Positions 1-64,000 of a stretch of 64,000 nucleotides of DNA are shown piece after piece. The position numbers and the translations under genes were made by a program. The notes under the pieces were generated by a model. The model was not told the DNA's origin. It searched no databases and was given only the letters and a program-made list of their open reading frames with translations. The stretch's first letter is position 1. Every line of letters starts with the position of its first letter. This stretch comes from Halomonas sp. GT (lineage in GTDB: Bacteria; Pseudomonadota; Gammaproteobacteria; Pseudomonadales; Halomonadaceae): NCBI RefSeq assembly GCF_002082565.1, contig NZ_CP020562.1:3100001-3164000 (forward strand), written 5' to 3'.

Positions 1-1657
1 CCCTGCTCCGCGTGTTCCCGCATTCAACCGCCAATGGCCTGACCGCGACCTAACTCAAGCGCCCATTTGGCTAAGTGAAGACCTACGCGATGGCAATCAG
101 GCGCTATTAGAGCCGATGACGGTGGAGCAAAAGCAGCGCTTTTGGCACCAAATTATTAAAGTAGGCATTAAAGAAGTGATGGTGGGCTTTCCCTCGGCTA
201 GCCAACCAGACTATGACTTTGTCCGCTGGCTAATTGAAGAAGACCAAATTCCAGACGATGTCACTATTGCGGTACTCGTTCAGTGCCGTGAACACTTAAT
301 CGAGAAAACCTTTGCATCGCTGGTGGGCGTCAAACGCGCCATTATTCACCTTTATAACTCCACCTCTACCATCCAGCGCGAGCGGGTGTTTGAGATGGAC
401 CGTGACGGCATTACCGACATTGCTGTGCAAGGCGCTACCTGGGTGAAGACCTATGCTGCCCAGCATCCAGATGCTGATTGGCGTTTCCAATATTCACCGG
501 AAAGCTTTTCTAGCACTGAAATCGATTTTTCACTGGCCATCTGCGAGGCCGTGATGGATGTTTGGCAACCAACACCAGACAACAAATGCATCCTCAACTT
601 GCCCACCACGGTAGAAGTTGCGGGGCCGCACCATCATGCTGACCAGATTGAATATTTTTGCCAGCACATTAGCCGTCGCGACAGCGTGATTATATCGGTA
701 CACACCCACAACGACCGCGGTGGCGCCGTTGCTTCAGCAGAGTTGGCATTGTTAGCGGGAGCCGACCGTGTCGAAGGCACGCTACTGGGTAACGGCGAGC
801 GTACCGGCAACATGGATATTGTGACCCTGGCGATGAACCTATACAGCCAGGGTATTGATCCGAAGCTGGATCTTTCAAACCCGGACGAGATCGTTCAGGT
901 GGTGCATGAGTGTACCGGTATCACTATGCACCCGCGCCATCCCTGGGTCGGCGAAATGGTGTATACCGCATTTTCCGGCAGCCATCAGGATGCTATTCGT
1001 AAATCACTCAAGCATCAAAAGCCCGACGAGCCGTGGCAAGTGGCTTACCTACCCATTGACCCGCATGATATTGGCCGCGACTACCAAGCCGTTATCCGGG
1101 TGAATAGCCAGTCTGGCAAAGGGGGCATGGCCTTTTTGCTGGAGCGAGACTACGGCATTAATTTACCGCGTTGGATGATGCTGGCACTTGCTCCTTACGT
1201 ACAACAAGAGAGCGAGCGCCGTAACGGCGAGCTTTCCAGTGAAATTATTCGCCAAGTAATGTTTGATAATTTCACTCAGGATGCGCCACTGGCATTGGCC
1301 GATTACCGGCTATCAAAAGGCCAGCACGAGGGAATAGAAATAACCCTTTGGCAAGGCTCTGAAACACTGCGCCTGTCAGGTACCGGCAACGGCGCGATGT
1401 CATCCTTCACTGATGCTTGGAAGAAGCATTCGGGCAGCCATGTAGCCATTATTGACTACAGCGAGCATTCACTTGGCGGTGACAGTGAAGCCAACGCGAT
1501 TGCCTTTGTGCAGCTGAATATTGATGGGCAACGACTTTGTGCCGTGGCCGAAGATAGTGACACCGTTAGCGCATCGCTGAAGGCGCTGCTGTCAGGCATT
1601 AATATGGCGCAGGCCACCAAGCAGCATCAGCAGGAAGCCACTGCTATTGAGGTCTAA
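1..1657 (+). CDS. leuA: 2-isopropylmalate synthase, 5' end outside the window
   Basis: First committed step of leucine synthesis: condenses acetyl-CoA with 2-oxoisovalerate. The reading frame is open from base 2, about 551 residues, so probably only a short N-terminal piece is missing. The DLRDGNQ substrate-loop motif lies upstream of the first in-frame ATG (116), which shows that this ATG is not the start. The HTHNDRGG metal-binding motif follows near the middle, and a C-terminal LeuA dimer/regulatory region ends in a gln/his-rich tail. Length and motifs fit the long (type 2) LeuA of many proteobacteria. It stops 4 bases before the end of a convergent gene, so there is almost no room for a separate terminator. 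Identification is firm; only the start is missing. Confidence 0.95.
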   Translation, partial: PAPRVPAFNRQWPDRDLTQAPIWLSEDLRDGNQALLEPMTVEQKQRFWHQIIKVGIKEVMVGFPSASQPDYDFVRWLIEEDQIPDDVTIAVLVQCREHLIEKTFASLVGVKRAIIHLYNSTSTIQRERVFEMDRDGITDIAVQGATWVKTYAAQHPDADWRFQYSPESFSSTEIDFSLAICEAVMDVWQPTPDNKCILNLPTTVEVAGPHHHADQIEYFCQHISRRDSVIISVHTHNDRGGAVASAELALLAGADRVEGTLLGNGERTGNMDIVTLAMNLYSQGIDPKLDLSNPDEIVQVVHECTGITMHPRHPWVGEMVYTAFSGSHQDAIRKSLKHQKPDEPWQVAYLPIDPHDIGRDYQAVIRVNSQSGKGGMAFLLERDYGINLPRWMMLALAPYVQQESERRNGELSSEIIRQVMFDNFTQDAPLALADYRLSKGQHEGIEITLWQGSETLRLSGTGNGAMSSFTDAWKKHSGSHVAIIDYSEHSLGGDSEANAIAFVQLNIDGQRLCAVAEDSDTVSASLKALLSGINMAQATKQHQQEATAIEV

Positions 1658-1661
1658 GCGC

Positions 1662-2003
1662 TCACTCAGCACACTCGATACATTTCAGCGCTAACGGGTC
1701 CCAGGTGAGGCGTTTGGCACCAATCCATTCGCCACACTCAATGCATTCGCCAAAGCACTGTTGATCAATGCGCTGCAAGGCGCCGCTAATACGCTTAAGC
1801 GACATTTGGCGGCGCTGCTCTTCTGCCTTTGCCATTGCTTGGCCCTGCAGCGCACCCATACGTGACAGACGCCCCACCGACGTTTGGTCAAGCACCACCG
1901 TCTCTCTTGAAGACGCGCTTTCAATGCTTTCTTCTCGCAAAGAAACCTCTAGCGCCAACAGCTTTTGGCGTATCGCGACTATGTCTACCTCAGGGTGGTT
2001 CAT
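1662..2003 (-). CDS. TraR/DksA family zinc-finger protein
   Basis: A 113-residue protein. The N-terminal two thirds is charged and predicted helical; the C-terminus carries a four-cysteine finger, CIEC followed about 17 residues later by CIEC. That layout matches the DksA/TraR family, which binds the RNA polymerase secondary channel. It is shorter than DksA itself (about 150 residues) and so more like the small YbiI/TraR-type members. It is convergent with leuA and lies downstream of a universal stress gene on the same strand (19 bases apart), so it may be the last gene of a stress operon. The polymerase-binding role is from family knowledge; nothing here shows its targets. Confidence 0.8.
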   Translation of the reverse strand: MNHPEVDIVAIRQKLLALEVSLREESIESASSRETVVLDQTSVGRLSRMGALQGQAMAKAEEQRRQMSLKRISGALQRIDQQCFGECIECGEWIGAKRLTWDPLALKCIECAE

Positions 2004-2021
2004 CTGCGTCTCCTAGTGACC

Positions 2022-2876
2022 TCAGCGCAGAATCAGCACCGGCAAATGGGCATTGCGTAACATGGCGGTCGTCGTGCTGCCAACCAGCAAGTGACGAATA
2101 CGCGAATGACCATAGGCACCCATAACCAACAAATCGATGCCGTGCTCTTGCTTGTAAGCGCGCAACGTTTCTTCCACTTCACCAGCGCGTATTGCCCCTT
2201 CAGCGTGGTGGCCAGCAGACTCAAGAACATCAATTGCCCACTCAAGCTGTGACCGGTTGTCTGCCGTCTCAGCACCCACGATCACAACATGGCAGGCAGC
2301 ACCTTCAAAGAGCGGGCTTTTGGCCAGCATCTCAATGCCTTTGCGGGCCGTTTTGCTGCCATCAAACGCCATCATCACGTTTTTCGGCTGCGTAAACTGC
2401 TTAGGCACCATCAATAGTGGACGATGCATCTCACGCACAACGCGTTCAAGGTTAGAGCCTAGATGGCCACTGGCTTGATGCGCGGTTTCGCCACGCTTGC
2501 CTAACACCAGTAAGCGCATCTCTTTTTCGTTTTCAACCAAGGTTTCTACCAGCGTACCGTTACGCTGAAGACAGAGTGGATCCGTAATACCGGCTTTCAT
2601 TGCGCGTACTTTTGCCGCATCGAGCATATAACGCCCCTGCTCACGGGCAACTTTCGCGCGCTGCTCTTCAATATCAGATAGCTTTTCTAGCAAATGCTCT
2701 CGAGTCCCTAAGCCTAAATTCCCGGTTAGATCAGGCTCTGTCACCTGAGAGTGGTTATCCAGGGTATGAATAAAGCTTAATGGCGCATCAAGTGCCTTGG
2801 CGGCCCAGACAGCATAATCACAGATACTTTCCGAATACTGAGATCCATCAATAGCGGCGAACACGCGATCAGACAT
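2022..2876 (-). CDS. Tandem-domain universal stress protein (UspA family), copy 1
   Basis: A 284-residue protein made of two Usp folds. The first begins with AAIDGSQYSESICDYA and the second near residue 160 with MAFDGSKTARKG. The second keeps the ATP-binding GAYGHSRIRHLLVGSTT signature; the first has a diverged GHLGSNLERVV version. This two-domain arrangement is that of UspE-like proteins. A second gene at 4856 encodes a clearly paralogous protein with nearly the same residues at every motif. Role: cytoplasmic stress survival, ligand unknown. It is transcribed leftwards towards the TraR/DksA-like gene; the 169-base gap to the divergent crcB pair should hold both promoters. Confidence 0.9.
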   Translation of the reverse strand: MSDRVFAAIDGSQYSESICDYAVWAAKALDAPLSFIHTLDNHSQVTEPDLTGNLGLGTREHLLEKLSDIEEQRAKVAREQGRYMLDAAKVRAMKAGITDPLCLQRNGTLVETLVENEKEMRLLVLGKRGETAHQASGHLGSNLERVVREMHRPLLMVPKQFTQPKNVMMAFDGSKTARKGIEMLAKSPLFEGAACHVVIVGAETADNRSQLEWAIDVLESAGHHAEGAIRAGEVEETLRAYKQEHGIDLLVMGAYGHSRIRHLLVGSTTTAMLRNAHLPVLILR

Positions 2877-2976
2877 AAAAGCGACTCCTTGAGCGGGTGC
2901 GTTAAGATTTTTATTATTCTCATTCTTTTTTACACGAACTTATTGACCAGCGACACCTTAACGCGTTCTTTCCGAT

Positions 2977-2997
2977 CACCCCTATCGTTATAGGGTG
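2977..2997. repeat. Short inverted repeat upstream of crcB
   Basis: CCCTAT, a four-base loop CGTT and ATAGGG form a perfect 6-bp stem (2980-2995), extendable by three more pairs with one bulged C. It lies about 50 bases before the first crcB start, between divergent usp and crcB genes. It could be an operator or a leader hairpin. It does not have the conserved features of the fluoride (crcB) riboswitch. Confidence 0.35.
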
Positions 2998-3045
2998 AGT
3001 GGTACACTTAGCGGCCTGTAAACGCGGCCAGTTAAAGGAGTCACG

Positions 3046-3432
3046 ATGGGGCATGGTATCGCGAGCATGCTACTGGTAGCACTTGGCGGCGCGTTAGGCG
3101 GCATGAGTCGCTATGCCGTTTCTAATCTTATGGCCCATCTGCTGGGCAAAACCTTCCCTTGGGGCACCTTACTGGTGAATGCCAGCGGTGCATTTATAGC
3201 GGGCGGACTTCTTGGTTACTACGGCGTGCCAAGCGCACAGCCGCTGTGGCTATTTACTGTTGCAGGCTTATTAGGTGGCTACACCACTGTTTCATCATTT
3301 AGCTTACAAACTATTGAGCTGTGGCAAAGCGGCCAAGCGCTGCGTGCCACCTTAAATATTGCTGCTACCTTAGTGCTCGGCATGGTGATGGCCATGCTCG
3401 GTTGGCTGTTGGCTAAGGGATTGCTGCTATGA
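3046..3432 (+). CDS. crcB: CrcB/Fluc fluoride channel subunit 1
   Basis: A 128-residue, four-helix membrane protein. It has the Fluc hallmarks: GGALGGMSRY in helix 1, GTLLVNASGAF in helix 2 and GGYTTVSSFSLQT with the broken helix 3 that binds the central sodium and lines the fluoride pore. The start is the ATG after AAAGGAG. Its stop overlaps the start of the second crcB gene in an ATGA junction. Fluc channels are antiparallel dimers; where two genes are adjacent, the products commonly form a heterodimer with fixed opposite topologies. Function: passive export of fluoride. The next gene is an arsenite-type transporter homologue. Confidence 0.93.
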   Translation: MGHGIASMLLVALGGALGGMSRYAVSNLMAHLLGKTFPWGTLLVNASGAFIAGGLLGYYGVPSAQPLWLFTVAGLLGGYTTVSSFSLQTIELWQSGQALRATLNIAATLVLGMVMAMLGWLLAKGLLL

Positions 3433-3815
3433 ACTGGCAAGCTTACCTAGCCGTTGGGGTTGGCAGCGGGCTTGGCAGTGCCCTTCGCTACGGGGTATCT
3501 CTGCTGTCTTTGGCAGCGCTTGGCGGCTATTTCCCTTGGGGTACACTGCTGGTTAACGTGCTGGGCTCTGGGGTCATCGGTTGGGTTGCCGCTACCGCTT
3601 CGCGTTTTCCTAACGGCAACTTGGCGCACTGGCAGCCGCTGTTAGTGGCCGGTTTTTGTGGCGGTTTTACCACATTTTCACTCTTTAGCCTGGAAACACT
3701 GCACCTTATTCAGCAAGGACTCTCTGGGCTAGCGCTGCTTTATGTACTTATCAGCCTACCGCTTTGGTTACTAGCAGTCTGGCTAGGAGAACGCATAGCG
3801 CTTTCTCGTCTATAA
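3429..3815 (+). CDS. crcB: CrcB/Fluc fluoride channel subunit 2
   Basis: A second 128-residue Fluc subunit, translationally coupled to the first through a 4-base overlap. Motifs are SGLGSALRYGVS, GTLLVNVLGSG and GGFTTFSLFSLET, equivalent to those of subunit 1 but with a clearly different sequence, as expected for a heterodimeric pair rather than a recent duplication. The family role is fluoride efflux across the inner membrane. It is followed after 13 bases by a transporter gene on the same strand, so all three are probably one transcript. Confidence 0.93.
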   Translation: MNWQAYLAVGVGSGLGSALRYGVSLLSLAALGGYFPWGTLLVNVLGSGVIGWVAATASRFPNGNLAHWQPLLVAGFCGGFTTFSLFSLETLHLIQQGLSGLALLYVLISLPLWLLAVWLGERIALSRL

Positions 3816-3828
3816 CCGTAGGTATTTT

Positions 3829-4803
3829 ATGCGCGAGCAGTTAGAGCGACAGCAGTCCTGGCTTTACTTAGGGTTTATCTGCTTAGGGCTTACGCTGGGT
3901 CTGATAGCTCCCTTACTAGCGTCATCACTTGAACAGCTGTTATGGCCGCTACTCGGTATACTGCTCTACGCCACCTTTACTCAGATACCGCTATTACATA
4001 TCAAGCAAAGCGTTACCGATAAACGCTTTATGGCAGCGCTGCTGATTGGCAACTTCATTATCATCCCTGCGCTACTGGGGGTCTTGGTGCTAGGTCTTTT
4101 AGTACTGGGGCTGCCACTGCCACAACCGGTGATAGCTGGGGTTTTGCTAGTGCTGCTGGTGCCTTGCACCGATTGGTTTATTACCTTCACGCACTTAGGC
4201 AAAGGCGATGCCGCCCGCGCTGTCGCGGCAACGCCGCTACTGCTGCTCATCCAAATGGTCGCGTTGCCCGTTTATCTTTGGTTATTTTTAGGCGACGAAT
4301 GGTTTCAGTTGGCCTTTTCTACCGACCTTCTCAGTGCCTTTGCTGGCTTAATTATGCTGCCCTTGGGATTGGCATGGCTGACGAAATTAGCAGCCTATCG
4401 CTATCACGCCATTGAGCGTGTCACTGAGCAGCTTGGCTATTTACCCGTGCCACTACTGGCATTGGTAGTATTGGTTATTGCGGCTACACAGGTTAATAGC
4501 GTGCTAGCGCTTACCCATGTATCGGTACAGGTAGTGTTTATTTTTGTGGGCTATTTAATAGTGGCGGCATTCCTAGGTAAAGTGCTGGGCAGGCTATTTA
4601 AGCTTCCCGCCGCCAGCGCTCGAACACTTGCCTTTAGTTTTGGCACGCGCAATTCGTTTGTCATGTTGCCTATTGCGCTTACCCTGCCCAATGGATGGCA
4701 AGCTGCAGCAGTTGTTATTGTTTTTCAATCGCTAGTGGAACTATTTGGCATGATAGCGTTGATACGTTGGGTACCCGGCAAGCTAATTCCAAGCCACCTA
4801 TAA
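3829..4803 (+). CDS. ACR3/bile-acid-sodium-symporter superfamily transporter
   Basis: A 324-residue membrane protein with about ten hydrophobic segments. The segment LVPCTDWFITFTHLGKGD near residue 115 matches the conserved cysteine helix of ACR3 arsenite exporters (PCT..V...L.KGD), and the C-terminal half has the BASS-type repeat with FSFGTRNSFVMLPIAL. Family knowledge suggests export of arsenite or another oxyanion. There is no arsR or arsC nearby; instead it is coupled to two fluoride channel genes, so the substrate is uncertain. It ends at a strong hairpin shared with the convergent usp gene. Confidence 0.75.
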   Translation: MREQLERQQSWLYLGFICLGLTLGLIAPLLASSLEQLLWPLLGILLYATFTQIPLLHIKQSVTDKRFMAALLIGNFIIIPALLGVLVLGLLVLGLPLPQPVIAGVLLVLLVPCTDWFITFTHLGKGDAARAVAATPLLLLIQMVALPVYLWLFLGDEWFQLAFSTDLLSAFAGLIMLPLGLAWLTKLAAYRYHAIERVTEQLGYLPVPLLALVVLVIAATQVNSVLALTHVSVQVVFIFVGYLIVAAFLGKVLGRLFKLPAASARTLAFSFGTRNSFVMLPIALTLPNGWQAAAVVIVFQSLVELFGMIALIRWVPGKLIPSHL

Positions 4804-4807
4804 AAAA

Positions 4808-4839
4808 AACGCCGGCCCCTTAGCGTGGTGACCGGCGTT
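4808..4839. terminator. Bidirectional hairpin terminator
   Basis: AACGCCGG (4808-4815) pairs with CCGGCGTT (4832-4839) in an 8-bp GC-rich stem with a 16-base loop. Read on the minus strand the stem is followed by a run of T, so it best serves the leftward usp gene; it also follows the rightward transporter stop by 4 bases. Confidence 0.8.
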
Positions 4840-4855
4840 AAAGCGTGCGTATTGT

Positions 4856-5713
4856 TTAACGCAATATCAGTACTGGAATTCGGCTGCCGCGTAACATCGC
4901 TGTTGTGGTACTGCCGACCAGCAAGTGGCGAATACGCGAGTGGCCATAGGCGCCCATCACTAGAAGGTCGATAGCATGCTCCTTCTCGTACGCTTGCAAA
5001 GTGTCGTCTACCTCACCAGCGTGGATGGCGCCTTCGGCTTGGTGGCCAGCGTCGCGTAGCGTAGTCAGCGCCCACTCAAGTTCGCTGCGGTGCTCTGCGG
5101 TTTCAGCACCCACAATCAGCACATGGCATTCGGTACCTGCAAATAACGGCGAGCGCGCCAGCATCTCCACCCCTTTCCGGGCAGTTCTGCTACCGTCAAA
5201 CGCAATCAGTACCTTTTCAGGTTGCTTAAAGGCTTTAGGCACCATGAGAATTGGGCGGTGCATTTCACGCACCACACGCTCAAGGTTAGAACCTAGGTGG
5301 CCGCTGGCATGGTGAGCCGTTTCGCCACGCTTGCCTACCACCAATAAACGAATGTCTTTCTCTAGCGCTACCAAGGTTTCGACCAGCGTGCCGTTAAGCT
5401 GGCGAACAATGGGATCAACGACCCCATCTTCCACTGCCCGTGCCTTAGCAGCTTCCAACATGAGCTTGCCTTGCTCACGGTTCACCTTGGCGCGCTGCTC
5501 ATCAAGCTCGGAAAGCTCTTTCATCAAGCGCTCGCGGGCACCAAACCTTAGGTTACCTGACAAATTTTGTTCTTCTGGTACATCAGAATGATTATCCACC
5601 ACATGCACAAAGCTAAGCGGGGCATTTAATGCCAAGCTTGCCCAGGCGGCGTAGTCACAGATGCTTTCTGCATATTGGGAGCCATCAATCGCGGCGAGTA
5701 CGTGTTCAGTCAT
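4856..5713 (-). CDS. Tandem-domain universal stress protein (UspA family), copy 2
   Basis: A 285-residue paralogue of the protein encoded at 2022-2876, with the same two Usp domains and the same C-terminal GAYGHSRIRHLLVGSTT nucleotide-binding signature. It lies 19 bases downstream of a SulP transporter gene on the same strand, preceded by a good AAGGAG site, so the two are probably one operon; Usp domains and SulP carriers are repeatedly associated in bacteria. Role: cytoplasmic stress protein, possibly tuning the transporter. The two Usp genes, in the same orientation, bracket the crcB-crcB-ACR3 block. Confidence 0.9.
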   Translation of the reverse strand: MTEHVLAAIDGSQYAESICDYAAWASLALNAPLSFVHVVDNHSDVPEEQNLSGNLRFGARERLMKELSELDEQRAKVNREQGKLMLEAAKARAVEDGVVDPIVRQLNGTLVETLVALEKDIRLLVVGKRGETAHHASGHLGSNLERVVREMHRPILMVPKAFKQPEKVLIAFDGSRTARKGVEMLARSPLFAGTECHVLIVGAETAEHRSELEWALTTLRDAGHQAEGAIHAGEVDDTLQAYEKEHAIDLLVMGAYGHSRIRHLLVGSTTTAMLRGSRIPVLILR

Positions 5714-5732
5714 ATCGCTCTCCTTGCGGTGG

Positions 5733-7223
5733 TTAGTGGCCGCCCATCAGCTTTTCAACCGCCTCAGGGTCGTTGTGTACCGCGTAACGATCTACCACGG
5801 TGGCACTGGCTTCACTCAAGCCCACCAGTTCTACCTCGGTACCTTCACGGCGGAACTTAATCACCACACGATCCAGGGCTTGAACAGCGGTAATATCCCA
5901 GAAGTGGGCGCGGGAAAGGTTGATGGTGATCTTATCGATGCTCTCTTTAAAATCGAAGGCAGCAATAAAACGCTCAGAAGAGGCAAAGAACACTTGGCCA
6001 ACCACTTGGTATTCACGCTCTTTACCGGGCTCTACTTCTTTCGAGCCGATATACAGGATGTTGCCGACTTTATTAGCAAAGAACATCGCCGCCAGCAGTA
6101 CACCTACAAAGACACCAATTGCTAAATTGTGCGTCCCCACAGTCACCACCACTGTGGCTAGCATAACGATATTGGTACTCATCGGATGTTTTTTAAGGTC
6201 GCGAATCGACTCCCAGCTAAAGGTGCCTATCGATACCATGATCATGACTGCCACCAACGCTGCCATGGGAATCTGCGAGACCCAATCAGAGAGAAAGACC
6301 ACCATCAACAACAGAACAACACCAGCGATGAGCGTTGAGAGCCGAGTCCTGCCACCGGATTTTATGTTGATGACTGACTGACCAATCATTGCACAGCCTG
6401 CCATACCGCCCAGCAAACCCGATCCGATATTAGCGATACCCTGGCCTTTGCACTCACGGTTTTTATCACTGGGTGTATCCGTTAAGTCATCAACAATGGT
6501 GGCTGTCATCATAGATTCAAGAAGGCCCACCACCGCCAGCATGATGGCGTAGGGAAAGATGATCATCAGCGTTTCTAAATTAAGTGGCACATCAGGCCAT
6601 AAAAACATTGGCAGTGTATCGGGCAGTTCACCCATATCACCTACCGTGCGTATATCCATGCCACTTACCATATACACCCCGGTAAGCACCACAATGCATA
6701 CCAGGGGAGAAGGGATCGACTTTCCAATCGCAGGCAAGTACGGGAAGAGATAGATAATACCTAAGCCTGCTACCGTCATGGCATACACATGCCACGTTAC
6801 ATTAGTTAATTCAGGCAGTTGCGCCATGAAAATCAATATCGCTAGGGCATTCACAAATCCGGTGACCACCGAACGGGACACAAAACGCATCAACTCTGCA
6901 AGTTTTAAGTAGCCTGCGATAATCTGTAATACCCCAGTCAATAGCGTGGCCGCCAGTAGGTACTCAAGGCCATGTTCGCGCACTAAAGTAACCATCAGCA
7001 GTGCCATGGCACCGGTAGCTGCTGAAATCATACCTGGGCGACCACCGGTAAAGGCAATCACTACTGCGATACAAAATGAGGCGTATAGGCCCACTTTGGG
7101 GTCAACGCCCGCAATAATCGAAAATGCAATCGCTTCAGGAATTAGCGCTAGGGCAACAACAATGCCTGAGAGCGTGTCGCCTTTGATGTTAGAGAACCAC
7201 TCTTGCTTACTGAAAAGTGCCAT
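5733..7223 (-). CDS. SulP-family anion transporter with STAS domain
   Basis: A 496-residue inner-membrane carrier. It starts with the SulP signature ([20 protein letters not shown], then GLYASF and [14 protein letters not shown]), has about a dozen hydrophobic segments, and ends from about residue 390 in a cytoplasmic STAS domain. This short form, with a GTHNLAIGV segment before the STAS domain, is the branch that includes bicarbonate and sulfate carriers such as BicA; the substrate cannot be settled from sequence. The start ATG at 7223 is followed immediately by the first amphipathic helix. The Usp gene follows in the same direction. Confidence 0.88.
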
Positions 7224-7752
7224 TCAGGGAGTCCATAGTTGAAGGTGAAACACTACGCACTACCGCCACACCGAGGTGAAGCGAGAACGCGCAATTATGC
7301 GAATAGGTTGTCAAAACAGTGCTGCATCACGAAGATACGGGGGCAGCGTAAACAGCCAATGAACGGCCATAGGATGCACAAGCGCCGACATAACGCGATA
7401 GGCGTCATGGCGCTTATATAAGGAGGGAATTACTTAGGGCGGAGTCATCAGCCCAGAAAAGATGTGAGTAAATGCAGTCATGAGTAATATTCTGTACGGT
7501 TGCAATAAGCAAGGTGCGACAAAGCGCAGCATTCTAACAGCATCACAGCCGCATTGCATCTCACGCCACTCTGGTAGCACACACTGTGATACGCGCTGAC
7601 ACGCCCCCACCTCTACTTAGGCAGGGTGACCTCGCGACGGATTGTGGCGTACCATTGCGCCACCAGAAACGATGACAATTGCCAACGTTTTATGTTGAAG
7701 CGGCACACATAGTCACGTGCCGAATATGCCCGCCAAAGAGGAGAAATAGACG
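7224..7752. other. 529-base intergenic region between divergent sulP and icd
   Basis: No convincing gene here: the open frames are short, without family resemblance or good ribosome sites. It must hold the promoters of both divergent genes. The one structure I can point to is a small inverted repeat, GTGGCG (7644-7649) with CGCCAC (7658-7663), about 90 bases before the icd start; a purine-rich GAGGAG site precedes the icd ATG. Otherwise I see nothing definite. Confidence 0.6.
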
Positions 7753-8766
7753 ATGAGTCAGTCAATTGCGGTGATTAAAGGCGACGGTATCGGCCCAGAA
7801 ATTATGGATGCAACCCTGCGCGTGCTTGATGCGCTGGAGTGCGGTCTGAATTATGAGTTTATCGATGCTGGCCTGGCGGCGCTTGAAAAACACGGCACGC
7901 TGATTCCTCAAGAATCGCTTGATGCCATCGAGAAGTACGGTATTGCCCTGAAAGGCCCGCTGACCACCCCCATTGGCAAAGGTTTCTCCTCCATCAACGT
8001 GCAGCTGCGTCGTCATTTTGACTTGTACGCCAACGTGCGCCCTGCGATTAGCTTCCCCGGTACGCGTTCGCGTTACAGCGATATTGATATGATTACCGTG
8101 CGGGAAAACACCGAAGGTGCCTATCTCTCTGATGGCCAAGAGATGATTGACGATGGCAATACCGGTATTTCAGTCATCAAGGTAACCCGCCAGGGTTCCG
8201 AACGTATTGTGCGCTATGCGTTTGAACTAGCTAAAAATAACGGACGTAAGAAAGTCACCGCTGTACATAAAGCTAACATCATTAAAACCAGCTCTGGCCT
8301 ATTTTTGGATGTCGCGCGGGAAGTCGCCAAAGAGTATCCCGAGATCGAATTCCAGGAAATGATTGTAGATAACGCCTGCATGCAGTTGGTGATGAATCCG
8401 CACCAGTTTGATGTCGTTGTCACTACCAACCTGTTTGGCGATATTCTTTCTGACCTATGTGCTGGGCTCGTTGGCGGGTTAGGCCTGGCACCAGGCGCTA
8501 ACATCGGTGAAAAGGCGGCTATTTTTGAAGCAGTTCACGGTTCCGCACCGGATATTGCCGGACAAAAAATCGCCAACCCTTGCGCTTTACTGCTGGCAGC
8601 CGCCCAAATGCTCGACCACTTGGGCATGAACGAAAAAGGCGACGCTATTCGTCACGGAATACGTGCGGTGTTGGAGACACGCCGCGACATGGTGACACCC
8701 GATATGGGCGGCACCGGCACTACCGATACGTTTGCCCAAGCGCTCGTAGAGCACTTAACCGCTTAA
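7753..8766 (+). CDS. NAD-dependent isocitrate dehydrogenase
   Basis: A 337-residue member of the isocitrate/isopropylmalate dehydrogenase family. The N-terminus IKGDGIGPEIM, the substrate loop (SSINVQLRRHFDLYANVRP), the VRENTEGAY motif and GSAPDIAGQKIANP near residue 265 are all present. The NTEGAY loop and short length indicate the NAD-linked isocitrate dehydrogenase group rather than LeuB or the long NADP enzyme. It oxidises isocitrate to 2-oxoglutarate in the cytoplasm. A GAGGAG site lies upstream of the ATG, and a strong terminator follows 16 bases after the stop, so it is likely monocistronic. Homoisocitrate or tartrate dehydrogenase is less likely. Confidence 0.88.
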   Translation: MSQSIAVIKGDGIGPEIMDATLRVLDALECGLNYEFIDAGLAALEKHGTLIPQESLDAIEKYGIALKGPLTTPIGKGFSSINVQLRRHFDLYANVRPAISFPGTRSRYSDIDMITVRENTEGAYLSDGQEMIDDGNTGISVIKVTRQGSERIVRYAFELAKNNGRKKVTAVHKANIIKTSSGLFLDVAREVAKEYPEIEFQEMIVDNACMQLVMNPHQFDVVVTTNLFGDILSDLCAGLVGGLGLAPGANIGEKAAIFEAVHGSAPDIAGQKIANPCALLLAAAQMLDHLGMNEKGDAIRHGIRAVLETRRDMVTPDMGGTGTTDTFAQALVEHLTA

Positions 8767-8782
8767 CTGTTGAGGTGCTTCT

Positions 8783-8816
8783 CCCATCACCGCAACGCGT
8801 TTTACGCGGTGATGGG
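8783..8816 (+). terminator. Rho-independent-type hairpin after icd
   Basis: CCCATCACCGC (8783-8793) pairs perfectly with GCGGTGATGGG (8806-8816), an 11-bp stem with a 12-base loop, followed by a T-rich stretch. It lies 16 bases after the isocitrate dehydrogenase stop. Confidence 0.8.
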
Positions 8817-8863
8817 ATTCTTGAGCTTTAAGCCTGACTTTTCTTAGCTTAGGGACGCTCATA

Positions 8864-9433
8864 TTGCCTATCTCCTCACAGCAAGCTGCCGAACACTTCA
8901 GTTATGTCCGCCCCCGTCTGCTTGCGTTTGCACGCTTGCAGCTTAGGGAGAATGCTGCCGCTGAAGATGCCGTTCAGGAAACGTTGCTCACCGCGTTTGA
9001 AAAAACCAGTTCATTTGAAGGGCGCTCAGAATTTGAAACCTGGGTATTTGGCATCTTAAAATTTAAGATACTTGGCCATCTGCGCCAGCAGAAAAAACAG
9101 GGGCGCTGGCAACCACTAAATGACGCAATAGACGATGACACGTTAGACCGGCTATTCAACTCAAATGGACATTGGCAACCCAGCGCCCGCCCGCATGACT
9201 GGGGAGAGCCTGAGCATATTTTAGAGAACCAGCGCTTCTGGCAAGTGTTCGATGCTTGTTTAATAGCGCTACCCGACAGTATCGCGCGCGTATTTACCTT
9301 ACGAGAGCTGATGGGATTATCTACACAGGATATTTGTAAGGAACTCGACATAACAGAAACTAACTGCTGGGTTATCTTACACCGAGCACGGTTAAGGTTA
9401 AGAACGTGCTTAGATAATGGCTGGACTCAGTAG
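8864..9433 (+). CDS. ECF-type RNA polymerase sigma factor
   Basis: A 189-residue sigma-70 family protein. Region 2 is visible at about residues 15-75 (EDAVQETLLTAFE, then FETWVFGILKFKILGHLRQ) and region 4 at about 130-185 (LPDSIARVFTLREL, STQDICKELDI, WVILHRARLRLR). No regions 1 or 3 are seen, as in ECF factors. The frame begins with a TTG codon, with no ATG nearby that keeps region 2 whole. It is followed after 12 bases by a small zinc-binding protein gene with TAGGAG upstream, the usual sigma/anti-sigma arrangement. Its target promoters are unknown; autoregulation is likely but not shown. Confidence 0.88.
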   Translation: MPISSQQAAEHFSYVRPRLLAFARLQLRENAAAEDAVQETLLTAFEKTSSFEGRSEFETWVFGILKFKILGHLRQQKKQGRWQPLNDAIDDDTLDRLFNSNGHWQPSARPHDWGEPEHILENQRFWQVFDACLIALPDSIARVFTLRELMGLSTQDICKELDITETNCWVILHRARLRLRTCLDNGWTQ

Positions 9434-9445
9434 GAGCCAATAAAG

Positions 9446-9661
9446 ATGCTAATGTGCCGTGAAGCAACACGTTTGATGTCACTTAAGCAAGATAGAGCAC
9501 TCACTTTTCGCGAACGTACTGTACTCCGCATCCATCTCTCTATGTGCAGCGCCTGCCGCGCCTGTGCCCGCCAGTTTGACTTGCTTCACAAAATTGGCGA
9601 GCACCACCCTGCTGTGCCAAAAAACTCGACAGACAGCGGTGGTCATTATGAGCCTCGCTAG
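9446..9661 (+). CDS. Small soluble anti-sigma factor, ZAS/zf-HC2 type
   Basis: A 71-residue cytoplasmic protein with no membrane segment. An N-terminal CREATRLMS helix is followed by HLSMCSACRAC, the H-x3-C-x2-C zinc anti-sigma motif, then a short polar tail. Such proteins hold their cognate ECF sigma factor inactive and often release it on zinc loss or thiol oxidation. Position directly behind the sigma gene, spacing of 12 bases and the TAGGAG site support a cognate pair. The stop overlaps the start of the downstream DUF3047 gene. Confidence 0.85.
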   Translation: MLMCREATRLMSLKQDRALTFRERTVLRIHLSMCSACRACARQFDLLHKIGEHHPAVPKNSTDSGGHYEPR

Positions 9662-10334
9662 TGCTTTGCGCATCAAAGGAACAGCACTAGCGAGCCTATT
9701 TTTTAGCCCGTTATTGTTCACAACCGCTAGCGGGCAAGAGATACGCTTTACACCCAATCAAATCATGACCTGGCCTACCCGTAGCTTTGAAGGCGAAACA
9801 CGTTATTCCATTGTTGATAAATCAGGCCAACGAGTGCTTGAAGCCAATGCTCAGGGCCAAGCCTCTGCACGCTACCTCGAGCGCGATATTGATTTAAATG
9901 AAACGCCCTATCTTCACTGGTGCTGGCAAGTAGACTCAACCTATCCGGGCGTTGATGAAACGACCAAAGCGGGCGATGACTATCCCGCACGGGTTTACGT
10001 AGCTCGCAAGACGGGCATTCTGCCTTGGCAGGTCGAATCGGTTAACTATGTCTGGTCCTCTACCCAACCCCAGGGTACTTCGTGGCCGAATGCATTCACT
10101 GACCGAGCCCAACTGATAGCGCTGCAAAGTGGCAATAGCGCCGTTGGGGAATGGGTGGCAGAAGTACGCGATGTACGTGTTGACTACCAAGCTCTTTTTG
10201 GCAGCGCCCCTAGCCAAGTCAATGGTATCGCCTTGATGAGCGATGGTGACAATACAGGCGGCAACGCCACCGCGTGGTTTACCCAACTAGGCTTTTCTAG
10301 CACGCCCACTCCACCTGCATGTCCTAATAATTAG
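9648..10334 (+). CDS. DUF3047 exported protein
   Basis: About 228 residues from the ATG at 9648. The N-terminus (ALASLFFSPLLFTTASG) looks like a cleavable signal peptide, so the protein is probably periplasmic. The mature part contains YLERDIDLNETPYLHWCWQVD and DDYPARVYV, typical of the DUF3047 family, whose function is unknown to me. The start overlaps the end of the anti-sigma gene by 14 bases, so sigma factor, anti-sigma factor and this protein form one operon. I infer that it is part of the sigma factor's own response at the cell envelope. Confidence 0.8.
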   Translation: MSLASALRIKGTALASLFFSPLLFTTASGQEIRFTPNQIMTWPTRSFEGETRYSIVDKSGQRVLEANAQGQASARYLERDIDLNETPYLHWCWQVDSTYPGVDETTKAGDDYPARVYVARKTGILPWQVESVNYVWSSTQPQGTSWPNAFTDRAQLIALQSGNSAVGEWVAEVRDVRVDYQALFGSAPSQVNGIALMSDGDNTGGNATAWFTQLGFSSTPTPPACPNN

Positions 10335-10463
10335 ACAAGACTTGCAGCCTATACCTTCTTATTTTTTTATACAAAACCATTACAAGTAAGTGCCTTTTAT
10401 TAAGATCTGATCTATTATCAACCTATTCACGGATAATAACAGATTAGATTTAAGGGACTACCA

Positions 10464-11732
10464 ATGCTCGCATATTTTACTTCTGACGCCTTACGTAGCG
10501 CCCTAACCCAACATACTGCTTGTATCTACTTTTCATCGGAAGGCATTATCCAAGAGGCTAGTGAGCAATTTTTAGCCTTTATGGGTTACTCATTAGCTGA
10601 CATTAAGGGACGTCATCACCGTATTTTTTGTTTTCCTGAAGAAAGGTCCAACCGTCAATATGGTGTTTTCTGGAAATCACTTGCAGCAGGTGAAAGCCAA
10701 CAGGGGCGTTTTAGGCGCGTGAATGCACTTGGCGAAGAAGTATGGCTTGAGGCTACCTATATACCGATTAAGAATCGACGTGGCAAGGTTGTACAGATTT
10801 TTAAAGTAGCCAACGACGTGACCAAGGAGCACCAAAACGCCGCTAGCGAACGCTCCGTTCTTCAAGCTCTAAATAGCTCAATGGCAGTGATTGAATTTAC
10901 AACCGACGGCTATATTCTGGATGCCAACACTAATTTTGAACAAGCAATGGGGTATCCACTGCACAAAATTCGTGGCGAGCATCACCGACTTTTCTGCGAT
11001 AGTGATTTTTACCGAAAACACCCAGACTTCTGGCAACGCTTAAGCCAAGGGGAGTATAAACAGGGTAAGTTTTTACGCCTAAATGCCAAAGGAGACACCG
11101 TTTGGCTGGAAGCTACTTATAACCCTATCTTTGATGACGAAGGTAACGTGGTAAAGGTGGTTAAATTTGCTACCGATATCACCCAAGCAATGCTGGCAAC
11201 AGAAGCTGCTAAAGCCACGGTAAGCAGCGCCCAAGCATCGTCTAGCCAGACCGAGCGAATTGCCCAAAATGGGTTAACCCATCTGCAAACTGTGCTTTCT
11301 GACTCACAACATGTCGCCCATACGCTCAACGAAGCACAGCAGCTAATCACTGCGCTAAACCAACAAGCGGAGCAGATTAACAAAATTACTGCATCAATCG
11401 CGCAAATTGCCAGCCAAACAAACTTGCTTTCATTAAATGCAGCGGTGGAGGCAGCAAGAGCGGGTGAACAGGGTCGTGGATTTGCTGTTGTAGCAAACGA
11501 AGTACGCCAGTTAGCCAAAGGGTCAAGTGAAGCGGTGAGCGAAATCACTCGAGTTCTAAAAGAAAATAATGCACTTGTCTCACGCACCACCCAGGCAATG
11601 CAGCAAGTGGTCAAGCAGGGTGAAACCAGTCAAACTAGTGTTAAAGAAATAGCGTCAATTGTGAGTGAAATTTTACAAGGCGCGCAGAATGTATCTCACT
11701 CTATCGAACGGCTCGCTTTAGCACCTTCATAA
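10464..11732 (+). CDS. Soluble PAS-PAS methyl-accepting chemotaxis protein (BdlA/Aer-like)
   Basis: A 422-residue protein with two consecutive PAS domains (about 10-125 and 130-250). They have near-identical C-terminal halves: GRHHRIFCFPEE versus GEHHRLFCDSDF, and WLEATYIPI versus WLEATYNPI. Then comes a cytoplasmic signalling hairpin with the conserved tip LNAAVEAARAGEQGRGFAVVA. There is no hydrophobic membrane span, so it is cytoplasmic. The layout matches BdlA-type receptors that sense redox or energy state and affect motility or biofilm dispersal. An AAGGGA site precedes the ATG, and a strong terminator follows directly, so it is a single-gene transcript. The ligand is unknown; the repeated PAS halves suggest internal duplication. 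Confidence 0.9.
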   Translation: MLAYFTSDALRSALTQHTACIYFSSEGIIQEASEQFLAFMGYSLADIKGRHHRIFCFPEERSNRQYGVFWKSLAAGESQQGRFRRVNALGEEVWLEATYIPIKNRRGKVVQIFKVANDVTKEHQNAASERSVLQALNSSMAVIEFTTDGYILDANTNFEQAMGYPLHKIRGEHHRLFCDSDFYRKHPDFWQRLSQGEYKQGKFLRLNAKGDTVWLEATYNPIFDDEGNVVKVVKFATDITQAMLATEAAKATVSSAQASSSQTERIAQNGLTHLQTVLSDSQHVAHTLNEAQQLITALNQQAEQINKITASIAQIASQTNLLSLNAAVEAARAGEQGRGFAVVANEVRQLAKGSSEAVSEITRVLKENNALVSRTTQAMQQVVKQGETSQTSVKEIASIVSEILQGAQNVSHSIERLALAPS

Positions 11733-11735
11733 GAA

Positions 11736-11763
11736 AAAACTCGCCATTTTCATGGCGAGTTTT
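11736..11763. terminator. Bidirectional hairpin terminator
   Basis: A 12-bp perfect stem, AAAACTCGCCAT (11736-11747) with ATGGCGAGTTTT (11752-11763), and a TTTC loop. It lies between the stop codons of the chemoreceptor and the convergent peroxiredoxin gene, with A/T tracts on both sides. Confidence 0.9.
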
Positions 11764-11791
11764 CAGTCTTAAACGAGACAGCGTTAACTAA

Positions 11792-12442
11792 TTAACGCAA
11801 TTTCGTTTTACGCAGGTACGGCAGAACTGCCTCGAACTCACCGAATTTCTGTTTGGCATCTTCATCTGACACACTCGGCGGAATGATAACATCCTGACCA
11901 ATCGTCCAATCAGCAGGCGTGGCAACACCATGCTGTGCCGTGGTTTGCAGGGCATCTAGTGCACGCAAAATTTCGGCAAAATTACGCCCTACTGTCATGG
12001 GGTAGGTCATGGATAGTTTCAGTTGCTTATCTGGCCCGATAATAAACACCGAGCGAACAGTGGCACTGTCGGCTGGTGTGCGGCCATCAGGTAGATAAGC
12101 TTCTTCTGGCAGCATGTCGTAAAGCTTCGATACGGTTAGCCCGTCATCAGCGATGATCGGAAAGTCGACTTCACTGCCGCTAACGGATTGGATGTCGTCA
12201 CCCCAGCGTTTGTGGTCTTCTACGCCATCCACAGAAACGCCAATGACCTTGGTGCCGCGCTTTTTCCATTCTGCGCTGAGGGTAGCAACAGCACCAAATT
12301 CGGTGGTACATACTGGGGTAAAATCTTTAGGGTGAGAAAACAGGATTGCCCAACTATCGCCAATCCAGTCATGAAAACGAATCGGGCCTTGGCTAGTTTC
12401 TGCTTCGAAATCTGGCACTACCGAATTGATACGTAATGACAT
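11792..12442 (-). CDS. 1-Cys peroxiredoxin (Prx6 type)
   Basis: A 216-residue thioredoxin-fold peroxidase. The peroxidatic cysteine sits in HPKDFTPVCTTEFGA near residue 45, and the Prx6-type C-terminal extension (VIIPPSVSDEDAKQKF) is present. No resolving cysteine is obvious, so reduction probably depends on external thiols. It removes hydrogen peroxide and organic peroxides in the cytoplasm. ATG with a GAGGA site directly upstream; a terminator follows the stop. No oxidative-stress regulator gene is adjacent. Confidence 0.92.
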   Translation of the reverse strand: MSLRINSVVPDFEAETSQGPIRFHDWIGDSWAILFSHPKDFTPVCTTEFGAVATLSAEWKKRGTKVIGVSVDGVEDHKRWGDDIQSVSGSEVDFPIIADDGLTVSKLYDMLPEEAYLPDGRTPADSATVRSVFIIGPDKQLKLSMTYPMTVGRNFAEILRALDALQTTAQHGVATPADWTIGQDVIIPPSVSDEDAKQKFGEFEAVLPYLRKTKLR

Positions 12443-12544
12443 CGTTCCTCCTCATTAGGGTCAAGTGACCTTAATACCTTATATGACTTTCAACGCCTTC
12501 ACTATAGAACGTTTTGTACTATAGCAATGATACATACGCTGTAT

Positions 12545-13582
12545 TCAATCAAGCGACTTGTCGTCTTTCTCTTCCCGCTTAATGCGTTTTACCCAGCGCT
12601 GTTTTGCATAATGGCGCAAGTTCGCCACACTGTCGGTTTCATCGACAATATCTTGACCTAATATCGTCTCAATAATGTCTTCTAGGGTGATAAGGCCAAC
12701 AAAGGTGCCATGTTCATCATAGACCACCCGCATATGCAGATGGTCTTTTAACATCGATGTAAACACCTGCTCGACATTGTTCGAAACGTCGACACTGCCA
12801 ATCGGATGCATCAGTTCACGCATGGTTTTGGCGTCATCAGCGTGATACATATCAGCCTTATGCACATAACCAAATGCCTGCTCGCCATTATCCATCACGG
12901 GGAAACGAGTGAATGGCGTTTTGCCATACTGCTCGTCAAACTCCTTAACCGTCATATTAGGTAACACAGTTTCACAGACAGTACGGGGCGTCATCGCTTT
13001 ATTGACCGCAATTTCATGCAAATTCAGCATGTTAATAATGGTGCGTGACTCATCCGCATCCAATACTTTCTCTTCCAAACCTACCCGCGCCAGCACTTTA
13101 ATTTCATCGCGCAAATCAACGTCATGTTCTGACTTTCCTAAACGGCGCGTAATCTGTTCGGACATCCAGATAAACGGTAGCAATCCAATGATCATAGGGT
13201 TCAGTAGCCGTGGCAACACGGGGGATAAACCTCGCCAATAGGTAGCACCAATCGTTTTCGGAATGATTTCGGAAAGAACTAAAATCAGCATGGTCATGAC
13301 GGCCGACACAATGGCGATAGATGCTTCGCCAAACACGACCGCGGCCTGCGCCCCCACTGCCGTTGCACCGACGGTATGCGCAATGGTGTTAAGAGTTAAG
13401 ATCGCGGCCAACGGCCGATCAATATGCGTTTTTAGCTTGGTCAGCGCTGCATGAAGTTTGGGATTATCTTCTTTTTGCTTGGCGATATAGCTTGGCGTAA
13501 TAGACAGCAGCGCCGCTTCAAGGATAGAACACAGAAAGGAGAGCGCGATTGAAATGGTAGCAATCGTGATGAGAAGGAACAT
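12545..13582 (-). CDS. CNNM/CorC-type membrane protein with CBS pair
   Basis: A 345-residue protein. The first 150 residues form a DUF21/CNNM transmembrane domain (LILVLSEIIPKTIGA is its signature), followed by two CBS domains at about 195-310. A basic, asp-rich tail ends the protein. It lacks the C-terminal CorC/HlyC domain of longer relatives. Family members are linked to magnesium or cobalt efflux; CBS pairs usually sense adenine nucleotides. It lies alone between divergent or well-separated neighbours, with no clear operon partner. Confidence 0.85.
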   Translation of the reverse strand: MFLLITIATISIALSFLCSILEAALLSITPSYIAKQKEDNPKLHAALTKLKTHIDRPLAAILTLNTIAHTVGATAVGAQAAVVFGEASIAIVSAVMTMLILVLSEIIPKTIGATYWRGLSPVLPRLLNPMIIGLLPFIWMSEQITRRLGKSEHDVDLRDEIKVLARVGLEEKVLDADESRTIINMLNLHEIAVNKAMTPRTVCETVLPNMTVKEFDEQYGKTPFTRFPVMDNGEQAFGYVHKADMYHADDAKTMRELMHPIGSVDVSNNVEQVFTSMLKDHLHMRVVYDEHGTFVGLITLEDIIETILGQDIVDETDSVANLRHYAKQRWVKRIKREEKDDKSLD

Positions 13583-13696
13583 GGGAGCTCATAGTGATGG
13601 ATGATGCGTCGTATATAAGGCCACGGGAGCCTAGTGTCAATGAGCAAACACACCTTTTGACACCTTTATTTTCATCCAACCTGCTAACGACATTTC

Positions 13697-14581
13697 TCAC
13701 CACTGCCATTCGCATCTCGCTACCGCATCGTGGGCGTGCAAACTTTCAGCATGAACCACCTTCAGCTGGAAGCCTGAAATATCAGCCATCTTTCTCAGCG
13801 CTCGATCTAGGCGCTTTGCCGCATCTTCACAGAACATCAGATTCTGGCCATTGGCGAGGGCAAATGCCTGCTCATCGATACGTTTAACCGCTGTCTGTAA
13901 CGCAGTCCCCAGGGCGTTTTCAATACGTTCAATAAGCTCAGCAAGCGGGATTTCACCGTTACCCGCCAGCCGTATGGAACAGTGGGCGACGCTGCGCTGG
14001 CTATGCGGCGTCGCGAGAACGCCCTCTTCACTTCCCAACCACGCAAGTACGGCCTGCTTAGTTAACGGTATCTCTTCAAAATCTTCCGCAAACGCTTGTT
14101 GAATTAGCTGCCGCGCTAATGCCGCTGAGCAGGGGCACGTTGAGGAGTAACCAACGGCTACGTCTAGCTCTACCTTAAACCCTGATGGAGTTAGCTGGCT
14201 GTGCAGCGTAAACGGATAACTTTTCCATCCTGACAAAGGGCTGATGAGCGCGTCACGTTTAAGTAATACGTCCCCACTGAACGTTAGGTAAGCGTTTTCT
14301 GATAATGTTTGATGACTCTCCAAAAAAGCTGCAAGAACACGATGAAGTAACGTAGTCGTTAGTGGCTGGCGTTCTAATGCATCCAATGCGGTATACAGCC
14401 GTGACATGTGGATACCACGAGCACCGGCCTCCTCAAGGCTAACACCAGCTGATACATTGGCGTTCACTTGGCTCCCCGCCAGCTGTACTGGCAACGCAAT
14501 ACCTTCCATACCAACCCAGGAAAGCGTGCCCGGTAAACGGGCAGGTTGTTGGGCAATATCGGGTAAAGTAAAAGCCGTCAT
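13697..14581 (-). CDS. folE2: GTP cyclohydrolase FolE2 (type IB)
   Basis: A 294-residue enzyme that makes dihydroneopterin triphosphate from GTP for folate synthesis. Motifs include GIHMSRLYTALD and the active-site segment VGYSSTCPCSAALARQ near residue 150. Unlike FolE (type IA), FolE2 does not need zinc and is typically induced by Zur under zinc limitation. It overlaps the COG0523 gene upstream in an ATGA junction and is the last gene of a leftward operon dksA2-COG0523-folE2 headed by a Zur-box-like palindrome. Identification is strong from both sequence and context. Confidence 0.95.
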   Translation of the reverse strand: MTAFTLPDIAQQPARLPGTLSWVGMEGIALPVQLAGSQVNANVSAGVSLEEAGARGIHMSRLYTALDALERQPLTTTLLHRVLAAFLESHQTLSENAYLTFSGDVLLKRDALISPLSGWKSYPFTLHSQLTPSGFKVELDVAVGYSSTCPCSAALARQLIQQAFAEDFEEIPLTKQAVLAWLGSEEGVLATPHSQRSVAHCSIRLAGNGEIPLAELIERIENALGTALQTAVKRIDEQAFALANGQNLMFCEDAAKRLDRALRKMADISGFQLKVVHAESLHAHDAVARCEWQW

Positions 14582-15714
14582 TGAATTGCCTCGTTAGTTG
14601 ATGAATCAGTTGATGAGAGCGTCGAAGCAGTAGAGGGTGTAAAAAAACGATAAAGCTGCGCCACAGTAGCAGGCGCGACATTTTGAGTAATGAAGACAAA
14701 CCGAGAAATGCGGTCATTAACACACTGCATCGGCAGAGGCGTCGGCGGGTGGAAAATGTGCTGGACGCCGTGCAGCGCGAGCGGCTCATCACGATCGGTA
14801 AGGTGCACAATCGCTTTGATACGTAGCATTTTCTCGCCCATCAACGACATCAATAGATCCAGCCAGTTTTCCAAAGCGTCTGGGGTAATTAATCCCTCAA
14901 CGCAAAAACAAAACGCATTGATATTCTCCCCATGCCGAGTCAGCGTTGGCTGGCTATTGGGCTGCACAAAAGCAGTGTTACTGTCGCCCTGCTGCACCCC
15001 CTCGTGCTTAACATCTTCAGCATGGATAACGCTGTAACGTGCTGACTTCAGCCACTGCTCTACCTGGTATCGTTGAGAATCCCGACGAAAGAGCCCTGCG
15101 CCTACCAACAACTCGGGCGAAAGATTACCGTTCACTACCTGCCATTGCTCTGCTGCCGGATTGATGGACGCCAGTTGGTTAGCCAGTGGCGCTAAGCGAA
15201 CTTCGTCAACCAAGTCAGTTTTGGTGATGAGTAATCGGTCAGCTATCGCTATCTGGCGCTGTGACTCACGATGCGCCTGCAACGTTGCCTCACCGTTCGC
15301 GGCATCAACACAGCACACCACGCTATCCAACTGGAAACGGTGGGCAAGCCAATGATCGGTCATTAACAGCTGTAAAATAGGGGCGGGATCGGCCAGTCCT
15401 GTGGTTTCAATCACAACACGGGAAGGTGCTGGTTTTCCCTCTGCCAACAGCGAATCAATAGCCTGCTGTAGCGTGCGGCTCAAGTCTCCCCTCAATGTGC
15501 AACACAAACAGCCACTGCTCATCTCCACCACTGCTTGCTCATCACTTTGCGTAATCAACTGATGATCAAGGCCAATATCACCAAACTCATTAATAACGAT
15601 CAACGTGTTTTTCATTGACGCTTGGCGTACCCAGCGATTGAGTAACGTTGTCTTACCGCTCCCTAAAAAGCCGGTCAGTACATTAACCGGTGTCAGCGTG
15701 GAGAACTGCATCAC
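14578..15714 (-). CDS. COG0523 (CobW/ZigA-type) metal-chaperone GTPase
   Basis: A 378-residue P-loop GTPase. The Walker A GFLGSGKTTL lies near residue 15, NEFGDIGLD follows, and SGCLCCTLRGDL carries the CxCC metal site typical of zinc-linked COG0523 proteins. The C-terminal CobW_C domain follows from about residue 260. Family knowledge: these GTPases deliver zinc to client proteins during starvation. It overlaps dksA2 upstream and folE2 downstream by 4 bases each, so the three are translationally coupled. Probably a ZigA/YeiR-like protein; a cobalamin role is unlikely because no cobalamin genes are near. Confidence 0.9.
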   Translation of the reverse strand: MMQFSTLTPVNVLTGFLGSGKTTLLNRWVRQASMKNTLIVINEFGDIGLDHQLITQSDEQAVVEMSSGCLCCTLRGDLSRTLQQAIDSLLAEGKPAPSRVVIETTGLADPAPILQLLMTDHWLAHRFQLDSVVCCVDAANGEATLQAHRESQRQIAIADRLLITKTDLVDEVRLAPLANQLASINPAAEQWQVVNGNLSPELLVGAGLFRRDSQRYQVEQWLKSARYSVIHAEDVKHEGVQQGDSNTAFVQPNSQPTLTRHGENINAFCFCVEGLITPDALENWLDLLMSLMGEKMLRIKAIVHLTDRDEPLALHGVQHIFHPPTPLPMQCVNDRISRFVFITQNVAPATVAQLYRFFTPSTASTLSSTDSSTNEAIQ

Positions 15715-16196
15715 TCCCCCCGTGCCTTGCGGAAATGGTGCTCTTTACGCTCCTGGCGCTCCTTTGCTTCAATGCAAAGTTTTGCCGTTGGACGAAAAAG
15801 TAGGCGTTGAATACCAATAGGCTCGCCAGTTTCTTCACAGAAGCCGTACTCACCATTTTCGATACGCTGTAATGCTGCATCAATATTATTGATCAACCGA
15901 CTTTCGCGATCTGCTTGGCGAAGTGACAACCGCAGCTCCTCCTCAAACGACGCCTGGTCAGCCTCGTCGCTATCTCTCTCATGGGAGGCGATAGCCGTTT
16001 TCACCTCGTTTAAATGCGCCTCAAGCTCCGCACGTTCGTTCAAAAGCCGCTGACGGAAAAACGCAAGCTGTTCGGCATTCATGTACTCGTCTGCTGATGA
16101 GGCCAACAGCAAAGCCTCCTCAGCTTTTTTTGCATCTAGGAATTCAGCGCCACTGTCTGTTCTGGCAGTTACTGACTGAGTGATATCGGGTTGCAA
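15711..16196 (-). CDS. dksA2: DksA2-type zinc-independent DksA paralogue
   Basis: A 161-residue DksA-family protein. The coiled-coil region (MNAEQLAFFRQRLL onwards) with its acidic tip is followed by a degenerate finger: FCEETGEP and LCIEAKE, so only two of the usual four cysteines remain. This is the feature of Pseudomonas DksA2, which works without zinc and replaces DksA in starvation. I place the start at the TTG (16196), because AGGAG lies 8 bases upstream and the Zur-like box is just outside. A longer frame exists to 16358 but would run through that box. Confidence 0.85.
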   Translation of the reverse strand: MQPDITQSVTARTDSGAEFLDAKKAEEALLLASSADEYMNAEQLAFFRQRLLNERAELEAHLNEVKTAIASHERDSDEADQASFEEELRLSLRQADRESRLINNIDAALQRIENGEYGFCEETGEPIGIQRLLFRPTAKLCIEAKERQERKEHHFRKARGE

Positions 16197-16221
16197 TGTA
16201 TAGTCTCCTATTGATAAAAAC

Positions 16222-16234
16222 GTTATAACATAAC
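16222..16234. promoter_or_regulatory. Putative Zur box between dksA2 and DUF1826
   Basis: A 13-base perfect palindrome in its arms, GTTAT-AAC-ATAAC, matching the gammaproteobacterial Zur consensus GTTATAATATAAC except for one central base. It lies 26 bases upstream of the dksA2 start and 67 bases upstream of the divergent DUF1826 gene, so one site could control both. The gene content (folE2, COG0523, DksA2, DUF1826) is that of known Zur regulons. Binding is inferred; zur is not in this window. Confidence 0.75.
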
Positions 16235-16300
16235 AAATAAAGCTCTGCGACCTAACCTTTCTCAATGCTAATGCACTGCTAAACGTAACAGGAGACCTAC

Positions 16301-16960
16301 ATGCCAGCCCCACACTCTCATCAAGCAGCATCTTGGCTGCTACCACAACACGCCGCACGGGATACCGACATCAGCGTGCTTCCGCGCATATTTGAAGAGC
16401 AGATTAACATCGCTATTCTGCACCGCGCTCTGCCCGCCGATGTGGCGCTTAGCGCAAACATACAGAGCCAAACATCGCGAGACTGGCAGTATGCATGGCT
16501 TGGCAGTCCTACAGATGACTTTAGAAATGACTTGCGCCGAAAGCTCCCAGAGCCCTCAGCGGGAGATGCGTTAGTTGACGATATCGCAACCGTTGCTGAA
16601 GCCATCGCGTTCCTCTTTGATACCGATACTGTGGGCATTCGTCTACGCTTATTAACGGCGGCAATGTGCCCACGATTTCACTGCGACAACTTGCCGGTAC
16701 GTTTAGTGACCACCTATGTCGGCCCAGGCAGCGAGTGGTTACCTGAAAATGCGATTAACCGCTCAGGGCTAGGTGCCCCAACGCCTGATCGCCCAGAGAT
16801 TATTAGCGACCCAAGCGCCATTCAGCGTTTGCACTCCGGTGACATCGCGTTAATAAAAGGCAGTGGTTGGGTGGGCTGTGAAGAACATGGTTTAGTGCAC
16901 CGCAGCCCCTCTTTGGAGGCAGGTCAAAAGCGACTGTTGCTATCAATAGATCCTGCTTGA
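16301..16960 (+). CDS. DUF1826 protein, zinc-starvation associated
   Basis: A 219-residue cytoplasmic protein with the DUF1826 pattern: FHCDNLPVRLVTTYVGPGSEWLPE in the middle and HRSPSLEAGQKRLLLSID at the end. The FHCDN...HR layout recalls metal-binding pockets of 2-oxoglutarate-type folds, but I do not claim an activity. ATG after ACAGGAGACCTAC. It is divergent from dksA2-COG0523-folE2 across the Zur-like box; DUF1826 genes are commonly found in Zur-controlled clusters. Function unknown. Confidence 0.8.
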   Translation: MPAPHSHQAASWLLPQHAARDTDISVLPRIFEEQINIAILHRALPADVALSANIQSQTSRDWQYAWLGSPTDDFRNDLRRKLPEPSAGDALVDDIATVAEAIAFLFDTDTVGIRLRLLTAAMCPRFHCDNLPVRLVTTYVGPGSEWLPENAINRSGLGAPTPDRPEIISDPSAIQRLHSGDIALIKGSGWVGCEEHGLVHRSPSLEAGQKRLLLSIDPA

Positions 16961-17036
16961 TCACCTTCAACCTGTCACTAATTCGTCATTCCCCCCTGAT
17001 AAGGTTTGATAAATTAAATCGCTCATGGGAATGGTC

Positions 17037-17744
17037 ATGCATAACAAACTACTGCTTGCAGGTGTCATAGGCATCTCGATGTTAACCTCTACGGCGCATG
17101 CGGAGTCATTAGGTAATCTAGCCTTTTCTGACACAACGCCCTATACCTCAGCCATGATGCTAAAAGATGATTTCACCATTTTAGGTGATGACGATTTAAT
17201 GGCGATGGATGCCATTAATAGCAACGGTTTTGCAAACGCCATTATCGAGATACCAACGGGCACATCTGCCAAATGGGAAGTTAGCAAAGAAGACCCAAAT
17301 GCGGTTTATTGGGAATATAAAGACGGCGAGCCGCGCGTTGTAAATTACCTAGGTTATCCCGGCAACTATGGCGCCATTCCTGGTACTGCTCTGCCCAAAG
17401 AACTAGGCGGTGACGGTGACCCACTAGATGTCATCGTATTAGGTCAGGCGTTACCGCGCGGTGAAGTTGTTGATGTGCGTGTTATTGGCGTTTTAAAAAT
17501 GTTAGACGACGGTGAGCAAGACGACAAACTGGTGGCAGTGCTTACCCAAGATTCACCATTTGCTCATATTGAAAGCATGCAGCAACTTGATAGTGAGTTC
17601 CCTGGTGTTAGCCAGATTGTTGATATCTGGTTTGCAAATTACAAAGGCCCTGATGGTGGCATGGAAGGTCTAGGGTTTGAAGACGCCGAGTCTGCATTAG
17701 CCGTACTAGAAGCAGCTGCTGAGAATTTTCAAGCCACGCAATAA
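17037..17744 (+). CDS. Exported inorganic pyrophosphatase (family I)
   Basis: About 235 residues from the ATG at 17037. An N-terminal signal peptide (LLLAGVIGISMLTSTAHAES, likely cut after AHA) precedes a family I pyrophosphatase domain with the metal-binding GDGDPLDVIVLG motif near residue 130 and the substrate region YPGNYGAIPG before it. Ordinary Ppa enzymes are cytoplasmic; an export signal suggests a periplasmic role, for instance phosphate scavenging. Upstream ATGs at 17025 and 17034 are possible but lack a better ribosome site. It is a single gene with its own terminator. Confidence 0.85.
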   Translation: MHNKLLLAGVIGISMLTSTAHAESLGNLAFSDTTPYTSAMMLKDDFTILGDDDLMAMDAINSNGFANAIIEIPTGTSAKWEVSKEDPNAVYWEYKDGEPRVVNYLGYPGNYGAIPGTALPKELGGDGDPLDVIVLGQALPRGEVVDVRVIGVLKMLDDGEQDDKLVAVLTQDSPFAHIESMQQLDSEFPGVSQIVDIWFANYKGPDGGMEGLGFEDAESALAVLEAAAENFQATQ

Positions 17745-17781
17745 CCTGATCAAATAACACCGTCGTGGTTTAAATCGCTTA

Positions 17782-17815
17782 AACATCACTGCTCTACTGA
17801 TAGAGCAGTGATGTT
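17782..17815 (+). terminator. Perfect 15-bp hairpin after pyrophosphatase gene
   Basis: AACATCACTGCTCTA (17782-17796) and TAGAGCAGTGATGTT (17801-17815) form a perfect 15-bp stem with a CTGA loop, 38 bases after the stop. The T-tract after it is weak, so it may also protect the mRNA end or serve both directions. Confidence 0.7.
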
Positions 17816-17879
17816 CTATACCTTACCTTCTATGCCTTTCCCCATGTTTAACCATTAGCAATCGCGGCACTTTTACACT

Positions 17880-18491
17880 TCACGCTCTTAACGGAAGCGC
17901 CGCCCCAATGGCTACGAAAATTCCACCACAGGTGCGATTAAAGCCGCGGCCTACGTGCTTCAACCAGTGGCGAATCCGGTTAGCCATATTGGCAATCAGG
18001 CCTTCAACTATGCATTCAATAGCCACAAAGGTGCCTGCCAGCACAAAAAACTGCAGGATTAAACTACCTTGCGGGTCGATAAACTGCGGCAGAAACGCAC
18101 TGAAAAACAGTAGTACTTTAGGGTTGGTAATCGAGGATAACGTACCTTGGCGATACAGATGCCACCCGCTTGCGCGACTAGTCGTTACATCAATTTCACC
18201 AGTAATGGGCGGTGAGCGCCATAGCTGAATACCCAACCAAACAAGGTAAGCCCCGCCTACCCATTTCAATACGGTTAGCCAAATTACTGATGACTTGAGC
18301 AGTGCACCAATGCCAAATAGGCACAAGGCAATAATCAGGATGAACCCAGTAGCACCACCGGCGATGGTAAAGAGCGTTTTACGGCTGCCATGCAACGCAC
18401 CATGAGTAAGCGCAAGCAGACCGTTCGGCCCTGGCGAAAGCGATAAGCCTATGCAGGCGACTAGGTATAACAGCCACGTATCCAATAGCAT
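17880..18491 (-). CDS. LysE/RhtB-family amino acid exporter
   Basis: A 203-residue membrane protein with about six hydrophobic segments. The N-terminal ACIGLSLSPGPNGLLALTHG is the LysE/RhtB family signature, and SSITNPKVLLFFSAFLPQF is the second conserved loop. Family members export lysine, threonine, homoserine lactone or related amino acids. It is unlinked to a LysG-type regulator, so the substrate is not predictable. It ends 64 bases from the pyrophosphatase terminator, convergent with that gene. Confidence 0.9.
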   Translation of the reverse strand: MLLDTWLLYLVACIGLSLSPGPNGLLALTHGALHGSRKTLFTIAGGATGFILIIALCLFGIGALLKSSVIWLTVLKWVGGAYLVWLGIQLWRSPPITGEIDVTTSRASGWHLYRQGTLSSITNPKVLLFFSAFLPQFIDPQGSLILQFFVLAGTFVAIECIVEGLIANMANRIRHWLKHVGRGFNRTCGGIFVAIGAALPLRA

Positions 18492-18582
18492 TTTAATGCC
18501 CCGCCAGCCAGTGAGTGTGCTTGTGGTGCCAGCATGTCACCGTTATTCGGCGTTTTCCATTAGTTAATGGATTAACACTAAA

Positions 18583-18603
18583 ACGCCCCCAATAAGGAGG
18601 CGT
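18583..18603 (-). terminator. Hairpin terminator of luxS
   Basis: On the minus strand ACGCCTCC-TTATT-GGGGGCGT forms an 8-bp stem with one G-T pair, followed by a short T-tract. It lies 32 bases after the luxS stop. Confidence 0.7.
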
Positions 18604-18634
18604 ATTACTGATATTACGTGCTTACATTGACCGT

Positions 18635-19102
18635 TTAAGCAAATACTTCGGTCCACTCACTGCGCTTAGCCAGCAAGCCTTTGGCTAGCTTTTGGGCACC
18701 TTCCAGGCTGTGGCTAGCGGCCCAGCCACACTGCATCTCATTGCAGGCGGGCACTTCTGTGGCGGTCAGCACGTCGTTGAGTGTTTGCTCGATAATGCTT
18801 AGCACGCCGTCATAATCATCGTGGTTAATCATCGCGATGTAAAAACCAGTTTGGCAACCCATCGGACTGATATCAACCACTTTGTCGGTGTGATTACGCG
18901 ACATTTCAGCCATCAAGTGCTCCAGGGAGTGCAGCGCGGGCATCTCCATGTGTTCTTTGTTGGGCTGGCAAATGCGCAGATCATATTTGTGAATACGGTC
19001 GCCATTTTGGCCTTCTTTAATATCGGCCAAACGCACGTAAGGTGCTTTTACCTTGGTATGATCCAAGTTAAAGCTTTCAACGTTCATTTTCTTTTCAGTC
19101 AT
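18635..19102 (-). CDS. luxS: S-ribosylhomocysteine lyase LuxS
   Basis: A 155-residue enzyme of the activated methyl cycle that splits S-ribosylhomocysteine into homocysteine and DPD, the precursor of autoinducer-2. The zinc-binding HSLEH (H58, H62), catalytic C83 in SPMGCQTG and the third zinc ligand in ACNEMQCG are all intact. I prefer the ATG at 19102 because GGAG lies 5 bases upstream; an earlier ATG gives an unlikely extension. No AI-2 receptor or lsr genes are in the window, so the enzyme may serve only methyl recycling. Confidence 0.95.
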
Positions 19103-19156
19103 GTTGGCTCCGTCATCTTGGTACAACACTTACTTATCCTACACCGTTACCGCTTT

Positions 19157-19504
19157 TTACACCTTGGGAGCGTCGAAATTCCACGGCTCGTCGGTATAAA
19201 CACACACATTGGCATCTTCAATATCGCCGTCGGGTGATTCGACGTGCTTAGCGAAAAAATCTTGAATCTCTTTGCGCTGACAGTGGGCTTCAAACTCTTC
19301 ACGGCTAGCCCAAATTTCATGAAACACGATTGGGTAACTGGTGCCCTGGGCAAACGGGTTATCGATTTGCCGAGTCACAGTGTAGTGAATACAAGCATCT
19401 TCGCGATGGGTGTTTGGTTCTAATGATTGCAGCGCTTTAAATACCGCTTCTTCTTTTCCAGCTTTGGGCTTAAAGCTGGCGATACAATAAATTTTTTCCG
19501 ACAT
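19157..19504 (-). CDS. Antibiotic biosynthesis monooxygenase-fold (ABM) protein
   Basis: A 115-residue small alpha/beta protein. The beginning (IYCIASFKPKAGKEEAVFKAL), the central FHEIWASREEFEAHCQ and the following FF fit the dimeric ferredoxin-like ABM fold of YgiN-like quinol monooxygenases. Cytoplasmic, no cofactor motif. It lies 54 bases upstream of luxS on the same strand and may be cotranscribed. The substrate is unknown. Confidence 0.8.
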   Translation of the reverse strand: MSEKIYCIASFKPKAGKEEAVFKALQSLEPNTHREDACIHYTVTRQIDNPFAQGTSYPIVFHEIWASREEFEAHCQRKEIQDFFAKHVESPDGDIEDANVCVYTDEPWNFDAPKV

Positions 19505-19589
19505 GCTAGCGTCCTAACAGATTAAAAGGCCATCATTATGCGCGGCCATTGTGCATATTGACAGCCTTTACGCTGCTGCGTTCACGATA

Positions 19590-20045
19590 CTACTGGGCCG
19601 CACTTTCGGCCACATCGCGCAATACATTAGCCACGTTATCGAGCGGTAAATCGCACGCCTCAAGGCGGTGGCGCTCAGCGAGATAATGCGGGTCATTCCA
19701 TTCTATACGCACGCCATCATCTGTTTCGCGCACGACCATTTTTTGCGGCAAATCTAACGCGACGCTGCCATTACACTGCATCATCGGGGTGCCAACGTTA
19801 GGATTACCGAAAATAAACGTCGTAGTGGCAGGCAGCGACAGCTCGTTGTTGGCAGCATTTTTAGCATGATCAATACTTGCCACCAGCATAAGCCCTTTAT
19901 CCTCAAGTGCTGAGCTAAGCTGGCCGGTTACCTGCTCAAATGAGCTCTCACTATCAACATGCTCAATTCCCATTGAAGAGGATGCCAATGCAGGTTGAGC
20001 CATGATTGAGAGGGCAGCTACTGCGGCATAGTAAGCAAAACGCAT
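19590..20045 (-). CDS. DUF302 periplasmic protein
   Basis: A 151-residue protein. A signal peptide (ALSIMAQPALAS) is followed by a DUF302 domain: SSFEQVTGQLSSALEDKGLMLVASIDHAKNA, then TTFIFGNPNVGTPMMQ and LPQKMVV. These are the typical motifs of this small beta-alpha family. The function is unknown; members often occur with thiol or metal stress genes. ATG with AAGGAG upstream. It follows a haloacid dehalogenase gene after 27 bases, possibly the same transcript. Confidence 0.85.
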   Translation of the reverse strand: MRFAYYAAVAALSIMAQPALASSSMGIEHVDSESSFEQVTGQLSSALEDKGLMLVASIDHAKNAANNELSLPATTTFIFGNPNVGTPMMQCNGSVALDLPQKMVVRETDDGVRIEWNDPHYLAERHRLEACDLPLDNVANVLRDVAESAAQ

Positions 20046-20072
20046 ACAATCTCCTTAATATGTGGGATACCG

Positions 20073-20750
20073 TTATTTAAGTAAGCGGTAGGCGAAGGAT
20101 TCAAGATCAGCGATGGTCATGTCTGGCTCTCCACCCCAAGGGTCGAACGGCGCATCAGGGTGGCGGCGCACCCAGGCGCTGTGTAAGCCTGCATGTGTTG
20201 CTCCAATCACATCAAAAGGATTGCTGGAAATTAGCCATGTATGTTCAGGGCGCGCTTCTAAACGTGTGCGCAAATAAGCATATACCGCGGGGTCGGGCTT
20301 GAAGCGTTTTACATCATCGACACTCACCACTGCATCCATATGGCTCTCCACGCCTGCGCGGGCCAATAGCTTAGTAACAGCTTCTTGGGTGCCGTTAGAA
20401 AATGCCACACAGCGAATTCCTGCATCACGCAGTTGGTCTAGGGCAGGCACCACGTCGGGGAATGCAGGTAGCTCCGCATAAACCGCCATCAAGTGGTCAT
20501 GATCGTTATCAGTGAGACCGCTCTGCATCGCGCGACCAGTGAAAACTAATGCCTCGCGGGTGCACTCTGAAAACGGTACATAGGCTCCCATCAAGCCATG
20601 GCGAAAGCTGTATTCCAGCTGTTTTTCCCGCCAACGTTTAGCGAATTCCTCAGCTTTGGAGACATCACTAAGGCGTCGTTCTAGCTCAACCGTTACCCCT
20701 TGGGTATCAATGAGCGTGCCGTATACATCAAAAGCAAGTACCGGTTGCAT
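20073..20750 (-). CDS. Haloacid dehalogenase type II (HAD superfamily)
   Basis: A 225-residue HAD-fold hydrolase. The nucleophile motif AFDVYGTLIDT is at residues 5-15, SNGTQEAV (motif II) lies in the middle, and K in DDVKRFKPDP with SSNPFDVIGATHAGL gives motifs III and IV. This is the L-2-haloacid dehalogenase subgroup. It converts 2-haloalkanoates to hydroxyacids, or acts on a related substrate. ATG start preceded by GGAGC. Neighbours give no clue to the substrate. Confidence 0.87.
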   Translation of the reverse strand: MQPVLAFDVYGTLIDTQGVTVELERRLSDVSKAEEFAKRWREKQLEYSFRHGLMGAYVPFSECTREALVFTGRAMQSGLTDNDHDHLMAVYAELPAFPDVVPALDQLRDAGIRCVAFSNGTQEAVTKLLARAGVESHMDAVVSVDDVKRFKPDPAVYAYLRTRLEARPEHTWLISSNPFDVIGATHAGLHSAWVRRHPDAPFDPWGGEPDMTIADLESFAYRLLK

Positions 20751-20834
20751 GATAGCTCCTAGTCTAATGGGTCGAATAATGATGGGAGATAAGCGATCTC
20801 ATGCATTTAGCATAGCTGCCCTTCTTAAAAACAA

Positions 20835-20865
20835 AAACGCCGCTGCGATATAGGCAGCGGCGTTT
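20835..20865 (-). terminator. Hairpin terminator after doeD
   Basis: AAACGCCGCTGC (20835-20846) pairs with GCAGCGGCGTTT (20854-20865) in a 12-bp stem. On the minus strand it is followed by a T-rich run and lies 18 bases past the doeD stop, closing the leftward ectoine-degradation cluster. Confidence 0.85.
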
Positions 20866-20883
20866 GGAGAGCGTTAAGCGCTA

Positions 20884-22317
20884 TTAAATCGTAAAGGCGG
20901 CTTCTTGCTCGCCGGTTTTGAGATCTCCAGAGCGCACCAACTCATCCGTCACGCGATCAATGGCGCGCTTAGCGCGACCAATCATTTCGTCAACTTCACC
21001 ACGGTTAATGGTCAGTGGCGGTGCAAAGCCTAGAATATCGCCTTGAGGCATCGCACGGGCGATCAGGTTTTCTTCCATTGCCGCTGCGGCAACACGCGGG
21101 CCAACTTTCAACGCCGGGTCGAAATGCAGGCGCTGTTTGGCGTCTGGTGAGAACTCGAGAGCGGCCATTAGGCCAACACCGCGTACGTCGCCCAGCAATG
21201 GGTGGCCTTCAAAGGTGGCCTTGAGCTGCTGCTGGAAGTAACCGCCAGTTTCAGCAGAGTTACCCACTAGATTTTCGCGTTCGATAATATCCAAGTTAGC
21301 AAGACCAGCGGCACACCCTAGTGCGTGACCTGAATAGGTCCAACCATGACCGATGGGGCCAAACTCTCCGGTACCCTGTTCCAGCACCTTCCATACTTTA
21401 TCGCCAACAATCACGCCAGAAAGTGGCTGGTACGCACTGGTTAGCCCTTTAGCGATGGTGACCAAGTCAGGCTTCATGTTGTAGTGGTGGCTACCAAAGT
21501 CAGAGCCGGTACGGCCAAAGCCACACACGACCTCGTCGGCAATCAATAGTACGTCATACTTGTTTAGCACTGCTTGAATTGCATCCCAATAGCCTTCTGG
21601 CGGGGGCACGATACCACCCGTTCCCAGAACAGGCTCACCGATAAATGCCGCAACAGTGTCCGGGCCTTCTTCCAGAATCATCGCTTCCAGCTTATCGGCA
21701 CAGTAGGCAGAAAACTCGCGTTCTGTCATACCGTGCTGCTCTGCCGCGCGCAGATAGTAGTGCGGTGCTTCAGTGTGGCGAATGGTATCGATTGGCAGGT
21801 CAAAATGGTCGTGGAACGCTTTAAGACCGGTTAGTGAACCAGAAGCGATGCCGGAGCCGTGGTAACCGCGCATGCGCGAGATCACTTTTTTCTTCTGCGG
21901 ACGACCTAGCACGTTGTTGTAGTAGCGCACAATTTTGAGCTGTGTTTCGTTCGCATCAGAGCCTGACATGCCGTAGTAAACCTTGGACATGTTCATGCCG
22001 GCGATTTTTAGAATACGCTCAGAAAGCTCGATCTGCGGCTCGTTCGAGTGACCCACATAGGTGTGATAATAAGAAAGTTCTAGCGCTTGCTTATAGATTG
22101 CTTCGGCAACTTCGGTGCGACCGTAGCCGATATTGACGCAGTAAAGGCCCGCAAAACCGTCGATAAACTCACGGCCATCTTTGTCTACGATGTTAATGCC
22201 TTTGCCGCCAGTGATAACACGACCAGGCAAGTCGCCTTGGGCGAAGTCGCGCAGGTGAGTAGAGGCGTGAAAAGTGACTTTACGGTCGCGTTCGATCAGA
22301 TCCTGATGCAAGCTCAT
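20884..22317 (-). CDS. doeD: Diaminobutyrate transaminase DoeD (class III aminotransferase)
   Basis: A 477-residue PLP enzyme. Visible features: GLYCVNIGYG near the start, SGSDANETQLK for the phosphate-binding loop, ADEVVCGFGRTG, and the PLP-lysine segment TIAKGLTSAYQPLS near residue 290. Class III aminotransferases of this kind act on omega-amines. The role as DoeD, turning L-2,4-diaminobutyrate from ectoine into aspartate semialdehyde, rests on the neighbouring doeC and the doeA-doeB-doeX genes upstream. It lies 72 bases after doeC and ends at a clear terminator. Confidence 0.88.
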   Translation of the reverse strand: MSLHQDLIERDRKVTFHASTHLRDFAQGDLPGRVITGGKGINIVDKDGREFIDGFAGLYCVNIGYGRTEVAEAIYKQALELSYYHTYVGHSNEPQIELSERILKIAGMNMSKVYYGMSGSDANETQLKIVRYYNNVLGRPQKKKVISRMRGYHGSGIASGSLTGLKAFHDHFDLPIDTIRHTEAPHYYLRAAEQHGMTEREFSAYCADKLEAMILEEGPDTVAAFIGEPVLGTGGIVPPPEGYWDAIQAVLNKYDVLLIADEVVCGFGRTGSDFGSHHYNMKPDLVTIAKGLTSAYQPLSGVIVGDKVWKVLEQGTGEFGPIGHGWTYSGHALGCAAGLANLDIIERENLVGNSAETGGYFQQQLKATFEGHPLLGDVRGVGLMAALEFSPDAKQRLHFDPALKVGPRVAAAAMEENLIARAMPQGDILGFAPPLTINRGEVDEMIGRAKRAIDRVTDELVRSGDLKTGEQEAAFTI

Positions 22318-22389
22318 AACATTCTCTCTATACAGTAAACCTCCCCACCATGTGGGGAGGATGCTTAAATTAATAAAACCGATTGGATA

Positions 22390-23886
22390 TCAACTACCAG
22401 ACACTGATCCTAAAGCCCCCAGGCAGTAGTACTTTGTTTCTAAATACTCATCGATACCGGTAGCGCCGCCTTCACGGCCAAGGCCGGACTGTTTCACGCC
22501 ACCAAAAGGCACCGGCGGACCTGTCATTTTCACGGAGTTAACGCTAACCATGCCATACTCCAGCGCGCGCATTAGCTTCCAGATACGGCGAATATCATGG
22601 GTATAGATATAGGCCGCTAAGCCGTATTCGGTGTCATTGGCCATTTCAATAACTTCGTCATCGGTACTATAAGCGGTAATACCGGCCACCGGGGCAAAGT
22701 TCTCTTCACGCCAGACTTTCATTTGCGGTGTTACGTTGGTCAACAGCACTGGCATAAAGAAGTTATCGCCCGGTGCTTGGCTCTGGTCACCAGCAATCAT
22801 CGTGGCGCCTTTGGAAATCGCATCATCAACAATCGATGCTGCTTTTTCGACTGCCTGACGATGAATTAGCGGGCCAAGGTCAACTTCACCGTGCAATCCG
22901 TTACCCACGGTAAGTGCCGCCATGCGCTCGGTAAATTGCTCGACAAACTCGTCGTGGATGGATTCGTGAACCAAAATGCGGTTGGCTGCTAAGCAATCTT
23001 GCCCAGCCGTTTGAAACTTAGCTGAGACTGCAGCATAGGCTGCCTCTTTGGGGTCCATATCCGGACCAACGATAAACGGCGCGTTGCCACCTAATTCCAG
23101 CGATAGCCGTTTGACCGTGTTTGCGCTCTGCTCAATCAGCAAGCGGCCAACACGGGTGGAGCCAGTGAAAGAGAGCGCCCGGATACGCGGCTCGCTGCAC
23201 AAAATTTTAGAGACTTCTGCAGGATCGCCCAGCACGACGTTAAAAATACCGTCTGGAATACCCGCACGCTCGGCAAGCTCCGCCAGCGCCAGCGCAGAGA
23301 ACGGCGTTTCATTGGCAGGCTTGATGATCACCGGACATCCAGCGGCCAACGCCGCTGCGGCCTTGCGGGTAATCATTGCCAGCGGGAAGTTCCACGGCGT
23401 AATCATCGCCGCAATACCTACTGGCTCCTTAATGGTGCCAAGTGATGCATTGGGGATATGGCTGGGAATGGTTTCACCATAGGTGCGCTTCCCTTCTTCA
23501 GCGAACCAGCGCACGAAACTGGCACCGTACTCTACTTCGCCACGGGCATCCGGCAGCGGCTTGCCCTGCTCCAACGTCATAATGGTGGCTAGATCTTCAC
23601 GGTTGGCTTGAATCAAGTCGTACCATGCCAACAAACGCTCGCAGCGCTCGTCAGCGCGTAGGGCACGCCACTGTACAAAAGCAGCTTCAGCAGCATCTAC
23701 GGCAGCGGTAATTTGCTGAGCTTCCAGCAAGGGAATGTGGCCAATGGTTTCATTTGTCGCGGGATCATACACCGCTTCTTCGCGGCCGCCGTCACCGTGG
23801 GTCCATTTACCGTATACGTAGGCGTACTGCCGAAACAGACGCGGATCTTCCAAGCGCTTAGTGAGCGTGGTCGATAGTGTGGTCAT
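22390..23886 (-). CDS. doeC: Aldehyde dehydrogenase DoeC (GabD family), aspartate-semialdehyde oxidation
   Basis: About 498 residues from the ATG at 23886, which has GGGGAGG 5-7 bases upstream; a longer frame would add an unlikely leader. It has the NAD(P) fold, LELGGNAPFIV with the general-base glutamate, and the catalytic cysteine in AGQDCLAANR. The sequence type is succinate-semialdehyde dehydrogenase (GabD). In Halomonas the homologous DoeC oxidises aspartate semialdehyde to aspartate, the last step of ectoine breakdown. The doeD neighbour supports this; a GABA role cannot be excluded. Confidence 0.87.
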   Translation of the reverse strand: MTTLSTTLTKRLEDPRLFRQYAYVYGKWTHGDGGREEAVYDPATNETIGHIPLLEAQQITAAVDAAEAAFVQWRALRADERCERLLAWYDLIQANREDLATIMTLEQGKPLPDARGEVEYGASFVRWFAEEGKRTYGETIPSHIPNASLGTIKEPVGIAAMITPWNFPLAMITRKAAAALAAGCPVIIKPANETPFSALALAELAERAGIPDGIFNVVLGDPAEVSKILCSEPRIRALSFTGSTRVGRLLIEQSANTVKRLSLELGGNAPFIVGPDMDPKEAAYAAVSAKFQTAGQDCLAANRILVHESIHDEFVEQFTERMAALTVGNGLHGEVDLGPLIHRQAVEKAASIVDDAISKGATMIAGDQSQAPGDNFFMPVLLTNVTPQMKVWREENFAPVAGITAYSTDDEVIEMANDTEYGLAAYIYTHDIRRIWKLMRALEYGMVSVNSVKMTGPPVPFGGVKQSGLGREGGATGIDEYLETKYYCLGALGSVSGS

Positions 23887-23974
23887 GGGCACCTCCCCAG
23901 GTTGCAGCCAATTACGGTGAAGCCAATCGGTGGCGACAAACCGTTGCACATAAAATGTTGCAATAAATATAGGT

Positions 23975-24003
23975 AAGCAGCCCAACGTTTCGATGGGCTG
24001 CTT
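23975..24003 (-). terminator. Hairpin between decarboxylase and doeC
   Basis: AAGCAGCCCA (23975-23984) and TGGGCTGCTT (23994-24003) form a 10-bp stem with a 9-base loop. It is about 120 bases past the decarboxylase stop and 90 bases before the doeC start, so it could end the upstream transcript, attenuate read-through or lie in the doeC leader. Confidence 0.55.
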
Positions 24004-24046
24004 CAGTGTGTCTAGCGTAAGGGAGATACCGCACGAAGTGTTTTTG

Positions 24047-24072
24047 AAAGCGCCGGATAATTCCGGCGCTTT
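24047..24072. terminator. GC-rich hairpin with T-tract downstream of the decarboxylase gene
   Basis: AAAGCGCCGG, a six-base loop ATAATT and CCGGCGCTTT make a 10-bp stem. The longest T-run is on the plus strand, but the minus strand, on which the surrounding genes lie, also has TTTC after the stem. It is 49 bases past the decarboxylase stop and probably at least partly separates the four-gene module from doeCD. Confidence 0.65.
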
Positions 24073-24120
24073 TTTTGTGAAAGCTACCTTTACAGTGCTT
24101 TTTTTTGGCAGCGCCTCTAT

Positions 24121-26898
24121 TTAACCTGCTACGGGGTTAATCAAGGCCTCCTCAGTAAACACCACGAGTCCTAACTCCGGCCGATAGCCATGGATCTCAG
24201 TGACATCCAGCGCCTGAAGAAACGATAAAATCTCTTCGCTGATGACCTGCCCTGGTACTAATACCGGAAATCCTGGCGGATAAGGGATGACAAAACTTGC
24301 CGATACAACATCGCGACCGGCACGCATCTGCGCCTGTAACTTACCATTATCGAAGCGTAAGTATTCAGTATTCTCTTCGTCGTAACTTAGAAAGTAAGCG
24401 CAACGAATATCGCCCTGGGGCGTATCGGGATTCGGCCGGAAGGCGTCGTGGAAACGACTGAAGTCAGGTAGTGGCGGCAAATCATGATTCAGTGAATGCA
24501 CCTGATTTTCGATGATTTTACGCTCAGGACGGCTACTGTCTTCCAAGCGATACTCGAATTCTTTCGCCAATTTAATCAGCACATCCAGCAGGTAGGCAAT
24601 AGAGCCCCGTGTAGTGCCGATATTGGTCATAAACAGTACGGTGTTGCGGGACGTTTTGTTAATTTGAATACCGTACTTATTCATCAGGTATTCATTTTTG
24701 AATGTGTCGCCATCAACCCCAGTATTGCCGATGGCAATCGTGACACGGGAAGGATCAACAACAAACTCATCTCGCGCCCAGGCTTCCTCCATTTTGTTCC
24801 AGCCCGTCACTGGGTCAAAATAGGACTCGACACCCGACTCTCGGTAGGCTTCGGGTACCATGTCGCTATTCTTCAATACGCGAAAATACTTCTGCAGCAA
24901 GGGATGGGTGTAGAGTTGTTCGCGTAGGGAAAGCGCCGTCTCTACCTGCGCATGCACCAGTTCGAACCCTTCCATTTCCGCCTGCATTCTTCCCACATCC
25001 AGCGATGCTACAATTTGATAGTTGGGCGAAGTAGATGTGTGAGTCATGTAGGCTTCATGGAAAGAAGCCTCCACTTTCTGACGAAAATCTTGATCCCACA
25101 CGTGAATCATTGAGCCTTGGCGTAACGAGGTCAGCGTTTTGTGGGTTGAGTGAGTCGCATAAGTGCGAATACGTACTTCATCCGGGTCGGGCATCAATCG
25201 CTGGTCAAGCCATGTAGCATCGTCTTCTGGATCGAGCTTATCGAACTCGGCTTTCCAAGCCGCATACTCTTCCCGATAACTCTCACTGCGGTAACGATCC
25301 CGTAATGTCCGTGCCGCATTCATGGCGGTCCGTGGCCGATACGTCGGGTTAAAGCCAGCGAAGGCAAACCATGCTTCATCCCAAAGAAAAACCAGATCTG
25401 GTTTTATCGCCAAGCATTCTTCCATCACCCGGCGCACGTTATACACAATGCCATCGAAGGTGCAGTTGGTCAGCAACAACATCTTCACCTTGTGAAGTTC
25501 GCCGGAGCGCTTGTAGGCGAGCAGCGTTTTCTTTATTTCATGCAGCGGCACAGCACCGTACATGGAATAGTCATCAAGTGGATAGGAGTCTAGATAACTG
25601 ACATGTGCACCGGCTAACACCATGCCGTAATGATGCGATTTGTGACAGTCACGGTCGATCAGCACAATGTCTCGCGGCTTAATAAGCGCCTGTACCACAA
25701 TTTTATTAGCCGTAGACGTGCCATTGGTTACAAAGAAACTACGACGCGCTCCAAAGGCTCGGGCAGCGTACTCTTGTGCCTTTTTGATTGGCCCGAACGG
25801 TTGCAACAGCGAGTCTAGCCCCCCCGATGTTGCTGATGTTTCTGCTAGAAAAATATTAATGCCGTAGAAGTCGATCATGTGCCCTGCCCAGTGGGACCGA
25901 GTCACCGACTTGCCCCTGGAAATGGGCATGGCATGGAATACCCCTGTAGGCTTCCTACTGTATTCACGCAGAGCATCAAAAAACGGTGTGCGATAGCGAT
26001 TATCAATGGCGCGTAGAATCGTATGATGCTGCTCGATGTAATCCGTTTCACGGTAGAAGATACGGTTGAAGTGCTTAATATCTCGGCTTGCCGTGGCTTC
26101 AACATCACCACTAGTCACCAGAAATTGATCAATTTCTGGGCGCAGCTCATGAATCATCGAACTCAGCAGAATACTGCGTTCAGCTTCGCTATGGTGCTCT
26201 AGCTCATTTTCTGAGAGACCTTCCAGATAATTACGCAAAGCACTGAGGTTATACTTAGACTTATACGGAAACTCGTAGCGAATCAGACATGCTTGTATAT
26301 TAGGATTCACCAATATGGCAATCAACGCATCTTCAAAGCTTTTTACCGTCACAACATCGTAAACAAAGCGATCCTCAGGACGACGCATGTTGTGAAATGC
26401 TTCACGCACCACATCTTCTTCCTGGTTAGAAAGGTTATCTACGATCAGCAGTTCAAAGTAAGGTTGCGCCGAGCTATTGGAAGCCGGGTGCCCGCGGCGA
26501 AGTTGATTTAGGGCGTCCAGTGCCTCCATGTCTTCAGCACCTGCATCCGTCTCAGAGAGATCCACATGTCGTCGACGATAGGACTCACTGATCAACGCTC
26601 TTACCAAACGCTTAACGACTTTATCCAACAGTGCGTATTCACCGCGATTGAATAGTGTCCAAAGGTGGCGAAAATCCTCTTTGGATGGAAATGCATGATA
26701 GTCCTCAATAATCTCTAAGCGTGTCAACTTGATGTCGATAGCTTTAATCAAGTTCTTGGCGCGATCCTCTTCTTTAAGGCGCGTCAAAATACCCAAATCA
26801 CGCTTAAGCTCATTCCAGGTATCAGCACGAAGTTGGGAAATTTTGTGATAAAAACCCAGGGCGGTGTAGGAAGTTTCGGTTGGATTATTCTCTTGCAT
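24121..26898 (-). CDS. Large Orn/Lys/Arg-type PLP decarboxylase with long N-terminal region
   Basis: About 925 residues from the ATG at 26898, which has an AAGGA site upstream. Residues 1-140 are helical and charged, without a match I recognise. Residues 148-215 (ELLIVDNLSNQEEDVV...) look like the receiver-like wing domain of this family. The PLP core runs from about 340: NGTSTANK, DRDCHKSHHYG, LWDEAW (D507) and HSTHKTLTSLRQGS with the Schiff-base lysine K587. A C-terminal domain follows from about 800. Inducible LdcI/AdiA enzymes are 715-760 residues, so this is unusually long. The reaction is probably decarboxylation of a basic amino acid or derivative; the substrate is unknown. It is last in a four-gene set. 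Confidence 0.85.
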   Translation of the reverse strand: MQENNPTETSYTALGFYHKISQLRADTWNELKRDLGILTRLKEEDRAKNLIKAIDIKLTRLEIIEDYHAFPSKEDFRHLWTLFNRGEYALLDKVVKRLVRALISESYRRRHVDLSETDAGAEDMEALDALNQLRRGHPASNSSAQPYFELLIVDNLSNQEEDVVREAFHNMRRPEDRFVYDVVTVKSFEDALIAILVNPNIQACLIRYEFPYKSKYNLSALRNYLEGLSENELEHHSEAERSILLSSMIHELRPEIDQFLVTSGDVEATASRDIKHFNRIFYRETDYIEQHHTILRAIDNRYRTPFFDALREYSRKPTGVFHAMPISRGKSVTRSHWAGHMIDFYGINIFLAETSATSGGLDSLLQPFGPIKKAQEYAARAFGARRSFFVTNGTSTANKIVVQALIKPRDIVLIDRDCHKSHHYGMVLAGAHVSYLDSYPLDDYSMYGAVPLHEIKKTLLAYKRSGELHKVKMLLLTNCTFDGIVYNVRRVMEECLAIKPDLVFLWDEAWFAFAGFNPTYRPRTAMNAARTLRDRYRSESYREEYAAWKAEFDKLDPEDDATWLDQRLMPDPDEVRIRTYATHSTHKTLTSLRQGSMIHVWDQDFRQKVEASFHEAYMTHTSTSPNYQIVASLDVGRMQAEMEGFELVHAQVETALSLREQLYTHPLLQKYFRVLKNSDMVPEAYRESGVESYFDPVTGWNKMEEAWARDEFVVDPSRVTIAIGNTGVDGDTFKNEYLMNKYGIQINKTSRNTVLFMTNIGTTRGSIAYLLDVLIKLAKEFEYRLEDSSRPERKIIENQVHSLNHDLPPLPDFSRFHDAFRPNPDTPQGDIRCAYFLSYDEENTEYLRFDNGKLQAQMRAGRDVVSASFVIPYPPGFPVLVPGQVISEEILSFLQALDVTEIHGYRPELGLVVFTEEALINPVAG

Positions 26899-26962
26899 GA
26901 CGACACCCATCCTTTGTAGGTATTTATCTGGAAAAGACACTTGCCTCAGCAACAGTGCTAAA

Positions 26963-28000
26963 TCAGCCGTACAGCCCACGTGAGCCATAGCGAACGGTAA
27001 TTTGCTCTTCAGGAAACACATCGAAGTTCAAATCCAACACTCTACCGGGCCAGCGGAACTGAGTAAGTCTTTCCTTGGTGCGATATACCGCGGTATACAC
27101 TGTGCCCAGACCACGCCGATAGTCATGACGAAACAAAGGGGGAGCGGAAAAAGCCGAAATTAGTCGCTCTTCAGTGGTGGCATCGTCGTCCACCAGAATC
27201 GAAAGCTGACGCTCGCGAATCAAGGTTTCAGAGGCCAGCGCATGGGCATACCATTCGATTTTCTTTTGGTGATTGGTAGCCACCGCCACCCGCCGAATGC
27301 TAGCGCGGCAATCAGGAGCAATCATCGCCGTGACATAACGACCTGAGGCGTCTGCCACGGTAATGTTGTAGGCCATATGGGTAGGCACCCTCGCGAGCAC
27401 CGCAGCTGCTTCGGGCACGGTATCGCAGAACTCAAGGATATAGCGAAGAATTATCGGAGCACCGAAGCCATCCCCCACCACCTTGCGCCCACCGAACGCT
27501 AGAGAAACAGCAAGTCCTGAATCGTTCATCCCGTCTAGCACGCCCCACAGGCAATCAGACATGGCGATAACACGGCGCTGATTCCACCGAGTGTAGAGAA
27601 TAGTGCCCTCGCACAGCTCCGGCGGGTAGTCATAGTTGCGTGCCAACACGGTTGACATCGGCCTTGTTAGCACCGCCTGTGAGCAACCGGTAATATATGG
27701 CGGCGGACGGTACAAACTCAGTAGCCGCGACGAAAGATCCCCTCCACCAGCTACTTCACATAACGTGCGGTAAGTAGCCAGCAGTTCGGGCATGTGCTTG
27801 CGTAAGGCGTTATGACACTCTAAATAAGAGGGACGCTCACGCTCACCTTCGGCCAGATACCAAGGCTCATAGGCAGGCCAGTGGTAATGGAACAACGACT
27901 GCCATTTTGGCCCCGCCACTTCTTCGTGCACAGTGCGAAACGTCAGTGCCTTGTCCAGCTCCACACCAGGCGCTCGGCCCGCAGCAAAGTTGCTGTCCAT
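26963..28000 (-). CDS. C45-type autoproteolytic acyltransferase/hydrolase
   Basis: A 345-residue Ntn-hydrolase of the peptidase C45/acyl-CoA:6-aminopenicillanate acyltransferase type. The likely new N-terminal nucleophile is C106 in ITGCSQAV, followed by ARNYDYP (120-126) and GVLDGMNDSGLAVS (153-166), the usual core motifs, and TNH further on. Family members cut themselves before the cysteine and then hydrolyse or form amide bonds. The ATG lies 2 bases after the ATP-grasp stop, with little of a ribosome site, suggesting coupled translation. Amidase or N-acyltransferase activity is inferred; the substrate is unknown. Confidence 0.8.
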   Translation of the reverse strand: MDSNFAAGRAPGVELDKALTFRTVHEEVAGPKWQSLFHYHWPAYEPWYLAEGERERPSYLECHNALRKHMPELLATYRTLCEVAGGGDLSSRLLSLYRPPPYITGCSQAVLTRPMSTVLARNYDYPPELCEGTILYTRWNQRRVIAMSDCLWGVLDGMNDSGLAVSLAFGGRKVVGDGFGAPIILRYILEFCDTVPEAAAVLARVPTHMAYNITVADASGRYVTAMIAPDCRASIRRVAVATNHQKKIEWYAHALASETLIRERQLSILVDDDATTEERLISAFSAPPLFRHDYRRGLGTVYTAVYRTKERLTQFRWPGRVLDLNFDVFPEEQITVRYGSRGLYG

Positions 28001-28002
28001 GA

Positions 28003-29474
28003 TTAAAGGATTTTAAAGTTGCCACCGCCGATAGCATGGCTGACGGCAACTTCCTCCACCACTGGATCTTGCAATGCCTGTCCGGTGTACTGACCACGAA
28101 TGCCGTCTATCCAAGCCTTGGCACGCTCGTTCAACTGGAAGTCATCATCCATTAACCGTCCTCGGGTAATCAAAATACCCAGGTCGGCCCCTTCATACCG
28201 GAAGTCTCCTGCGCCACTAATACGCAGAAAAAAGGCTTCCTGCTCGTTCTCTGCCGCATGAGGGTGATAGCTATAATGATCATAGGCAATCTCGCCCTGA
28301 TCATTCATGCGCCATACGCCGGTAGTAGGCGCCTGCGTTAACAAGTCAACGCTTTCATCGGTATGCTTGATAACCAGCTGGCTCCAGCTGTCGACACTTT
28401 CAGGATGCGCCCAACGCTCATTGATATCATTGATATCCAGGTCAAAATCGACATCCGAAAACTCAAGCAGGTGAAACAGGAACAGTGGAATATCAGAATG
28501 AGCAAAAGCCGCCACATTCGTCAGGGAGCTTGCCCCTGTCACGCGGGGGTTAAGTTCGCCTAGATACACTTCATTGGTATCCATATCGATCAGAAAATCG
28601 AGTTCAAAATATCCTCGATAGCCTTCTTCGCGCAGTGCCTCACCAAATTTAAAGGTGTATTCACGCGCTAAATCACGTACTTCCTGACTAAAGGCGCCAG
28701 CGAACATTTCGTTGCCACACCAACCACCCTTATAAGGAGTCAATGTTTTGAAACCTACAAGCTCTGTCATCAGCGGGCCAACGACCGTACCGCAACGCGT
28801 GGCACATGCTTCTATCGCTGAGCCGCGACAGTTGATGCGCTTCATGATCTTGACCTCGGGCTCGGCTTCGATCTCTTCAGCATGCTTGTAATAGTCTTCT
28901 TCACTGGCAATAAAGAAGGTGGTGTGCCCAGAATCGCCAAACGCGGTCTGTACCACTAAATCGTTACCGAGCGACTCGCTGACCTCTAGAAGCTCCTGAT
29001 AACTGCCTACTCTGGCCAACACGTTGGGCACGCTGGGCACGCCGGCTTTGTTGCCAATACGCACTGTCTCAATTTTATTATCCATCCGCTTGCGCAGTTC
29101 TGCGGGGGGAAGGCAACCCGCAGACCCAACTGCTCACAAATTTCTTCAGTGTGCTCATCGAACATTAAAAACGATGCCACCCCAGCACTTTCGCTGTTGG
29201 CTCGTGATTGAATGAAATCAATGACTTCTTTGTGTTCAAGCAGATAGTTATTAATGTCTTCAATGCTCTCGAAGTCGCGGGGGAACTTCTGTTTAGGCAC
29301 GAAGACATTTCGCTGCTTGCCTTCAAAGCAGTCGATATAGTTAATATGCCGGAAGCTACCTACCCAATCACCGATACCTAGAAGGTTGAAGTTCGTCGCA
29401 GAAATAAAGTAGATCGGCTCTTTATTATTTAGGAAATGTCTACGAACATCTGCAATGGACGTTATTTTATTCAT
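28003..29474 (-). pseudogene. ATP-grasp ligase (biotin-carboxylase-like), interrupted by a one-base frameshift
   Basis: Read across the frameshift, this is a protein of about 490 residues starting at the ATG 29474 (AAGGAG 8 bases upstream). Residues 1-120 form a pre-ATP-grasp domain; the rest is an ATP-grasp fold with NKAGVPSVPN, VVQTAFGDSGH and the metal-binding ELNPRVTG. The two frames join at a run of six C on the coding strand (29104-29109): adding one C gives LRVAFPPAELRKRMDNK without a break. As written, the second part can only start at 29085. ATP-grasp enzymes join a carboxylate to an amine. It may be a true null, a phase-variable gene or a sequencing error. Confidence 0.75.
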
Positions 29475-29628
29475 TGTTTTCGCTCCTTGTATGACAGGTA
29501 CTGAAAGCTGTGTGGAACTAGTGCTGCCTAGGAGTTTCGCTAAATATCGCGATATTCGCCTAAATTGATCATCCAGCTTGGCGCGAAATCCGTTCTTCTC
29601 GTGATGATGGGTCAAGCCAAATAGACTC

Positions 29629-30498
29629 CTAAAAAATGTCTTGGTCAGTACGTACGGGTTTAGCAAGTGGTCCTAAAGTGTCAAGGAAAGGAGAGGATCC
29701 ATTTTCGCTACGGTATATCGAGAAATCGACTTCACGGTCACGGAAACTTTTCAGTGGCTGTCCCAAACCGCGCAATCCTGTTTCGCGCTCGCGGCGGACG
29801 CGGTTTAGGTCAATTTCGATAGGCATGACCTCTTCCCCTATCCCCGCTTGATGAATCACGTCGCCAGAGGGACCAACGACGATAGAGCGTCCATTTCCCA
29901 ACGCGCCAGCGCCATTGATATCGAAGAAGTAACACTGGTTAATCGCCGCATTGGTGCGAGCAATTGATAGCTCAATATCTCGGTCAATGGTATCCGTCAT
30001 AGTGGGGTGAAGAATGACTTCAGCCCCCATTGAGGCCAATGTACGAGTCGTTTCGGGAAACCACATGTCATAACAGATAGAAACGCCAAAGCGTCCTATC
30101 GTTGGTACATCAAAGACCACAAATTCACTGCCGCCCTCTACGCCAGCTTCGTAAGGTCGGAACGGGAACATTTTGCGATAACGCGTTACAACTTGGCCAA
30201 GGGGGTTAATGACTACCAGTGTATTGTAGGTATGTTCGCCTACTTGCTCGAACATTGAGCCTGGAATTAACCAAATGCGGTGTTGCGCAGCCAGTTGGCA
30301 AAAAAATGCTTCGGTATCGCTGGGCAACGTTTGAGCATGGAGCGGTGAAGCTCCCATTGGCATTAATTCGCTGAACAGCACCATTTGAACCTGAGGAAAA
30401 CGGTTCATTAGCGCATCGATCCGATGGCGCATAGCCTCGGTATTGTCGCCATGGTGCAGGGCATGCATTTGAACACCGGCAATGGTGAAATATGACAT
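29629..30498 (-). CDS. Nitrilase-superfamily carbon-nitrogen hydrolase
   Basis: A 289-residue cytoplasmic hydrolase with the complete catalytic triad of the superfamily: E44 in LFSELMPMG, K109 in YRKMFPF, and C142 in VSICYDMWFPE. C-terminal YRSENGSSPF and a short tail extend slightly beyond the fold. The type suggests an amidase or N-carbamoyl hydrolase rather than a true nitrilase. It is first of four co-directional genes (hydrolase, ATP-grasp, C45, decarboxylase) inserted between doeX and doeC, with a 155-base gap before the next start. The substrate is unknown. Confidence 0.85.
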   Translation of the reverse strand: MSYFTIAGVQMHALHHGDNTEAMRHRIDALMNRFPQVQMVLFSELMPMGASPLHAQTLPSDTEAFFCQLAAQHRIWLIPGSMFEQVGEHTYNTLVVINPLGQVVTRYRKMFPFRPYEAGVEGGSEFVVFDVPTIGRFGVSICYDMWFPETTRTLASMGAEVILHPTMTDTIDRDIELSIARTNAAINQCYFFDINGAGALGNGRSIVVGPSGDVIHQAGIGEEVMPIEIDLNRVRRERETGLRGLGQPLKSFRDREVDFSIYRSENGSSPFLDTLGPLAKPVRTDQDIF

Positions 30499-30534
30499 TA
30501 GCTTCTCTCTGCGTCAGGCGATCTGACTGTTTCC

Positions 30535-30573
30535 GCTTAGCAAATTAACTTTTATGGATGTCTTTCGCTAAGC
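30535..30573. repeat. Inverted repeat upstream of the nitrilase-type gene
   Basis: GCTTAGC (30535-30541) and GCTAAGC (30567-30573), with AAA and TTT(C) next to the inner and outer edges, are separated by 25 bases. It lies 37-75 bases upstream of the hydrolase start and downstream of doeX, where a promoter for the four-gene module would be expected. It might be an operator, perhaps for the Lrp-type DoeX; not demonstrated. Confidence 0.35.
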
Positions 30574-30677
30574 TAGTGGTGAATGGCCTCAATTTTCATG
30601 TTAAGCCAACGGAACGCTGAAATGGCGTTGATCAAGCACCTGGATAAATTGTTAAATTCGATTTACACAGGCCAATA

Positions 30678-31154
30678 TTATAAAAAGTCGTTCGATCCAA
30701 TACCTGGCTCGGTTCGTTTGACCGACTTAGTGACGATATAGGTGAAATAACGTTCTATTCCCACATCGGAGATCAACCAACTATCGATCAAACGTTGATA
30801 ACTGTCGATGGAAAACACTTCAAACTTCACCAGATAATCTACACCGCCACCTACCGCTACGCACTCTGTGGCATCTGGCGTTTGCATGACTAACGCTTCA
30901 AAGCGGGAAAAACTCTCAGCATTGTGCTGTTTGAGCTCGATCTGCACCCATACGGCGTTGCGTGGCATTAACACATCGGCATTAATGCGCGCTGTATATC
31001 CTTCGATAACGCCCGCATTTTCCAGACGTTTCACTCGCTCCCAGCAGGGACTCACCGAGAGGTTGATGGCTTCAGCTAACTTCGACTTAGTGATTCGTCC
31101 ATCTCGAGAGAGAATATCGAGAATTTTTAAATCATAACGGTCCAGTTTCATCAT
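30678..31154 (-). CDS. doeX: Lrp/AsnC-family regulator DoeX
   Basis: A 158-residue regulator. The N-terminal winged helix (LDRYDLKILDILSRDGRITKSKLAEAINLSVSPCWERVKRLE) and the C-terminal RAM ligand-binding domain (DATECVAVGGGVDYLVKFEV) are clear. The ATG pair at 31154/31151 is the likely start; a GTG at 31166 would overlap the doeB stop. In H. elongata DoeX sits in the doeABX operon and binds the ectoine gene region, so a role in inducing ectoine use by a pathway intermediate is likely. The coupling to doeB supports this. Confidence 0.9.
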   Translation of the reverse strand: MMKLDRYDLKILDILSRDGRITKSKLAEAINLSVSPCWERVKRLENAGVIEGYTARINADVLMPRNAVWVQIELKQHNAESFSRFEALVMQTPDATECVAVGGGVDYLVKFEVFSIDSYQRLIDSWLISDVGIERYFTYIVTKSVKRTEPGIGSNDFL

Positions 31155-31162
31155 GCTGGTTG

Positions 31163-32197
31163 TCACGCTTCCAGGCGTTCAACAACATCGGCAATCACCG
31201 CCAGGGTGTCCCCCATATTGATCAACGATGGCGCACGGCGAGCCATCAATATGCCGTCACGCTCCGCTTTGTACGCCACAGGAGCGGTGCCGCTACGGGT
31301 CATATCGTAGACATAGGCAATGGTTTGGCCTTTTTTCACCTCATCACCCAACGCCACTAACAGCTCTAACACCCCAGAGTGCTGGCTTTGCACGTAGCAG
31401 CTGGCATCTGGCATATCGAGATACATTTGCCCTGCTTCAGGCATTTCTACCGAGCCTTCCACCAAGCCGTAATGAATCAAAAAGTTGCGTACACCACGTT
31501 CAGCAATCGCAATACTTTGAGGCGTGGACGTACCGCCGCCGCCAAGCTCAGTGGCAACAAACACTTTGCCTTGGCGCTCACAGGCAGTATCGAACAGCTT
31601 TTCTGCATCTAGCTCAAACATCACCATCGCGTAGGGAGCACCGAACGCTTTAGCGCCTTCCAGCGCCGCCTGCTGTTGAGACTTATCGTCTAAAACATGA
31701 GAAGCGCCGAACGGCAATATATCCAGCGTGCGGCCACCAGAGTGCAAATCGAGGACTACATCGCTAATAGGAACCAGCACGCGGGTAAAATAATCAGCGA
31801 TTTGCGACGTTACGGTGCCGTTTGGATCCCCTGGAAAACTACGATTCAAGTTGCCTTTATCCATCGGCGACGTGCGCTTTCCGGCCATGACGGCTGGCGT
31901 GTTCATACACGGCACAATAATCACCCGACCACTTACCTCTTCCGCTTTCAACGTGGAAGAGAGCTTTAACAGTGACGTTATGCCTTCATATTCATCGCCA
32001 TGATTACCGCCAGTTAGCAGTGCCGTTGAGCCTTCGCCATTTTTAACCACAGTGATAGGGATCATCACCGCACCCCAGGCAGACTCATCGGTCGAAATCG
32101 GCAGCTTTAAAAAGCCGTGCTGTACGCCATCGGCGTCGAAATCAACAGTGGCGGAAATAGGGCTGGGCCGCAGTTGGTTCGGTTGGAGCGTCATCAT
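31163..32197 (-). CDS. doeB: N-alpha-acetyl-L-2,4-diaminobutyrate deacetylase DoeB
   Basis: A 344-residue zinc deacetylase of the succinylglutamate desuccinylase/aspartoacylase family. TGGNHGDEYEG gives the HxxE zinc site near residue 65, DLHSGG gives the third ligand, and ATELGGGG carries the catalytic region. It removes the acetyl group from N-alpha-acetyl-diaminobutyrate made by DoeA. It lies 24 bases downstream of doeA and overlaps or abuts doeX. Assignment by sequence type and gene order is strong. Confidence 0.93.
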   Translation of the reverse strand: MMTLQPNQLRPSPISATVDFDADGVQHGFLKLPISTDESAWGAVMIPITVVKNGEGSTALLTGGNHGDEYEGITSLLKLSSTLKAEEVSGRVIIVPCMNTPAVMAGKRTSPMDKGNLNRSFPGDPNGTVTSQIADYFTRVLVPISDVVLDLHSGGRTLDILPFGASHVLDDKSQQQAALEGAKAFGAPYAMVMFELDAEKLFDTACERQGKVFVATELGGGGTSTPQSIAIAERGVRNFLIHYGLVEGSVEMPEAGQMYLDMPDASCYVQSQHSGVLELLVALGDEVKKGQTIAYVYDMTRSGTAPVAYKAERDGILMARRAPSLINMGDTLAVIADVVERLEA

Positions 32198-32221
32198 AAG
32201 TCCCTTGTATTGTATAGACAG

Positions 32222-33421
32222 CTACTTAACAAACAGCTGGCGCGGAAAATTAGCCAGGGTTTCACAGCCATTTTCAGTAATCAGAATACTTTCGGTAATT
32301 TCTAGACCCCAGTCTTCCACCCAGAGCCCTGGCATGAAGTGAAATGTCATGCCGGGCTGAAGGATAGTGTCGTCAGAGGGGCGTAAACTCATTGTGCGCT
32401 CGCCCCAATCTGGTGGGTACGAGATACCAATGGGATAGCCACAGCGCGCGCCACCACGGTCAAAACCGTATTTATCCATCGCCGCACCTAGCGCCATAGC
32501 AATATCTGCCGTACGGTTTCCCGGCTTAGCCACGGCCAACCCACTCTCAATACCTTCCAGCAAAGCGGATTCAGCACGAATAAAGTCTGTCGGCGGCGTT
32601 CCTAAAAATACGGTGCGCGACATCGGCGCGTGGTAGCGCTTGAAGACACCAGCAATTTCAAAGAAAGTGCCCTCGCCTTTGCGAAATGGCGTGTCGTCCC
32701 AGGTAAGGTGCGGCGCAGCAGCGTCTTTACCGGTTGGCAGCATCGGAACAATAGCTGGGTAATCACCGCCAAACACTTTGCCATTCTCGTCGACAAACCC
32801 CTCGATGCCGACGCGATAAATTTCCGACACCAGCTTACTCTTTGGCAAGCCGGGTTCAATAACTTCCAAAATACGCGTGTGCATCCCTTCAACAATTTTT
32901 GCTGCCACACGCATATAAGCTATTTCTTGCGGCGACTTAATCGCCCTGCACCAATTCACAAGTGCGTTGGCATCCATAAAACGCGCATGAGGAAGCTCAC
33001 GCAAAAGGCTTTGATAGGCTTTAGCAGAGAAGTAGTAGTTATCCATCTCCATGCCCACTACACCGGTATGCCAGCCACGGTCGGGCATAATCGATTGGGC
33101 AAGATACTCCATTGGATGCATATCCGGATTTTGAACATAGTAATCCGGATAGTAGGTAATATTATCGGGGTCTATCCAGCAGGTGCGCAGCGCGCCGTTG
33201 GCATCCATACGGCGGCCAAACCATACAGGTTCGCCTTCAAGGCCCACCAATACGCATTGATGAACGTAAAATGACCAACCGTCGTAGCCGGTCAACCACG
33301 CCATGTTGGAGGGGTCACTGACGATCAGCACGTCAATGCCACGGCCAGCCATTTCTGCACGCACCTTCCACAAGCGATTAGCATACTCTTCACGTGTGAA
33401 AGGCAGGGAAACCTCAGTCAT
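32222..33421 (-). CDS. doeA: Ectoine hydrolase DoeA
   Basis: About 399 residues from the ATG at 33421 (MTEVSLPFTREEYANR), the form typical of DoeA; upstream codons at 33436 and 33439 lack a ribosome site. It has the creatinase/M24 'pita-bread' fold: an N-terminal domain with SNMAWLTGYDGWSFYVHQ and a C-terminal catalytic domain with GEGTFFEIAGVFKRYHAPMSR. DoeA opens the ectoine ring to N-acetyl-diaminobutyrate. It heads the leftward cluster and is divergent from ghrA, so the promoter should lie in 33422-33640. Confidence 0.93.
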   Translation of the reverse strand: MTEVSLPFTREEYANRLWKVRAEMAGRGIDVLIVSDPSNMAWLTGYDGWSFYVHQCVLVGLEGEPVWFGRRMDANGALRTCWIDPDNITYYPDYYVQNPDMHPMEYLAQSIMPDRGWHTGVVGMEMDNYYFSAKAYQSLLRELPHARFMDANALVNWCRAIKSPQEIAYMRVAAKIVEGMHTRILEVIEPGLPKSKLVSEIYRVGIEGFVDENGKVFGGDYPAIVPMLPTGKDAAAPHLTWDDTPFRKGEGTFFEIAGVFKRYHAPMSRTVFLGTPPTDFIRAESALLEGIESGLAVAKPGNRTADIAMALGAAMDKYGFDRGGARCGYPIGISYPPDWGERTMSLRPSDDTILQPGMTFHFMPGLWVEDWGLEITESILITENGCETLANFPRQLFVK

Positions 33422-33643
33422 CGGGCAACTCGCCATCAAAGATCACTAAGAACCAGCGCCATCTATTGTAAGTTAGGTACGCTGGGCCACAGGATCGACC
33501 TGGCCACCCCCGCAGTAGGCCTGCCAATGTCGTCTTAAGGCGATACTAGCACCGACCCTTGGTTGCCGGTCAAAGCCTTTATGACAAAAATAGTGGTAAG
33601 CCGTGGTAGCGTAACCATAGTTAACATGCAGTCAGGAGGAAAA

Positions 33644-34579
33644 ATGAAAATAGTCATCCATATTGATGATTCAGCCCAGTGGCAAGCTGCACTTGAGAAG
33701 GCGCTGCCCCAGGCCACTGTATTAACAAGTGACGCGCCTGAAGACGAACGAAAAAACGCCGACTACCTTGCCGTTTGGAAAGCGCCAGAGCATTTACTGA
33801 AGGAACAAAACCAGCTCAAGGGCATTATCAACCTGGGCGCGGGTGTTGATTACTTACTAAAAACACCCGGCCTTCCAAGCGGTGTTCCTATCGTGAAGTT
33901 ACGTGATGCAGGCATGGCCGAACTCATGGCAGATTACGTACTATACGGCGTACTACACTTCTACCGCAGCATGGATCGCTACGCTGCTCAACAGCAGAGC
34001 GCCAGTTGGAAACCCCAAGCCGTGCCTGAAAAAACACAATGGCCAGTTGGCGTGTTAGGTCTTGGTGCAATCGGCAGTTTCGTAGCCGCACACTTGTCGC
34101 AAGCAGGGTTCCCCGTACTTGGCTGGAGCCGCTCACCTAAAGAGATTAACGGCGTATGCTGTCTGCATGGTGAACAGGGTCTTGATGAACTGCTTGGCCA
34201 AGTGCAGAGCCTAGTCACCATTTTGCCAGATACCGCAGCTACAGAAGGTATTCTTAACGCCGAGCGGTTAGCGAAATTACCTGTGGGCGCCAGCGTTATT
34301 AACCCCGGCCGCGGCAGTCTAATTGATGAACAGGCGTTGCTTGATGCACTCGGTGACAGGCATAAACCAGGACATCTGCGTGGTGCCCTGCTAGACGTTT
34401 TCTGTGAAGAGCCTCTTCCAACCAACCATCCCCTTTGGCAGCATCCAAGCGTGGTAGTAACGCCTCATATGGCAGCGCCTACACCACTCAATGACGCCAT
34501 TGATCAAGTAATTGCGTATATTAAGGCATTTGAAGCGGGTGAATCGTTAGCAACGATTAGCCCAGAAGCGGGCTACTGA
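33644..34579 (+). CDS. ghrA: Glyoxylate/hydroxypyruvate reductase GhrA-like
   Basis: A 311-residue D-2-hydroxyacid dehydrogenase, the length of E. coli GhrA. The start ATG at 33644 follows GTCAGGAGG. It has the Rossmann motif VGVLGLGAIGSFVA near residue 150, then catalytic R in NPGRGSLID, E in VFCEEPLP and H in TPHMAAPT. It reduces glyoxylate and hydroxypyruvate with NADPH in the cytoplasm. It is divergent from doeA and its own next neighbour is a TTG-started gene 88 bases downstream. Confidence 0.9.
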   Translation: MKIVIHIDDSAQWQAALEKALPQATVLTSDAPEDERKNADYLAVWKAPEHLLKEQNQLKGIINLGAGVDYLLKTPGLPSGVPIVKLRDAGMAELMADYVLYGVLHFYRSMDRYAAQQQSASWKPQAVPEKTQWPVGVLGLGAIGSFVAAHLSQAGFPVLGWSRSPKEINGVCCLHGEQGLDELLGQVQSLVTILPDTAATEGILNAERLAKLPVGASVINPGRGSLIDEQALLDALGDRHKPGHLRGALLDVFCEEPLPTNHPLWQHPSVVVTPHMAAPTPLNDAIDQVIAYIKAFEAGESLATISPEAGY

Positions 34580-34667
34580 CGCCTAGCCATCCGCCCGCTA
34601 TACTGCGCGTGGAACCAAGCGCTAACTAAAGGCTCTTAGGAAAACACTCGAGAAGGAGGAAGGGCCT

Positions 34668-35402
34668 TTGCGTTATGTTACAAGTGGCGTCAGACACCCT
34701 AAGTCTGCGAGCGCAATGCTGGGCGCTTGCATGCTTTCCCTGTGCGGTTTAGTAACAGCAGATACTCCACAAGGTGAGCAAGCTCTGCAAGCTCCACACC
34801 CCTTCCAGGCCCAATACCGTTTAGAAATACGCGGTTGGCCCGGAGCGACCATTACCCATACGCTCAGTAATGAGGGGCTTCACTGGTTAAGTAATATGAA
34901 TTTTGCTGTCGCGATTGCCCGTGGCGAGGAGCGTAGCCGCTTTTCGATAGATGACACCACTACCCGTTCTTTGCTCTATAACAGCAGCTATTCACTACTG
35001 GGTGTAGGCGACAGTTACCAGCTCAACGAAGGTGATATTAGCTCGCTTGATCGCCAGGCCGCTCTATTTGACCTTTCCCGACGAGCGGGTCATGAAGGCT
35101 GTATGGTCAGCACCCCCTGTGATATCGAATTTGTTGATCACCGCGGACGTGACGAACACTTTCAGTACTATGTCGATCAACAGAATATCAACGAGCCCAA
35201 CACCATTACCGTTCCCGCCGGTGAATTCGAAGCCACGCGCGTCACGCTGATTGATAAAGAAAAGCCCGACCGATATCTACACATTAATTTCCACCCAGAT
35301 TGGCCAGGACTGATCCTCTCGGCAGAATATCGAAAAGAGGGGCGTCGCCAGACGTATCTCACCATGACTCAATTCAACCCCGCTGGGGGTAACGCACCTT
35401 AA
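34668..35402 (+). CDS. DUF3108 exported protein
   Basis: A 244-residue protein starting at a TTG codon, supported by AGAAGGAGGAAGG just upstream and no better ATG. The N-terminus (AMLGACMLSLCGLVTA) looks like a signal peptide. The mature part has the DUF3108 pattern: PFQAQYRLEIRGWPGATI, LLYNSSYSLLGVGD, PAGEFEATRV and a final LTMTQF. It is probably periplasmic or outer-membrane associated; function unknown. The stop touches the lysO start directly (35403), so the two are in one operon. Confidence 0.82.
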   Translation: MRYVTSGVRHPKSASAMLGACMLSLCGLVTADTPQGEQALQAPHPFQAQYRLEIRGWPGATITHTLSNEGLHWLSNMNFAVAIARGEERSRFSIDDTTTRSLLYNSSYSLLGVGDSYQLNEGDISSLDRQAALFDLSRRAGHEGCMVSTPCDIEFVDHRGRDEHFQYYVDQQNINEPNTITVPAGEFEATRVTLIDKEKPDRYLHINFHPDWPGLILSAEYRKEGRRQTYLTMTQFNPAGGNAP

Positions 35403-36335
35403 ATGTTTTCTGGATTACTGATTGTTTTATTGCCTCTCTTGTTAGGCTACTTAGTACGCGTTCGCTCCACCCGCTTACTTCATCTCATCAACCGAGCCGT
35501 TAATGGCTCGGTTTATTTGATACTGTTATTTATGGGTGTAAGCCTTGCGGGACTTGAAAACCTGAGCAGCCAACTTTCAAGATTAGGCGGTAACGCGCTG
35601 CTGCTATTTAGCATTACTACCGTGTTCAACTTGGGGGCACTGTGGTGGCTATCACGCCAAGTCGCTTTGAAAGCCGGTAGTTCACCGGTGGTGAAGAACG
35701 CTCCTACTAGCAAACTGGCTGCCATGCAGGGGTCACTCATGTTGGTAGGTGTGGTGGCCGCTGGCGTGATATTTGGTTTGCTAACTGGCCCTCTCATTGG
35801 GGAGACGCTGTTTACCACCGCCGACTGGCTAGCCGAATGGGTGCTATACGCACTGTTGGTGCTGATTGGCTGCCAGCTACGCAATTCCGGCATGCCACTT
35901 AAACAAATTTTGCTGAATCGCCTAGGGCTTGCCATCGCGGTCACCCTTGCGCTGAGCTCACTGCTGGCTGGCTTGTTAGCCGCACCGCTTCTCTCACTTA
36001 GTTGGAATGAAGGCTTAGCCATGGCGTCTGGCTTTGGCTGGTATTCGCTTTCGGCTATTTTGATTGGCGACCAACTTGGTCCATTAATGGGCGGCGTAGC
36101 GTTTTTCAACGACCTTACGCGCGAACTGCTGGCCTTTATTCTGATTCCCCTTGTTATCCATCGTCACACGGCGCTAGCCATTGGCTATGGCGGCGCTACC
36201 TCCATGGACTTCACTCTGCCGGTGATCCAGCAGCACGGCGGTGTGGCCTGCGTTCCTATCGCGGTGGTCAGCGGATTTATCCTGTCACTACTCTCTCCAC
36301 CACTAATTCTGTTTTTTCTTTCGCTGTCGGGTTAG
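35403..36335 (+). CDS. LysO-family lysine exporter (DUF340)
   Basis: A 310-residue inner-membrane protein. The two-part LysO/YbjE architecture is visible: an N-terminal small domain (LLGYLVRVRSTRLLHLINR, LILLFMGVSLAGLE) and a C-terminal transporter half with ASGFGWYSLSAILIGDQLG and FFNDLTRELLAFILIPLV. Family members export lysine. The start is immediately after the DUF3108 stop. Lysine-type control is not seen; the identity as LysO is by sequence type. Confidence 0.88.
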   Translation: MFSGLLIVLLPLLLGYLVRVRSTRLLHLINRAVNGSVYLILLFMGVSLAGLENLSSQLSRLGGNALLLFSITTVFNLGALWWLSRQVALKAGSSPVVKNAPTSKLAAMQGSLMLVGVVAAGVIFGLLTGPLIGETLFTTADWLAEWVLYALLVLIGCQLRNSGMPLKQILLNRLGLAIAVTLALSSLLAGLLAAPLLSLSWNEGLAMASGFGWYSLSAILIGDQLGPLMGGVAFFNDLTRELLAFILIPLVIHRHTALAIGYGGATSMDFTLPVIQQHGGVACVPIAVVSGFILSLLSPPLILFFLSLSG

Positions 36336-36465
36336 CGATTGCAGGCAATCATTGGGTAGGATAAGCAGCGTTATTTGTAACCACGTACCCTTTTGCGCAC
36401 GCTTAGTTAGGAGTGTACGCGCAGTTAAAACACAACTGCTTCACTGCCCAGGATGACGGCCCACC

Positions 36466-37695
36466 ATGCTAAACGGAATTTGGTTAAGCTTTTTCATTGC
36501 TGCGTTTGCAGCCTCGTTATGGCAGTGGTTAGTCGGTGGCGATAGTGAGGTTTTTGCTCGCTTAGTGCAGTCGCTGTTCGATATGGCAAGCGTCAGCGTC
36601 GATATTATTTTAGTGCTGTTAGGCACAATGACGCTTTGGTTAGGCTTTCTTTCGATTGCTGAAAAGGCAGGCATGATTCGCTTACTAGGACGCGTGCTTG
36701 ACCCGCTGTTTTCCCGCCTAATGCCAGAAGTGCCCCGTGATCACCCTGCCATGGGGCTAATTAGTATGAACTTTGCGGCCAACATTCTAGGTTTAGATAA
36801 CGCCGCCACCCCCATTGGCATTAAAGCCATGCAATCGCTACAAAGTCTCAACCCAAGCCGCGATACCGCCAGCAACGCACAAATTCTATTTTTAGTGCTT
36901 AACACGTCATCACTGACACTGCTCCCCGTCACGATCTTCATTTATCGTGCTCAGCAAGGGGCGGCAGAGCCTACCCTGGTCTTTCTGCCGATTCTGTTGG
37001 CTACCAGCGCCTCCAGCCTAGCAGGGCTTCTGGCCGTCTCACTTATGCAGCGCTTAAAGCTTTGGCAACCTGTGGTGCTGGCTTATTTGGTCGCTGCAGC
37101 GTTTGCCTTGGGATTATTAATCACCACACTGGCGGGCATGTCAGCCCAGGCATTAGCGGCTGCTTCAACATTGGTGGGCAACCTAACGTTATTCACTATT
37201 GTCATGATGTTTTTAGTGGTTGGCGCACTGCGTGGTGTGAGGGTGTATGACGCCTTTATTGAAGGAGCAAAAGAAGGTGTCAGTTTTACGGTCACCCTGC
37301 TGCCGTATCTTATTGCCATGTTGGTGGCGGTTGGCGTACTACGTGCCAGCGGCGTTCTAGACGCAGGGCTGAGTGGCATCCGCTGGTTGGTGGAAGGCGT
37401 TGGCTGGGATACACGCTTCGTAGATGCGCTGCCTACGGCCTTTGTAAAACCCCTCTCTGGTAGCGGCTCGCGGGCCATGATGATCGAGACAATGAATAAC
37501 TTTGGTGTCGACAGCTTTCCTGGCCTGCTGGCCGCTACCCTGCAAGGCAGCACCGAGACGACTTTCTACGTTCTAGCGGTCTATTTTGGCGCAGTCGGCG
37601 TTACTCGTATTCGCCATGGCCTGGGCTGCGCGCTCATCGCTGACGCCGCGGGCATTATCACTGCCATCGCCGTCTGCTACTGGTTCTTTGGCTAA
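36466..37695 (+). CDS. SpmA/SpmB-fusion membrane protein (nucleoside-recognition domain)
   Basis: A 409-residue membrane protein that joins the equivalents of Bacillus SpmA (first half, with NFAANILGLDNAATPIGIKAM) and SpmB (second half, with ALPTAFVKPLSGSGSRAMM and STETTFYVLAVYFG). Each half has the Gate/nucleoside-recognition fold. In spore formers SpmA and SpmB affect spore core dehydration; in Gram-negative bacteria the fused form is common and its role is unknown. The ATG lies 131 bases after lysO and has no strong ribosome site. Confidence 0.85.
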   Translation: MLNGIWLSFFIAAFAASLWQWLVGGDSEVFARLVQSLFDMASVSVDIILVLLGTMTLWLGFLSIAEKAGMIRLLGRVLDPLFSRLMPEVPRDHPAMGLISMNFAANILGLDNAATPIGIKAMQSLQSLNPSRDTASNAQILFLVLNTSSLTLLPVTIFIYRAQQGAAEPTLVFLPILLATSASSLAGLLAVSLMQRLKLWQPVVLAYLVAAAFALGLLITTLAGMSAQALAAASTLVGNLTLFTIVMMFLVVGALRGVRVYDAFIEGAKEGVSFTVTLLPYLIAMLVAVGVLRASGVLDAGLSGIRWLVEGVGWDTRFVDALPTAFVKPLSGSGSRAMMIETMNNFGVDSFPGLLAATLQGSTETTFYVLAVYFGAVGVTRIRHGLGCALIADAAGIITAIAVCYWFFG

Positions 37696-37777
37696 CGCCA
37701 CTTGGCAACCACGTTAGCCACCAAGCTGGTTATTCGTAACAACACTCGTAACAACAATAGATTAGGTAATTTGCTTC

Positions 37778-39010
37778 ATGCATGCTCAACACACGGCATT
37801 ACATAACGAGCTTCACGCGCGGCCTCCCATCTATTTTGAGGGGCCTGCCTGTCTTCATCACTACGCTTTTACGCTTGAAGGCGATGACGTTACTACGTTG
37901 CTTAATCGCCTAGCAGAACTGACAGAGGCCACTGTCACTCCCGATCAGGTGCAACAAATAGTCAGTTGCCAGGGTTGCTTAGTCAAGTGGGAGCGGCACA
38001 CCGAGTTTTTTACGCTAACCATTAAGCACGACAACAACAGCAACCCTCGCATTTGGCCAACACCGCCGACTTTTTTAGCCCGTTTACTCGCGGATGTTGC
38101 CGATCAAATAATCAGTGCCAGCGTATTACGCGTGGAAACCGCCAACCGTTGGGCAGGCAGTGTGGAAGCCTATGGATTAGACCAGCCAGCGGGCTCAAAG
38201 GTAGGCGGCGGAGATGCCACGGTTTGGAGCGACTTCAACCTGGATGATCAGCAAAGAAACCGATTGCTAATGGTTAACGATAATCTGGATAGCTATCGAT
38301 TGGGCAGGATGGCGAGACGCTTATTTGATATTGAGACTTACCGCATAATGGCAATGCTGGCGCTACCGGAAGCCAAAGCACTCAGTAGCGAGTTACAACA
38401 CTATGAAACTGAGCTGTCAGCGCTCTCTCATCAACACGCTGAACAGCACACCTCGCCTGCAGAACCGTTGCTCAATGCATTGACTCTGCTCTCGGCAAAA
38501 CTCGAACGCTGCGGTGTACAAACTCGCCAACGATTTAGCGCGACTGATGCCTATGCCAACATCGTGTTGGCGCGCATTAATGAGCTGCGCGAGGAACGTA
38601 TCGGCAATTATCCCCGGCTTGGCATGTTTATTTTACGTCGCTTTGAGCCTGCCGTGCGTTACTGCGATGCCATGAATCGCCGAGTAGAAACGCTGGCCAC
38701 CAGCGCCACACGCTTAAACGACTTGTTGCGTACCCGCTCCCAGGTCGAAATCGAGAGGCAAAACTACAAAATTTTGCAGAGCTTAGATGCCCGTGCAAGC
38801 AGCCAACTAAAAATCCAAAAAGCCGTTGAAGGTCTCTCGATCATCGTCATCAGCTATTACATTTTCAGTTTAATGAAATTAGGGTTGGAAAGCTTAAGAG
38901 CACTCGGCGTCACTATCGAACCCAACGTCGCCGCCTCCGTTATAGCGCCACTGAGTGCACTGATTATCGCTATCCTAACCTGGCGAATTTGGAAGGTTAA
39001 AAAGCACTAG
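37778..39010 (+). CDS. DUF3422 membrane-anchored protein
   Basis: A 410-residue protein. The N-terminal segment (ALHNELHARPPIYFEGPACLHHYAF) is the DUF3422 hallmark. The middle is helical, with coiled-coil character (TRSQVEIERQNYKILQSLDARASSQ), and two hydrophobic segments near the C-terminus (GLSIIVISYYIFSLMKL; VIAPLSALIIAILTW) anchor it in the membrane. The function is unknown. It lies 82 bases past the SpmAB-like gene on the same strand. Confidence 0.85.
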   Translation: MHAQHTALHNELHARPPIYFEGPACLHHYAFTLEGDDVTTLLNRLAELTEATVTPDQVQQIVSCQGCLVKWERHTEFFTLTIKHDNNSNPRIWPTPPTFLARLLADVADQIISASVLRVETANRWAGSVEAYGLDQPAGSKVGGGDATVWSDFNLDDQQRNRLLMVNDNLDSYRLGRMARRLFDIETYRIMAMLALPEAKALSSELQHYETELSALSHQHAEQHTSPAEPLLNALTLLSAKLERCGVQTRQRFSATDAYANIVLARINELREERIGNYPRLGMFILRRFEPAVRYCDAMNRRVETLATSATRLNDLLRTRSQVEIERQNYKILQSLDARASSQLKIQKAVEGLSIIVISYYIFSLMKLGLESLRALGVTIEPNVAASVIAPLSALIIAILTWRIWKVKKH

Positions 39011-39021
39011 TAGGCAAGTCG

Positions 39022-40032
39022 TTAGCTGCACTCGCCCCGTAGTGAAACGCTAAGCGCCTTGCGCAGTGCAGGGCCGCTTATGCCACGACCTAATAGCACC
39101 GTCAGTTTCGCAACGGCGGCTTCCAGCGTGATGTCACCTCCCGCAATCACACCGGCTTGGTTCAGCGCTGCGCCGGTGGCGTAGGCTCCCTGCACGACCT
39201 CCCCTTGGGCACACTGCGTCACATTGAGTAGTGCGACCCCTCGTTCATTTGCAGCCGTTAACGCCCTTAACAGCTCGCCTTCAAAACTAGGCGGGTTGCC
39301 CACACCGTAGCTATGCAGAACCAAGCCTTTTAGGCGTTCATCGGCCAGAAGCAACTTGGCGCGGTGCAGCGACATGCCGGGATAGAGAGGCAGTATCGCA
39401 ACAGCCTCTTCATCCACCTCAATGGGGGTAAAGTCAGGCAGTCCGCTCATCAGCGCAGAGGGCTGAGGGAAAGACATAGCGATGCCAAGTTCGGCAAGCC
39501 AGGGGAAATTAGGAGAGTCAAAGGCATCTAACCCCTGAGTGCGTACCTTGCGAGCGCGATTACCGCGCAGCAGTCGATCGTGAAAGGCCAGACTCACTTC
39601 ACAAGGTGTCGCGGAGTGGATCACCAGTTGCAGTGCACTGACGAGATTATTCAGTGCATCACTGCGGGGCTCCCCCAAAGGAATTTGAGCGCCGGTGAAG
39701 ATCACCGGCTTGTTGAGTGTTCCGAGCATAAACGACAGCGCAGAGGCGCTATACGCCATGGTATCGGTACCATGTAGCACTATAAATGCATCGTATGCTT
39801 GCCAGTGGCTTTCTAACTGTGCCACTAAACGGTTCCATGCGTCGGGCATTAGCTCGGCACTATCAATGAGAGGCTGCATTTCCAGCACATCAAACGATGG
39901 TAGCCTGCCGGCATCGCCCATTGCTAAGTGCGCGGTTAAGCGCTCGGCCAGCCCCGCGCAAGGCACATACCCATGTGGCGATGGCTGCATACCAATGGTA
40001 CCGCCGGTGTAGAGCATGAGTACGCGGGGCAT
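39022..40032 (-). CDS. ansA: Type I (cytoplasmic) L-asparaginase
   Basis: A 336-residue amidohydrolase. The first active-site threonine is in YTGGTIGM at residues 8-15, and the second region is VLHGTDTMAYSASAL near residue 85. There is no signal peptide, so it is the cytoplasmic low-affinity AnsA type. It hydrolyses asparagine to aspartate and ammonia. It lies 39 bases downstream of an AGCS amino acid symporter gene on the same strand, suggesting an uptake and breakdown pair. Confidence 0.92.
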   Translation of the reverse strand: MPRVLMLYTGGTIGMQPSPHGYVPCAGLAERLTAHLAMGDAGRLPSFDVLEMQPLIDSAELMPDAWNRLVAQLESHWQAYDAFIVLHGTDTMAYSASALSFMLGTLNKPVIFTGAQIPLGEPRSDALNNLVSALQLVIHSATPCEVSLAFHDRLLRGNRARKVRTQGLDAFDSPNFPWLAELGIAMSFPQPSALMSGLPDFTPIEVDEEAVAILPLYPGMSLHRAKLLLADERLKGLVLHSYGVGNPPSFEGELLRALTAANERGVALLNVTQCAQGEVVQGAYATGAALNQAGVIAGGDITLEAAVAKLTVLLGRGISGPALRKALSVSLRGECS

Positions 40033-40071
40033 AGTCTCTCCTTATCTAATAGCGTTAGTGCATACGGGGGC

Positions 40072-41535
40072 TTACTTAGCAGGCGCGCTTTCTAGACGCT
40101 GCTTTAACGCTTCGGCCTCTTCAGGCTCTAGCTCCCAGGCTTTCGGATCTAGCTCAAGATCTGGGTGTTGATTGGCATCGAAAATTGGCTGCTTGATGCC
40201 CTGGCGACGCTGGCTATCGTAATCGTTAAGGATGCGTAGGCCGCACTTGAACAACAGAATCAGTGCCACGAGGTTAACCACCGCCAGAAGGCCCATGGTG
40301 ACATCGGCAAATCCGAACACAGTGCCAAGATCTGTGGTCGCCCCCCAGCACACCAGCAATACAATGGCGACACGGAAAGCGTTAAACAGATTCTGGTTAT
40401 CGCGGCTAAAGAAATTGAGGCTGTTCTCGCCCAGGTAGTAGTTGTACAAAATAGTACTGAACGCAAACAACAGCAGCGCGAGGCTAACAAAGGTGCGACC
40501 CCATTCGCCTACATGGTCGGCAAGCGCCGCTTGGGTGAGGGCGATACCTTCAACGCCAGCACCTGCGGCCGGGTCGTACACACCGCTGAGCAGAATCAAA
40601 AACGCCGTGGCCGAGCAGATAATCACGGTATCGATGAACACCGAAAACGCCTGCACGATACCTTGGTTAGCTGGGTGCGGTACGTAAGCAACCGCCGCCA
40701 CATTAGGCGCACTGCCCAGACCCGCTTCGTTAGAAAACAGGCCACGCTTCAAGCCCATCATAATGGCCGCACCAATACCGCCACCAATCAGCGGTTCAAG
40801 GCCGAACGCACTTTTTACGATTAGCGTTATAACGTCGGGAATTTCACCAATGTTCATGGCGATGACCAACAGCGCAATGGCGATATAGCTGACCGCCATA
40901 AAAGGCACTAGATACTCTGAGATACGCGCAATACGCTTGATACCACCAAAAATAATCAGCCCGACCAGCATGGCCAGGGCAATGCCGCTGTAAAGCACCG
41001 GCACACCGAAGGCGTCACCAAACGAGGTCGCTACCGCATACGATTGTAGTGCGGTAAAGGCAAAACCAAAGGTTAACAGCAATAACACAGAGTAAAACGC
41101 TGCCAGCCAGCGCCACTGTTTGCCTAACCCTTTAACAATGTAGTACGCCGGGCCACCACGATAAGTGCCATCGCCTTCCGCTTCTTTGTAGGTCTGCGCA
41201 AGGGTACATTCTAAAAAACTAGTCGCCATCCCCATCAGGCCCACTAGCCACATCCAGAAAATAGCCCCTGGACCACCTAGCGTAATCGCGACCGCTACGC
41301 CAGCAATATTACCGCCACCCACGCGCCCCGCCACTGATAGAACAAGTGCCTGAAACGAACTTAAGTGGCCATGTTTATTACGCTTAAAGGCCTGACCCGA
41401 CCCCAATATGCGAAACATTTGGCCGAAATAGCGAAACTGCACAAAGCGGGAAGCAACGGTAAAACCGATGCCAACGCCTACTAGCAGCACTAGCAGTACC
41501 TTTCCCCAGAGGAGCTCATTGAGCATATCAAGCAT
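40072..41535 (-). CDS. AGCS-family sodium:alanine/glycine symporter
   Basis: A 487-residue inner-membrane carrier with about ten hydrophobic segments. The AGCS signatures are visible: SVAGRVGGGNIAGVAVAITLGGPGAIFWMW near residue 65 and GLKRGLFSNEAGLGSAPNVAA near 265. It takes up alanine or glycine with sodium, fitting a halophile. ATG after GCGGAG. It precedes ansA in one operon, so asparagine or another small neutral amino acid is a possible substrate. The leader holds a long hairpin (41652-41690). Confidence 0.92.
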   Translation of the reverse strand: MLDMLNELLWGKVLLVLLVGVGIGFTVASRFVQFRYFGQMFRILGSGQAFKRNKHGHLSSFQALVLSVAGRVGGGNIAGVAVAITLGGPGAIFWMWLVGLMGMATSFLECTLAQTYKEAEGDGTYRGGPAYYIVKGLGKQWRWLAAFYSVLLLLTFGFAFTALQSYAVATSFGDAFGVPVLYSGIALAMLVGLIIFGGIKRIARISEYLVPFMAVSYIAIALLVIAMNIGEIPDVITLIVKSAFGLEPLIGGGIGAAIMMGLKRGLFSNEAGLGSAPNVAAVAYVPHPANQGIVQAFSVFIDTVIICSATAFLILLSGVYDPAAGAGVEGIALTQAALADHVGEWGRTFVSLALLLFAFSTILYNYYLGENSLNFFSRDNQNLFNAFRVAIVLLVCWGATTDLGTVFGFADVTMGLLAVVNLVALILLFKCGLRILNDYDSQRRQGIKQPIFDANQHPDLELDPKAWELEPEEAEALKQRLESAPAK

Positions 41536-41651
41536 GTGATTTTCTCCGCGTTCTTGTATTAGCGTTATGTTGGAATTCGCGTCGTTTTATGTCGCGCTTA
41601 TTAAAACCGCGCCGCGGAGAACGTTTTACCAAGCATGGGGAAGAATTAAAT

Positions 41652-41690
41652 TTGGCGCAGAGGTGCAGTTGTATGCACCGACTGCGCCAA
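41652..41690. repeat. Long two-part hairpin in the agcS leader
   Basis: TTGGCGCAG (41652-41660) and GGTGCA (41662-41667) pair with TGCACC (41674-41679) and CTGCGCCAA (41682-41690): 15 base pairs with one small internal loop. It is 117 bases upstream of the symporter start. On the minus strand it is followed by an A/T-rich stretch, so it may be an attenuator or a second terminator for ycaO. It does not match the glycine riboswitch. Confidence 0.6.
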
Positions 41691-41717
41691 GCCCTGCACC
41701 AAAGTGCATCACATAAA

Positions 41718-41750
41718 AACGGTGCGCGCCGTTTAAGGCTGCGCACCGTT
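41718..41750 (-). terminator. Terminator of the osmC-ycaO gene
   Basis: AACGGTGCGC (41718-41727) pairs with GCGCACCGTT (41741-41750), and an inner GCC-GGC extends the stem. On the minus strand it is followed by five T. It lies 39 bases past the OsmC-YcaO stop. Confidence 0.85.
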
Positions 41751-41788
41751 CGGTCACGTCTGCATTTGAAAAGCCAAGAGGGTGCTTT

Positions 41789-43972
41789 TTATTTAATCGC
41801 TTTCGCCGCTCGCGCCGCATGAAGCTTCTTATAGCTTTCGATCAAGCGCTGGTGGCGCTCCAGACCTTCTAACTGCATGTTAGTCGGCGTTAAGCCATGG
41901 AAGCGTACTTCGCCACTCACCGACCCCACGACCGCTGCCATGGTCGCTTCACCAAACATGCGCTGGAAATTGGGTAGGTAATCGTTGAGTTCCAGCTCAT
42001 CATCAAGCGTAATCTCTAACACCGCGTTTACCGCCTGATAGAACAGACCGCGCTCGACGGTATTATCGTTGTACTGCAGGAACATCTGCACACAGTCCAG
42101 CGCCTCTTCATGGCGTTGCAGCGCAAGATAAACCAGCAGCTTCAACTCTAGGATCGTTAGTTGCCCCCACACAGTGTTCTCATCGAACTCGATACCAATC
42201 AGCGTGATGATATCGGCATGGTCATCCATCTGACTCTCTTCCAGCCGCTCGACCAGATCGGTAAGCTGAGCGTCATCCAAGCGGTGCAGGTTGAGGATAT
42301 CCTCGCGGTAATCCAACGCCTTATTGGTGTTATCCCAGATTAAATCTTCAATGGGGTACACCTCTGAGTAACCCGGCACCAGAATACGACAGACGGGTGC
42401 GCCCAGGTCTTCGTGGACCGCCATATACACTTCCGCGCCCAGCTCCTCAAAAATGCCAAACAGCGTCGCGGCCTCTTCCTCATTGCTGCCAGAGAAATCC
42501 CATTCACTGAATTCAAAATCGGGCTTGGCACTAAAGAAGCGCCAGGAAACGACGCCCACCGAGTCGATAAAGTGCTCAACAAAATTGTTGGGTTCAGAAA
42601 CGGTTTGCGAGTTAAACGTCGGCAGTGGCAGATCGTTTAATCCTTCGAAACTGCGCCCCTGCAGAAGCTCAGTTAGGCTGCGCTCCAGCGCCACTTCAAA
42701 GCTCGGGTGCGCGCCAAATGAAGCAAATACGCCGCCGGTACGCGGGTTCATTAAGGTGACGCACATCACCGGGAACTGCCCGCCCATAGAGGCATCTTTG
42801 ACCAACACCGGGAACCCTTGGGCTTCCAGGGCGTTAATGCCTTCTACGATACTTGGATACTTGGCTAGCACGTCCTGCGGTACATCCGGCAGAGCTAACT
42901 CCTGTTCGAGGATTTCGCGCTTCACCGCCCGTTCGAAGATTTCCGACAAGCACTGCACCTGGGCTTCCACCAGGGTGTTACCCGCACTCATGCCGTTACT
43001 TAGGAACAGGTTTTCAATTAAGTTGGAAGGGAAGTAAACCGTCTCATTATCGGATTGACGCACAAACGGGAGCGATACAATCCCCCTATCTTCACGACCA
43101 GAGTTGGTATCGATCAGATGTGAGCCACATAGCTCGCCTTCAGGGTTATAAATATCGCGACAGTGGTCATCGAGAATGTCAGCGGGAAGCTCATCGTTCG
43201 GCCCCGGCTGAAACCACTTCTCATTGGGGTAGTGAACAAAATCGCTGTTGGCAATCTCTTCACCGAAATACTGGTCGTTATAGAAGAAGTTGCAGCTTAA
43301 GCGCTCAATAAACTCGCCCAGCGCCGAACACAGGGCGCTCTCTTTGGTAGCCCCTTTGCCATTAGTGAAACACATCGGTGAGGCCGCATCGCGAATATGC
43401 AGTGACCAGACGTGGGGCACGATATTTCGCCAAGAGGCGATCTCGATTTTCATGCCCAGGTCAGCCAGCATCGCGCTCATATTAGCGATAGTTTGTTCTA
43501 ATGGCAGGTCTTTACCTGGAATATAAGTAGCGCTGCCCTCCGGCGCGCCCATCAGCAGCGCCTGGGCGTCCTCGTCGATGTTTTCTACCGTCTCGATCTG
43601 AAACTCAGGGCCAGTTTGAACGACTTTCTTTACCGTGCAGCGGTCGATGGAGCGTAGAATGCCCTGGCGATCTTTTTCAGAAATATCCTCTGGCAGTTCG
43701 ACCTGGATTTTAAAAATCTGCTTATAACGATCTTCAGGGTCGACGATATTGTTCTGAGACAGGCGAATATTCTCGGTAGGAATATCCCGGGCATTGCAGT
43801 AGACCTTAACAAAGTAGGCAGCACACATCGCCGACGATGCCAAGAAGTAGTCGAACGGACCGGGAGCCGAGCCATCGCCTTTATAGCGAATCGGCTGATC
43901 GGAGATAACGGTGAAGTCGTCGAACTTGGCCTCTAAGCGGAGGTTATCGAGATAATTGACTTTAATTTCCAT
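41789..43972 (-). CDS. ycaO: OsmC-YcaO fusion protein
   Basis: A 727-residue protein; E. coli YcaO has 586. Residues 1-140 form an OsmC-type domain with both redox cysteines, C50 (ASSAMCAAYF) and C112 (IDRCTVKKV). From about residue 145 the YcaO domain follows closely: PGKDLPLEQTIANM, FTNGKGATKESALCSALGEFIERL, RQSDNETVYFPSNL and GMSAGNTLVEAQVQ. A C-terminal tetratricopeptide-like part ends the protein. YcaO is an ATP-dependent backbone-activating fold; the E. coli protein helps RimO methylthiolate ribosomal protein S12. The OsmC part suggests a thiol-peroxidase or sulfur role. No peptide precursor gene is adjacent. Confidence 0.93.
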   Translation of the reverse strand: MEIKVNYLDNLRLEAKFDDFTVISDQPIRYKGDGSAPGPFDYFLASSAMCAAYFVKVYCNARDIPTENIRLSQNNIVDPEDRYKQIFKIQVELPEDISEKDRQGILRSIDRCTVKKVVQTGPEFQIETVENIDEDAQALLMGAPEGSATYIPGKDLPLEQTIANMSAMLADLGMKIEIASWRNIVPHVWSLHIRDAASPMCFTNGKGATKESALCSALGEFIERLSCNFFYNDQYFGEEIANSDFVHYPNEKWFQPGPNDELPADILDDHCRDIYNPEGELCGSHLIDTNSGREDRGIVSLPFVRQSDNETVYFPSNLIENLFLSNGMSAGNTLVEAQVQCLSEIFERAVKREILEQELALPDVPQDVLAKYPSIVEGINALEAQGFPVLVKDASMGGQFPVMCVTLMNPRTGGVFASFGAHPSFEVALERSLTELLQGRSFEGLNDLPLPTFNSQTVSEPNNFVEHFIDSVGVVSWRFFSAKPDFEFSEWDFSGSNEEEAATLFGIFEELGAEVYMAVHEDLGAPVCRILVPGYSEVYPIEDLIWDNTNKALDYREDILNLHRLDDAQLTDLVERLEESQMDDHADIITLIGIEFDENTVWGQLTILELKLLVYLALQRHEEALDCVQMFLQYNDNTVERGLFYQAVNAVLEITLDDELELNDYLPNFQRMFGEATMAAVVGSVSGEVRFHGLTPTNMQLEGLERHQRLIESYKKLHAARAAKAIK

Positions 43973-44148
43973 GAACGGGCATCCGGAGCAATGAGTGTGC
44001 CTCGGCTATTAACAGCATAAGCCGGTAGGCGGATTGCTGCCCATTATCCAGTTTTTCACCCGCTTCGTCTTGGGAAGCATTGCACTGACTGGCCCAAAGC
44101 GTCACATTAGCCGCACCGACGCCTACTGAGAACGTTGAAACCGCCCCT

Positions 44149-44952
44149 ATGCATGATGATTTTGTGGCTAACTTACGCTTGCTGTGCAGCTACTATCCGT
44201 CTATTGCGGACGTTTGCCGCCGCTTAACCATTAACCGTGCTCAATTCAACCGCTACCTCAGCGGACGCTATTATCCAAGCCATGCCGCGCTGCAGCGTAT
44301 TTGTCACTTTTTTGGCGTAACGCCAGAAGATATCGCTCTGCCCCACCACGATTTCCGTGCGCTGGTGCAAACCGGACAACTCAATGCGGATACTTCACCG
44401 AACACACTGCCCTGGCCTAATGCGTTGATTCAGCGGGGTAGCGAAGGTATGGAGCGTTATCTAGGTCGCTACTTCGAGCTTTACCACTCAATGTCGCGCC
44501 CTGGTCATTTGATGCGCACATTGGTGTGCCTAGAAGCCAGAGAAGGAGGTGTGGTTTACCAGCGCACCGAACGTATGCAAGTCGCTCTGGGAAGGCGGCC
44601 CTGTCATAACCGTTACGTAGGAACCGCCGTTAAACTTGCAGACCGGCTCTTTTTAGTGGACCACGAGACACTCAATGGCCATGAAATTACCCAAACTATT
44701 CTGTTTCCCAGCTTCCAAAGCCAAGTCACACGCTTAACCGGATTGAAAATGGGGGTTGCTGATAACAGTGAGCGTATGCCCTGTTGTGTGCGAGTGGTCT
44801 ACCAGCGCTTAGATGAACAGATAAGTTTGCGGTCTGCGTTGGCTCAGTGCGGCCTGCTATCACTGGACGACCCGTCGCTAGATGAATCGCTGCTGGCAGC
44901 CGTGTGCAATGATGTGGCTAGTGGGGAGCACCATTTTCGCGCTCGTCACTAG
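44149..44952 (+). CDS. XRE-family helix-turn-helix regulator
   Basis: A 267-residue protein. The first 65 residues are a Cro/C1-type HTH (ADVCRRLTINRAQFNRYLSGRYYPSHAALQRICHFF). The rest is an unassigned effector domain with FELYHSMSRPGHLMRTLVCLEAREGGVVYQRTE, which resembles ligand domains of transcription regulators but I cannot name it. It is divergent from osmC-ycaO with 176 bases between. Its stop shares the bases CTAG with the stop of the convergent TetR gene. Confidence 0.8.
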   Translation: MHDDFVANLRLLCSYYPSIADVCRRLTINRAQFNRYLSGRYYPSHAALQRICHFFGVTPEDIALPHHDFRALVQTGQLNADTSPNTLPWPNALIQRGSEGMERYLGRYFELYHSMSRPGHLMRTLVCLEAREGGVVYQRTERMQVALGRRPCHNRYVGTAVKLADRLFLVDHETLNGHEITQTILFPSFQSQVTRLTGLKMGVADNSERMPCCVRVVYQRLDEQISLRSALAQCGLLSLDDPSLDESLLAAVCNDVASGEHHFRARH

Positions 44953-45557
44953 CGGCTTGCTTCACAGGACGCCGATGGTGTCAGCACATGGGCAAATAAA
45001 ATCGACTCAAAGTGCTCCATGGGCGCTACTGACTTAAGCGTTTTAGCGCGCAATATAGCGCCTTCCCACCCCGACAATATAAAACTAGCAAGGGCTTCTG
45101 GAACAATCGCCTTATCGATATCCTTCTGATTTTGCGCCTCTTCCAGACAGATAACAAAACGTTGCTCCCAGCGCTGGAACACTAGATTAAGGGCATCACG
45201 GAAAGTATCGCTTTGACCCGAAAGCTCCTGGCCCAAGTTACCAATCAAACAGCCCGTGGTGTGGTCGCAGTCCAACATATGCTCACGCCCTGTGGCGAAG
45301 TAACGCCGTAGGCGCTCTAACGGTGGCAAGGAGACATCTTCAAGCAGTGTTGCCAGGCTTTCATCGTATTCGCTGGCAAAGCGCTCTATCACCGCCAGCC
45401 CAAAATCTTCTTTACTGGAAAAGTAGTGGTAAAACGATCCTTTAGGCACACCACAGGTTTTTAAGACGGCATTAATGCCCGTCGCATTGTAGCCCTGCTG
45501 GGCAATCAGCTCGGCACCGGTTTCAATTAACTTATCGCGAGTGGCGGTGTTTTTCAT
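44949..45557 (-). CDS. TetR-family regulator
   Basis: A 202-residue repressor. The DNA-binding part (TRDKLIETGAELIAQQGYNATGINAVLKTCGVPKGSFYHYFSSKEDFGLAVI) has the standard TetR/AcrR HTH, and the C-terminus is the AcuR/TetR_C type with a cysteine pair (CDHTTGCLIGNLGQEL). It is convergent with the XRE gene and divergent from the RND efflux operon, 218 bases away, which it probably controls. The inducer is unknown. Confidence 0.88.
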   Translation of the reverse strand: MKNTATRDKLIETGAELIAQQGYNATGINAVLKTCGVPKGSFYHYFSSKEDFGLAVIERFASEYDESLATLLEDVSLPPLERLRRYFATGREHMLDCDHTTGCLIGNLGQELSGQSDTFRDALNLVFQRWEQRFVICLEEAQNQKDIDKAIVPEALASFILSGWEGAILRAKTLKSVAPMEHFESILFAHVLTPSASCEASR

Positions 45558-45775
45558 GACGTCACATTAACCAGTGAATTTAGTGCTTTGCAAAATAATA
45601 ATGACAGGTATTGTTAGACCCGTCAGCGGTTAGACAGCACGCTGCAGCGATGCTTAATGGGTTGCACGCTATTTGCACATTGCTTACCTAATCATTGCTT
45701 GCGTATCGGTGATGCTAGCATCATACGCCATTTTCTCTGGAATTTTCGCCCTTAGCCAACGGATGCCGCGCGGTA

Positions 45776-46978
45776 ATGACCTCCTCCCCCTCTTACGCAC
45801 CCTCTCAACAAGGCCGTATCGGTTTCGGTGCCTTGGCAGCGCTACTGGTCTTCGTTGGCGGTTTAGCCTTGGCTTGGTGGATTATCAGCCAACCACCCCG
45901 CGTTGAGCGACGGCCGCCACCGCCCGCCGCCCCCCCCTTAGTGGATATCATGACAGCTGAAGAGCACCTTCAAGCGCCTATGCTTAACGGCTTTGGCCGA
46001 GTAGAAGCTGAGAAATCCACTATGCTTGCCAGCCGGGTTGCTGGTCAGCTAGAGCGCTTTGGAGAGGGGGTCCTCCCAGGTCAGGTCGTCGAAAAAGGAG
46101 CGCCTGTTGCTTATATCGATCAAGCTGATTTACGCCTAATTCTCGAAGATGCTGAAGCGCAGTTGGCCAACGCTCAGGCGCAGTTAGCGCTAGAACAAGC
46201 GGAGCAACAGCGCGCCCGAAGTGAGTATGAATCTTTTGGCCGACAACTCAGTGCTGAGCGCCGTGCACTGGTGCTACGTGAACCCCAGCTACGCCAAGCT
46301 CAAGCTCAACTAACGCAAGCACGCGTGGTGCGAGACCAAGCAGCGCTTAATCTTGAGCGTGCCACGCTAGCTGCCCCTTGGCGAGCGATGGTACAAGACC
46401 GCTTGGTTGGCGCAGGGACCCTATTAAGCCAGGGTACTGAAGTACTCAGCCTAGTTGGTGTTGAGCAGTTTTGGGTTCGCGCTTCGTTGCCGGGGGATAT
46501 TTTGAGTTGGCTAACGCCGGGCAGCCGCGTCACGCTTACCAGCCAAGGCTGGCCAGAAGGTGCAAGCCGAGAAGGCAAGTTAGTTTCTATTCTGCCAAAC
46601 CTTGAAGAGAACGGCTTACAGGCACAGCTGTTGATCGCCGTGAATGACCCGCTGTCGCTAGAGCAAGATGGCCCTGCGCTGCGCCTAGGCGATGTGCTGC
46701 GTGTTGCCTTTCATAGCACAACTCAGGAGCCGCTCATCGCCCTGCCCTCTGCAGCATTGCGTCCCGGCGAGCAGGTATGGTGGGTAGATGATGAAGATCG
46801 CTTACGCAACACCCAAGTCACCCTGGCCTATCGCGGGCAGGAAACGGCGCTAGTACGCAGCGGTTTAGTACCCGGACAACGCGTGGTTATTGCTGGCTTG
46901 GCTCAACCTCGCGAAGGCCAACAAGTCCGTATTCGCCAGCGGGGAGACACCCCAGCCAGTGACGAGGAAAGCCCATGA
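45776..46978 (+). CDS. RND efflux periplasmic adaptor (HlyD/MFP family)
   Basis: A 400-residue adaptor. A membrane anchor (GALAALLVFVGGLALAWWI) is followed by a proline-rich linker, a lipoyl half (NGFGRVEAEKSTMLASRVAGQLE), a coiled-coil hairpin from about residue 110 to 210, and beta-barrel and membrane-proximal domains. It links the inner-membrane pump to an outer-membrane channel. The stop overlaps the RND gene start by 4 bases. No lipobox is seen. No TolC-type gene lies nearby, so an unlinked channel must be used. Confidence 0.9.
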   Translation: MTSSPSYAPSQQGRIGFGALAALLVFVGGLALAWWIISQPPRVERRPPPPAAPPLVDIMTAEEHLQAPMLNGFGRVEAEKSTMLASRVAGQLERFGEGVLPGQVVEKGAPVAYIDQADLRLILEDAEAQLANAQAQLALEQAEQQRARSEYESFGRQLSAERRALVLREPQLRQAQAQLTQARVVRDQAALNLERATLAAPWRAMVQDRLVGAGTLLSQGTEVLSLVGVEQFWVRASLPGDILSWLTPGSRVTLTSQGWPEGASREGKLVSILPNLEENGLQAQLLIAVNDPLSLEQDGPALRLGDVLRVAFHSTTQEPLIALPSAALRPGEQVWWVDDEDRLRNTQVTLAYRGQETALVRSGLVPGQRVVIAGLAQPREGQQVRIRQRGDTPASDEESP

Positions 46979-49900
46979 TTCGCCGTGGCCCGCTCGCCTG
47001 GATGGTCGACCATGGCGTTGCCCCTAACCTGATGATGGTGCTGTTTATCGTCGGCGGTTTAATGGCATCCCTGGCCATCAAGAAAGAGGTCTTCCCAGAA
47101 TTTGAAACGGAAATCATCCAAGTTAGCATCAGCTATCCTGGCGCCACGCCGGAAGATGTTGAGCAAAGTTTGCTGCTACCGGTTGAAGCTGCCATCGCTG
47201 ACGTGGAAGGCATCGATGAATTAACCGCCAGCGCTGGTGAAGGTAGCGGCGTGGTCAGCGCCACGCTGATCGACGGTGTTGATGTGATGCGGGCCTATCA
47301 GGATATCCAGCAAGCCGTGAATGCTATCACGACCTTGCCTAACGCAGCGGATCCACCGCGCTTTACCCTAGCTGGCCGCTCTCGCAGCGTGGTGAGCCTA
47401 CAAGTGTATGGCTCAGTTAGCTTAGCCACACTCCATGACGCCGCTGAGGATGTACGCGCAGAACTACAGGCTACTAGCGGTATTTCCCGAGCAGAACTCT
47501 CCGGCAACCGGGAACGTGAAATCCAGGTGCTTTTGGATGAAGAGGCCATTGAGCGCTTTGGGTTAGACCATCAACAGCTTGCCAGCAGAATTGCTGAAGA
47601 AGCGCTCGACCTCGCCAGTGGCCAGCTCACTACCGCCGAAGGCGAGTGGTTGATTCGCTATCAAGGACGCCGCAACAATGCGGACGAGTTTTCCGTGCTC
47701 CCCATTCTCACCACCGCCCAAGGCTCCCCCGTTGTACTGGGCGATATTGCTCGCGTAAGAGAAGGGTTTGCTGAAACCGATCGCGAGGAGTTCTACAACG
47801 GCGAGCAGGGCTTATCGGTAGATATCTATCAAATTGGTGATCAAACGCCGACCAGTATTTCCCAAGCCGTCTATGGAGAGCTGGAGCGACTGCGCGCTAA
47901 CCTGCCCACCGGGGTACGCCTGGATGTTTCCAGAGACAGCTCAGAAATCTATGAAGACCGCCTAAACCTGCTACTAAAAAACGCCTGGATGGGCTTGGCA
48001 CTGGTGCTAATTCTTATGGCACTGTTTCTTGAGGCACGACTGGCCTTTTGGGTAACGCTGGGTATACCTACCGCTTTCTTGGGCGCAATGCTATTTCTGC
48101 CTTGGATTGGCGTCTCGCTCAATATGATGTCGATGTTCGCCTTTATTATCGCCCTTGGCATCGTCGTGGACGATGCCATTATGGTCGGTGAAAATATTTA
48201 CAGCTATCGGGAACAGGGCTATTCACTACGCGATGCCGCGGTGAAAGGTGCTCAAGAAATCGCCACACCGCTTACCTTTGCTATTCTGTCTAATATTGTT
48301 GCATTTCTGCCGCTACTGTTTTTACCCGGCTTTTTAGGGCTTATTTTTGCTACCGTTCCCGTGGTCGTTACCACGGTATTTATTATTTCCCTGGTAGAAG
48401 CTTTGTTTATACTGCCCGCCCACCTCGCCCACGCCAGCAAACCCCGCAAAACACCCGTATGGCAACGCCCTATAGAAGCTGTTCGTCTACGTATGCAAAA
48501 GGGCTTGCATCACTTTACTTACCAGCAGTTTGAACCGTTTTTACAGCGCGCGCTTACTCAACGCTTGCTGACGGTATCACTAGCCGTCGCCTTGTTATGT
48601 GTCACGCTTGCCTGGGCTATGAGCGGTAGGCTTGGCTTTTCACTTATGCCCAGGGTGGAATCGGACCAAGTTCAAGCCAGCGTTACCCTGCCCATTGGCA
48701 GCAACATTAGCGTTAGTCGCGAACTGAGCCAGCAATTGTTGAATGCCGCCGAGCAACTTAGCCAACGCGAAGCAACCCTTAGCTTTAGCAGTACCCGTAG
48801 CCGTCTGGATGGTGAAAGCTTGCAAGTGCGTCTTGATATCGCCAGAGAAAGTTTAGATGCCTGGCCTCCTTCTCGAATTGCCCAGGAGTGGCGTGATTTA
48901 ACGGGCGACTTGGTCGGCGCGCAATCAGTGCGCTTTGAGTCAGACTTCGGGGGCCCTGGTAGCGGTGCAGCACTGAGCTTACGTTTATCGCACCCAAACA
49001 CCCAAGTGTTAGAAGCGGCCGCTGCGCAGCTGGCTGAACAACTGGCCGAATATGGATTAACCGATATCGATAGCGGACTGGGAGACGGCAAACCGCAGCT
49101 TGAAATGCGCCTATCTGCCGAAGGGCGCGCGTTAGGGCTAACAGGGAACGACCTAGCCCAGGCGCTACGCGGCCCGCTACAAGGCGCCACTGCCATAGAG
49201 CAGTTTATTGGCCGTCGAGAAGTCAGCGTTGAGGTCCGCCTGCCAGAGCAAGATCGTGACAGCCTCAATGAGCTTTATCGGTTACCAATTCAGACACCTG
49301 ACGGCCTTAGCGTCCCGTTAGCACGCGTGGCAGATATTACGTTAAGCCAAGCTTCTAGCAGTCTTCAACGCATTGATGGTCGGCGAATCATTACGGTTAC
49401 CGCTGACTCAGAAGGAGACCAAGCGATCAATCAAGTGCTCGCCACGCTGCAGGAAGATGTTTTCCCCACTCTTAGCAATACCTGGGCAGGGCTTGAAGTG
49501 AGCATGGGCGGTCGGCAGCAAGATACCGCCGACAATTTAGCCACGCTTCGCAACGCCATGTGGCTAATGCTGGCCGCGCTGTATGCGTTGTTGGCGATTC
49601 CTTTCCGTAGTTACTTTCAGCCACTTCTGGTATTGGCGGCTATTCCGTTTGGTATTGTCGGGGCCGTAGCAGGCCATATGCTAATGGGGTTCGGACTATC
49701 GATTATCAGCCTACTCGGTATGCTGGCACTCTCCGGCGTGGTCATTAACGATGCTCTGGTACTGATTGACTATGCTAACCGTAAGCGTCGTGAGGGCATG
49801 GATGCCCGCGAAGCGATCGTCGCTGCAGCGACCCGCCGCCTACGGCCAATTATGATGACCACACTCACCACGTTTTTAGGCTTGGCACCAATGATTCTAG

Positions 49901-50073
49901 AAACCTCTCGCCAAGCGCGCTTTATGATTCCCATGGCCATTTCGCTAGGGTTTGGCATGCTATTCGCCACGGTTATCTTGTTACTGGTAGTGCCCTGTCT
50001 CTACCTAGGGTTAGAAAACCTGCGTGAACGACTCAGCAAGCCACCCCAACCAAGCCATGAGGGAGTCAGCTAA
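46975..50073 (+). CDS. RND-family efflux pump permease
   Basis: A 1032-residue transporter with the standard two-fold arrangement of transmembrane helices and large periplasmic loops. It starts with a first helix (NLMMVLFIVGGLMASLAIKKEVFPEFE) and has the helix-4 proton-relay region ALGIVVDDAIMVGENI, in which the double aspartate is intact. The second half has LSGVVINDALVLIDYANR. It pumps hydrophobic or cationic compounds out with proton counterflow. Overlaps the adaptor gene and, by one base, the sensor kinase gene, so all four are coupled. The substrate is unknown. Confidence 0.92.
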   Translation: MIRRGPLAWMVDHGVAPNLMMVLFIVGGLMASLAIKKEVFPEFETEIIQVSISYPGATPEDVEQSLLLPVEAAIADVEGIDELTASAGEGSGVVSATLIDGVDVMRAYQDIQQAVNAITTLPNAADPPRFTLAGRSRSVVSLQVYGSVSLATLHDAAEDVRAELQATSGISRAELSGNREREIQVLLDEEAIERFGLDHQQLASRIAEEALDLASGQLTTAEGEWLIRYQGRRNNADEFSVLPILTTAQGSPVVLGDIARVREGFAETDREEFYNGEQGLSVDIYQIGDQTPTSISQAVYGELERLRANLPTGVRLDVSRDSSEIYEDRLNLLLKNAWMGLALVLILMALFLEARLAFWVTLGIPTAFLGAMLFLPWIGVSLNMMSMFAFIIALGIVVDDAIMVGENIYSYREQGYSLRDAAVKGAQEIATPLTFAILSNIVAFLPLLFLPGFLGLIFATVPVVVTTVFIISLVEALFILPAHLAHASKPRKTPVWQRPIEAVRLRMQKGLHHFTYQQFEPFLQRALTQRLLTVSLAVALLCVTLAWAMSGRLGFSLMPRVESDQVQASVTLPIGSNISVSRELSQQLLNAAEQLSQREATLSFSSTRSRLDGESLQVRLDIARESLDAWPPSRIAQEWRDLTGDLVGAQSVRFESDFGGPGSGAALSLRLSHPNTQVLEAAAAQLAEQLAEYGLTDIDSGLGDGKPQLEMRLSAEGRALGLTGNDLAQALRGPLQGATAIEQFIGRREVSVEVRLPEQDRDSLNELYRLPIQTPDGLSVPLARVADITLSQASSSLQRIDGRRIITVTADSEGDQAINQVLATLQEDVFPTLSNTWAGLEVSMGGRQQDTADNLATLRNAMWLMLAALYALLAIPFRSYFQPLLVLAAIPFGIVGAVAGHMLMGFGLSIISLLGMLALSGVVINDALVLIDYANRKRREGMDAREAIVAAATRRLRPIMMTTLTTFLGLAPMILETSRQARFMIPMAISLGFGMLFATVILLLVVPCLYLGLENLRERLSKPPQPSHEGVS

Positions 50074-51497
50074 TGAAATTGCTCGCTTCGCTACGGCAGT
50101 GGCGCCCCTCTCAACTGGGCCTAAAGCTTTTTGTAGCTATTTTAAGCGTCAACGTCGCCATTGCAGCGAGCGTCTTTTTAGCAGTGACTTACAGCATTGA
50201 TCGCGGCTTTTTAGACTATCTAAACCAAGCCCAAGAGCGGCGCGCTATGCTGCTGGCGGATGGGCTAATTACTCGCTGGGAAACCCAGGGCAGTTGGGAG
50301 TGGTTGGAGCAATCGCCAGAACGCTGGCCCTATATTGTGCGCTTTGAGCTTGGCCAGGAACACCGTGACCGCCCTTCCCCTCTCGGCGAGACTCAGGACT
50401 TCGCTTTACGCAATAACGATGGCGACTTCGTCGTCCCGCCTGTTGAAACTGCACGCGGCTCAAACGGTTGGCGATGGCTTACCCTTTATAGCGACGTGAC
50501 CTCAAGCGGAAACAATGAGGCGATTGGAGAACTAGGATTTCGCCCTCCACAAGATATGATGGAGCGCATGGAAAGCCGCTTTCTAGAGCGCCAGCAGCGC
50601 AATTTAGTGCTTATTGTTGTTTCTCTTGGGTTAGCATCGCTGTTACTGGCAGGAGGGCTTTCCTGGTGGCTAGGCCGACGCACCCGAGCATTGGCGGGCG
50701 CAACGCTGCGCTTAACCGAAGGTGATTATCACACTCGGTTACCAGAACGCGGCCGGGATGAGCTTTCCAGTTTGGCACGTGACTTCAACGTATTGGCGGC
50801 CACTTTAGAAGCTAGCCGTGATGCCAGAGCACGATGGGTATCAGACACAGCGCATGAGCTACGTACCCCATTGGCAGTGCTGCGTGGCGAAATCGAAGCG
50901 ATGCAAGATGGGATTCGCCCACTAAACCAGGAAAATCTTAGCTCACTGGCTCAAGAAGTAGCTCAACTGGAACGGTTAGTCACTGACTTGAGGCTGCTTT
51001 CTCAAAGTGATGCAGGCGCATTAGATATTCAGCTAGCGCCGATGAATCTCAGCGAAAGCTTAAAAGGTCGTTTATCCGATGCCGACCGTTGGCTAGAGGA
51101 GAGCGGTCTGACACTATCAAGCCAGTTTATCCCCGATATCATGATACAAGGGGATGCACAGCGCCTACGTCAACTTTGGAATAACCTGCTGGATAACAGC
51201 TGCGCCTATACCCAAGCACCAGGAGAGCTACGGGTTTCATTAACCTGCGAGGCTAATCATGCTGTGATTATTTGGGAAGACAGCTCCCCAGGCGTGCCCG
51301 AAAGCGAGCTTTCACGCTTAACTGAACGCTTATACCGCGTAGAAGGCTCACGTAACCGCGCAAGTGGCGGCAGCGGGCTTGGGCTCTCTATTGCTAGCGC
51401 GTTAGTGAATGCCCATGGCGGAACACTCTCACCTGGTGTTTCTGCGCTAGGCGGCCTGAAATGGACGCTGCGCTTTCCGTTATTTATTGCCTCCTAA
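50073..51497 (+). CDS. Sensor histidine kinase of the RND operon
   Basis: A 474-residue kinase. TM1 near residue 20-45 and TM2 near 175-200 bracket a periplasmic sensor region. HAMP, then the H-box DTAHELRTPLAVLRGEIEAMQ near residue 264, N-box NNLLDNSCAYTQ and GGSGLGLSIASALVNAHGG. This is the BaeS/AdeS group. It overlaps the pump gene by one base and the response regulator frame closely. It probably senses envelope stress or the pump substrate. Confidence 0.9.
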   Translation: MKLLASLRQWRPSQLGLKLFVAILSVNVAIAASVFLAVTYSIDRGFLDYLNQAQERRAMLLADGLITRWETQGSWEWLEQSPERWPYIVRFELGQEHRDRPSPLGETQDFALRNNDGDFVVPPVETARGSNGWRWLTLYSDVTSSGNNEAIGELGFRPPQDMMERMESRFLERQQRNLVLIVVSLGLASLLLAGGLSWWLGRRTRALAGATLRLTEGDYHTRLPERGRDELSSLARDFNVLAATLEASRDARARWVSDTAHELRTPLAVLRGEIEAMQDGIRPLNQENLSSLAQEVAQLERLVTDLRLLSQSDAGALDIQLAPMNLSESLKGRLSDADRWLEESGLTLSSQFIPDIMIQGDAQRLRQLWNNLLDNSCAYTQAPGELRVSLTCEANHAVIIWEDSSPGVPESELSRLTERLYRVEGSRNRASGGSGLGLSIASALVNAHGGTLSPGVSALGGLKWTLRFPLFIAS

Positions 51498-51513
51498 TCT
51501 AAGCGAGCTGACT

Positions 51514-52233
51514 ATGTCTGAGAATAGTTCACCCCAAGACGCCTCACTGCTCATTGTTGAGGACGAGCCTAAAATTGCCCGCTTAATGGCGGACTACCTG
51601 GAAAACAATAATTTTTCTCCGTCGATCATTGCCAACGGCAACGACGTTATGCCCTGGCTAACCCAGCACGTCCCTGCATTAGTACTGCTGGATGTGATGC
51701 TTCCTGGTAAGGATGGACTAACGCTGTGTCGAGAAATCCGTCAACACTGGCCTAACTTGCCTATTATTATGGTGACCGCGAAAGTCGAGGAAGTTGATCG
51801 TTTACTGGGCTTGGAGCTAGGGGCAGACGACTATGTTTGCAAACCCTTTAGCCCCCGCGAAGTGGTTGCCCGCGTAAAAGCTGTATTACGCCGTAGCCAA
51901 GCCGCAGCGCAAGTCGATGACGCTTCCGGTGCCACCCCACAAGCACCGGTGACACTCGATGAAGAGGGCTGGCAGGCGCTTGCCAATGGGAACGACCTTG
52001 GCCTCACCGCCGTAGAATTCCAACTGCTGCGCGTCATGATGCAGTCCCCAGGACGTATCTTTAGTCGCGAGCAGTTAATGGATCACATGTACCGAGATAA
52101 CCGCATTGTCTCGGAGCGTACCGTGGATAGCCACATTAAGAAGCTACGCAAAAAAATCCATGAAGCACTCCCCGAACTAGAGATTATTCGCTCCGTTTAC
52201 GGGGTTGGTTACAAATATCAGCCAGAAGGATAA
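51514..52233 (+). CDS. OmpR-family response regulator of the RND operon
   Basis: A 239-residue regulator from the ATG at 51514. Receiver domain with the phospho-aspartate in LVLLDVMLPGKDGL near residue 61 and conserved K in YVCKPFSPREV. The winged-helix part (LTAVEFQLLRVMMQSPGRIFSREQLMDHMYRD... SERTVDSHIKKLRKKI) binds DNA. A TTG start at 51487 would overlap the kinase stop, but the ATG fits better. BaeR/AdeR-like; it should control its own operon. Confidence 0.9.
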   Translation: MSENSSPQDASLLIVEDEPKIARLMADYLENNNFSPSIIANGNDVMPWLTQHVPALVLLDVMLPGKDGLTLCREIRQHWPNLPIIMVTAKVEEVDRLLGLELGADDYVCKPFSPREVVARVKAVLRRSQAAAQVDDASGATPQAPVTLDEEGWQALANGNDLGLTAVEFQLLRVMMQSPGRIFSREQLMDHMYRDNRIVSERTVDSHIKKLRKKIHEALPELEIIRSVYGVGYKYQPEG

Positions 52234-52239
52234 ACCCGT

Positions 52240-53172
52240 CTATTTGCCCTCTACTGTCGGTGGCTGAACTTGACGATTCAAAAAGGCGATTCCCGCGTCA
52301 ATAGCGCTACCACGGAGTAGAAAGCTGGCAAAATGCCCATAGCCACGCTGTAAGTAGAGCTCGCTTTCAGTGCCCTGGGCCTGGAGTGCTTGATAGAAGT
52401 CGGTTGCGTGATCAATGGGCACTAGCTGATCCCAACTGCCATGAAACAGAAAAAACGGTGGTGCCTGAGGGGTGATTTGTCGCGCAGGTGAAGCCAGCGC
52501 ATAGGCCTCTGGTTTTTCGGCGCGGGTGCCACCAATAAAGTCGACCACCAATCGGCCATCATCAAACTTCAGCAGGTCACTGGGTAGACCGCCGACCAAC
52601 ACCGCTGCTAGCTTTGTATGCTCGCCACCATAAGGATCGCCAAGCGGGCCTTCATTGCCAGCCAAGGCAAGCAGGCTTATCAAATGTGCGCCAGAAGAAA
52701 AGCCAACACCCACGATGCGGTCAGTATCCACTTGCCAACGCTCAGCGTTACTGTGAATCCAGCTCATCGCCTGTTGCAAATCATGTAGCTGTTCAGGGAA
52801 TCGGTACTCGGGAGCAAAGCGGTGCTCAATATTCACTGTCACATAACCCTGCTCTGCTAACTGCTCAGCAATCGCCTCCATATCGTCAGGTCCACGGTTG
52901 CGCCAGCCACCGCCATGCACAATGAGTGCAGCTGGTCGGCGCTCTGCGTCTGATGTGTTCGGCAATAGTACCTGGGCGCTCAATGTTTGCGCCCAACCAT
53001 CAGGTGTATAACGTTGGGAGGGTAGTCGAGTAAAGGTCTGTGGAGTGTTCAGCATCCCTTGTTCAATGGCAGGTAGACCCTGACTGGCTTGATGCGTTGC
53101 ACCGCAGCCACTCATTAAGAGAGTCAACGCGCTTACGCCCAGGTATCGACGCATAATACGTAAATCCAGCAT
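52240..53172 (-). CDS. Lipoprotein alpha/beta hydrolase (esterase)
   Basis: About 310 residues from the ATG at 53172, with GAGGA 8 bases before. An N-terminal lipobox LMSGC makes it a probable lipoprotein. The hydrolase core has the oxyanion motif HGGGW, the nucleophile elbow GVGFSSGAH near residue 170, and a C-terminal D-x-x-H pair (WDQLVPIDH; GYGHFAS). The type is a small-molecule esterase or peptidase such as HSL/BD-FAE. It is convergent with the response regulator, 6 bases away. Confidence 0.85.
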   Translation of the reverse strand: MLDLRIMRRYLGVSALTLLMSGCGATHQASQGLPAIEQGMLNTPQTFTRLPSQRYTPDGWAQTLSAQVLLPNTSDAERRPAALIVHGGGWRNRGPDDMEAIAEQLAEQGYVTVNIEHRFAPEYRFPEQLHDLQQAMSWIHSNAERWQVDTDRIVGVGFSSGAHLISLLALAGNEGPLGDPYGGEHTKLAAVLVGGLPSDLLKFDDGRLVVDFIGGTRAEKPEAYALASPARQITPQAPPFFLFHGSWDQLVPIDHATDFYQALQAQGTESELYLQRGYGHFASFLLRGSAIDAGIAFLNRQVQPPTVEGK

Positions 53173-53203
53173 GTAAAATTCCTCAATACGCCCCCTCAAT
53201 ACA

Positions 53204-53255
53204 GTTTTTAATCACAGGTCTTAAATCCAGCTCTTAAGTCCAGTTCTTAAATACA
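53204..53255. repeat. Decaying 13-bp tandem repeat in the esterase leader
   Basis: Three adjacent 13-base copies, beginning at 53217, 53230 and 53243, share the core tCTTAAatcCA pattern (copies GGTCTTAAATCCA, GCTCTTAAGTCCA and GTTCTTAAATACA). A weaker fourth copy precedes them at 53204-53216. They lie 32-83 bases upstream of the esterase start and contain three TTAA sites. Confidence 0.65.
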
Positions 53256-53277
53256 GCGAGCCCCCGCCCAAGCGATT

Positions 53278-53305
53278 GTGACCTTATAAGCTAAGATAAG
53301 GTCAC
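53278..53305. repeat. Perfect 10-bp inverted repeat between divergent genes
   Basis: GTGACCTTAT (53278-53287) and ATAAGGTCAC (53296-53305) with 8 bases between. It lies between the esterase (leftward) and the Spy-like gene (rightward), where regulators would act on both promoters. It looks like a homodimer operator; the regulator is unknown. Confidence 0.55.
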
Positions 53306-53310
53306 GGTTG

Positions 53311-53327
53311 TTGCACACTTTGTGCAA
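53311..53327. repeat. Perfect 7-3-7 palindrome TTGCACA-CTT-TGTGCAA
   Basis: Two 7-base arms separated by CTT, six bases from the preceding larger inverted repeat and 72 bases upstream of the Spy-like start. A compact palindrome of this sort suggests a bound regulator near a promoter. Confidence 0.5.
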
Positions 53328-53398
53328 ACGTTTTACACCAAGCCATTAGATACTGACATCGATAAATTGCCACTTTTTAAAATGTGTTGAGGTTTGCT

Positions 53399-53827
53399 AT
53401 GAACATGACATTACGCCAATTATTTGCGCCTGCACTACTTGCCGTTGCCCTGATGCCTTTAGCCTTCAGCGCCAATGCTGGTCATCACAACAGTGCGGGT
53501 ATTGACCGCGAAGCGATGCAGGAACGCATGGAAGAGCACCGCCAAGATGTTTATCAGCGCGCCGGTTTAAGTGAAGAGCAACAAACTGCCTTAAACGAAG
53601 CACACGCTGAACATCGTGATGCCATGCTGTCGCTGCGTGAAGAGCACCAGGCCAAGGTGGCCGAGATCCTAACCGAAGAAGAGCAACAAGCGCTGCGCGA
53701 TGCCATGCACGAGATGCATGCCGAAAAGCATGACGAGCGTCGCCAGGGTGAAGGCGCTCATGGCAAGCGCGATCATGAGCGTCGTGGACACCACAGCGAA
53801 CCTGTAGAGGAAAGTGCGGCAGAGTAA
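53399..53827 (+). CDS. Spy/CpxP-like periplasmic stress protein
   Basis: A 142-residue protein starting at the ATG 53399. Signal peptide (LLAVALMPLAFSANAG), then a helical domain with LSEEQQTALNEAHAEHRDAM and LTEEEQQALRDAMHEMHAEKH, which are the LTxxQ-type repeats of Spy/CpxP proteins, and a histidine- and basic-rich tail. Likely a periplasmic chaperone or metal-binding protein in envelope stress. It ends with a terminator at 53859. A longer GTG-started form exists but lacks a good site. Confidence 0.8.
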   Translation: MNMTLRQLFAPALLAVALMPLAFSANAGHHNSAGIDREAMQERMEEHRQDVYQRAGLSEEQQTALNEAHAEHRDAMLSLREEHQAKVAEILTEEEQQALRDAMHEMHAEKHDERRQGEGAHGKRDHERRGHHSEPVEESAAE

Positions 53828-53858
53828 GCGTTTATTAAACGTCAAACCCTGCTCCAAC

Positions 53859-53875
53859 GCCCGGCTTAGCCGGGC
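53859..53875 (+). terminator. Terminator of the Spy-like gene
   Basis: GCCCGGC-TTA-GCCGGGC, a 7-bp GC stem with a three-base loop, followed by ATTTTTG, 31 bases past the stop. Confidence 0.85.
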
Positions 53876-53963
53876 ATTTTTGTTTCTATACTCCTGAAAA
53901 GCGCTCCATTCGCGAGTCTGAAAGCGCCCCGACGACTTGAAGTGAGCATTTAAACCGCGTATT

Positions 53964-53989
53964 TTATTTGAACGTTCATTCAAAAATAA
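53964..53989. promoter_or_regulatory. BetI-like operator upstream of betT
   Basis: An imperfect 26-base palindrome centred on GAACGTTC, flanked by TTATTT on the left and CAAAAATAA on the right. E. coli-type BetI sites contain the same TTGAACGTTCAA core. It lies 43 bases before the choline transporter start. Regulation by choline through BetI is inferred; betI is not in the window. Confidence 0.5.
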
Positions 53990-54031
53990 CGCTGTTTTTA
54001 ATTCTTGTCTTAACAACAGGAGTCCGCCTCC

Positions 54032-56080
54032 ATGGCGAAAGACAACCCCAACCTCCCCTCACGCGACCGCCTCAATCCCGTGGTTTTCCACGGGAGTGTG
54101 GCGGGCATTCTTCTTTTCTTGGTTCTTACCATGCTGTTTACCGAACAGGCCGGCGCTTTCTTCGATGCTGGGCTTGCCTGGGTAAGTAAAACATTCGGCT
54201 GGTACTACATGCTGGCGATTGTGGCTTATCTGGTATTTGTGGTGATTATTGGTATGTCGCGCTTTGGCAGCATTCGCCTTGGCCCAGATCACTCGCGGCC
54301 TGAGTTTTCGCTGCTATCGTGGTCAGCCATGCTGTTTGCTGCAGGTATCGGTATTGATCTGCTGTTTTTCAGCGTTGCTGAACCGGTCGCCCACTATCTG
54401 GCACCACCTGATTTAGCGCCTGAAAGCCAAGAAGCCATGCGTCAGGCCGTCGTTCAAACCTATCTGCACTGGGGGCTTTCCGGCTGGGGGCTGTACGTGT
54501 TGATGGGTATGGCGCTGGCCTACTTTAGTTACCGCCATCGCTTGCCACTGGCGATCCGTAGCGCTCTTTATCCAATTTTAGGCAAGCGTATCCACGGACC
54601 AATCGGTAACGCCGTAGACATTACCGCTGTTGTCTCCACTGTATTCGGTATCGCCACTAGCCTGGGCATTGGGGTGATGCAGCTCAATTATGGCCTCACC
54701 TACATGTTCGGTGTGCCTGAAACCCTCACCGTGCAGGTGATTTTGATCGTCCTGGTCGTGGTGTTGGCCACCATTTCTGTGGTGACTGGCGTTGAGAAAG
54801 GCATTCGCCGTCTTTCTGAGTTCAATATGCTGCTCGCGCTAGCACTGATGCTATTTGTGCTCTTTTCAGGCGATACCCTGGTCCTGCTAGATAAAATGGT
54901 CAATAACGCCGGTGACTACCTTTCAGGGTTTGTAGGTGCCAGCTTTGATACCTACGCGTTTGCCGATGAAGGCGCCCAAGAGTGGAAAATGTGGTGGACA
55001 ATCTTTTTTTGGGGCTGGTGGATTGCCTGGACACCGTTTGTCGGCCTTTTCTTGGCACGTATTTCACGCGGCCGTACCATCCGCGAATTTGTCGCTGGAG
55101 CGTTATTTATTCCGCTGGCCTTTATGATGGTATGGATGTCAGTATTCGGTAACAGCGGCATTGAGCTGGTGGCCAACCAAGGTGTGGCCGAGCTAGGTGA
55201 GCAGGCACTCAACACTCCGCAAACCACGCTTTATACACTGCTTGAGTATTACCCCTACGCAGGCCTTACTGCAGCCGTAGTAACGGTACTAGGGATTGTA
55301 TTCTTTATTACCTCTGCGGACTCCGGTGCGCTGGTACTGGCCAACTTCACTTCTATTTTGAGTGACGTTAACCACGATGCTCCGATCCGTCTGCGTATTT
55401 TCTGGTCGGCGGTGATTGGCTTGATCACCATCGCCCTGTTAATGGCTGGCGGCTTAAACGCTCTGCAAAGTGCCGTGGTAATTACCGCCCTGCCTTTCTC
55501 ATTGGTGATTTTCGCAGTCATGGTGGGGATGTATAAAGCTCTGAAGCTTGAAGGCAGCAAGGCGGACGCACGCCGCATGATTGCCGGTGGCGCGCCCGGC
55601 GGTGACTGGCGCGAGCGTTTGGATCGTGCGCTGGATACCTCTAACCGTGCGGGTGCCGCGGCAACCATTCAGCACTCTATTCGCCCAGCGATGACGCAAT
55701 TTGCCCAAGAACTTGAAAGCCGTGGTCAAACCGCCAACGTTACCGAAGAGCATCTTGATGGCGAATCGCTTCCCAATCTGACGCTGCAGGTTGACCTGGG
55801 CGATGCCACTAGCTTTGTCTATCAAGTATGTCCGCACCGTATGCGTACACCCAGCTTTATACCTGCGGATGATGACTTCTATGTCCGCTTGGACGTGTAC
55901 TTAGCTGAAGGCGGTCAAGATAAAGACCTGAACGGCTATACCCGTGGTCAAGTGATTGGTGATCTCGTGGCTGAGTACGAACGCCATCTACACTTCCTTA
56001 CTCTGGCAGGCCAACAGATGGGCCATGTGCAAGCAATGCCAGGCACCATCGGCGAACCGCCGGAAGATTCCCAAATGTAA
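54032..56080 (+). CDS. betT: BetT choline transporter (BCCT family)
   Basis: A 682-residue inner-membrane carrier with 12 helices. AAGIGIDLLFFSVAEPVAHY is close to the E. coli BetT form (GIDLMFFSVAEP) rather than the GMGIGL of betaine-specific carriers. The BCCT signature WWTIFFWGWWIAWTPFVGLFLARISRGRT is near residue 325, and a long cytoplasmic C-terminus of about 150 residues follows, as in proton-driven choline carriers. It supplies choline for glycine betaine synthesis under osmotic stress. A strong terminator follows. Confidence 0.9.
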   Translation: MAKDNPNLPSRDRLNPVVFHGSVAGILLFLVLTMLFTEQAGAFFDAGLAWVSKTFGWYYMLAIVAYLVFVVIIGMSRFGSIRLGPDHSRPEFSLLSWSAMLFAAGIGIDLLFFSVAEPVAHYLAPPDLAPESQEAMRQAVVQTYLHWGLSGWGLYVLMGMALAYFSYRHRLPLAIRSALYPILGKRIHGPIGNAVDITAVVSTVFGIATSLGIGVMQLNYGLTYMFGVPETLTVQVILIVLVVVLATISVVTGVEKGIRRLSEFNMLLALALMLFVLFSGDTLVLLDKMVNNAGDYLSGFVGASFDTYAFADEGAQEWKMWWTIFFWGWWIAWTPFVGLFLARISRGRTIREFVAGALFIPLAFMMVWMSVFGNSGIELVANQGVAELGEQALNTPQTTLYTLLEYYPYAGLTAAVVTVLGIVFFITSADSGALVLANFTSILSDVNHDAPIRLRIFWSAVIGLITIALLMAGGLNALQSAVVITALPFSLVIFAVMVGMYKALKLEGSKADARRMIAGGAPGGDWRERLDRALDTSNRAGAAATIQHSIRPAMTQFAQELESRGQTANVTEEHLDGESLPNLTLQVDLGDATSFVYQVCPHRMRTPSFIPADDDFYVRLDVYLAEGGQDKDLNGYTRGQVIGDLVAEYERHLHFLTLAGQQMGHVQAMPGTIGEPPEDSQM

Positions 56081-56105
56081 TGGCAGCAAACTTTAAGTAA
56101 AAGAG

Positions 56106-56131
56106 AAATCCCAGCCTACCTGCTGGGATTT
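56106..56131 (+). terminator. Terminator of betT
   Basis: AAATCCCAGC (56106-56115) pairs with GCTGGGATTT (56122-56131) in a 10-bp stem, followed by more T. It lies 26 bases past the betT stop. Confidence 0.9.
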
Positions 56132-56160
56132 TTTATGCCCGAAAAACGCCATTGTGACGC

Positions 56161-56189
56161 TTCTCACAACTAACGCCATATTGTGAGAA
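56161..56189. repeat. 9-bp inverted repeat upstream of the DauA-like gene
   Basis: TTCTCACAA (56161-56169) and TTGTGAGAA (56181-56189) with 11 bases between. It is about 90 bases before the transporter start, suitable for an operator. The regulator is unknown. Confidence 0.45.
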
Positions 56190-56217
56190 TCACTGGGCAG
56201 GCGTAACGTAAAACTTT

Positions 56218-56265
56218 GTTTTCCCACTTGCTTGTTTTCCCACTTGCTTGTTTTTCCACTTTCTT
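56218..56265. repeat. Three 16-bp tandem repeats in the DauA-like leader
   Basis: Two identical 16-base units, GTTTTCCCACTTGCTT (56218-56233 and 56234-56249), and a third copy with two changes (56250-56265) run directly up to the ribosome site TTAGGAG of the SulP gene. The number of copies could change by slippage and alter the leader or promoter spacing. Confidence 0.7.
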
Positions 56266-56279
56266 AGGAGACTTGCCTG

Positions 56280-58031
56280 ATGGCCCGTGCTCATCGACCT
56301 TCGGGGTACACCTTTCCAGTGCCAGGTAGTGCTCTACTTAGCGCTTGGCGCGAGGGGTACACGCTTGCCAAATTGAAGCGTGATGTCATGGCGGGGCTAA
56401 CGATTGGTGTGGTCGCCGTCCCACTTTCGATGGCATTGGCGATTGCCACTGGCGTGCCGCCCCAACACGGCCTTTACACTGCGATTGTCGCGGGCGCAGT
56501 GATCGCTTTGACGGGTGGCTCGCGTTTTAACATTTCCGGCCCCACCGCCGCCTTTGTGGTGATTCTATTTCCTATTGTCGCCAACCACGGTCTGGGCGGA
56601 CTGCTGATCGCCACACTGATGGCGGGCGCTATCTTAGTCGCACTTGGGCTTTCTCGGTTAGGCAGTCTGATTCAGTACGTGCCTTACCCGGTTATCCTCG
56701 GTTTTACGGCGGGCATCGGGGTAGTCATTGCGCTCCTACAACTACCTGACTTTCTTGGCTTGACCGGAGTAGAGCTAGGGGATAGCTCCCTGCATAACCT
56801 GGCACTGATTGGCCAAGCGCTACCGACTCTTTCCCTCGCAGAAATCAGCGTGGGGGTTGTTACCTTGGCAACGCTGTTAATCTGGCCCAGATTGAATACC
56901 CCGATACCTGCGCCACTAGTTGGCTTGGCGATAGGTACCCTAGCTGCCGCACTACTAGTAATGAGTGGTGTTGAAGTTGATACGATCGCCTCACGGTTTA
57001 GCTGGGAGTTCCAAGGTGAAAGCGGTAGCGGCATTCCCCCTTTTGCACCTAGCGTTGCTGCTCCCTGGCACTTTCCTGGTGCTGACGGCATACCACTTGA
57101 GATTAACTTCGCGCTAATCCAAGCGCTACTTGGCCCAGCGCTGGCCATTGCTTTACTAGCAGCAATTGAATCACTGCTCTGTGCCGTCGTGGCAGATGGC
57201 CTAACCCGTACTCGACATGACCCTAATGCGGAACTGATTGGTCAGGGGCTGGGCAACTTAATCGTGCCCTTCTTTGGCGGTATTACCGCCACAGCAGCAC
57301 TTGCCCGCACGGCAACCAACATCAAAAGCGGCGCCTTCTCACCTATCGCCGCAGTAGTGCATTCGCTGGTGGTGCTACTCGCAGTGGTGGCGCTGGCAGG
57401 CGTACTGGGACATGTGCCTATGGCGGCGCTGGCGGCGTTACTATTTATAATCGCCTGGAATATGAGCGAAGCACGACATTTTGTGCATACGCTGAAAAGT
57501 GCCCCCGCTAGCGATGTGTGGGTGCTGGTAATTTGCTTTGGGCTAACGGTACTTTTTGACATGGTGATTGCGGTGGCTGTTGGTATTGGCTTGGCCGCTG
57601 CGTTGTTTATTCGCCGCATGGCACAGTTGACCCATACTCAACGCTTAGACACACCCGATAAAGACGCGCACTTCCCGCCGGAAGTCGCCCTTTACAAAAT
57701 TCACGGCCCACTATTTTTCGGCGCCGCAGAAAAGGCGATTGCCACGCTACGAGTAATTGATAACAGTGTGAGAATTATCGTCCTGGATATGCGCGAAGTT
57801 CCCAGTCTGGATACCACGGCCATGGTGGCGTTAGATACGTTGCGTCGTGAGTTGAGCGAACAAGGGGTGGGAGTCATGTTTGTTGGGCTGCAGCCGCGCC
57901 TGGCACTCAAAATTAAACGCGCGGGCATTAAGCGTGAAGTGGGTAAATTAGCGGTCGTGAGCAATCTTGCCCACGCCGAGCGTATGGCACAACGCTGGTT
58001 GAAAAAGAAAGATTCAGTGGGTATTGAATAG
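56280..58031 (+). CDS. DauA-like SulP transporter with STAS domain
   Basis: A 583-residue carrier that follows E. coli DauA (YchM) closely: MAGLTIGVVAVPLSMALAIATGVPP, GLYTAIVAGAVIALTGGSRFNISGPTAAFVV, IESLLCAVVADGLTRTRHDPNAELIGQGLGN and the C-terminal STAS domain from about residue 450. DauA carries succinate and other C4-dicarboxylates; the substrate here is not certain. The start has TTAGGAG 8 bases ahead. It is unlike the other SulP gene at 5733 in length and subgroup. Confidence 0.9.
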   Translation: MARAHRPSGYTFPVPGSALLSAWREGYTLAKLKRDVMAGLTIGVVAVPLSMALAIATGVPPQHGLYTAIVAGAVIALTGGSRFNISGPTAAFVVILFPIVANHGLGGLLIATLMAGAILVALGLSRLGSLIQYVPYPVILGFTAGIGVVIALLQLPDFLGLTGVELGDSSLHNLALIGQALPTLSLAEISVGVVTLATLLIWPRLNTPIPAPLVGLAIGTLAAALLVMSGVEVDTIASRFSWEFQGESGSGIPPFAPSVAAPWHFPGADGIPLEINFALIQALLGPALAIALLAAIESLLCAVVADGLTRTRHDPNAELIGQGLGNLIVPFFGGITATAALARTATNIKSGAFSPIAAVVHSLVVLLAVVALAGVLGHVPMAALAALLFIIAWNMSEARHFVHTLKSAPASDVWVLVICFGLTVLFDMVIAVAVGIGLAAALFIRRMAQLTHTQRLDTPDKDAHFPPEVALYKIHGPLFFGAAEKAIATLRVIDNSVRIIVLDMREVPSLDTTAMVALDTLRRELSEQGVGVMFVGLQPRLALKIKRAGIKREVGKLAVVSNLAHAERMAQRWLKKKDSVGIE

Positions 58032-58047
58032 ACGGCAGGGAATAAAA

Positions 58048-58068
58048 GGGGGAGCTATTTTCTCCCCC
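58048..58068. terminator. Short hairpin between sulP and adh
   Basis: GGGGGAG (58048-58054) and CTCCCCC (58062-58068) with a seven-base loop, between the stop of the DauA-like gene and the stop of the convergent alcohol dehydrogenase. Confidence 0.6.
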
Positions 58069-58079
58069 CTCTTGATCAC

Positions 58080-59108
58080 TCAACTCGCCATATCCAACAC
58101 AATACGGCCTTCTATCTTGCCGTCGATCATACGTTGGAAGACGTCGTTGATATTGTCCAACGTGTCGGTCGCCACGGTCGCTTTAACTTTGCCTTCAGCG
58201 GCGAAATCCAGTGCCTCTTGAAGATCACTGCGTGTCCCCACGATAGAGCCACGAATGGTAATACCGTTAAGCACCGTGCTGAAAATCGGCAGCGGGAAGT
58301 CACCCGGCGGCAAGCCATTTAGCACCAATGTACCACCACGACGCAGCATGTTTTGCGCTTGATCAAACGCCTTCGGCGATACCGCTGTGACCAACGCCCC
58401 ATGGGCACCCCCAATGGTTTTCTTCAGATACGCTGCCGGGTCGGTTTTCATCGCGTTAACCGTCACAGTGGCACCTAGCCGTTCGGCTAGGGCTAATTTA
58501 CCGTCGTCAATATCAACAGCCGCGACGTTCAGCCCCATCGCTTTCGCGTACTGCACCGCCATGTGCCCCAGGCCGCCGACGCCTGAAATAACCACCCACT
58601 GGCCGGGGCGAGTGTCGGTCATTTTCAAGCCTTTATAAACCGTTACTCCGGCACACAAAACCGGAGCTATTTCGATGAAATCAACGGCGTCCGGCAGACG
58701 TCCCACATAGCCTGCATCCGCCAAGGTATAGTCGGCAAACCCACCGTTGACCGAATAACCGGTATTTTGCTGAGATTCACACAGGGTTTCCCAGCCGCCT
58801 AAACAATGTTCACAATAACCACAGGCTGAGTACAGCCATGGCACGCCGATACGATCACCCTCTTTCACATGGGAGACGCCGTCACCCACAGCCACGATAT
58901 GGCCTACCCCCTCATGGCCTGGAATAAAGGGGGGTGACGGTTTAACCGGCCAATCGCCGTGTGCTGCATGTAAATCAGTGTGGCAAACGCCAGAGGCCGC
59001 CACCTTCATCAGCACCTCACCCCGCTTGGGACGAGGCACGCTTACTTCTTCTATCGTTAGTGGCTGGCCGAACTCACGTACGACTGCCGCCCGCATTGTG
59101 TTATCCAT
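58080..59108 (-). CDS. adhP: Zinc-dependent alcohol dehydrogenase (AdhP type)
   Basis: A 342-residue medium-chain dehydrogenase. Catalytic zinc ligands in SGVCHTDLH and PGHEGVGH, structural zinc cysteines in [16 protein letters not shown], and NAD-binding [14 protein letters not shown] are all intact. It oxidises ethanol and other primary alcohols to aldehydes with NAD. It is followed upstream by an aldehyde dehydrogenase gene on the same strand and a two-component/FIST set, an alcohol-use neighbourhood. Confidence 0.93.
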
Positions 59109-59188
59109 GATGCGACTCCTGATGGTTTTCGATGTGGCAACTTGTGATTGCTCTTATCGTTACAGTAAGCGTCAGGGGAGTAGCAAAA

Positions 59189-59208
59189 CGCCCGGCAGCG
59201 GCCGGGCG
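59189..59208 (-). terminator. Terminator of the aldehyde dehydrogenase gene
   Basis: CGCCCGGC-AGCG-GCCGGGCG, an 8-bp GC stem, followed on the minus strand by TTTTGC. It is 22 bases past the stop, so adhP has its own promoter in the 80 bases to its start. Confidence 0.8.
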
Positions 59209-59229
59209 ATATCACTGCAGAATAGCGTA

Positions 59230-60750
59230 TTAGAAGAAACCTAGCGGGTTAATATCGTAACTCACTAGCAAGTTCTTAGTTTGCTGATAGTGCTCAAGCG
59301 CCACTTTATGGGTTTCGCGTCCTACACCTGATTTCTTATAACCGCCAAACGCAGCATGGGCGGGGTACTGGTGATAGCAGTTAGTCCATACGCGACCTGC
59401 TTGAATGCCACGACCCATACGGAAGGCGACGTTGATGTCACGGCTCCATACGCCTGCACCCAGGCCGAACTCTGTATCGTTGGCAATGGCGAGCGCTTCT
59501 TCTTCATCTTTGAAGGTGGTAACAGCAACCACAGGACCAAAAATCTCCTCCTGGAAGACACGCATCTTATTATTGCCTTTAAGCAGCGTCGGCTGGATGT
59601 AGTAACCGCCATTGATGCTGTCATCCAGACTCTCTTTATCACCGCCAGCAAGGAACTCAGCGCCTTCGTCACGCGCGATATCCATGTACGACATGATTTT
59701 ATCGAACTGCTCTTGTGACGCCTGAGCACCTACTTGAACGTCGGTATCCAGCGGGTTACCGCGCTTGATTGTTTTAGTCCGCTCAACCACCTTGGCCATG
59801 AACTCGTCGTACATGCTCTCTTGAATCAACGCACGAGAAGGACAGGTACATACTTCGCCTTGGTTGAAGAATGCTAGCACTAAGCCTTCGACGGTTTTAT
59901 CAATAAACGTCGGCTCTGCGTTCATGATGTCAGCGAAATAGATATTGGGCGATTTACCACCCAGCTCCACTGTCGAGGGGATAATATTTTCTGCGGCACA
60001 TTTAAGAATGTGCGAACCAACCGGTGTCGAACCAGTAAAGGCAATTTTGGCAATACGCTTGCTAGTGGCGAGTGCTTGGCCTGCTTCTGCGCCAAACCCA
60101 TTAACGACGTTCAAAACGCCCGGTGGCAGTAAGTCGCCAATAACCTCCATAACTTTCAATATCGAGGCTGGTGTTTGCTCAGCTGGCTTCAGTATGACGC
60201 AGTTACCCGCGGCAAGGGCTGGGCCAAGTTTCCAAGCAGCCATTAGAATTGGGAAGTTCCAGGGAATAATTTGACCAACAACGCCCAGCGGCTCATGGAA
60301 GTGGTAAGCCACGGTGTTGGCATCGATATCCGCAGCCGTACCTTCCTGTGAACGCAGGCAGCCAGCAAAGTAACGGAAGTGGTCAACAGCAAGCGGAATA
60401 TCAGCATTCAGGGTTTCACGAACCGCTTTTCCGTTATCCCACGTTTCTGCGACAGCAAGCATTTCAAGGTTTTGCTCGAGGCGGTCGGCAATCTTAAGTA
60501 GGATGTTACTGCGCTCTTGAACGGAGGTTTTACCCCAGGCAGGCGCTGCTTTGTGAGCTGCATCCAGCGCTTTCTCAATGTCTTCAGCGCTGGAGCGGGG
60601 AATTTCGCAGAATACTTGGCCGTTAACAGGACTGATATTGTCAAAGTACTGGCCGTTGACCGGGGGAACAAACTCACCGCCGATATAGTTGCCAAAGCGT
60701 TTTTCAAAGGAAACAACGGAACCAGCATCACCCGGGTTGGCGTAGATCAT
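59230..60750 (-). CDS. NAD-dependent acetaldehyde dehydrogenase (ExaC/AldB type)
   Basis: A 506-residue aldehyde dehydrogenase. [14 protein letters not shown] carries the base, and [12 protein letters not shown] holds the catalytic cysteine. The CTCPSR sequence and 506-residue length match ExaC/AldB-type acetaldehyde dehydrogenases. With adhP it would take ethanol to acetate. It is divergent from a LuxR-type response regulator, with 119 bases between; in Pseudomonas the equivalent genes lie in the ethanol oxidation cluster and are controlled by a similar regulator. Confidence 0.9.
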
Positions 60751-60869
60751 GGTAAAGCTCCTGAGTATTATGATTATTAAATAAGGTGCCTACCCAGTGT
60801 TGGCTACACGCGCCATTTACGATATAGCCCGATGGCAGGACGCACCCTCATCCCTTGGTAGGAGACGCA

Positions 60870-61553
60870 ATGTACTCGTTGCTAGTGGCAGATGACCATC
60901 CGCTGTTTCGCGATGCACTACATGCGGTAATTAGCGCTGGTTTAACAGATACTCGACTGTTGGAGTCGGACAGTTTGGCGGCGGCTATTCACACGATAGG
61001 CACCCACGATGAGCTTGATCTGCTGTTGCTCGATTTAAGCCTGCCCGATGCCGATGGACTAGAAGGGCTGACAATACTTCGAGAAAGATTCCCATGGCTT
61101 CCCGTCGCCATTGTCTCGGCACATCAGGAGCGCCAGTTGGTGTTAGACGCCATTACCCAAGGTGCCGTGGGCTATATTCCGAAATCAACCCCCCGAGAGC
61201 AGCTGTTAGCAGCGCTCAACCAAATTCTTCAGGGGCAACTTTATCTGCCTGCAGATATCATGCGCCAGCCGCCCCCGCGTATGGAGTCATCAGCGTTGAC
61301 GCCTTCGTCGGAGGTGTCTCGCGAACGGCTAATACGCTTAACCGACAAGCAGTTAGATGTATTGGGTTGCATGGCACAGGGGATGTCCAACAAACAAATC
61401 GCACGAGAACTACTCATCGCTGAAACTACGGTTAAAACGCATGTCTCGGCTATTTTACGCAAGCTAGGTGCAACAAGTAGAGTGCATGCCATTGTCATCG
61501 CAGGTGAAGAAGAACTAGGCGCTTATCTTGCCAAACGAACCTCTTCCACCTAG
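60870..61553 (+). CDS. NarL/LuxR-type response regulator (ErbR/AgmR/ExaE-like)
   Basis: A 227-residue regulator from the ATG at 60870 (TAGGAG 5 bases upstream). Receiver domain with the phospho-aspartate in LLLDLSLPDADGL near residue 54 and conserved K in YIPKSTPREQ; C-terminal LuxR HTH (LTDKQLDVLGCMAQGMSNKQIARELLIAETTVKTHVSAIL). Pseudomonas regulators of the same type (AgmR/ErbR) turn on alcohol-oxidation genes. The adjacent aldehyde dehydrogenase supports this; kinase pairing with the convergent hybrid kinase is possible. Confidence 0.88.
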   Translation: MYSLLVADDHPLFRDALHAVISAGLTDTRLLESDSLAAAIHTIGTHDELDLLLLDLSLPDADGLEGLTILRERFPWLPVAIVSAHQERQLVLDAITQGAVGYIPKSTPREQLLAALNQILQGQLYLPADIMRQPPPRMESSALTPSSEVSRERLIRLTDKQLDVLGCMAQGMSNKQIARELLIAETTVKTHVSAILRKLGATSRVHAIVIAGEEELGAYLAKRTSST

Positions 61554-61567
61554 CCGCCGACTTCCCG

Positions 61568-62980
61568 TTAAGCGGGATTATCTAAGAGCGTTCCCAGTAG
61601 CATCTTTAAGCGAAGAGGCTTAAGCGGTTTTAACAAACAGTGCATACCTGCTTCCCGGGTGGCCCGCTTCAAGGACGCCTCATGGTTGGCAGTGATGACT
61701 ACGGTGGCTAACCCTGGGTAGCGTCGACGCAGTCTTGCAGCCAGATCGATCCCATTTTCGCGGTGATCACCAAGATGGTAATCCACCAACAGTACAGCCG
61801 GGCGCTCACCGTCACTCGCTGCTTCCAGCGCACTCACCGTAGCGGCTGCCCTCACCCGACACCCCCAACTGCCAAGCAACGCCTGCATCCCATCTATAAT
61901 CGCGGGATCATCATCAATCACCCATATGACACAGCCTTGTAGTGGATCGTGTTGCCAACGATCAGTTCCAGGCAACGCTTTTTGAGCATACGCAACGGGC
62001 AATGCTCCCGCGCTTGGGGCTGCATTAGTTTCTGACACAGAAAAAGGGACCAGAACAGAAAAAAGCGAGCCACGCCCAAGCTGTGAAGTAAGCGACACAG
62101 GGTGCTCTAACATAGTGCTGATGCGATCTACGATCGCCAGCCCCAACCCAAGCCCTCGGCTGTGGCTGCTCTGGGACTGGTTGGCGCGGCGAAATTCTAG
62201 AAAAATTGCCTGGCGCTGTGGCTCTGGTATACCCGGCCCAGTATCGCCCACCATAACTTCAAGACCGTTGGCACGTCGTCGACAGCCAAGCAATAAGTGA
62301 CCATGTTCAGTGTAGCGCACGGCATTACTGAGAAAGTTGCGCACAACACGCGCCAGCAGCGCTAGGTCAGATTCGACCACCACACTCGACGGCACATAGT
62401 GAAGCGTCAGCCCACGCACGGCGGCTACTTGCCGATACTCTTCGGCCAAGGCGTCTAGCAGTGTTCTTACCGCAAACGGTGCTTTATCCGCATGAAGCAC
62501 GCCCGCATCCAGGCGGGAAATATCCACCAATGTACCTAAAAGGCCTTCGACATCTTTTAACGAACGTCCTATATGCCCCACTAAAGCTTGGGAGGCCTCG
62601 GGGAGCGCATGCGTTTCTAAGGCACTGGCGAATAATCGGGCGGCGTTTAAAGGCTGAAGCAGGTCATGACTAACCGCCGCTAAAAATTTCGTTTTAGAAA
62701 GGTTGGCCGCCTCCGCTTCGGCATTCGCCGCCAGCAGTCGAGCATTTACTTGGCTAAGTTCATCTAATGTGCGGTGAAGTGCATCGGTACGTTCGCGTAC
62801 TTGCTCTGCTAGCAGCACCGAGCGCTCAAACGCTGCATAGGGAGCGCTATTAGGGCTTGCGCCGGACTCCACACGCTCCATTAGCGCTTGGCAAACCTTA
62901 CGCAAACGGCGGTTTTCCTCGCTCAGCGTGGCATTATCTGCCGCAGTATCGCTATCCGCCGCTAGTTGGAAGAGCGCCAA
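61568..62980 (-). CDS. NahK/ErcS'-like hybrid histidine kinase with receiver
   Basis: A 470-residue soluble kinase with no membrane segment or PAS domain. A coiled-coil lead-in at 55-95 (RERTDALHRTLDELSQVNARL) is followed by the H-box AAVSHDLLQPLNAARL with H105, the ATPase domain (RNFLSNAVRYTEHG; GLGLGLAIVDRIS) and a C-terminal receiver with the aspartate in VLLVDYHLGD. The SHDLLQPL form is that of the Pseudomonas ErcS'/NahK group, which works with the FIST protein NosP. The start overlaps the FIST gene by 29 bases. Its phosphate partner may be an Hpt protein elsewhere. Confidence 0.9.
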   Translation of the reverse strand: MALFQLAADSDTAADNATLSEENRRLRKVCQALMERVESGASPNSAPYAAFERSVLLAEQVRERTDALHRTLDELSQVNARLLAANAEAEAANLSKTKFLAAVSHDLLQPLNAARLFASALETHALPEASQALVGHIGRSLKDVEGLLGTLVDISRLDAGVLHADKAPFAVRTLLDALAEEYRQVAAVRGLTLHYVPSSVVVESDLALLARVVRNFLSNAVRYTEHGHLLLGCRRRANGLEVMVGDTGPGIPEPQRQAIFLEFRRANQSQSSHSRGLGLGLAIVDRISTMLEHPVSLTSQLGRGSLFSVLVPFSVSETNAAPSAGALPVAYAQKALPGTDRWQHDPLQGCVIWVIDDDPAIIDGMQALLGSWGCRVRAAATVSALEAASDGERPAVLLVDYHLGDHRENGIDLAARLRRRYPGLATVVITANHEASLKRATREAGMHCLLKPLKPLRLKMLLGTLLDNPA

Positions 62981-64000
62981 AAGCCACCCCCGTGAAAGTT
63001 TGATTTACGTGCATGCCATGATGATGTTCGCCATAGGTATTAAATCCCACCACTCGTGCTTGGCGAAGCAGCGCTGACGCCTGATCAAGCTGCTGCAAAG
63101 ACTCAAGCGCCATACGCCTTAAGAAACAATCACAGCCTATAATCGAAGGTGTTGCACCCAGGCGCTGTTGCACGCGCTGTAGCATCACCTCTAGATCTAA
63201 AAGTAACGGCGCAGGCCGCATCGCGGTGAGCACAATGCCTGTTTCTACCGCACAGTAAAACGTTAGGCTAGCATCTTCATTTACGCGTTGTATTGAACGA
63301 ATATAATGTTGACCACCGATATAAACTGCCAACGGGTGCTGGGCAAAAATGGATGGCGATAGCGCATCAACTGAACAACCGACTAACGCTGCATAAACAT
63401 CAGCAGCAGGCAACCCGTTGAGTTCTAGCACTCGGCGCTGCTCCCGGTCAGCTTCTGTTACCACCAATTTATGGGCAAGCGGTTCAAGGTGATGGGTGGA
63501 AAATACCTCAAACGGGAGCCGCGTGTTAAGCATTACCACCACGGCGGCGCGGGTATGAAAACGCCCATTTGCATAAACATGAGTGTGGGTAAGATGATTA
63601 TCATCACCGGCTGAGCCGCCAAAACTGGGAATACGGCCAAGAGCAGCGTCTAAGGTTGCTAATACCTGTTCTTCACGGCTGGACAAACCATCTAACAAGG
63701 TGAGTGCGAAGCTATGCTCGTTCACTGGTGCAACCGCCTGCTGTCGACAGCGCTCCAGCAAGGTGTCGACGAGCGGTTGTGCATGGCTAAGATCAAAGTG
63801 TTCAAGATCGTCTACCAGCGCGGTTTCAATCGCAAACACGCGTTTATCAAAACCTATCGCAACCACAGAGCCTCGATCATAGCCTTGCGGTGTAATCTCG
63901 CCTGCCGTCGTACAGCCACTCATCGGCACCTTATCAAACGCACCGCCAAGGGCCGTTGCTAGTTCCGCTAACGGATACTCAGCACTGCAAAAAAATAGCA
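62952..64000 (-). CDS. FIST-domain sensory protein (NosP-like), 5' end outside the window
   Basis: At least 349 residues; the frame stays open to the last base of the window, so the N-terminus is missing. VPMSGCTTAGEITPQGYDRGS is the FIST-N motif, SGLSSREEQVLATLDAALG... and GSAGDDNHLTHTHVYANG lie in the middle, and the FIST-C domain with DCFLRR near the end follows. FIST proteins are input modules; the Pseudomonas member NosP binds haem and senses nitric oxide, and its gene is paired with nahK as here. Haem binding is inferred. It overlaps the kinase gene, so the two are cotranscribed. Confidence 0.87.
   Translation of the reverse strand, partial: LFFCSAEYPLAELATALGGAFDKVPMSGCTTAGEITPQGYDRGSVVAIGFDKRVFAIETALVDDLEHFDLSHAQPLVDTLLERCRQQAVAPVNEHSFALTLLDGLSSREEQVLATLDAALGRIPSFGGSAGDDNHLTHTHVYANGRFHTRAAVVVMLNTRLPFEVFSTHHLEPLAHKLVVTEADREQRRVLELNGLPAADVYAALVGCSVDALSPSIFAQHPLAVYIGGQHYIRSIQRVNEDASLTFYCAVETGIVLTAMRPAPLLLDLEVMLQRVQQRLGATPSIIGCDCFLRRMALESLQQLDQASALLRQARVVGFNTYGEHHHGMHVNQTFTGVAFGALPTSGG

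What the first reader, a model, noticed from the sequence alone, without database searches (positions are those of the whole stretch)
24121..30498. Four-gene amide-bond/decarboxylase module lodged inside the ectoine degradation cluster
Between doeX and doeC lie a nitrilase-superfamily amidase, an ATP-grasp ligase, a C45-type Ntn acyltransferase/hydrolase and a large Orn/Lys/Arg-type decarboxylase, all in the doe direction with gaps of 2-155 bases. One ATP-driven amide maker, two amide-cutting enzymes and one amine-forming enzyme is the tool set of a pathway that builds an amide-linked amino acid, decarboxylates it, and trims it back, much as gamma-glutamylated polyamines are handled. As I recall, the doe genes of H. 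elongata are directly adjacent without these four. Hypothesis: the module diverts or recycles a diaminobutyrate/ectoine-linked intermediate, or makes a polyamine-type solute. The substrates are unknown to me.
Basis: partly seen in the sequence, partly recalled or inferred. Interest (0 to 1): 0.78.

Follow-up and report, generated by a model that had tools for sequence, protein, structure and literature searches.

The report
Portable four-enzyme amide operon, function unknown
Four neighbouring genes in a salt-loving bacterium form a portable enzyme set that turns up as a unit in many marine bacteria, often near genes for using GABA; the ectoine-degradation genes around it look like a local address rather than its general job, and what it makes or breaks down is still unknown.

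Summary
They are one unit. Of 151 Halomonadaceae genomes the same 40 carry all four and 110 none; one has divergent ligase and C45 copies. In all 40 the unit is on the doe strand near doeA. The ectoine link is not general: 93 of 133 doe-bearing genomes lack it. Among 80 loci found through the ligase, mostly Alpha- and Gammaproteobacteria, the usual order is nitrilase, decarboxylase, ATP-grasp, C45, and only the two Halomonadaceae loci have doeA/B/X. Frequent neighbours are TRAP-type transporters and GABA transaminase. In 17 genomes with the ligase, 6 have a GABA transaminase within 12 kb of it (0.09 expected by chance). My reading is an uncharacterised amide-ligation, decarboxylation and deacylation module that feeds omega-amino-acid (GABA-type) transamination; in Halomonas doeD/doeC may supply the last steps. 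Substrates are unproven. No paper describing the set was found. It is a new combination of known enzyme families, not shown to be an ectoine shunt.

The parts
29629..30498 (-). Nitrilase-superfamily amidase (NIT), 289 aa
   Evidence: PF00795 110.8 bits; E44, K109, E117, C142 invariant in 16 of 16 aligned homologues; best named family N-carbamoylputrescine amidase is far below cut-off, 81 against 410 bits
28003..29474 (-). ATP-grasp ligase (ATPG), frame-broken near 29.10 kb in this genome; C-terminal part 28003-29085, N-terminal part from 29474
   Evidence: open frame of 500 aa or more in 40 other Halomonadaceae genomes; model of homologue P0023 has the biotin carboxylase/PurK/PylC fold
26963..28000 (-). 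C45-type Ntn acyltransferase/hydrolase, 345 aa
   Evidence: NF040521 185.7 bits against cut-off 85; C106-S107, RN-D and NHQ motifs invariant in 19 of 19
24121..27021 (-). Large Orn/Lys/Arg-type PLP decarboxylase (DEC), ORF of 966 aa; true start probably near 26.9 kb
   Evidence: PF01276; full-length relatives in PDB 9n0n/9n0o/9n0p; K628 and N788 invariant in 18 of 18; 26 of 40 family matches begin at residue 36-40
30678..31166 (-). doeX, Lrp/AsnC regulator
   Evidence: position as in H. elongata
31163..32197 (-). doeB
   Evidence: TIGR02994 above cut-off
32222..33439 (-). doeA
   Evidence: TIGR02993 above cut-off
22390..23985 (-). doeC, SSADH-like aldehyde dehydrogenase
20884..22317 (-). doeD, class III aminotransferase
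   Evidence: NF005684 above cut-off; PF00202
30613..30629 (.). Inverted-repeat block AACGC-N7-GCGTT, 114 bases before NIT; candidate operator of the module
   Evidence: found in the 260 bases before NIT in 7 of 24 loci, all seven in the window's genus; before doeA 0 of 43, before doeC 0 of 38

Best explanation
The four genes are a portable, self-contained catabolic or salvage module of amide chemistry. In Halomonadaceae it sits at the boundary between the doeABX and doeCD transcription units. Inferred chemistry: the ATP-grasp enzyme joins an amino acid to a partner through an amide (gamma-glutamyl-like) bond; the large PLP decarboxylase removes the alpha-carboxylate of that masked amino acid; C45 and the nitrilase-type amidase cleave the amide bonds and free an omega-amino acid such as GABA. 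A class III transaminase and a succinate-semialdehyde-type dehydrogenase take that product into central metabolism: GabT and SSADH elsewhere, possibly DoeD and DoeC in Halomonas. Shown: the four-gene unit, its all-or-none inheritance in the family, its occurrence without doe genes, and its association with GABA transaminase. Counted without a control: the association with uptake systems. Inferred: the order of reactions, the substrates and the direction. In this particular genome the ligase gene is broken, or misread by the assembly, so the module may be inactive here.
For: All-or-none: DEC 40 of 151, NIT 40 of 151, C45 41 of 151, strong ATPG 41 of 151; the same 40 genomes have all four, and the extra one (G044) has a divergent ATPG-C45 pair. 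In the 40, the ATPG and doeA matches are on one strand, 3.1-3.5 kb apart in 39 and 10.5 kb in one. Outside: 71 of 80 loci gave a called ATPG ORF; NIT-DEC-ATPG-C45 in 36 of 71, DEC-ATPG-C45 in 16 of 71. GABA link: 6 of 17 genomes have an over-cut-off TIGR00700 gene within 12 kb of ATPG (11 of 17 have any), expected 0.09; 16 of 24 scanned class III transaminases near the module match GABA-transaminase models at E<=1e-120. SSADH-like dehydrogenases 47-52% identical to DoeC lie near in L078, L079, L107, L142, L157 and L159. Uptake: one cluster of DctM-type permeases in 27 of 80 and one of NMT1-like binding proteins in 19 of 80 loci (one member of each scanned). A DoeD-like transaminase (61%) lies 2 kb from ATPG in L104, where no doeA/B/X was labelled. 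Residues: the Glu of the VVEKT motif in solved Arg and Lys decarboxylases is Asn788, invariant in 18 of 18, which fits a masked side chain (the role of that Glu is recalled).
Against: No substrate, product or mutant is known. 5 of the 11 genomes with a GabT have it elsewhere, among them the window's own (nearest 442 kb) and the Marinobacter-type one (74 kb); 6 of 17 have no over-cut-off GabT at all. Two of the six near cases (G289, G415) have ATPG homologues of only 45-46%. The 12 kb limit was chosen after the distances were seen; at 50 kb the excess remains (expected 0.36, P 4e-7), but the genomes are related to one another. Thiofilum (L083) has NIT, ATPG and C45 with no DEC in its 21 kb, beside genes that look like arginine to 4-guanidinobutyrate conversion (DEC was not sought elsewhere in that genome). 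NIT homologues are in only 51 of 80 loci (many loci are cut short). The ligase fold does not separate amide ligation (PylC) from N-carboxylation (biotin carboxylase, PurK).
Confidence: 0.4

Rival explanations
1. Polyamine-type pathway: DEC makes a diamine or agmatine-like amine from a basic amino acid; ATPG adds an acyl or amino-acyl group as protection; neighbouring transaminase and dehydrogenase oxidise it; C45 removes the protecting group; NIT acts as a carbamoyl- or omega-amidase. An analogue of the Puu pathway built from other enzyme families.
For: DEC's nearest named families are Arg/Lys/Orn decarboxylases; NIT's best named hit is N-carbamoylputrescine amidase; L083 has an arginine-route neighbourhood (5-guanidino-2-oxopentanoate decarboxylase, arginase-family enzyme, amino acid permease); GABA transaminase linkage.
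Against: No oxidase is part of the conserved set; a glutamine-synthetase-family neighbour was seen in 1 locus (L097); the VVEKT glutamate of Lys/Arg enzymes is Asn in 18 of 18; DEC is far below the cut-off of each of the six Arg/Lys/Orn models listed.
Confidence: 0.28
2. Biosynthetic module for a small amide-linked compound (a GABA- or amine-capped dipeptide used as osmolyte, signal or defence compound); the transporters move the product or a precursor.
For: An ATP-grasp enzyme plus an acyltransferase-type C45 would suit small-molecule assembly (established knowledge of the families); marine and halophile hosts among the record titles; PylC among the nearest folds, tied with biotin carboxylases.
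Against: Neighbours seen are import-type systems of several kinds (TRAP, peptide-binding ABC, amino acid permease) and catabolic transaminases; two stand-alone amidase-type enzymes in one set favour breakdown.
Confidence: 0.17
3. One reading: the module diverts or recycles diaminobutyrate or an N-acyl derivative made during ectoine degradation.
For: 40 of 40 module genomes in Halomonadaceae carry it on the doe strand near doeA, and in 19 of 19 fetched loci it lies between doeX and doeC; presence needs 9 changes on the doeA tree of 40 rows (4 forced by well-supported branches), yet the site is always the same.
Against: 93 of 133 doe-bearing genomes lack it; 78 of 80 loci from the ligase scan have no doeA/B/X; the candidate operator before NIT was not found before doeA or doeC; the doeX-doeC interval takes other genes (PMC6815383, passages).
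Confidence: 0.1

Closest known systems
Puu gamma-glutamylputrescine pathway (PuuA-E; recalled)
   Same: ATP-driven amide formation, amide hydrolysis, end in GABA transaminase and SSADH
   Different: Ligase here is ATP-grasp, not glutamine-synthetase type; hydrolase is C45 Ntn, not class I amidotransferase-like; adds an OKR-type decarboxylase and a nitrilase; no oxidase in the conserved set
Butirosin side-chain assembly (BtrJ/BtrK/BtrG; recalled)
   Same: ATP-grasp loading of glutamate, PLP decarboxylation of the gamma-glutamyl adduct, later trimming
   Different: There the carrier is a protein and the decarboxylase is of another fold; no carrier protein was among the 40 neighbour proteins scanned
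Rv2531c, solved decarboxylase without known activity (PDB 9n0n/9n0o/9n0p)
   Same: Full-length homologue of DEC including the N-terminal region (918 profile positions, 1051 bits) and the same INKTS motif
   Different: Lacks the invariant Arg792 of this set (Ile in its place); whether it has ATPG, C45 or NIT partners was not examined
PylC, lysine/D-ornithine amide ligase (4ffl, 4ffr)
   Different: 9% identity; biotin carboxylase and PurK structures score the same, so the fold does not fix the reaction
Ectoine degradation cluster doeABXCD of H. elongata
   Same: Same flanking genes in the same order (PMC3187862, passages)
   Different: The four genes are absent there; [quoted passage not shown]

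Membership tests
Orn/Lys/Arg decarboxylase, major domain (PF01276) | Profile score above Pfam cut-off and PLP lysine | tested here: met
   256 bits against 27; K628 in 18 of 18 (assignment as PLP lysine is recalled)
Arginine, lysine or ornithine decarboxylase models (NCBIfam) | Score above curated cut-off | tested here: not met
   six models listed, best 207.8 bits against 968; VVEKT Glu replaced by Asn
C45 autoproteolytic acyltransferase/hydrolase | NF040521 above cut-off and conserved Cys nucleophile | tested here: met
   185.7 against 85; C106 in 19 of 19 (role recalled)
Nitrilase superfamily (PF00795) | Profile above cut-off and E-K-C triad | tested here: met
   110.8 against 23.2; E44, K109, C142 in 16 of 16 (roles recalled)
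N-carbamoylputrescine amidase AguB | TIGR03381 above cut-off | tested here: not met
   81 against 410.25
NF005096 (PRK06524) ATP-grasp family | Score above curated cut-off | tested here: inconclusive
   561.8 against 684 on the C-terminal part only, matching positions 140-482 of 493; the gene is frame-broken here and an intact homologue was not scanned
Amide-ligating ATP-grasp (PylC-like) | Amide ligase activity and substrate pocket | tested here: inconclusive
   fold shared equally with biotin carboxylase and PurK; activity not testable
Puu pathway | Ligase of glutamine-synthetase type (PuuA) and PuuD-type hydrolase in the set | tested here: not met
   ligase is ATP-grasp, hydrolase is C45
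Puu pathway | GABA transaminase linked | tested here: met
   6 of 17 genomes within 12 kb, expected 0.09; not linked in the window's own genome
Ectoine degradation (doe) pathway | Gene set tied to doe genes wherever it occurs | tested here: not met
   absent from 93 of 133 doe-bearing genomes; 78 of 80 loci lack doeA/B/X
Ectoine degradation (doe) pathway | Substrate is ectoine, N-acetyl-diaminobutyrate or diaminobutyrate | not testable with these tools
   needs enzyme assays or mutants

The most novel reading that the evidence does not exclude
A previously undescribed route in marine Proteobacteria in which an ATP-grasp enzyme builds a gamma-glutamyl-type amide, a new subfamily of large PLP decarboxylases decarboxylates the amide-masked amino acid, and C45 and nitrilase enzymes release GABA or a close analogue for GabT/SSADH. 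It would also give the first functional lead for the Rv2531c-like decarboxylases, and would show that Halomonas wires this route into the doeD/doeC end of ectoine degradation.
Probability: 0.22. Interest if true: 0.75.

Novelty: new variant of a known kind. Interest (0 to 1): 0.6.

Why it matters
A four-enzyme operon that stays together in Alpha- and Gammaproteobacteria, is gained or lost as a unit in Halomonadaceae and has no function found for it in the searches made here marks a missing piece of nitrogen and carbon metabolism in marine and salt-loving bacteria. It comes with a testable lead (GABA-type amino acids and their amides), a solved relative of its decarboxylase, and named species with intact copies. 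It also shows that position inside a well-known cluster can mislead about function.

Tried and rejected
Ectoine-only role: rejected as the general function because the set occurs without doe genes outside Halomonadaceae and is missing from most doe-bearing genomes of the family.

Conventional Arg/Lys/Orn decarboxylase plus unrelated neighbours: rejected because of the all-or-none co-inheritance and operon conservation, and because DEC scores far below the six such models listed.

Cyanophycin-type dipeptide decarboxylation: an early guess about 9n0n, dropped when PMC12910592 showed 9N0O to be Rv2531c. That paper says the activity was not clarified; the structure paper itself is not held.

Structure of DEC: the model was poor (pLDDT 58.9, pTM 0.38) and was not used for any fold search.

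Shared regulation with doeA: the inverted repeat before NIT was not found before doeA (0 of 43) or doeC (0 of 38). The promoter and terminator scan was not informative (9 promoters found, 12.4 expected; 12 terminators found, 8.9 expected).

Fold comparison: families absent from the listing are not excluded by it.

Literature. In the listings I saw no paper describing the four-gene set; many subscription papers are not held. Papers seen: PMC12910592, PMC4569260, PMC3187862, PMC6815383 and PMC5924519, passages only; all others, search listing only.

Not followed: neighbours of L160 and L161 (their Pfam call failed); the Betaproteobacteria- and Planctomycetota-titled loci beyond gene labels; the third protein search was not used.
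Full report
WHAT IS THERE. On the minus strand the window holds doeA (32222-33439), doeB (31163-32197), doeX (30678-31166), then a nitrilase-type amidase (NIT, 29629-30498), an ATP-grasp protein (ATPG, 28003-29474), a C45 Ntn enzyme (26963-28000) and a large Orn/Lys/Arg-type decarboxylase (DEC, 24121-27021), then doeC (22390-23985), doeD (20884-22317) and a HAD protein. DoeA and DoeB score above their curated cut-offs. The ATPG gene changes frame near 29.10 kb beside a six-base run, so the window has two pieces instead of one gene; the 40 other Halomonadaceae genomes with a strong match have an open frame of 500 aa or more there. The DEC ORF runs too far upstream: it overlaps C45 by 59 bases, 26 of 40 family matches begin only at residue 36-40, and 8 of those that begin earlier read through stop codons, so translation probably starts near 26.9 kb.

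IS IT A UNIT? The same draw of 151 Halomonadaceae genomes was searched with each protein. DEC matched in 40 (E<=1e-150), NIT in 40 (E<=1e-60), C45 in 41 (E<=1e-10) and ATPG in 43, of which 41 are strong and 2 are short 30% matches. The same 40 genomes carry all four; the extra strong ATPG/C45 genome is G044, with divergent copies (50% and 44%) beside an amidase-signature-type protein (family named through a relative). The other 110 have none of the four at these limits, apart from the two short matches. DEC is in 7 of the 24 genera drawn. In all 40, the ATPG and doeA matches are on the same strand, 3.1-3.5 kb apart in 39 and 10.5 kb in G111. DoeA over the family cut-off is in 133 of 151, so 93 doe-bearing genomes lack the set. 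Of the 39 other genomes with the set I fetched the neighbourhoods of 19: in 19 of 19 the four genes lie between doeX and doeC in the same order, in two of them with 1.5-2.8 kb extra before doeC. Of the genomes without the set I fetched 20: doeX and doeC are within about 0.3 kb in 7, separated by 1-8.6 kb in 9, and no doeC was found in the stretch in 4. On a tree of 40 DoeA proteins (20 with, 20 without) presence needs 9 changes, 4 of them forced by well-supported branches; shuffled labels need 13.7 on average. One insertion with repeated loss, or exchange of the whole segment by recombination in the flanks, would explain a single site with so many changes; I cannot tell these apart. Pairwise distances of NIT, ATPG and C45 follow each other closely (Spearman 0.82-0.87); their agreement with DEC and the doe genes is lower (0.33-0.72; 19 loci).

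IS IT PART OF ECTOINE DEGRADATION? H. [quoted passage not shown] The position is therefore a boundary between two transcription units. That boundary also holds other things: an unrelated divergent operon in L043, L052 and L055 and a diguanylate cyclase gene beside doeX in H. hydrothermalis Y2 (PMC6815383, passages). The first row of A1 was not from Halomonas, so the ranking favours loci outside Halomonadaceae, and records very near the window's genome may be left out. With my own ORF caller and BLAST labels, DEC homologues are in 71, C45 in 65 and NIT in 51 of the 80 loci; many loci are cut by contig ends. In the 71 loci with a called ATPG ORF the same-strand runs read NIT-DEC-ATPG-C45 in 36, DEC-ATPG-C45 in 16, DEC-ATPG in 6, ATPG-C45 in 5, NIT-ATPG-C45-DEC in 3, and five other arrangements once each; the one locus titled Betaproteobacteria (L099) shows only ATPG-C45 at a contig end. 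DoeA, DoeB and DoeX relatives at high identity occur only in the two Halomonadaceae loci (L090, L125); three others have a DoeA label at 21-27%. The Halomonas gene order also occurs in Marinobacter maritimus (L129) and in G575 (L162; its contig length equals that listed for the Marinobacter changyiensis protein) without doe genes. In wider draws ATPG at E<=1e-30 is in 10 of 369 genomes of the class and 11 of 398 of the phylum, own genome included in both: rare and patchy.

WHAT DOES IT KEEP COMPANY WITH? Recurrent neighbour clusters in the 80 loci are a DctM-type fused permease (27 loci), an NMT1-like binding protein (19; I call this pair TAXI-TRAP from memory), a universal stress protein (11) and class III aminotransferases (28) (one member of each of the first three was scanned with Pfam). 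I have no background count for these transporters. Single loci show peptide-type binding proteins, amino acid permeases, a citrate-type transporter, a glutamine-synthetase-family protein and others. Of 30 class III transaminases I scanned 24 (six were left out: one the Halomonadaceae DoeD, one an overlong ORF, four cut at a locus end): 16 match GABA-transaminase models at E<=1e-120, 7 match NF005685 and 1 matches NF005684, the family of DoeD. The last is most likely L104, whose transaminase is 61% identical to the window's DoeD and lies 2 kb from ATPG with no doeA/B/X labelled in its 21 kb. To test the GABA link without choosing loci, I searched TIGR00700 in all 16 non-Halomonadaceae genomes that searches had found, plus the window's genome. 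11 of 17 have an over-cut-off gene; in 6 of 17 it lies within 12 kb of ATPG (5.2-10.0 kb), in five of these as the genome's only over-cut-off copy; 0.09 were expected. With a limit of 50 kb it is still 6 against 0.36 expected. Against: 5 of the 11 with a GabT have it elsewhere, including the window's genome (442 kb) and G575 (74 kb), and 6 of 17 have none. The 12 kb limit was set after seeing the distances, the genomes are related, and in two of the six (G289, G415) ATPG is of a divergent type (45-46%). In Thiofilum flexile (L083) NIT, ATPG and C45 lie beside an amino acid permease, an arginase-family protein, a 5-guanidino-2-oxopentanoate decarboxylase (NF005712, 770 bits against 500), an aldehyde dehydrogenase, a D-amino-acid dehydrogenase and a racemase-like fusion, with no DEC in the 21 kb. 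From memory this is an arginine to 4-guanidinobutyrate to GABA neighbourhood.

REGULATION. In the window's genus an inverted repeat (AACGC-N7-GCGTT, window 30613-30629) lies 114-132 bases before NIT in 7 of the 24 loci examined, all seven in that genus; two other loci of the genus with the module (L035, L041) lack the exact form. It is not found in the 260 bases before doeA (0 of 43) or doeC (0 of 38). With the separate doeABX transcript of H. elongata this suggests that the set has its own control. It is a weak clue: by my rough estimate one such match in 64 kb is not far from chance, and the seven genomes are close relatives.

HOW IT PROBABLY WORKS. A conserved amide maker, two amide cutters and a decarboxylase whose substrate pocket differs from the free-diamine enzymes, next to importers and GABA transaminases, best fit a module that masks an amino acid as an amide, decarboxylates it and releases an omega-amino acid. 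In Halomonas the transaminase and dehydrogenase downstream are DoeD and DoeC, relatives of the GabT/SSADH types seen elsewhere, which would explain why this position was kept in all 40 genomes. Only the genomic facts are shown; the reactions are inferred. I put this at 0.40, a polyamine-type variant at 0.28, a biosynthetic role at 0.17 and the ectoine-specific role at 0.10.

NOVELTY. The enzyme families are known; I found no description of this combination, which search only the held open-access papers. I file it as a new variant of a known kind: masked-amino-acid pathways such as Puu or butirosin side-chain assembly (both recalled) are the models, but the module fails the defining enzyme types of Puu.

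Noticed in passing
window 29.10 kb: The ATP-grasp gene changes frame beside a six-base run in this genome; the 40 other Halomonadaceae genomes with a strong match have it open. Real loss or assembly error cannot be told apart here.
   Followed up: partly
L043, L052, L055 between doeX and doeC: An unrelated divergent set of genes (about 360-365, 373-390, 648-670, 421-450 and 215-237 aa; the long one has a GxxGxGKT-type motif by eye in L043 and L055) lies in the same doeX-doeC interval in other Halomonadaceae; L052 was matched by gene sizes only. An insertion-prone spot.
   Followed up: partly
L051 (G044) 1412-5818: A divergent ATP-grasp/C45 pair lies beside an amidase-signature-type amidase instead of the nitrilase; L157 also has one near its C45. 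The two amidase types may replace each other.
   Followed up: partly
L083 (Thiofilum flexile): NIT, ATPG and C45 without DEC in the 21 kb, beside an apparent arginine to guanidinobutyrate operon that includes a racemase-arginase-like fusion of 622 aa.
   Followed up: partly
L142 and L111: Two C45 genes near one module; in L142 the second carries a C-terminal extension, in L111 the second is on the other strand.
   Followed up: no
Halomonadaceae genomes: 54 of 151 have a PF01276 decarboxylase: the 40 with the module show only DEC at this limit, 11 others have a conventional enzyme (open frames of 725-787 aa) and 3 a weaker 472-aa match.
   Followed up: no
window 30613-30629: Inverted repeat upstream of NIT, present in 7 of 9 same-genus module loci and not found before doeA and doeC; possible site of an unknown regulator.
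   Followed up: partly
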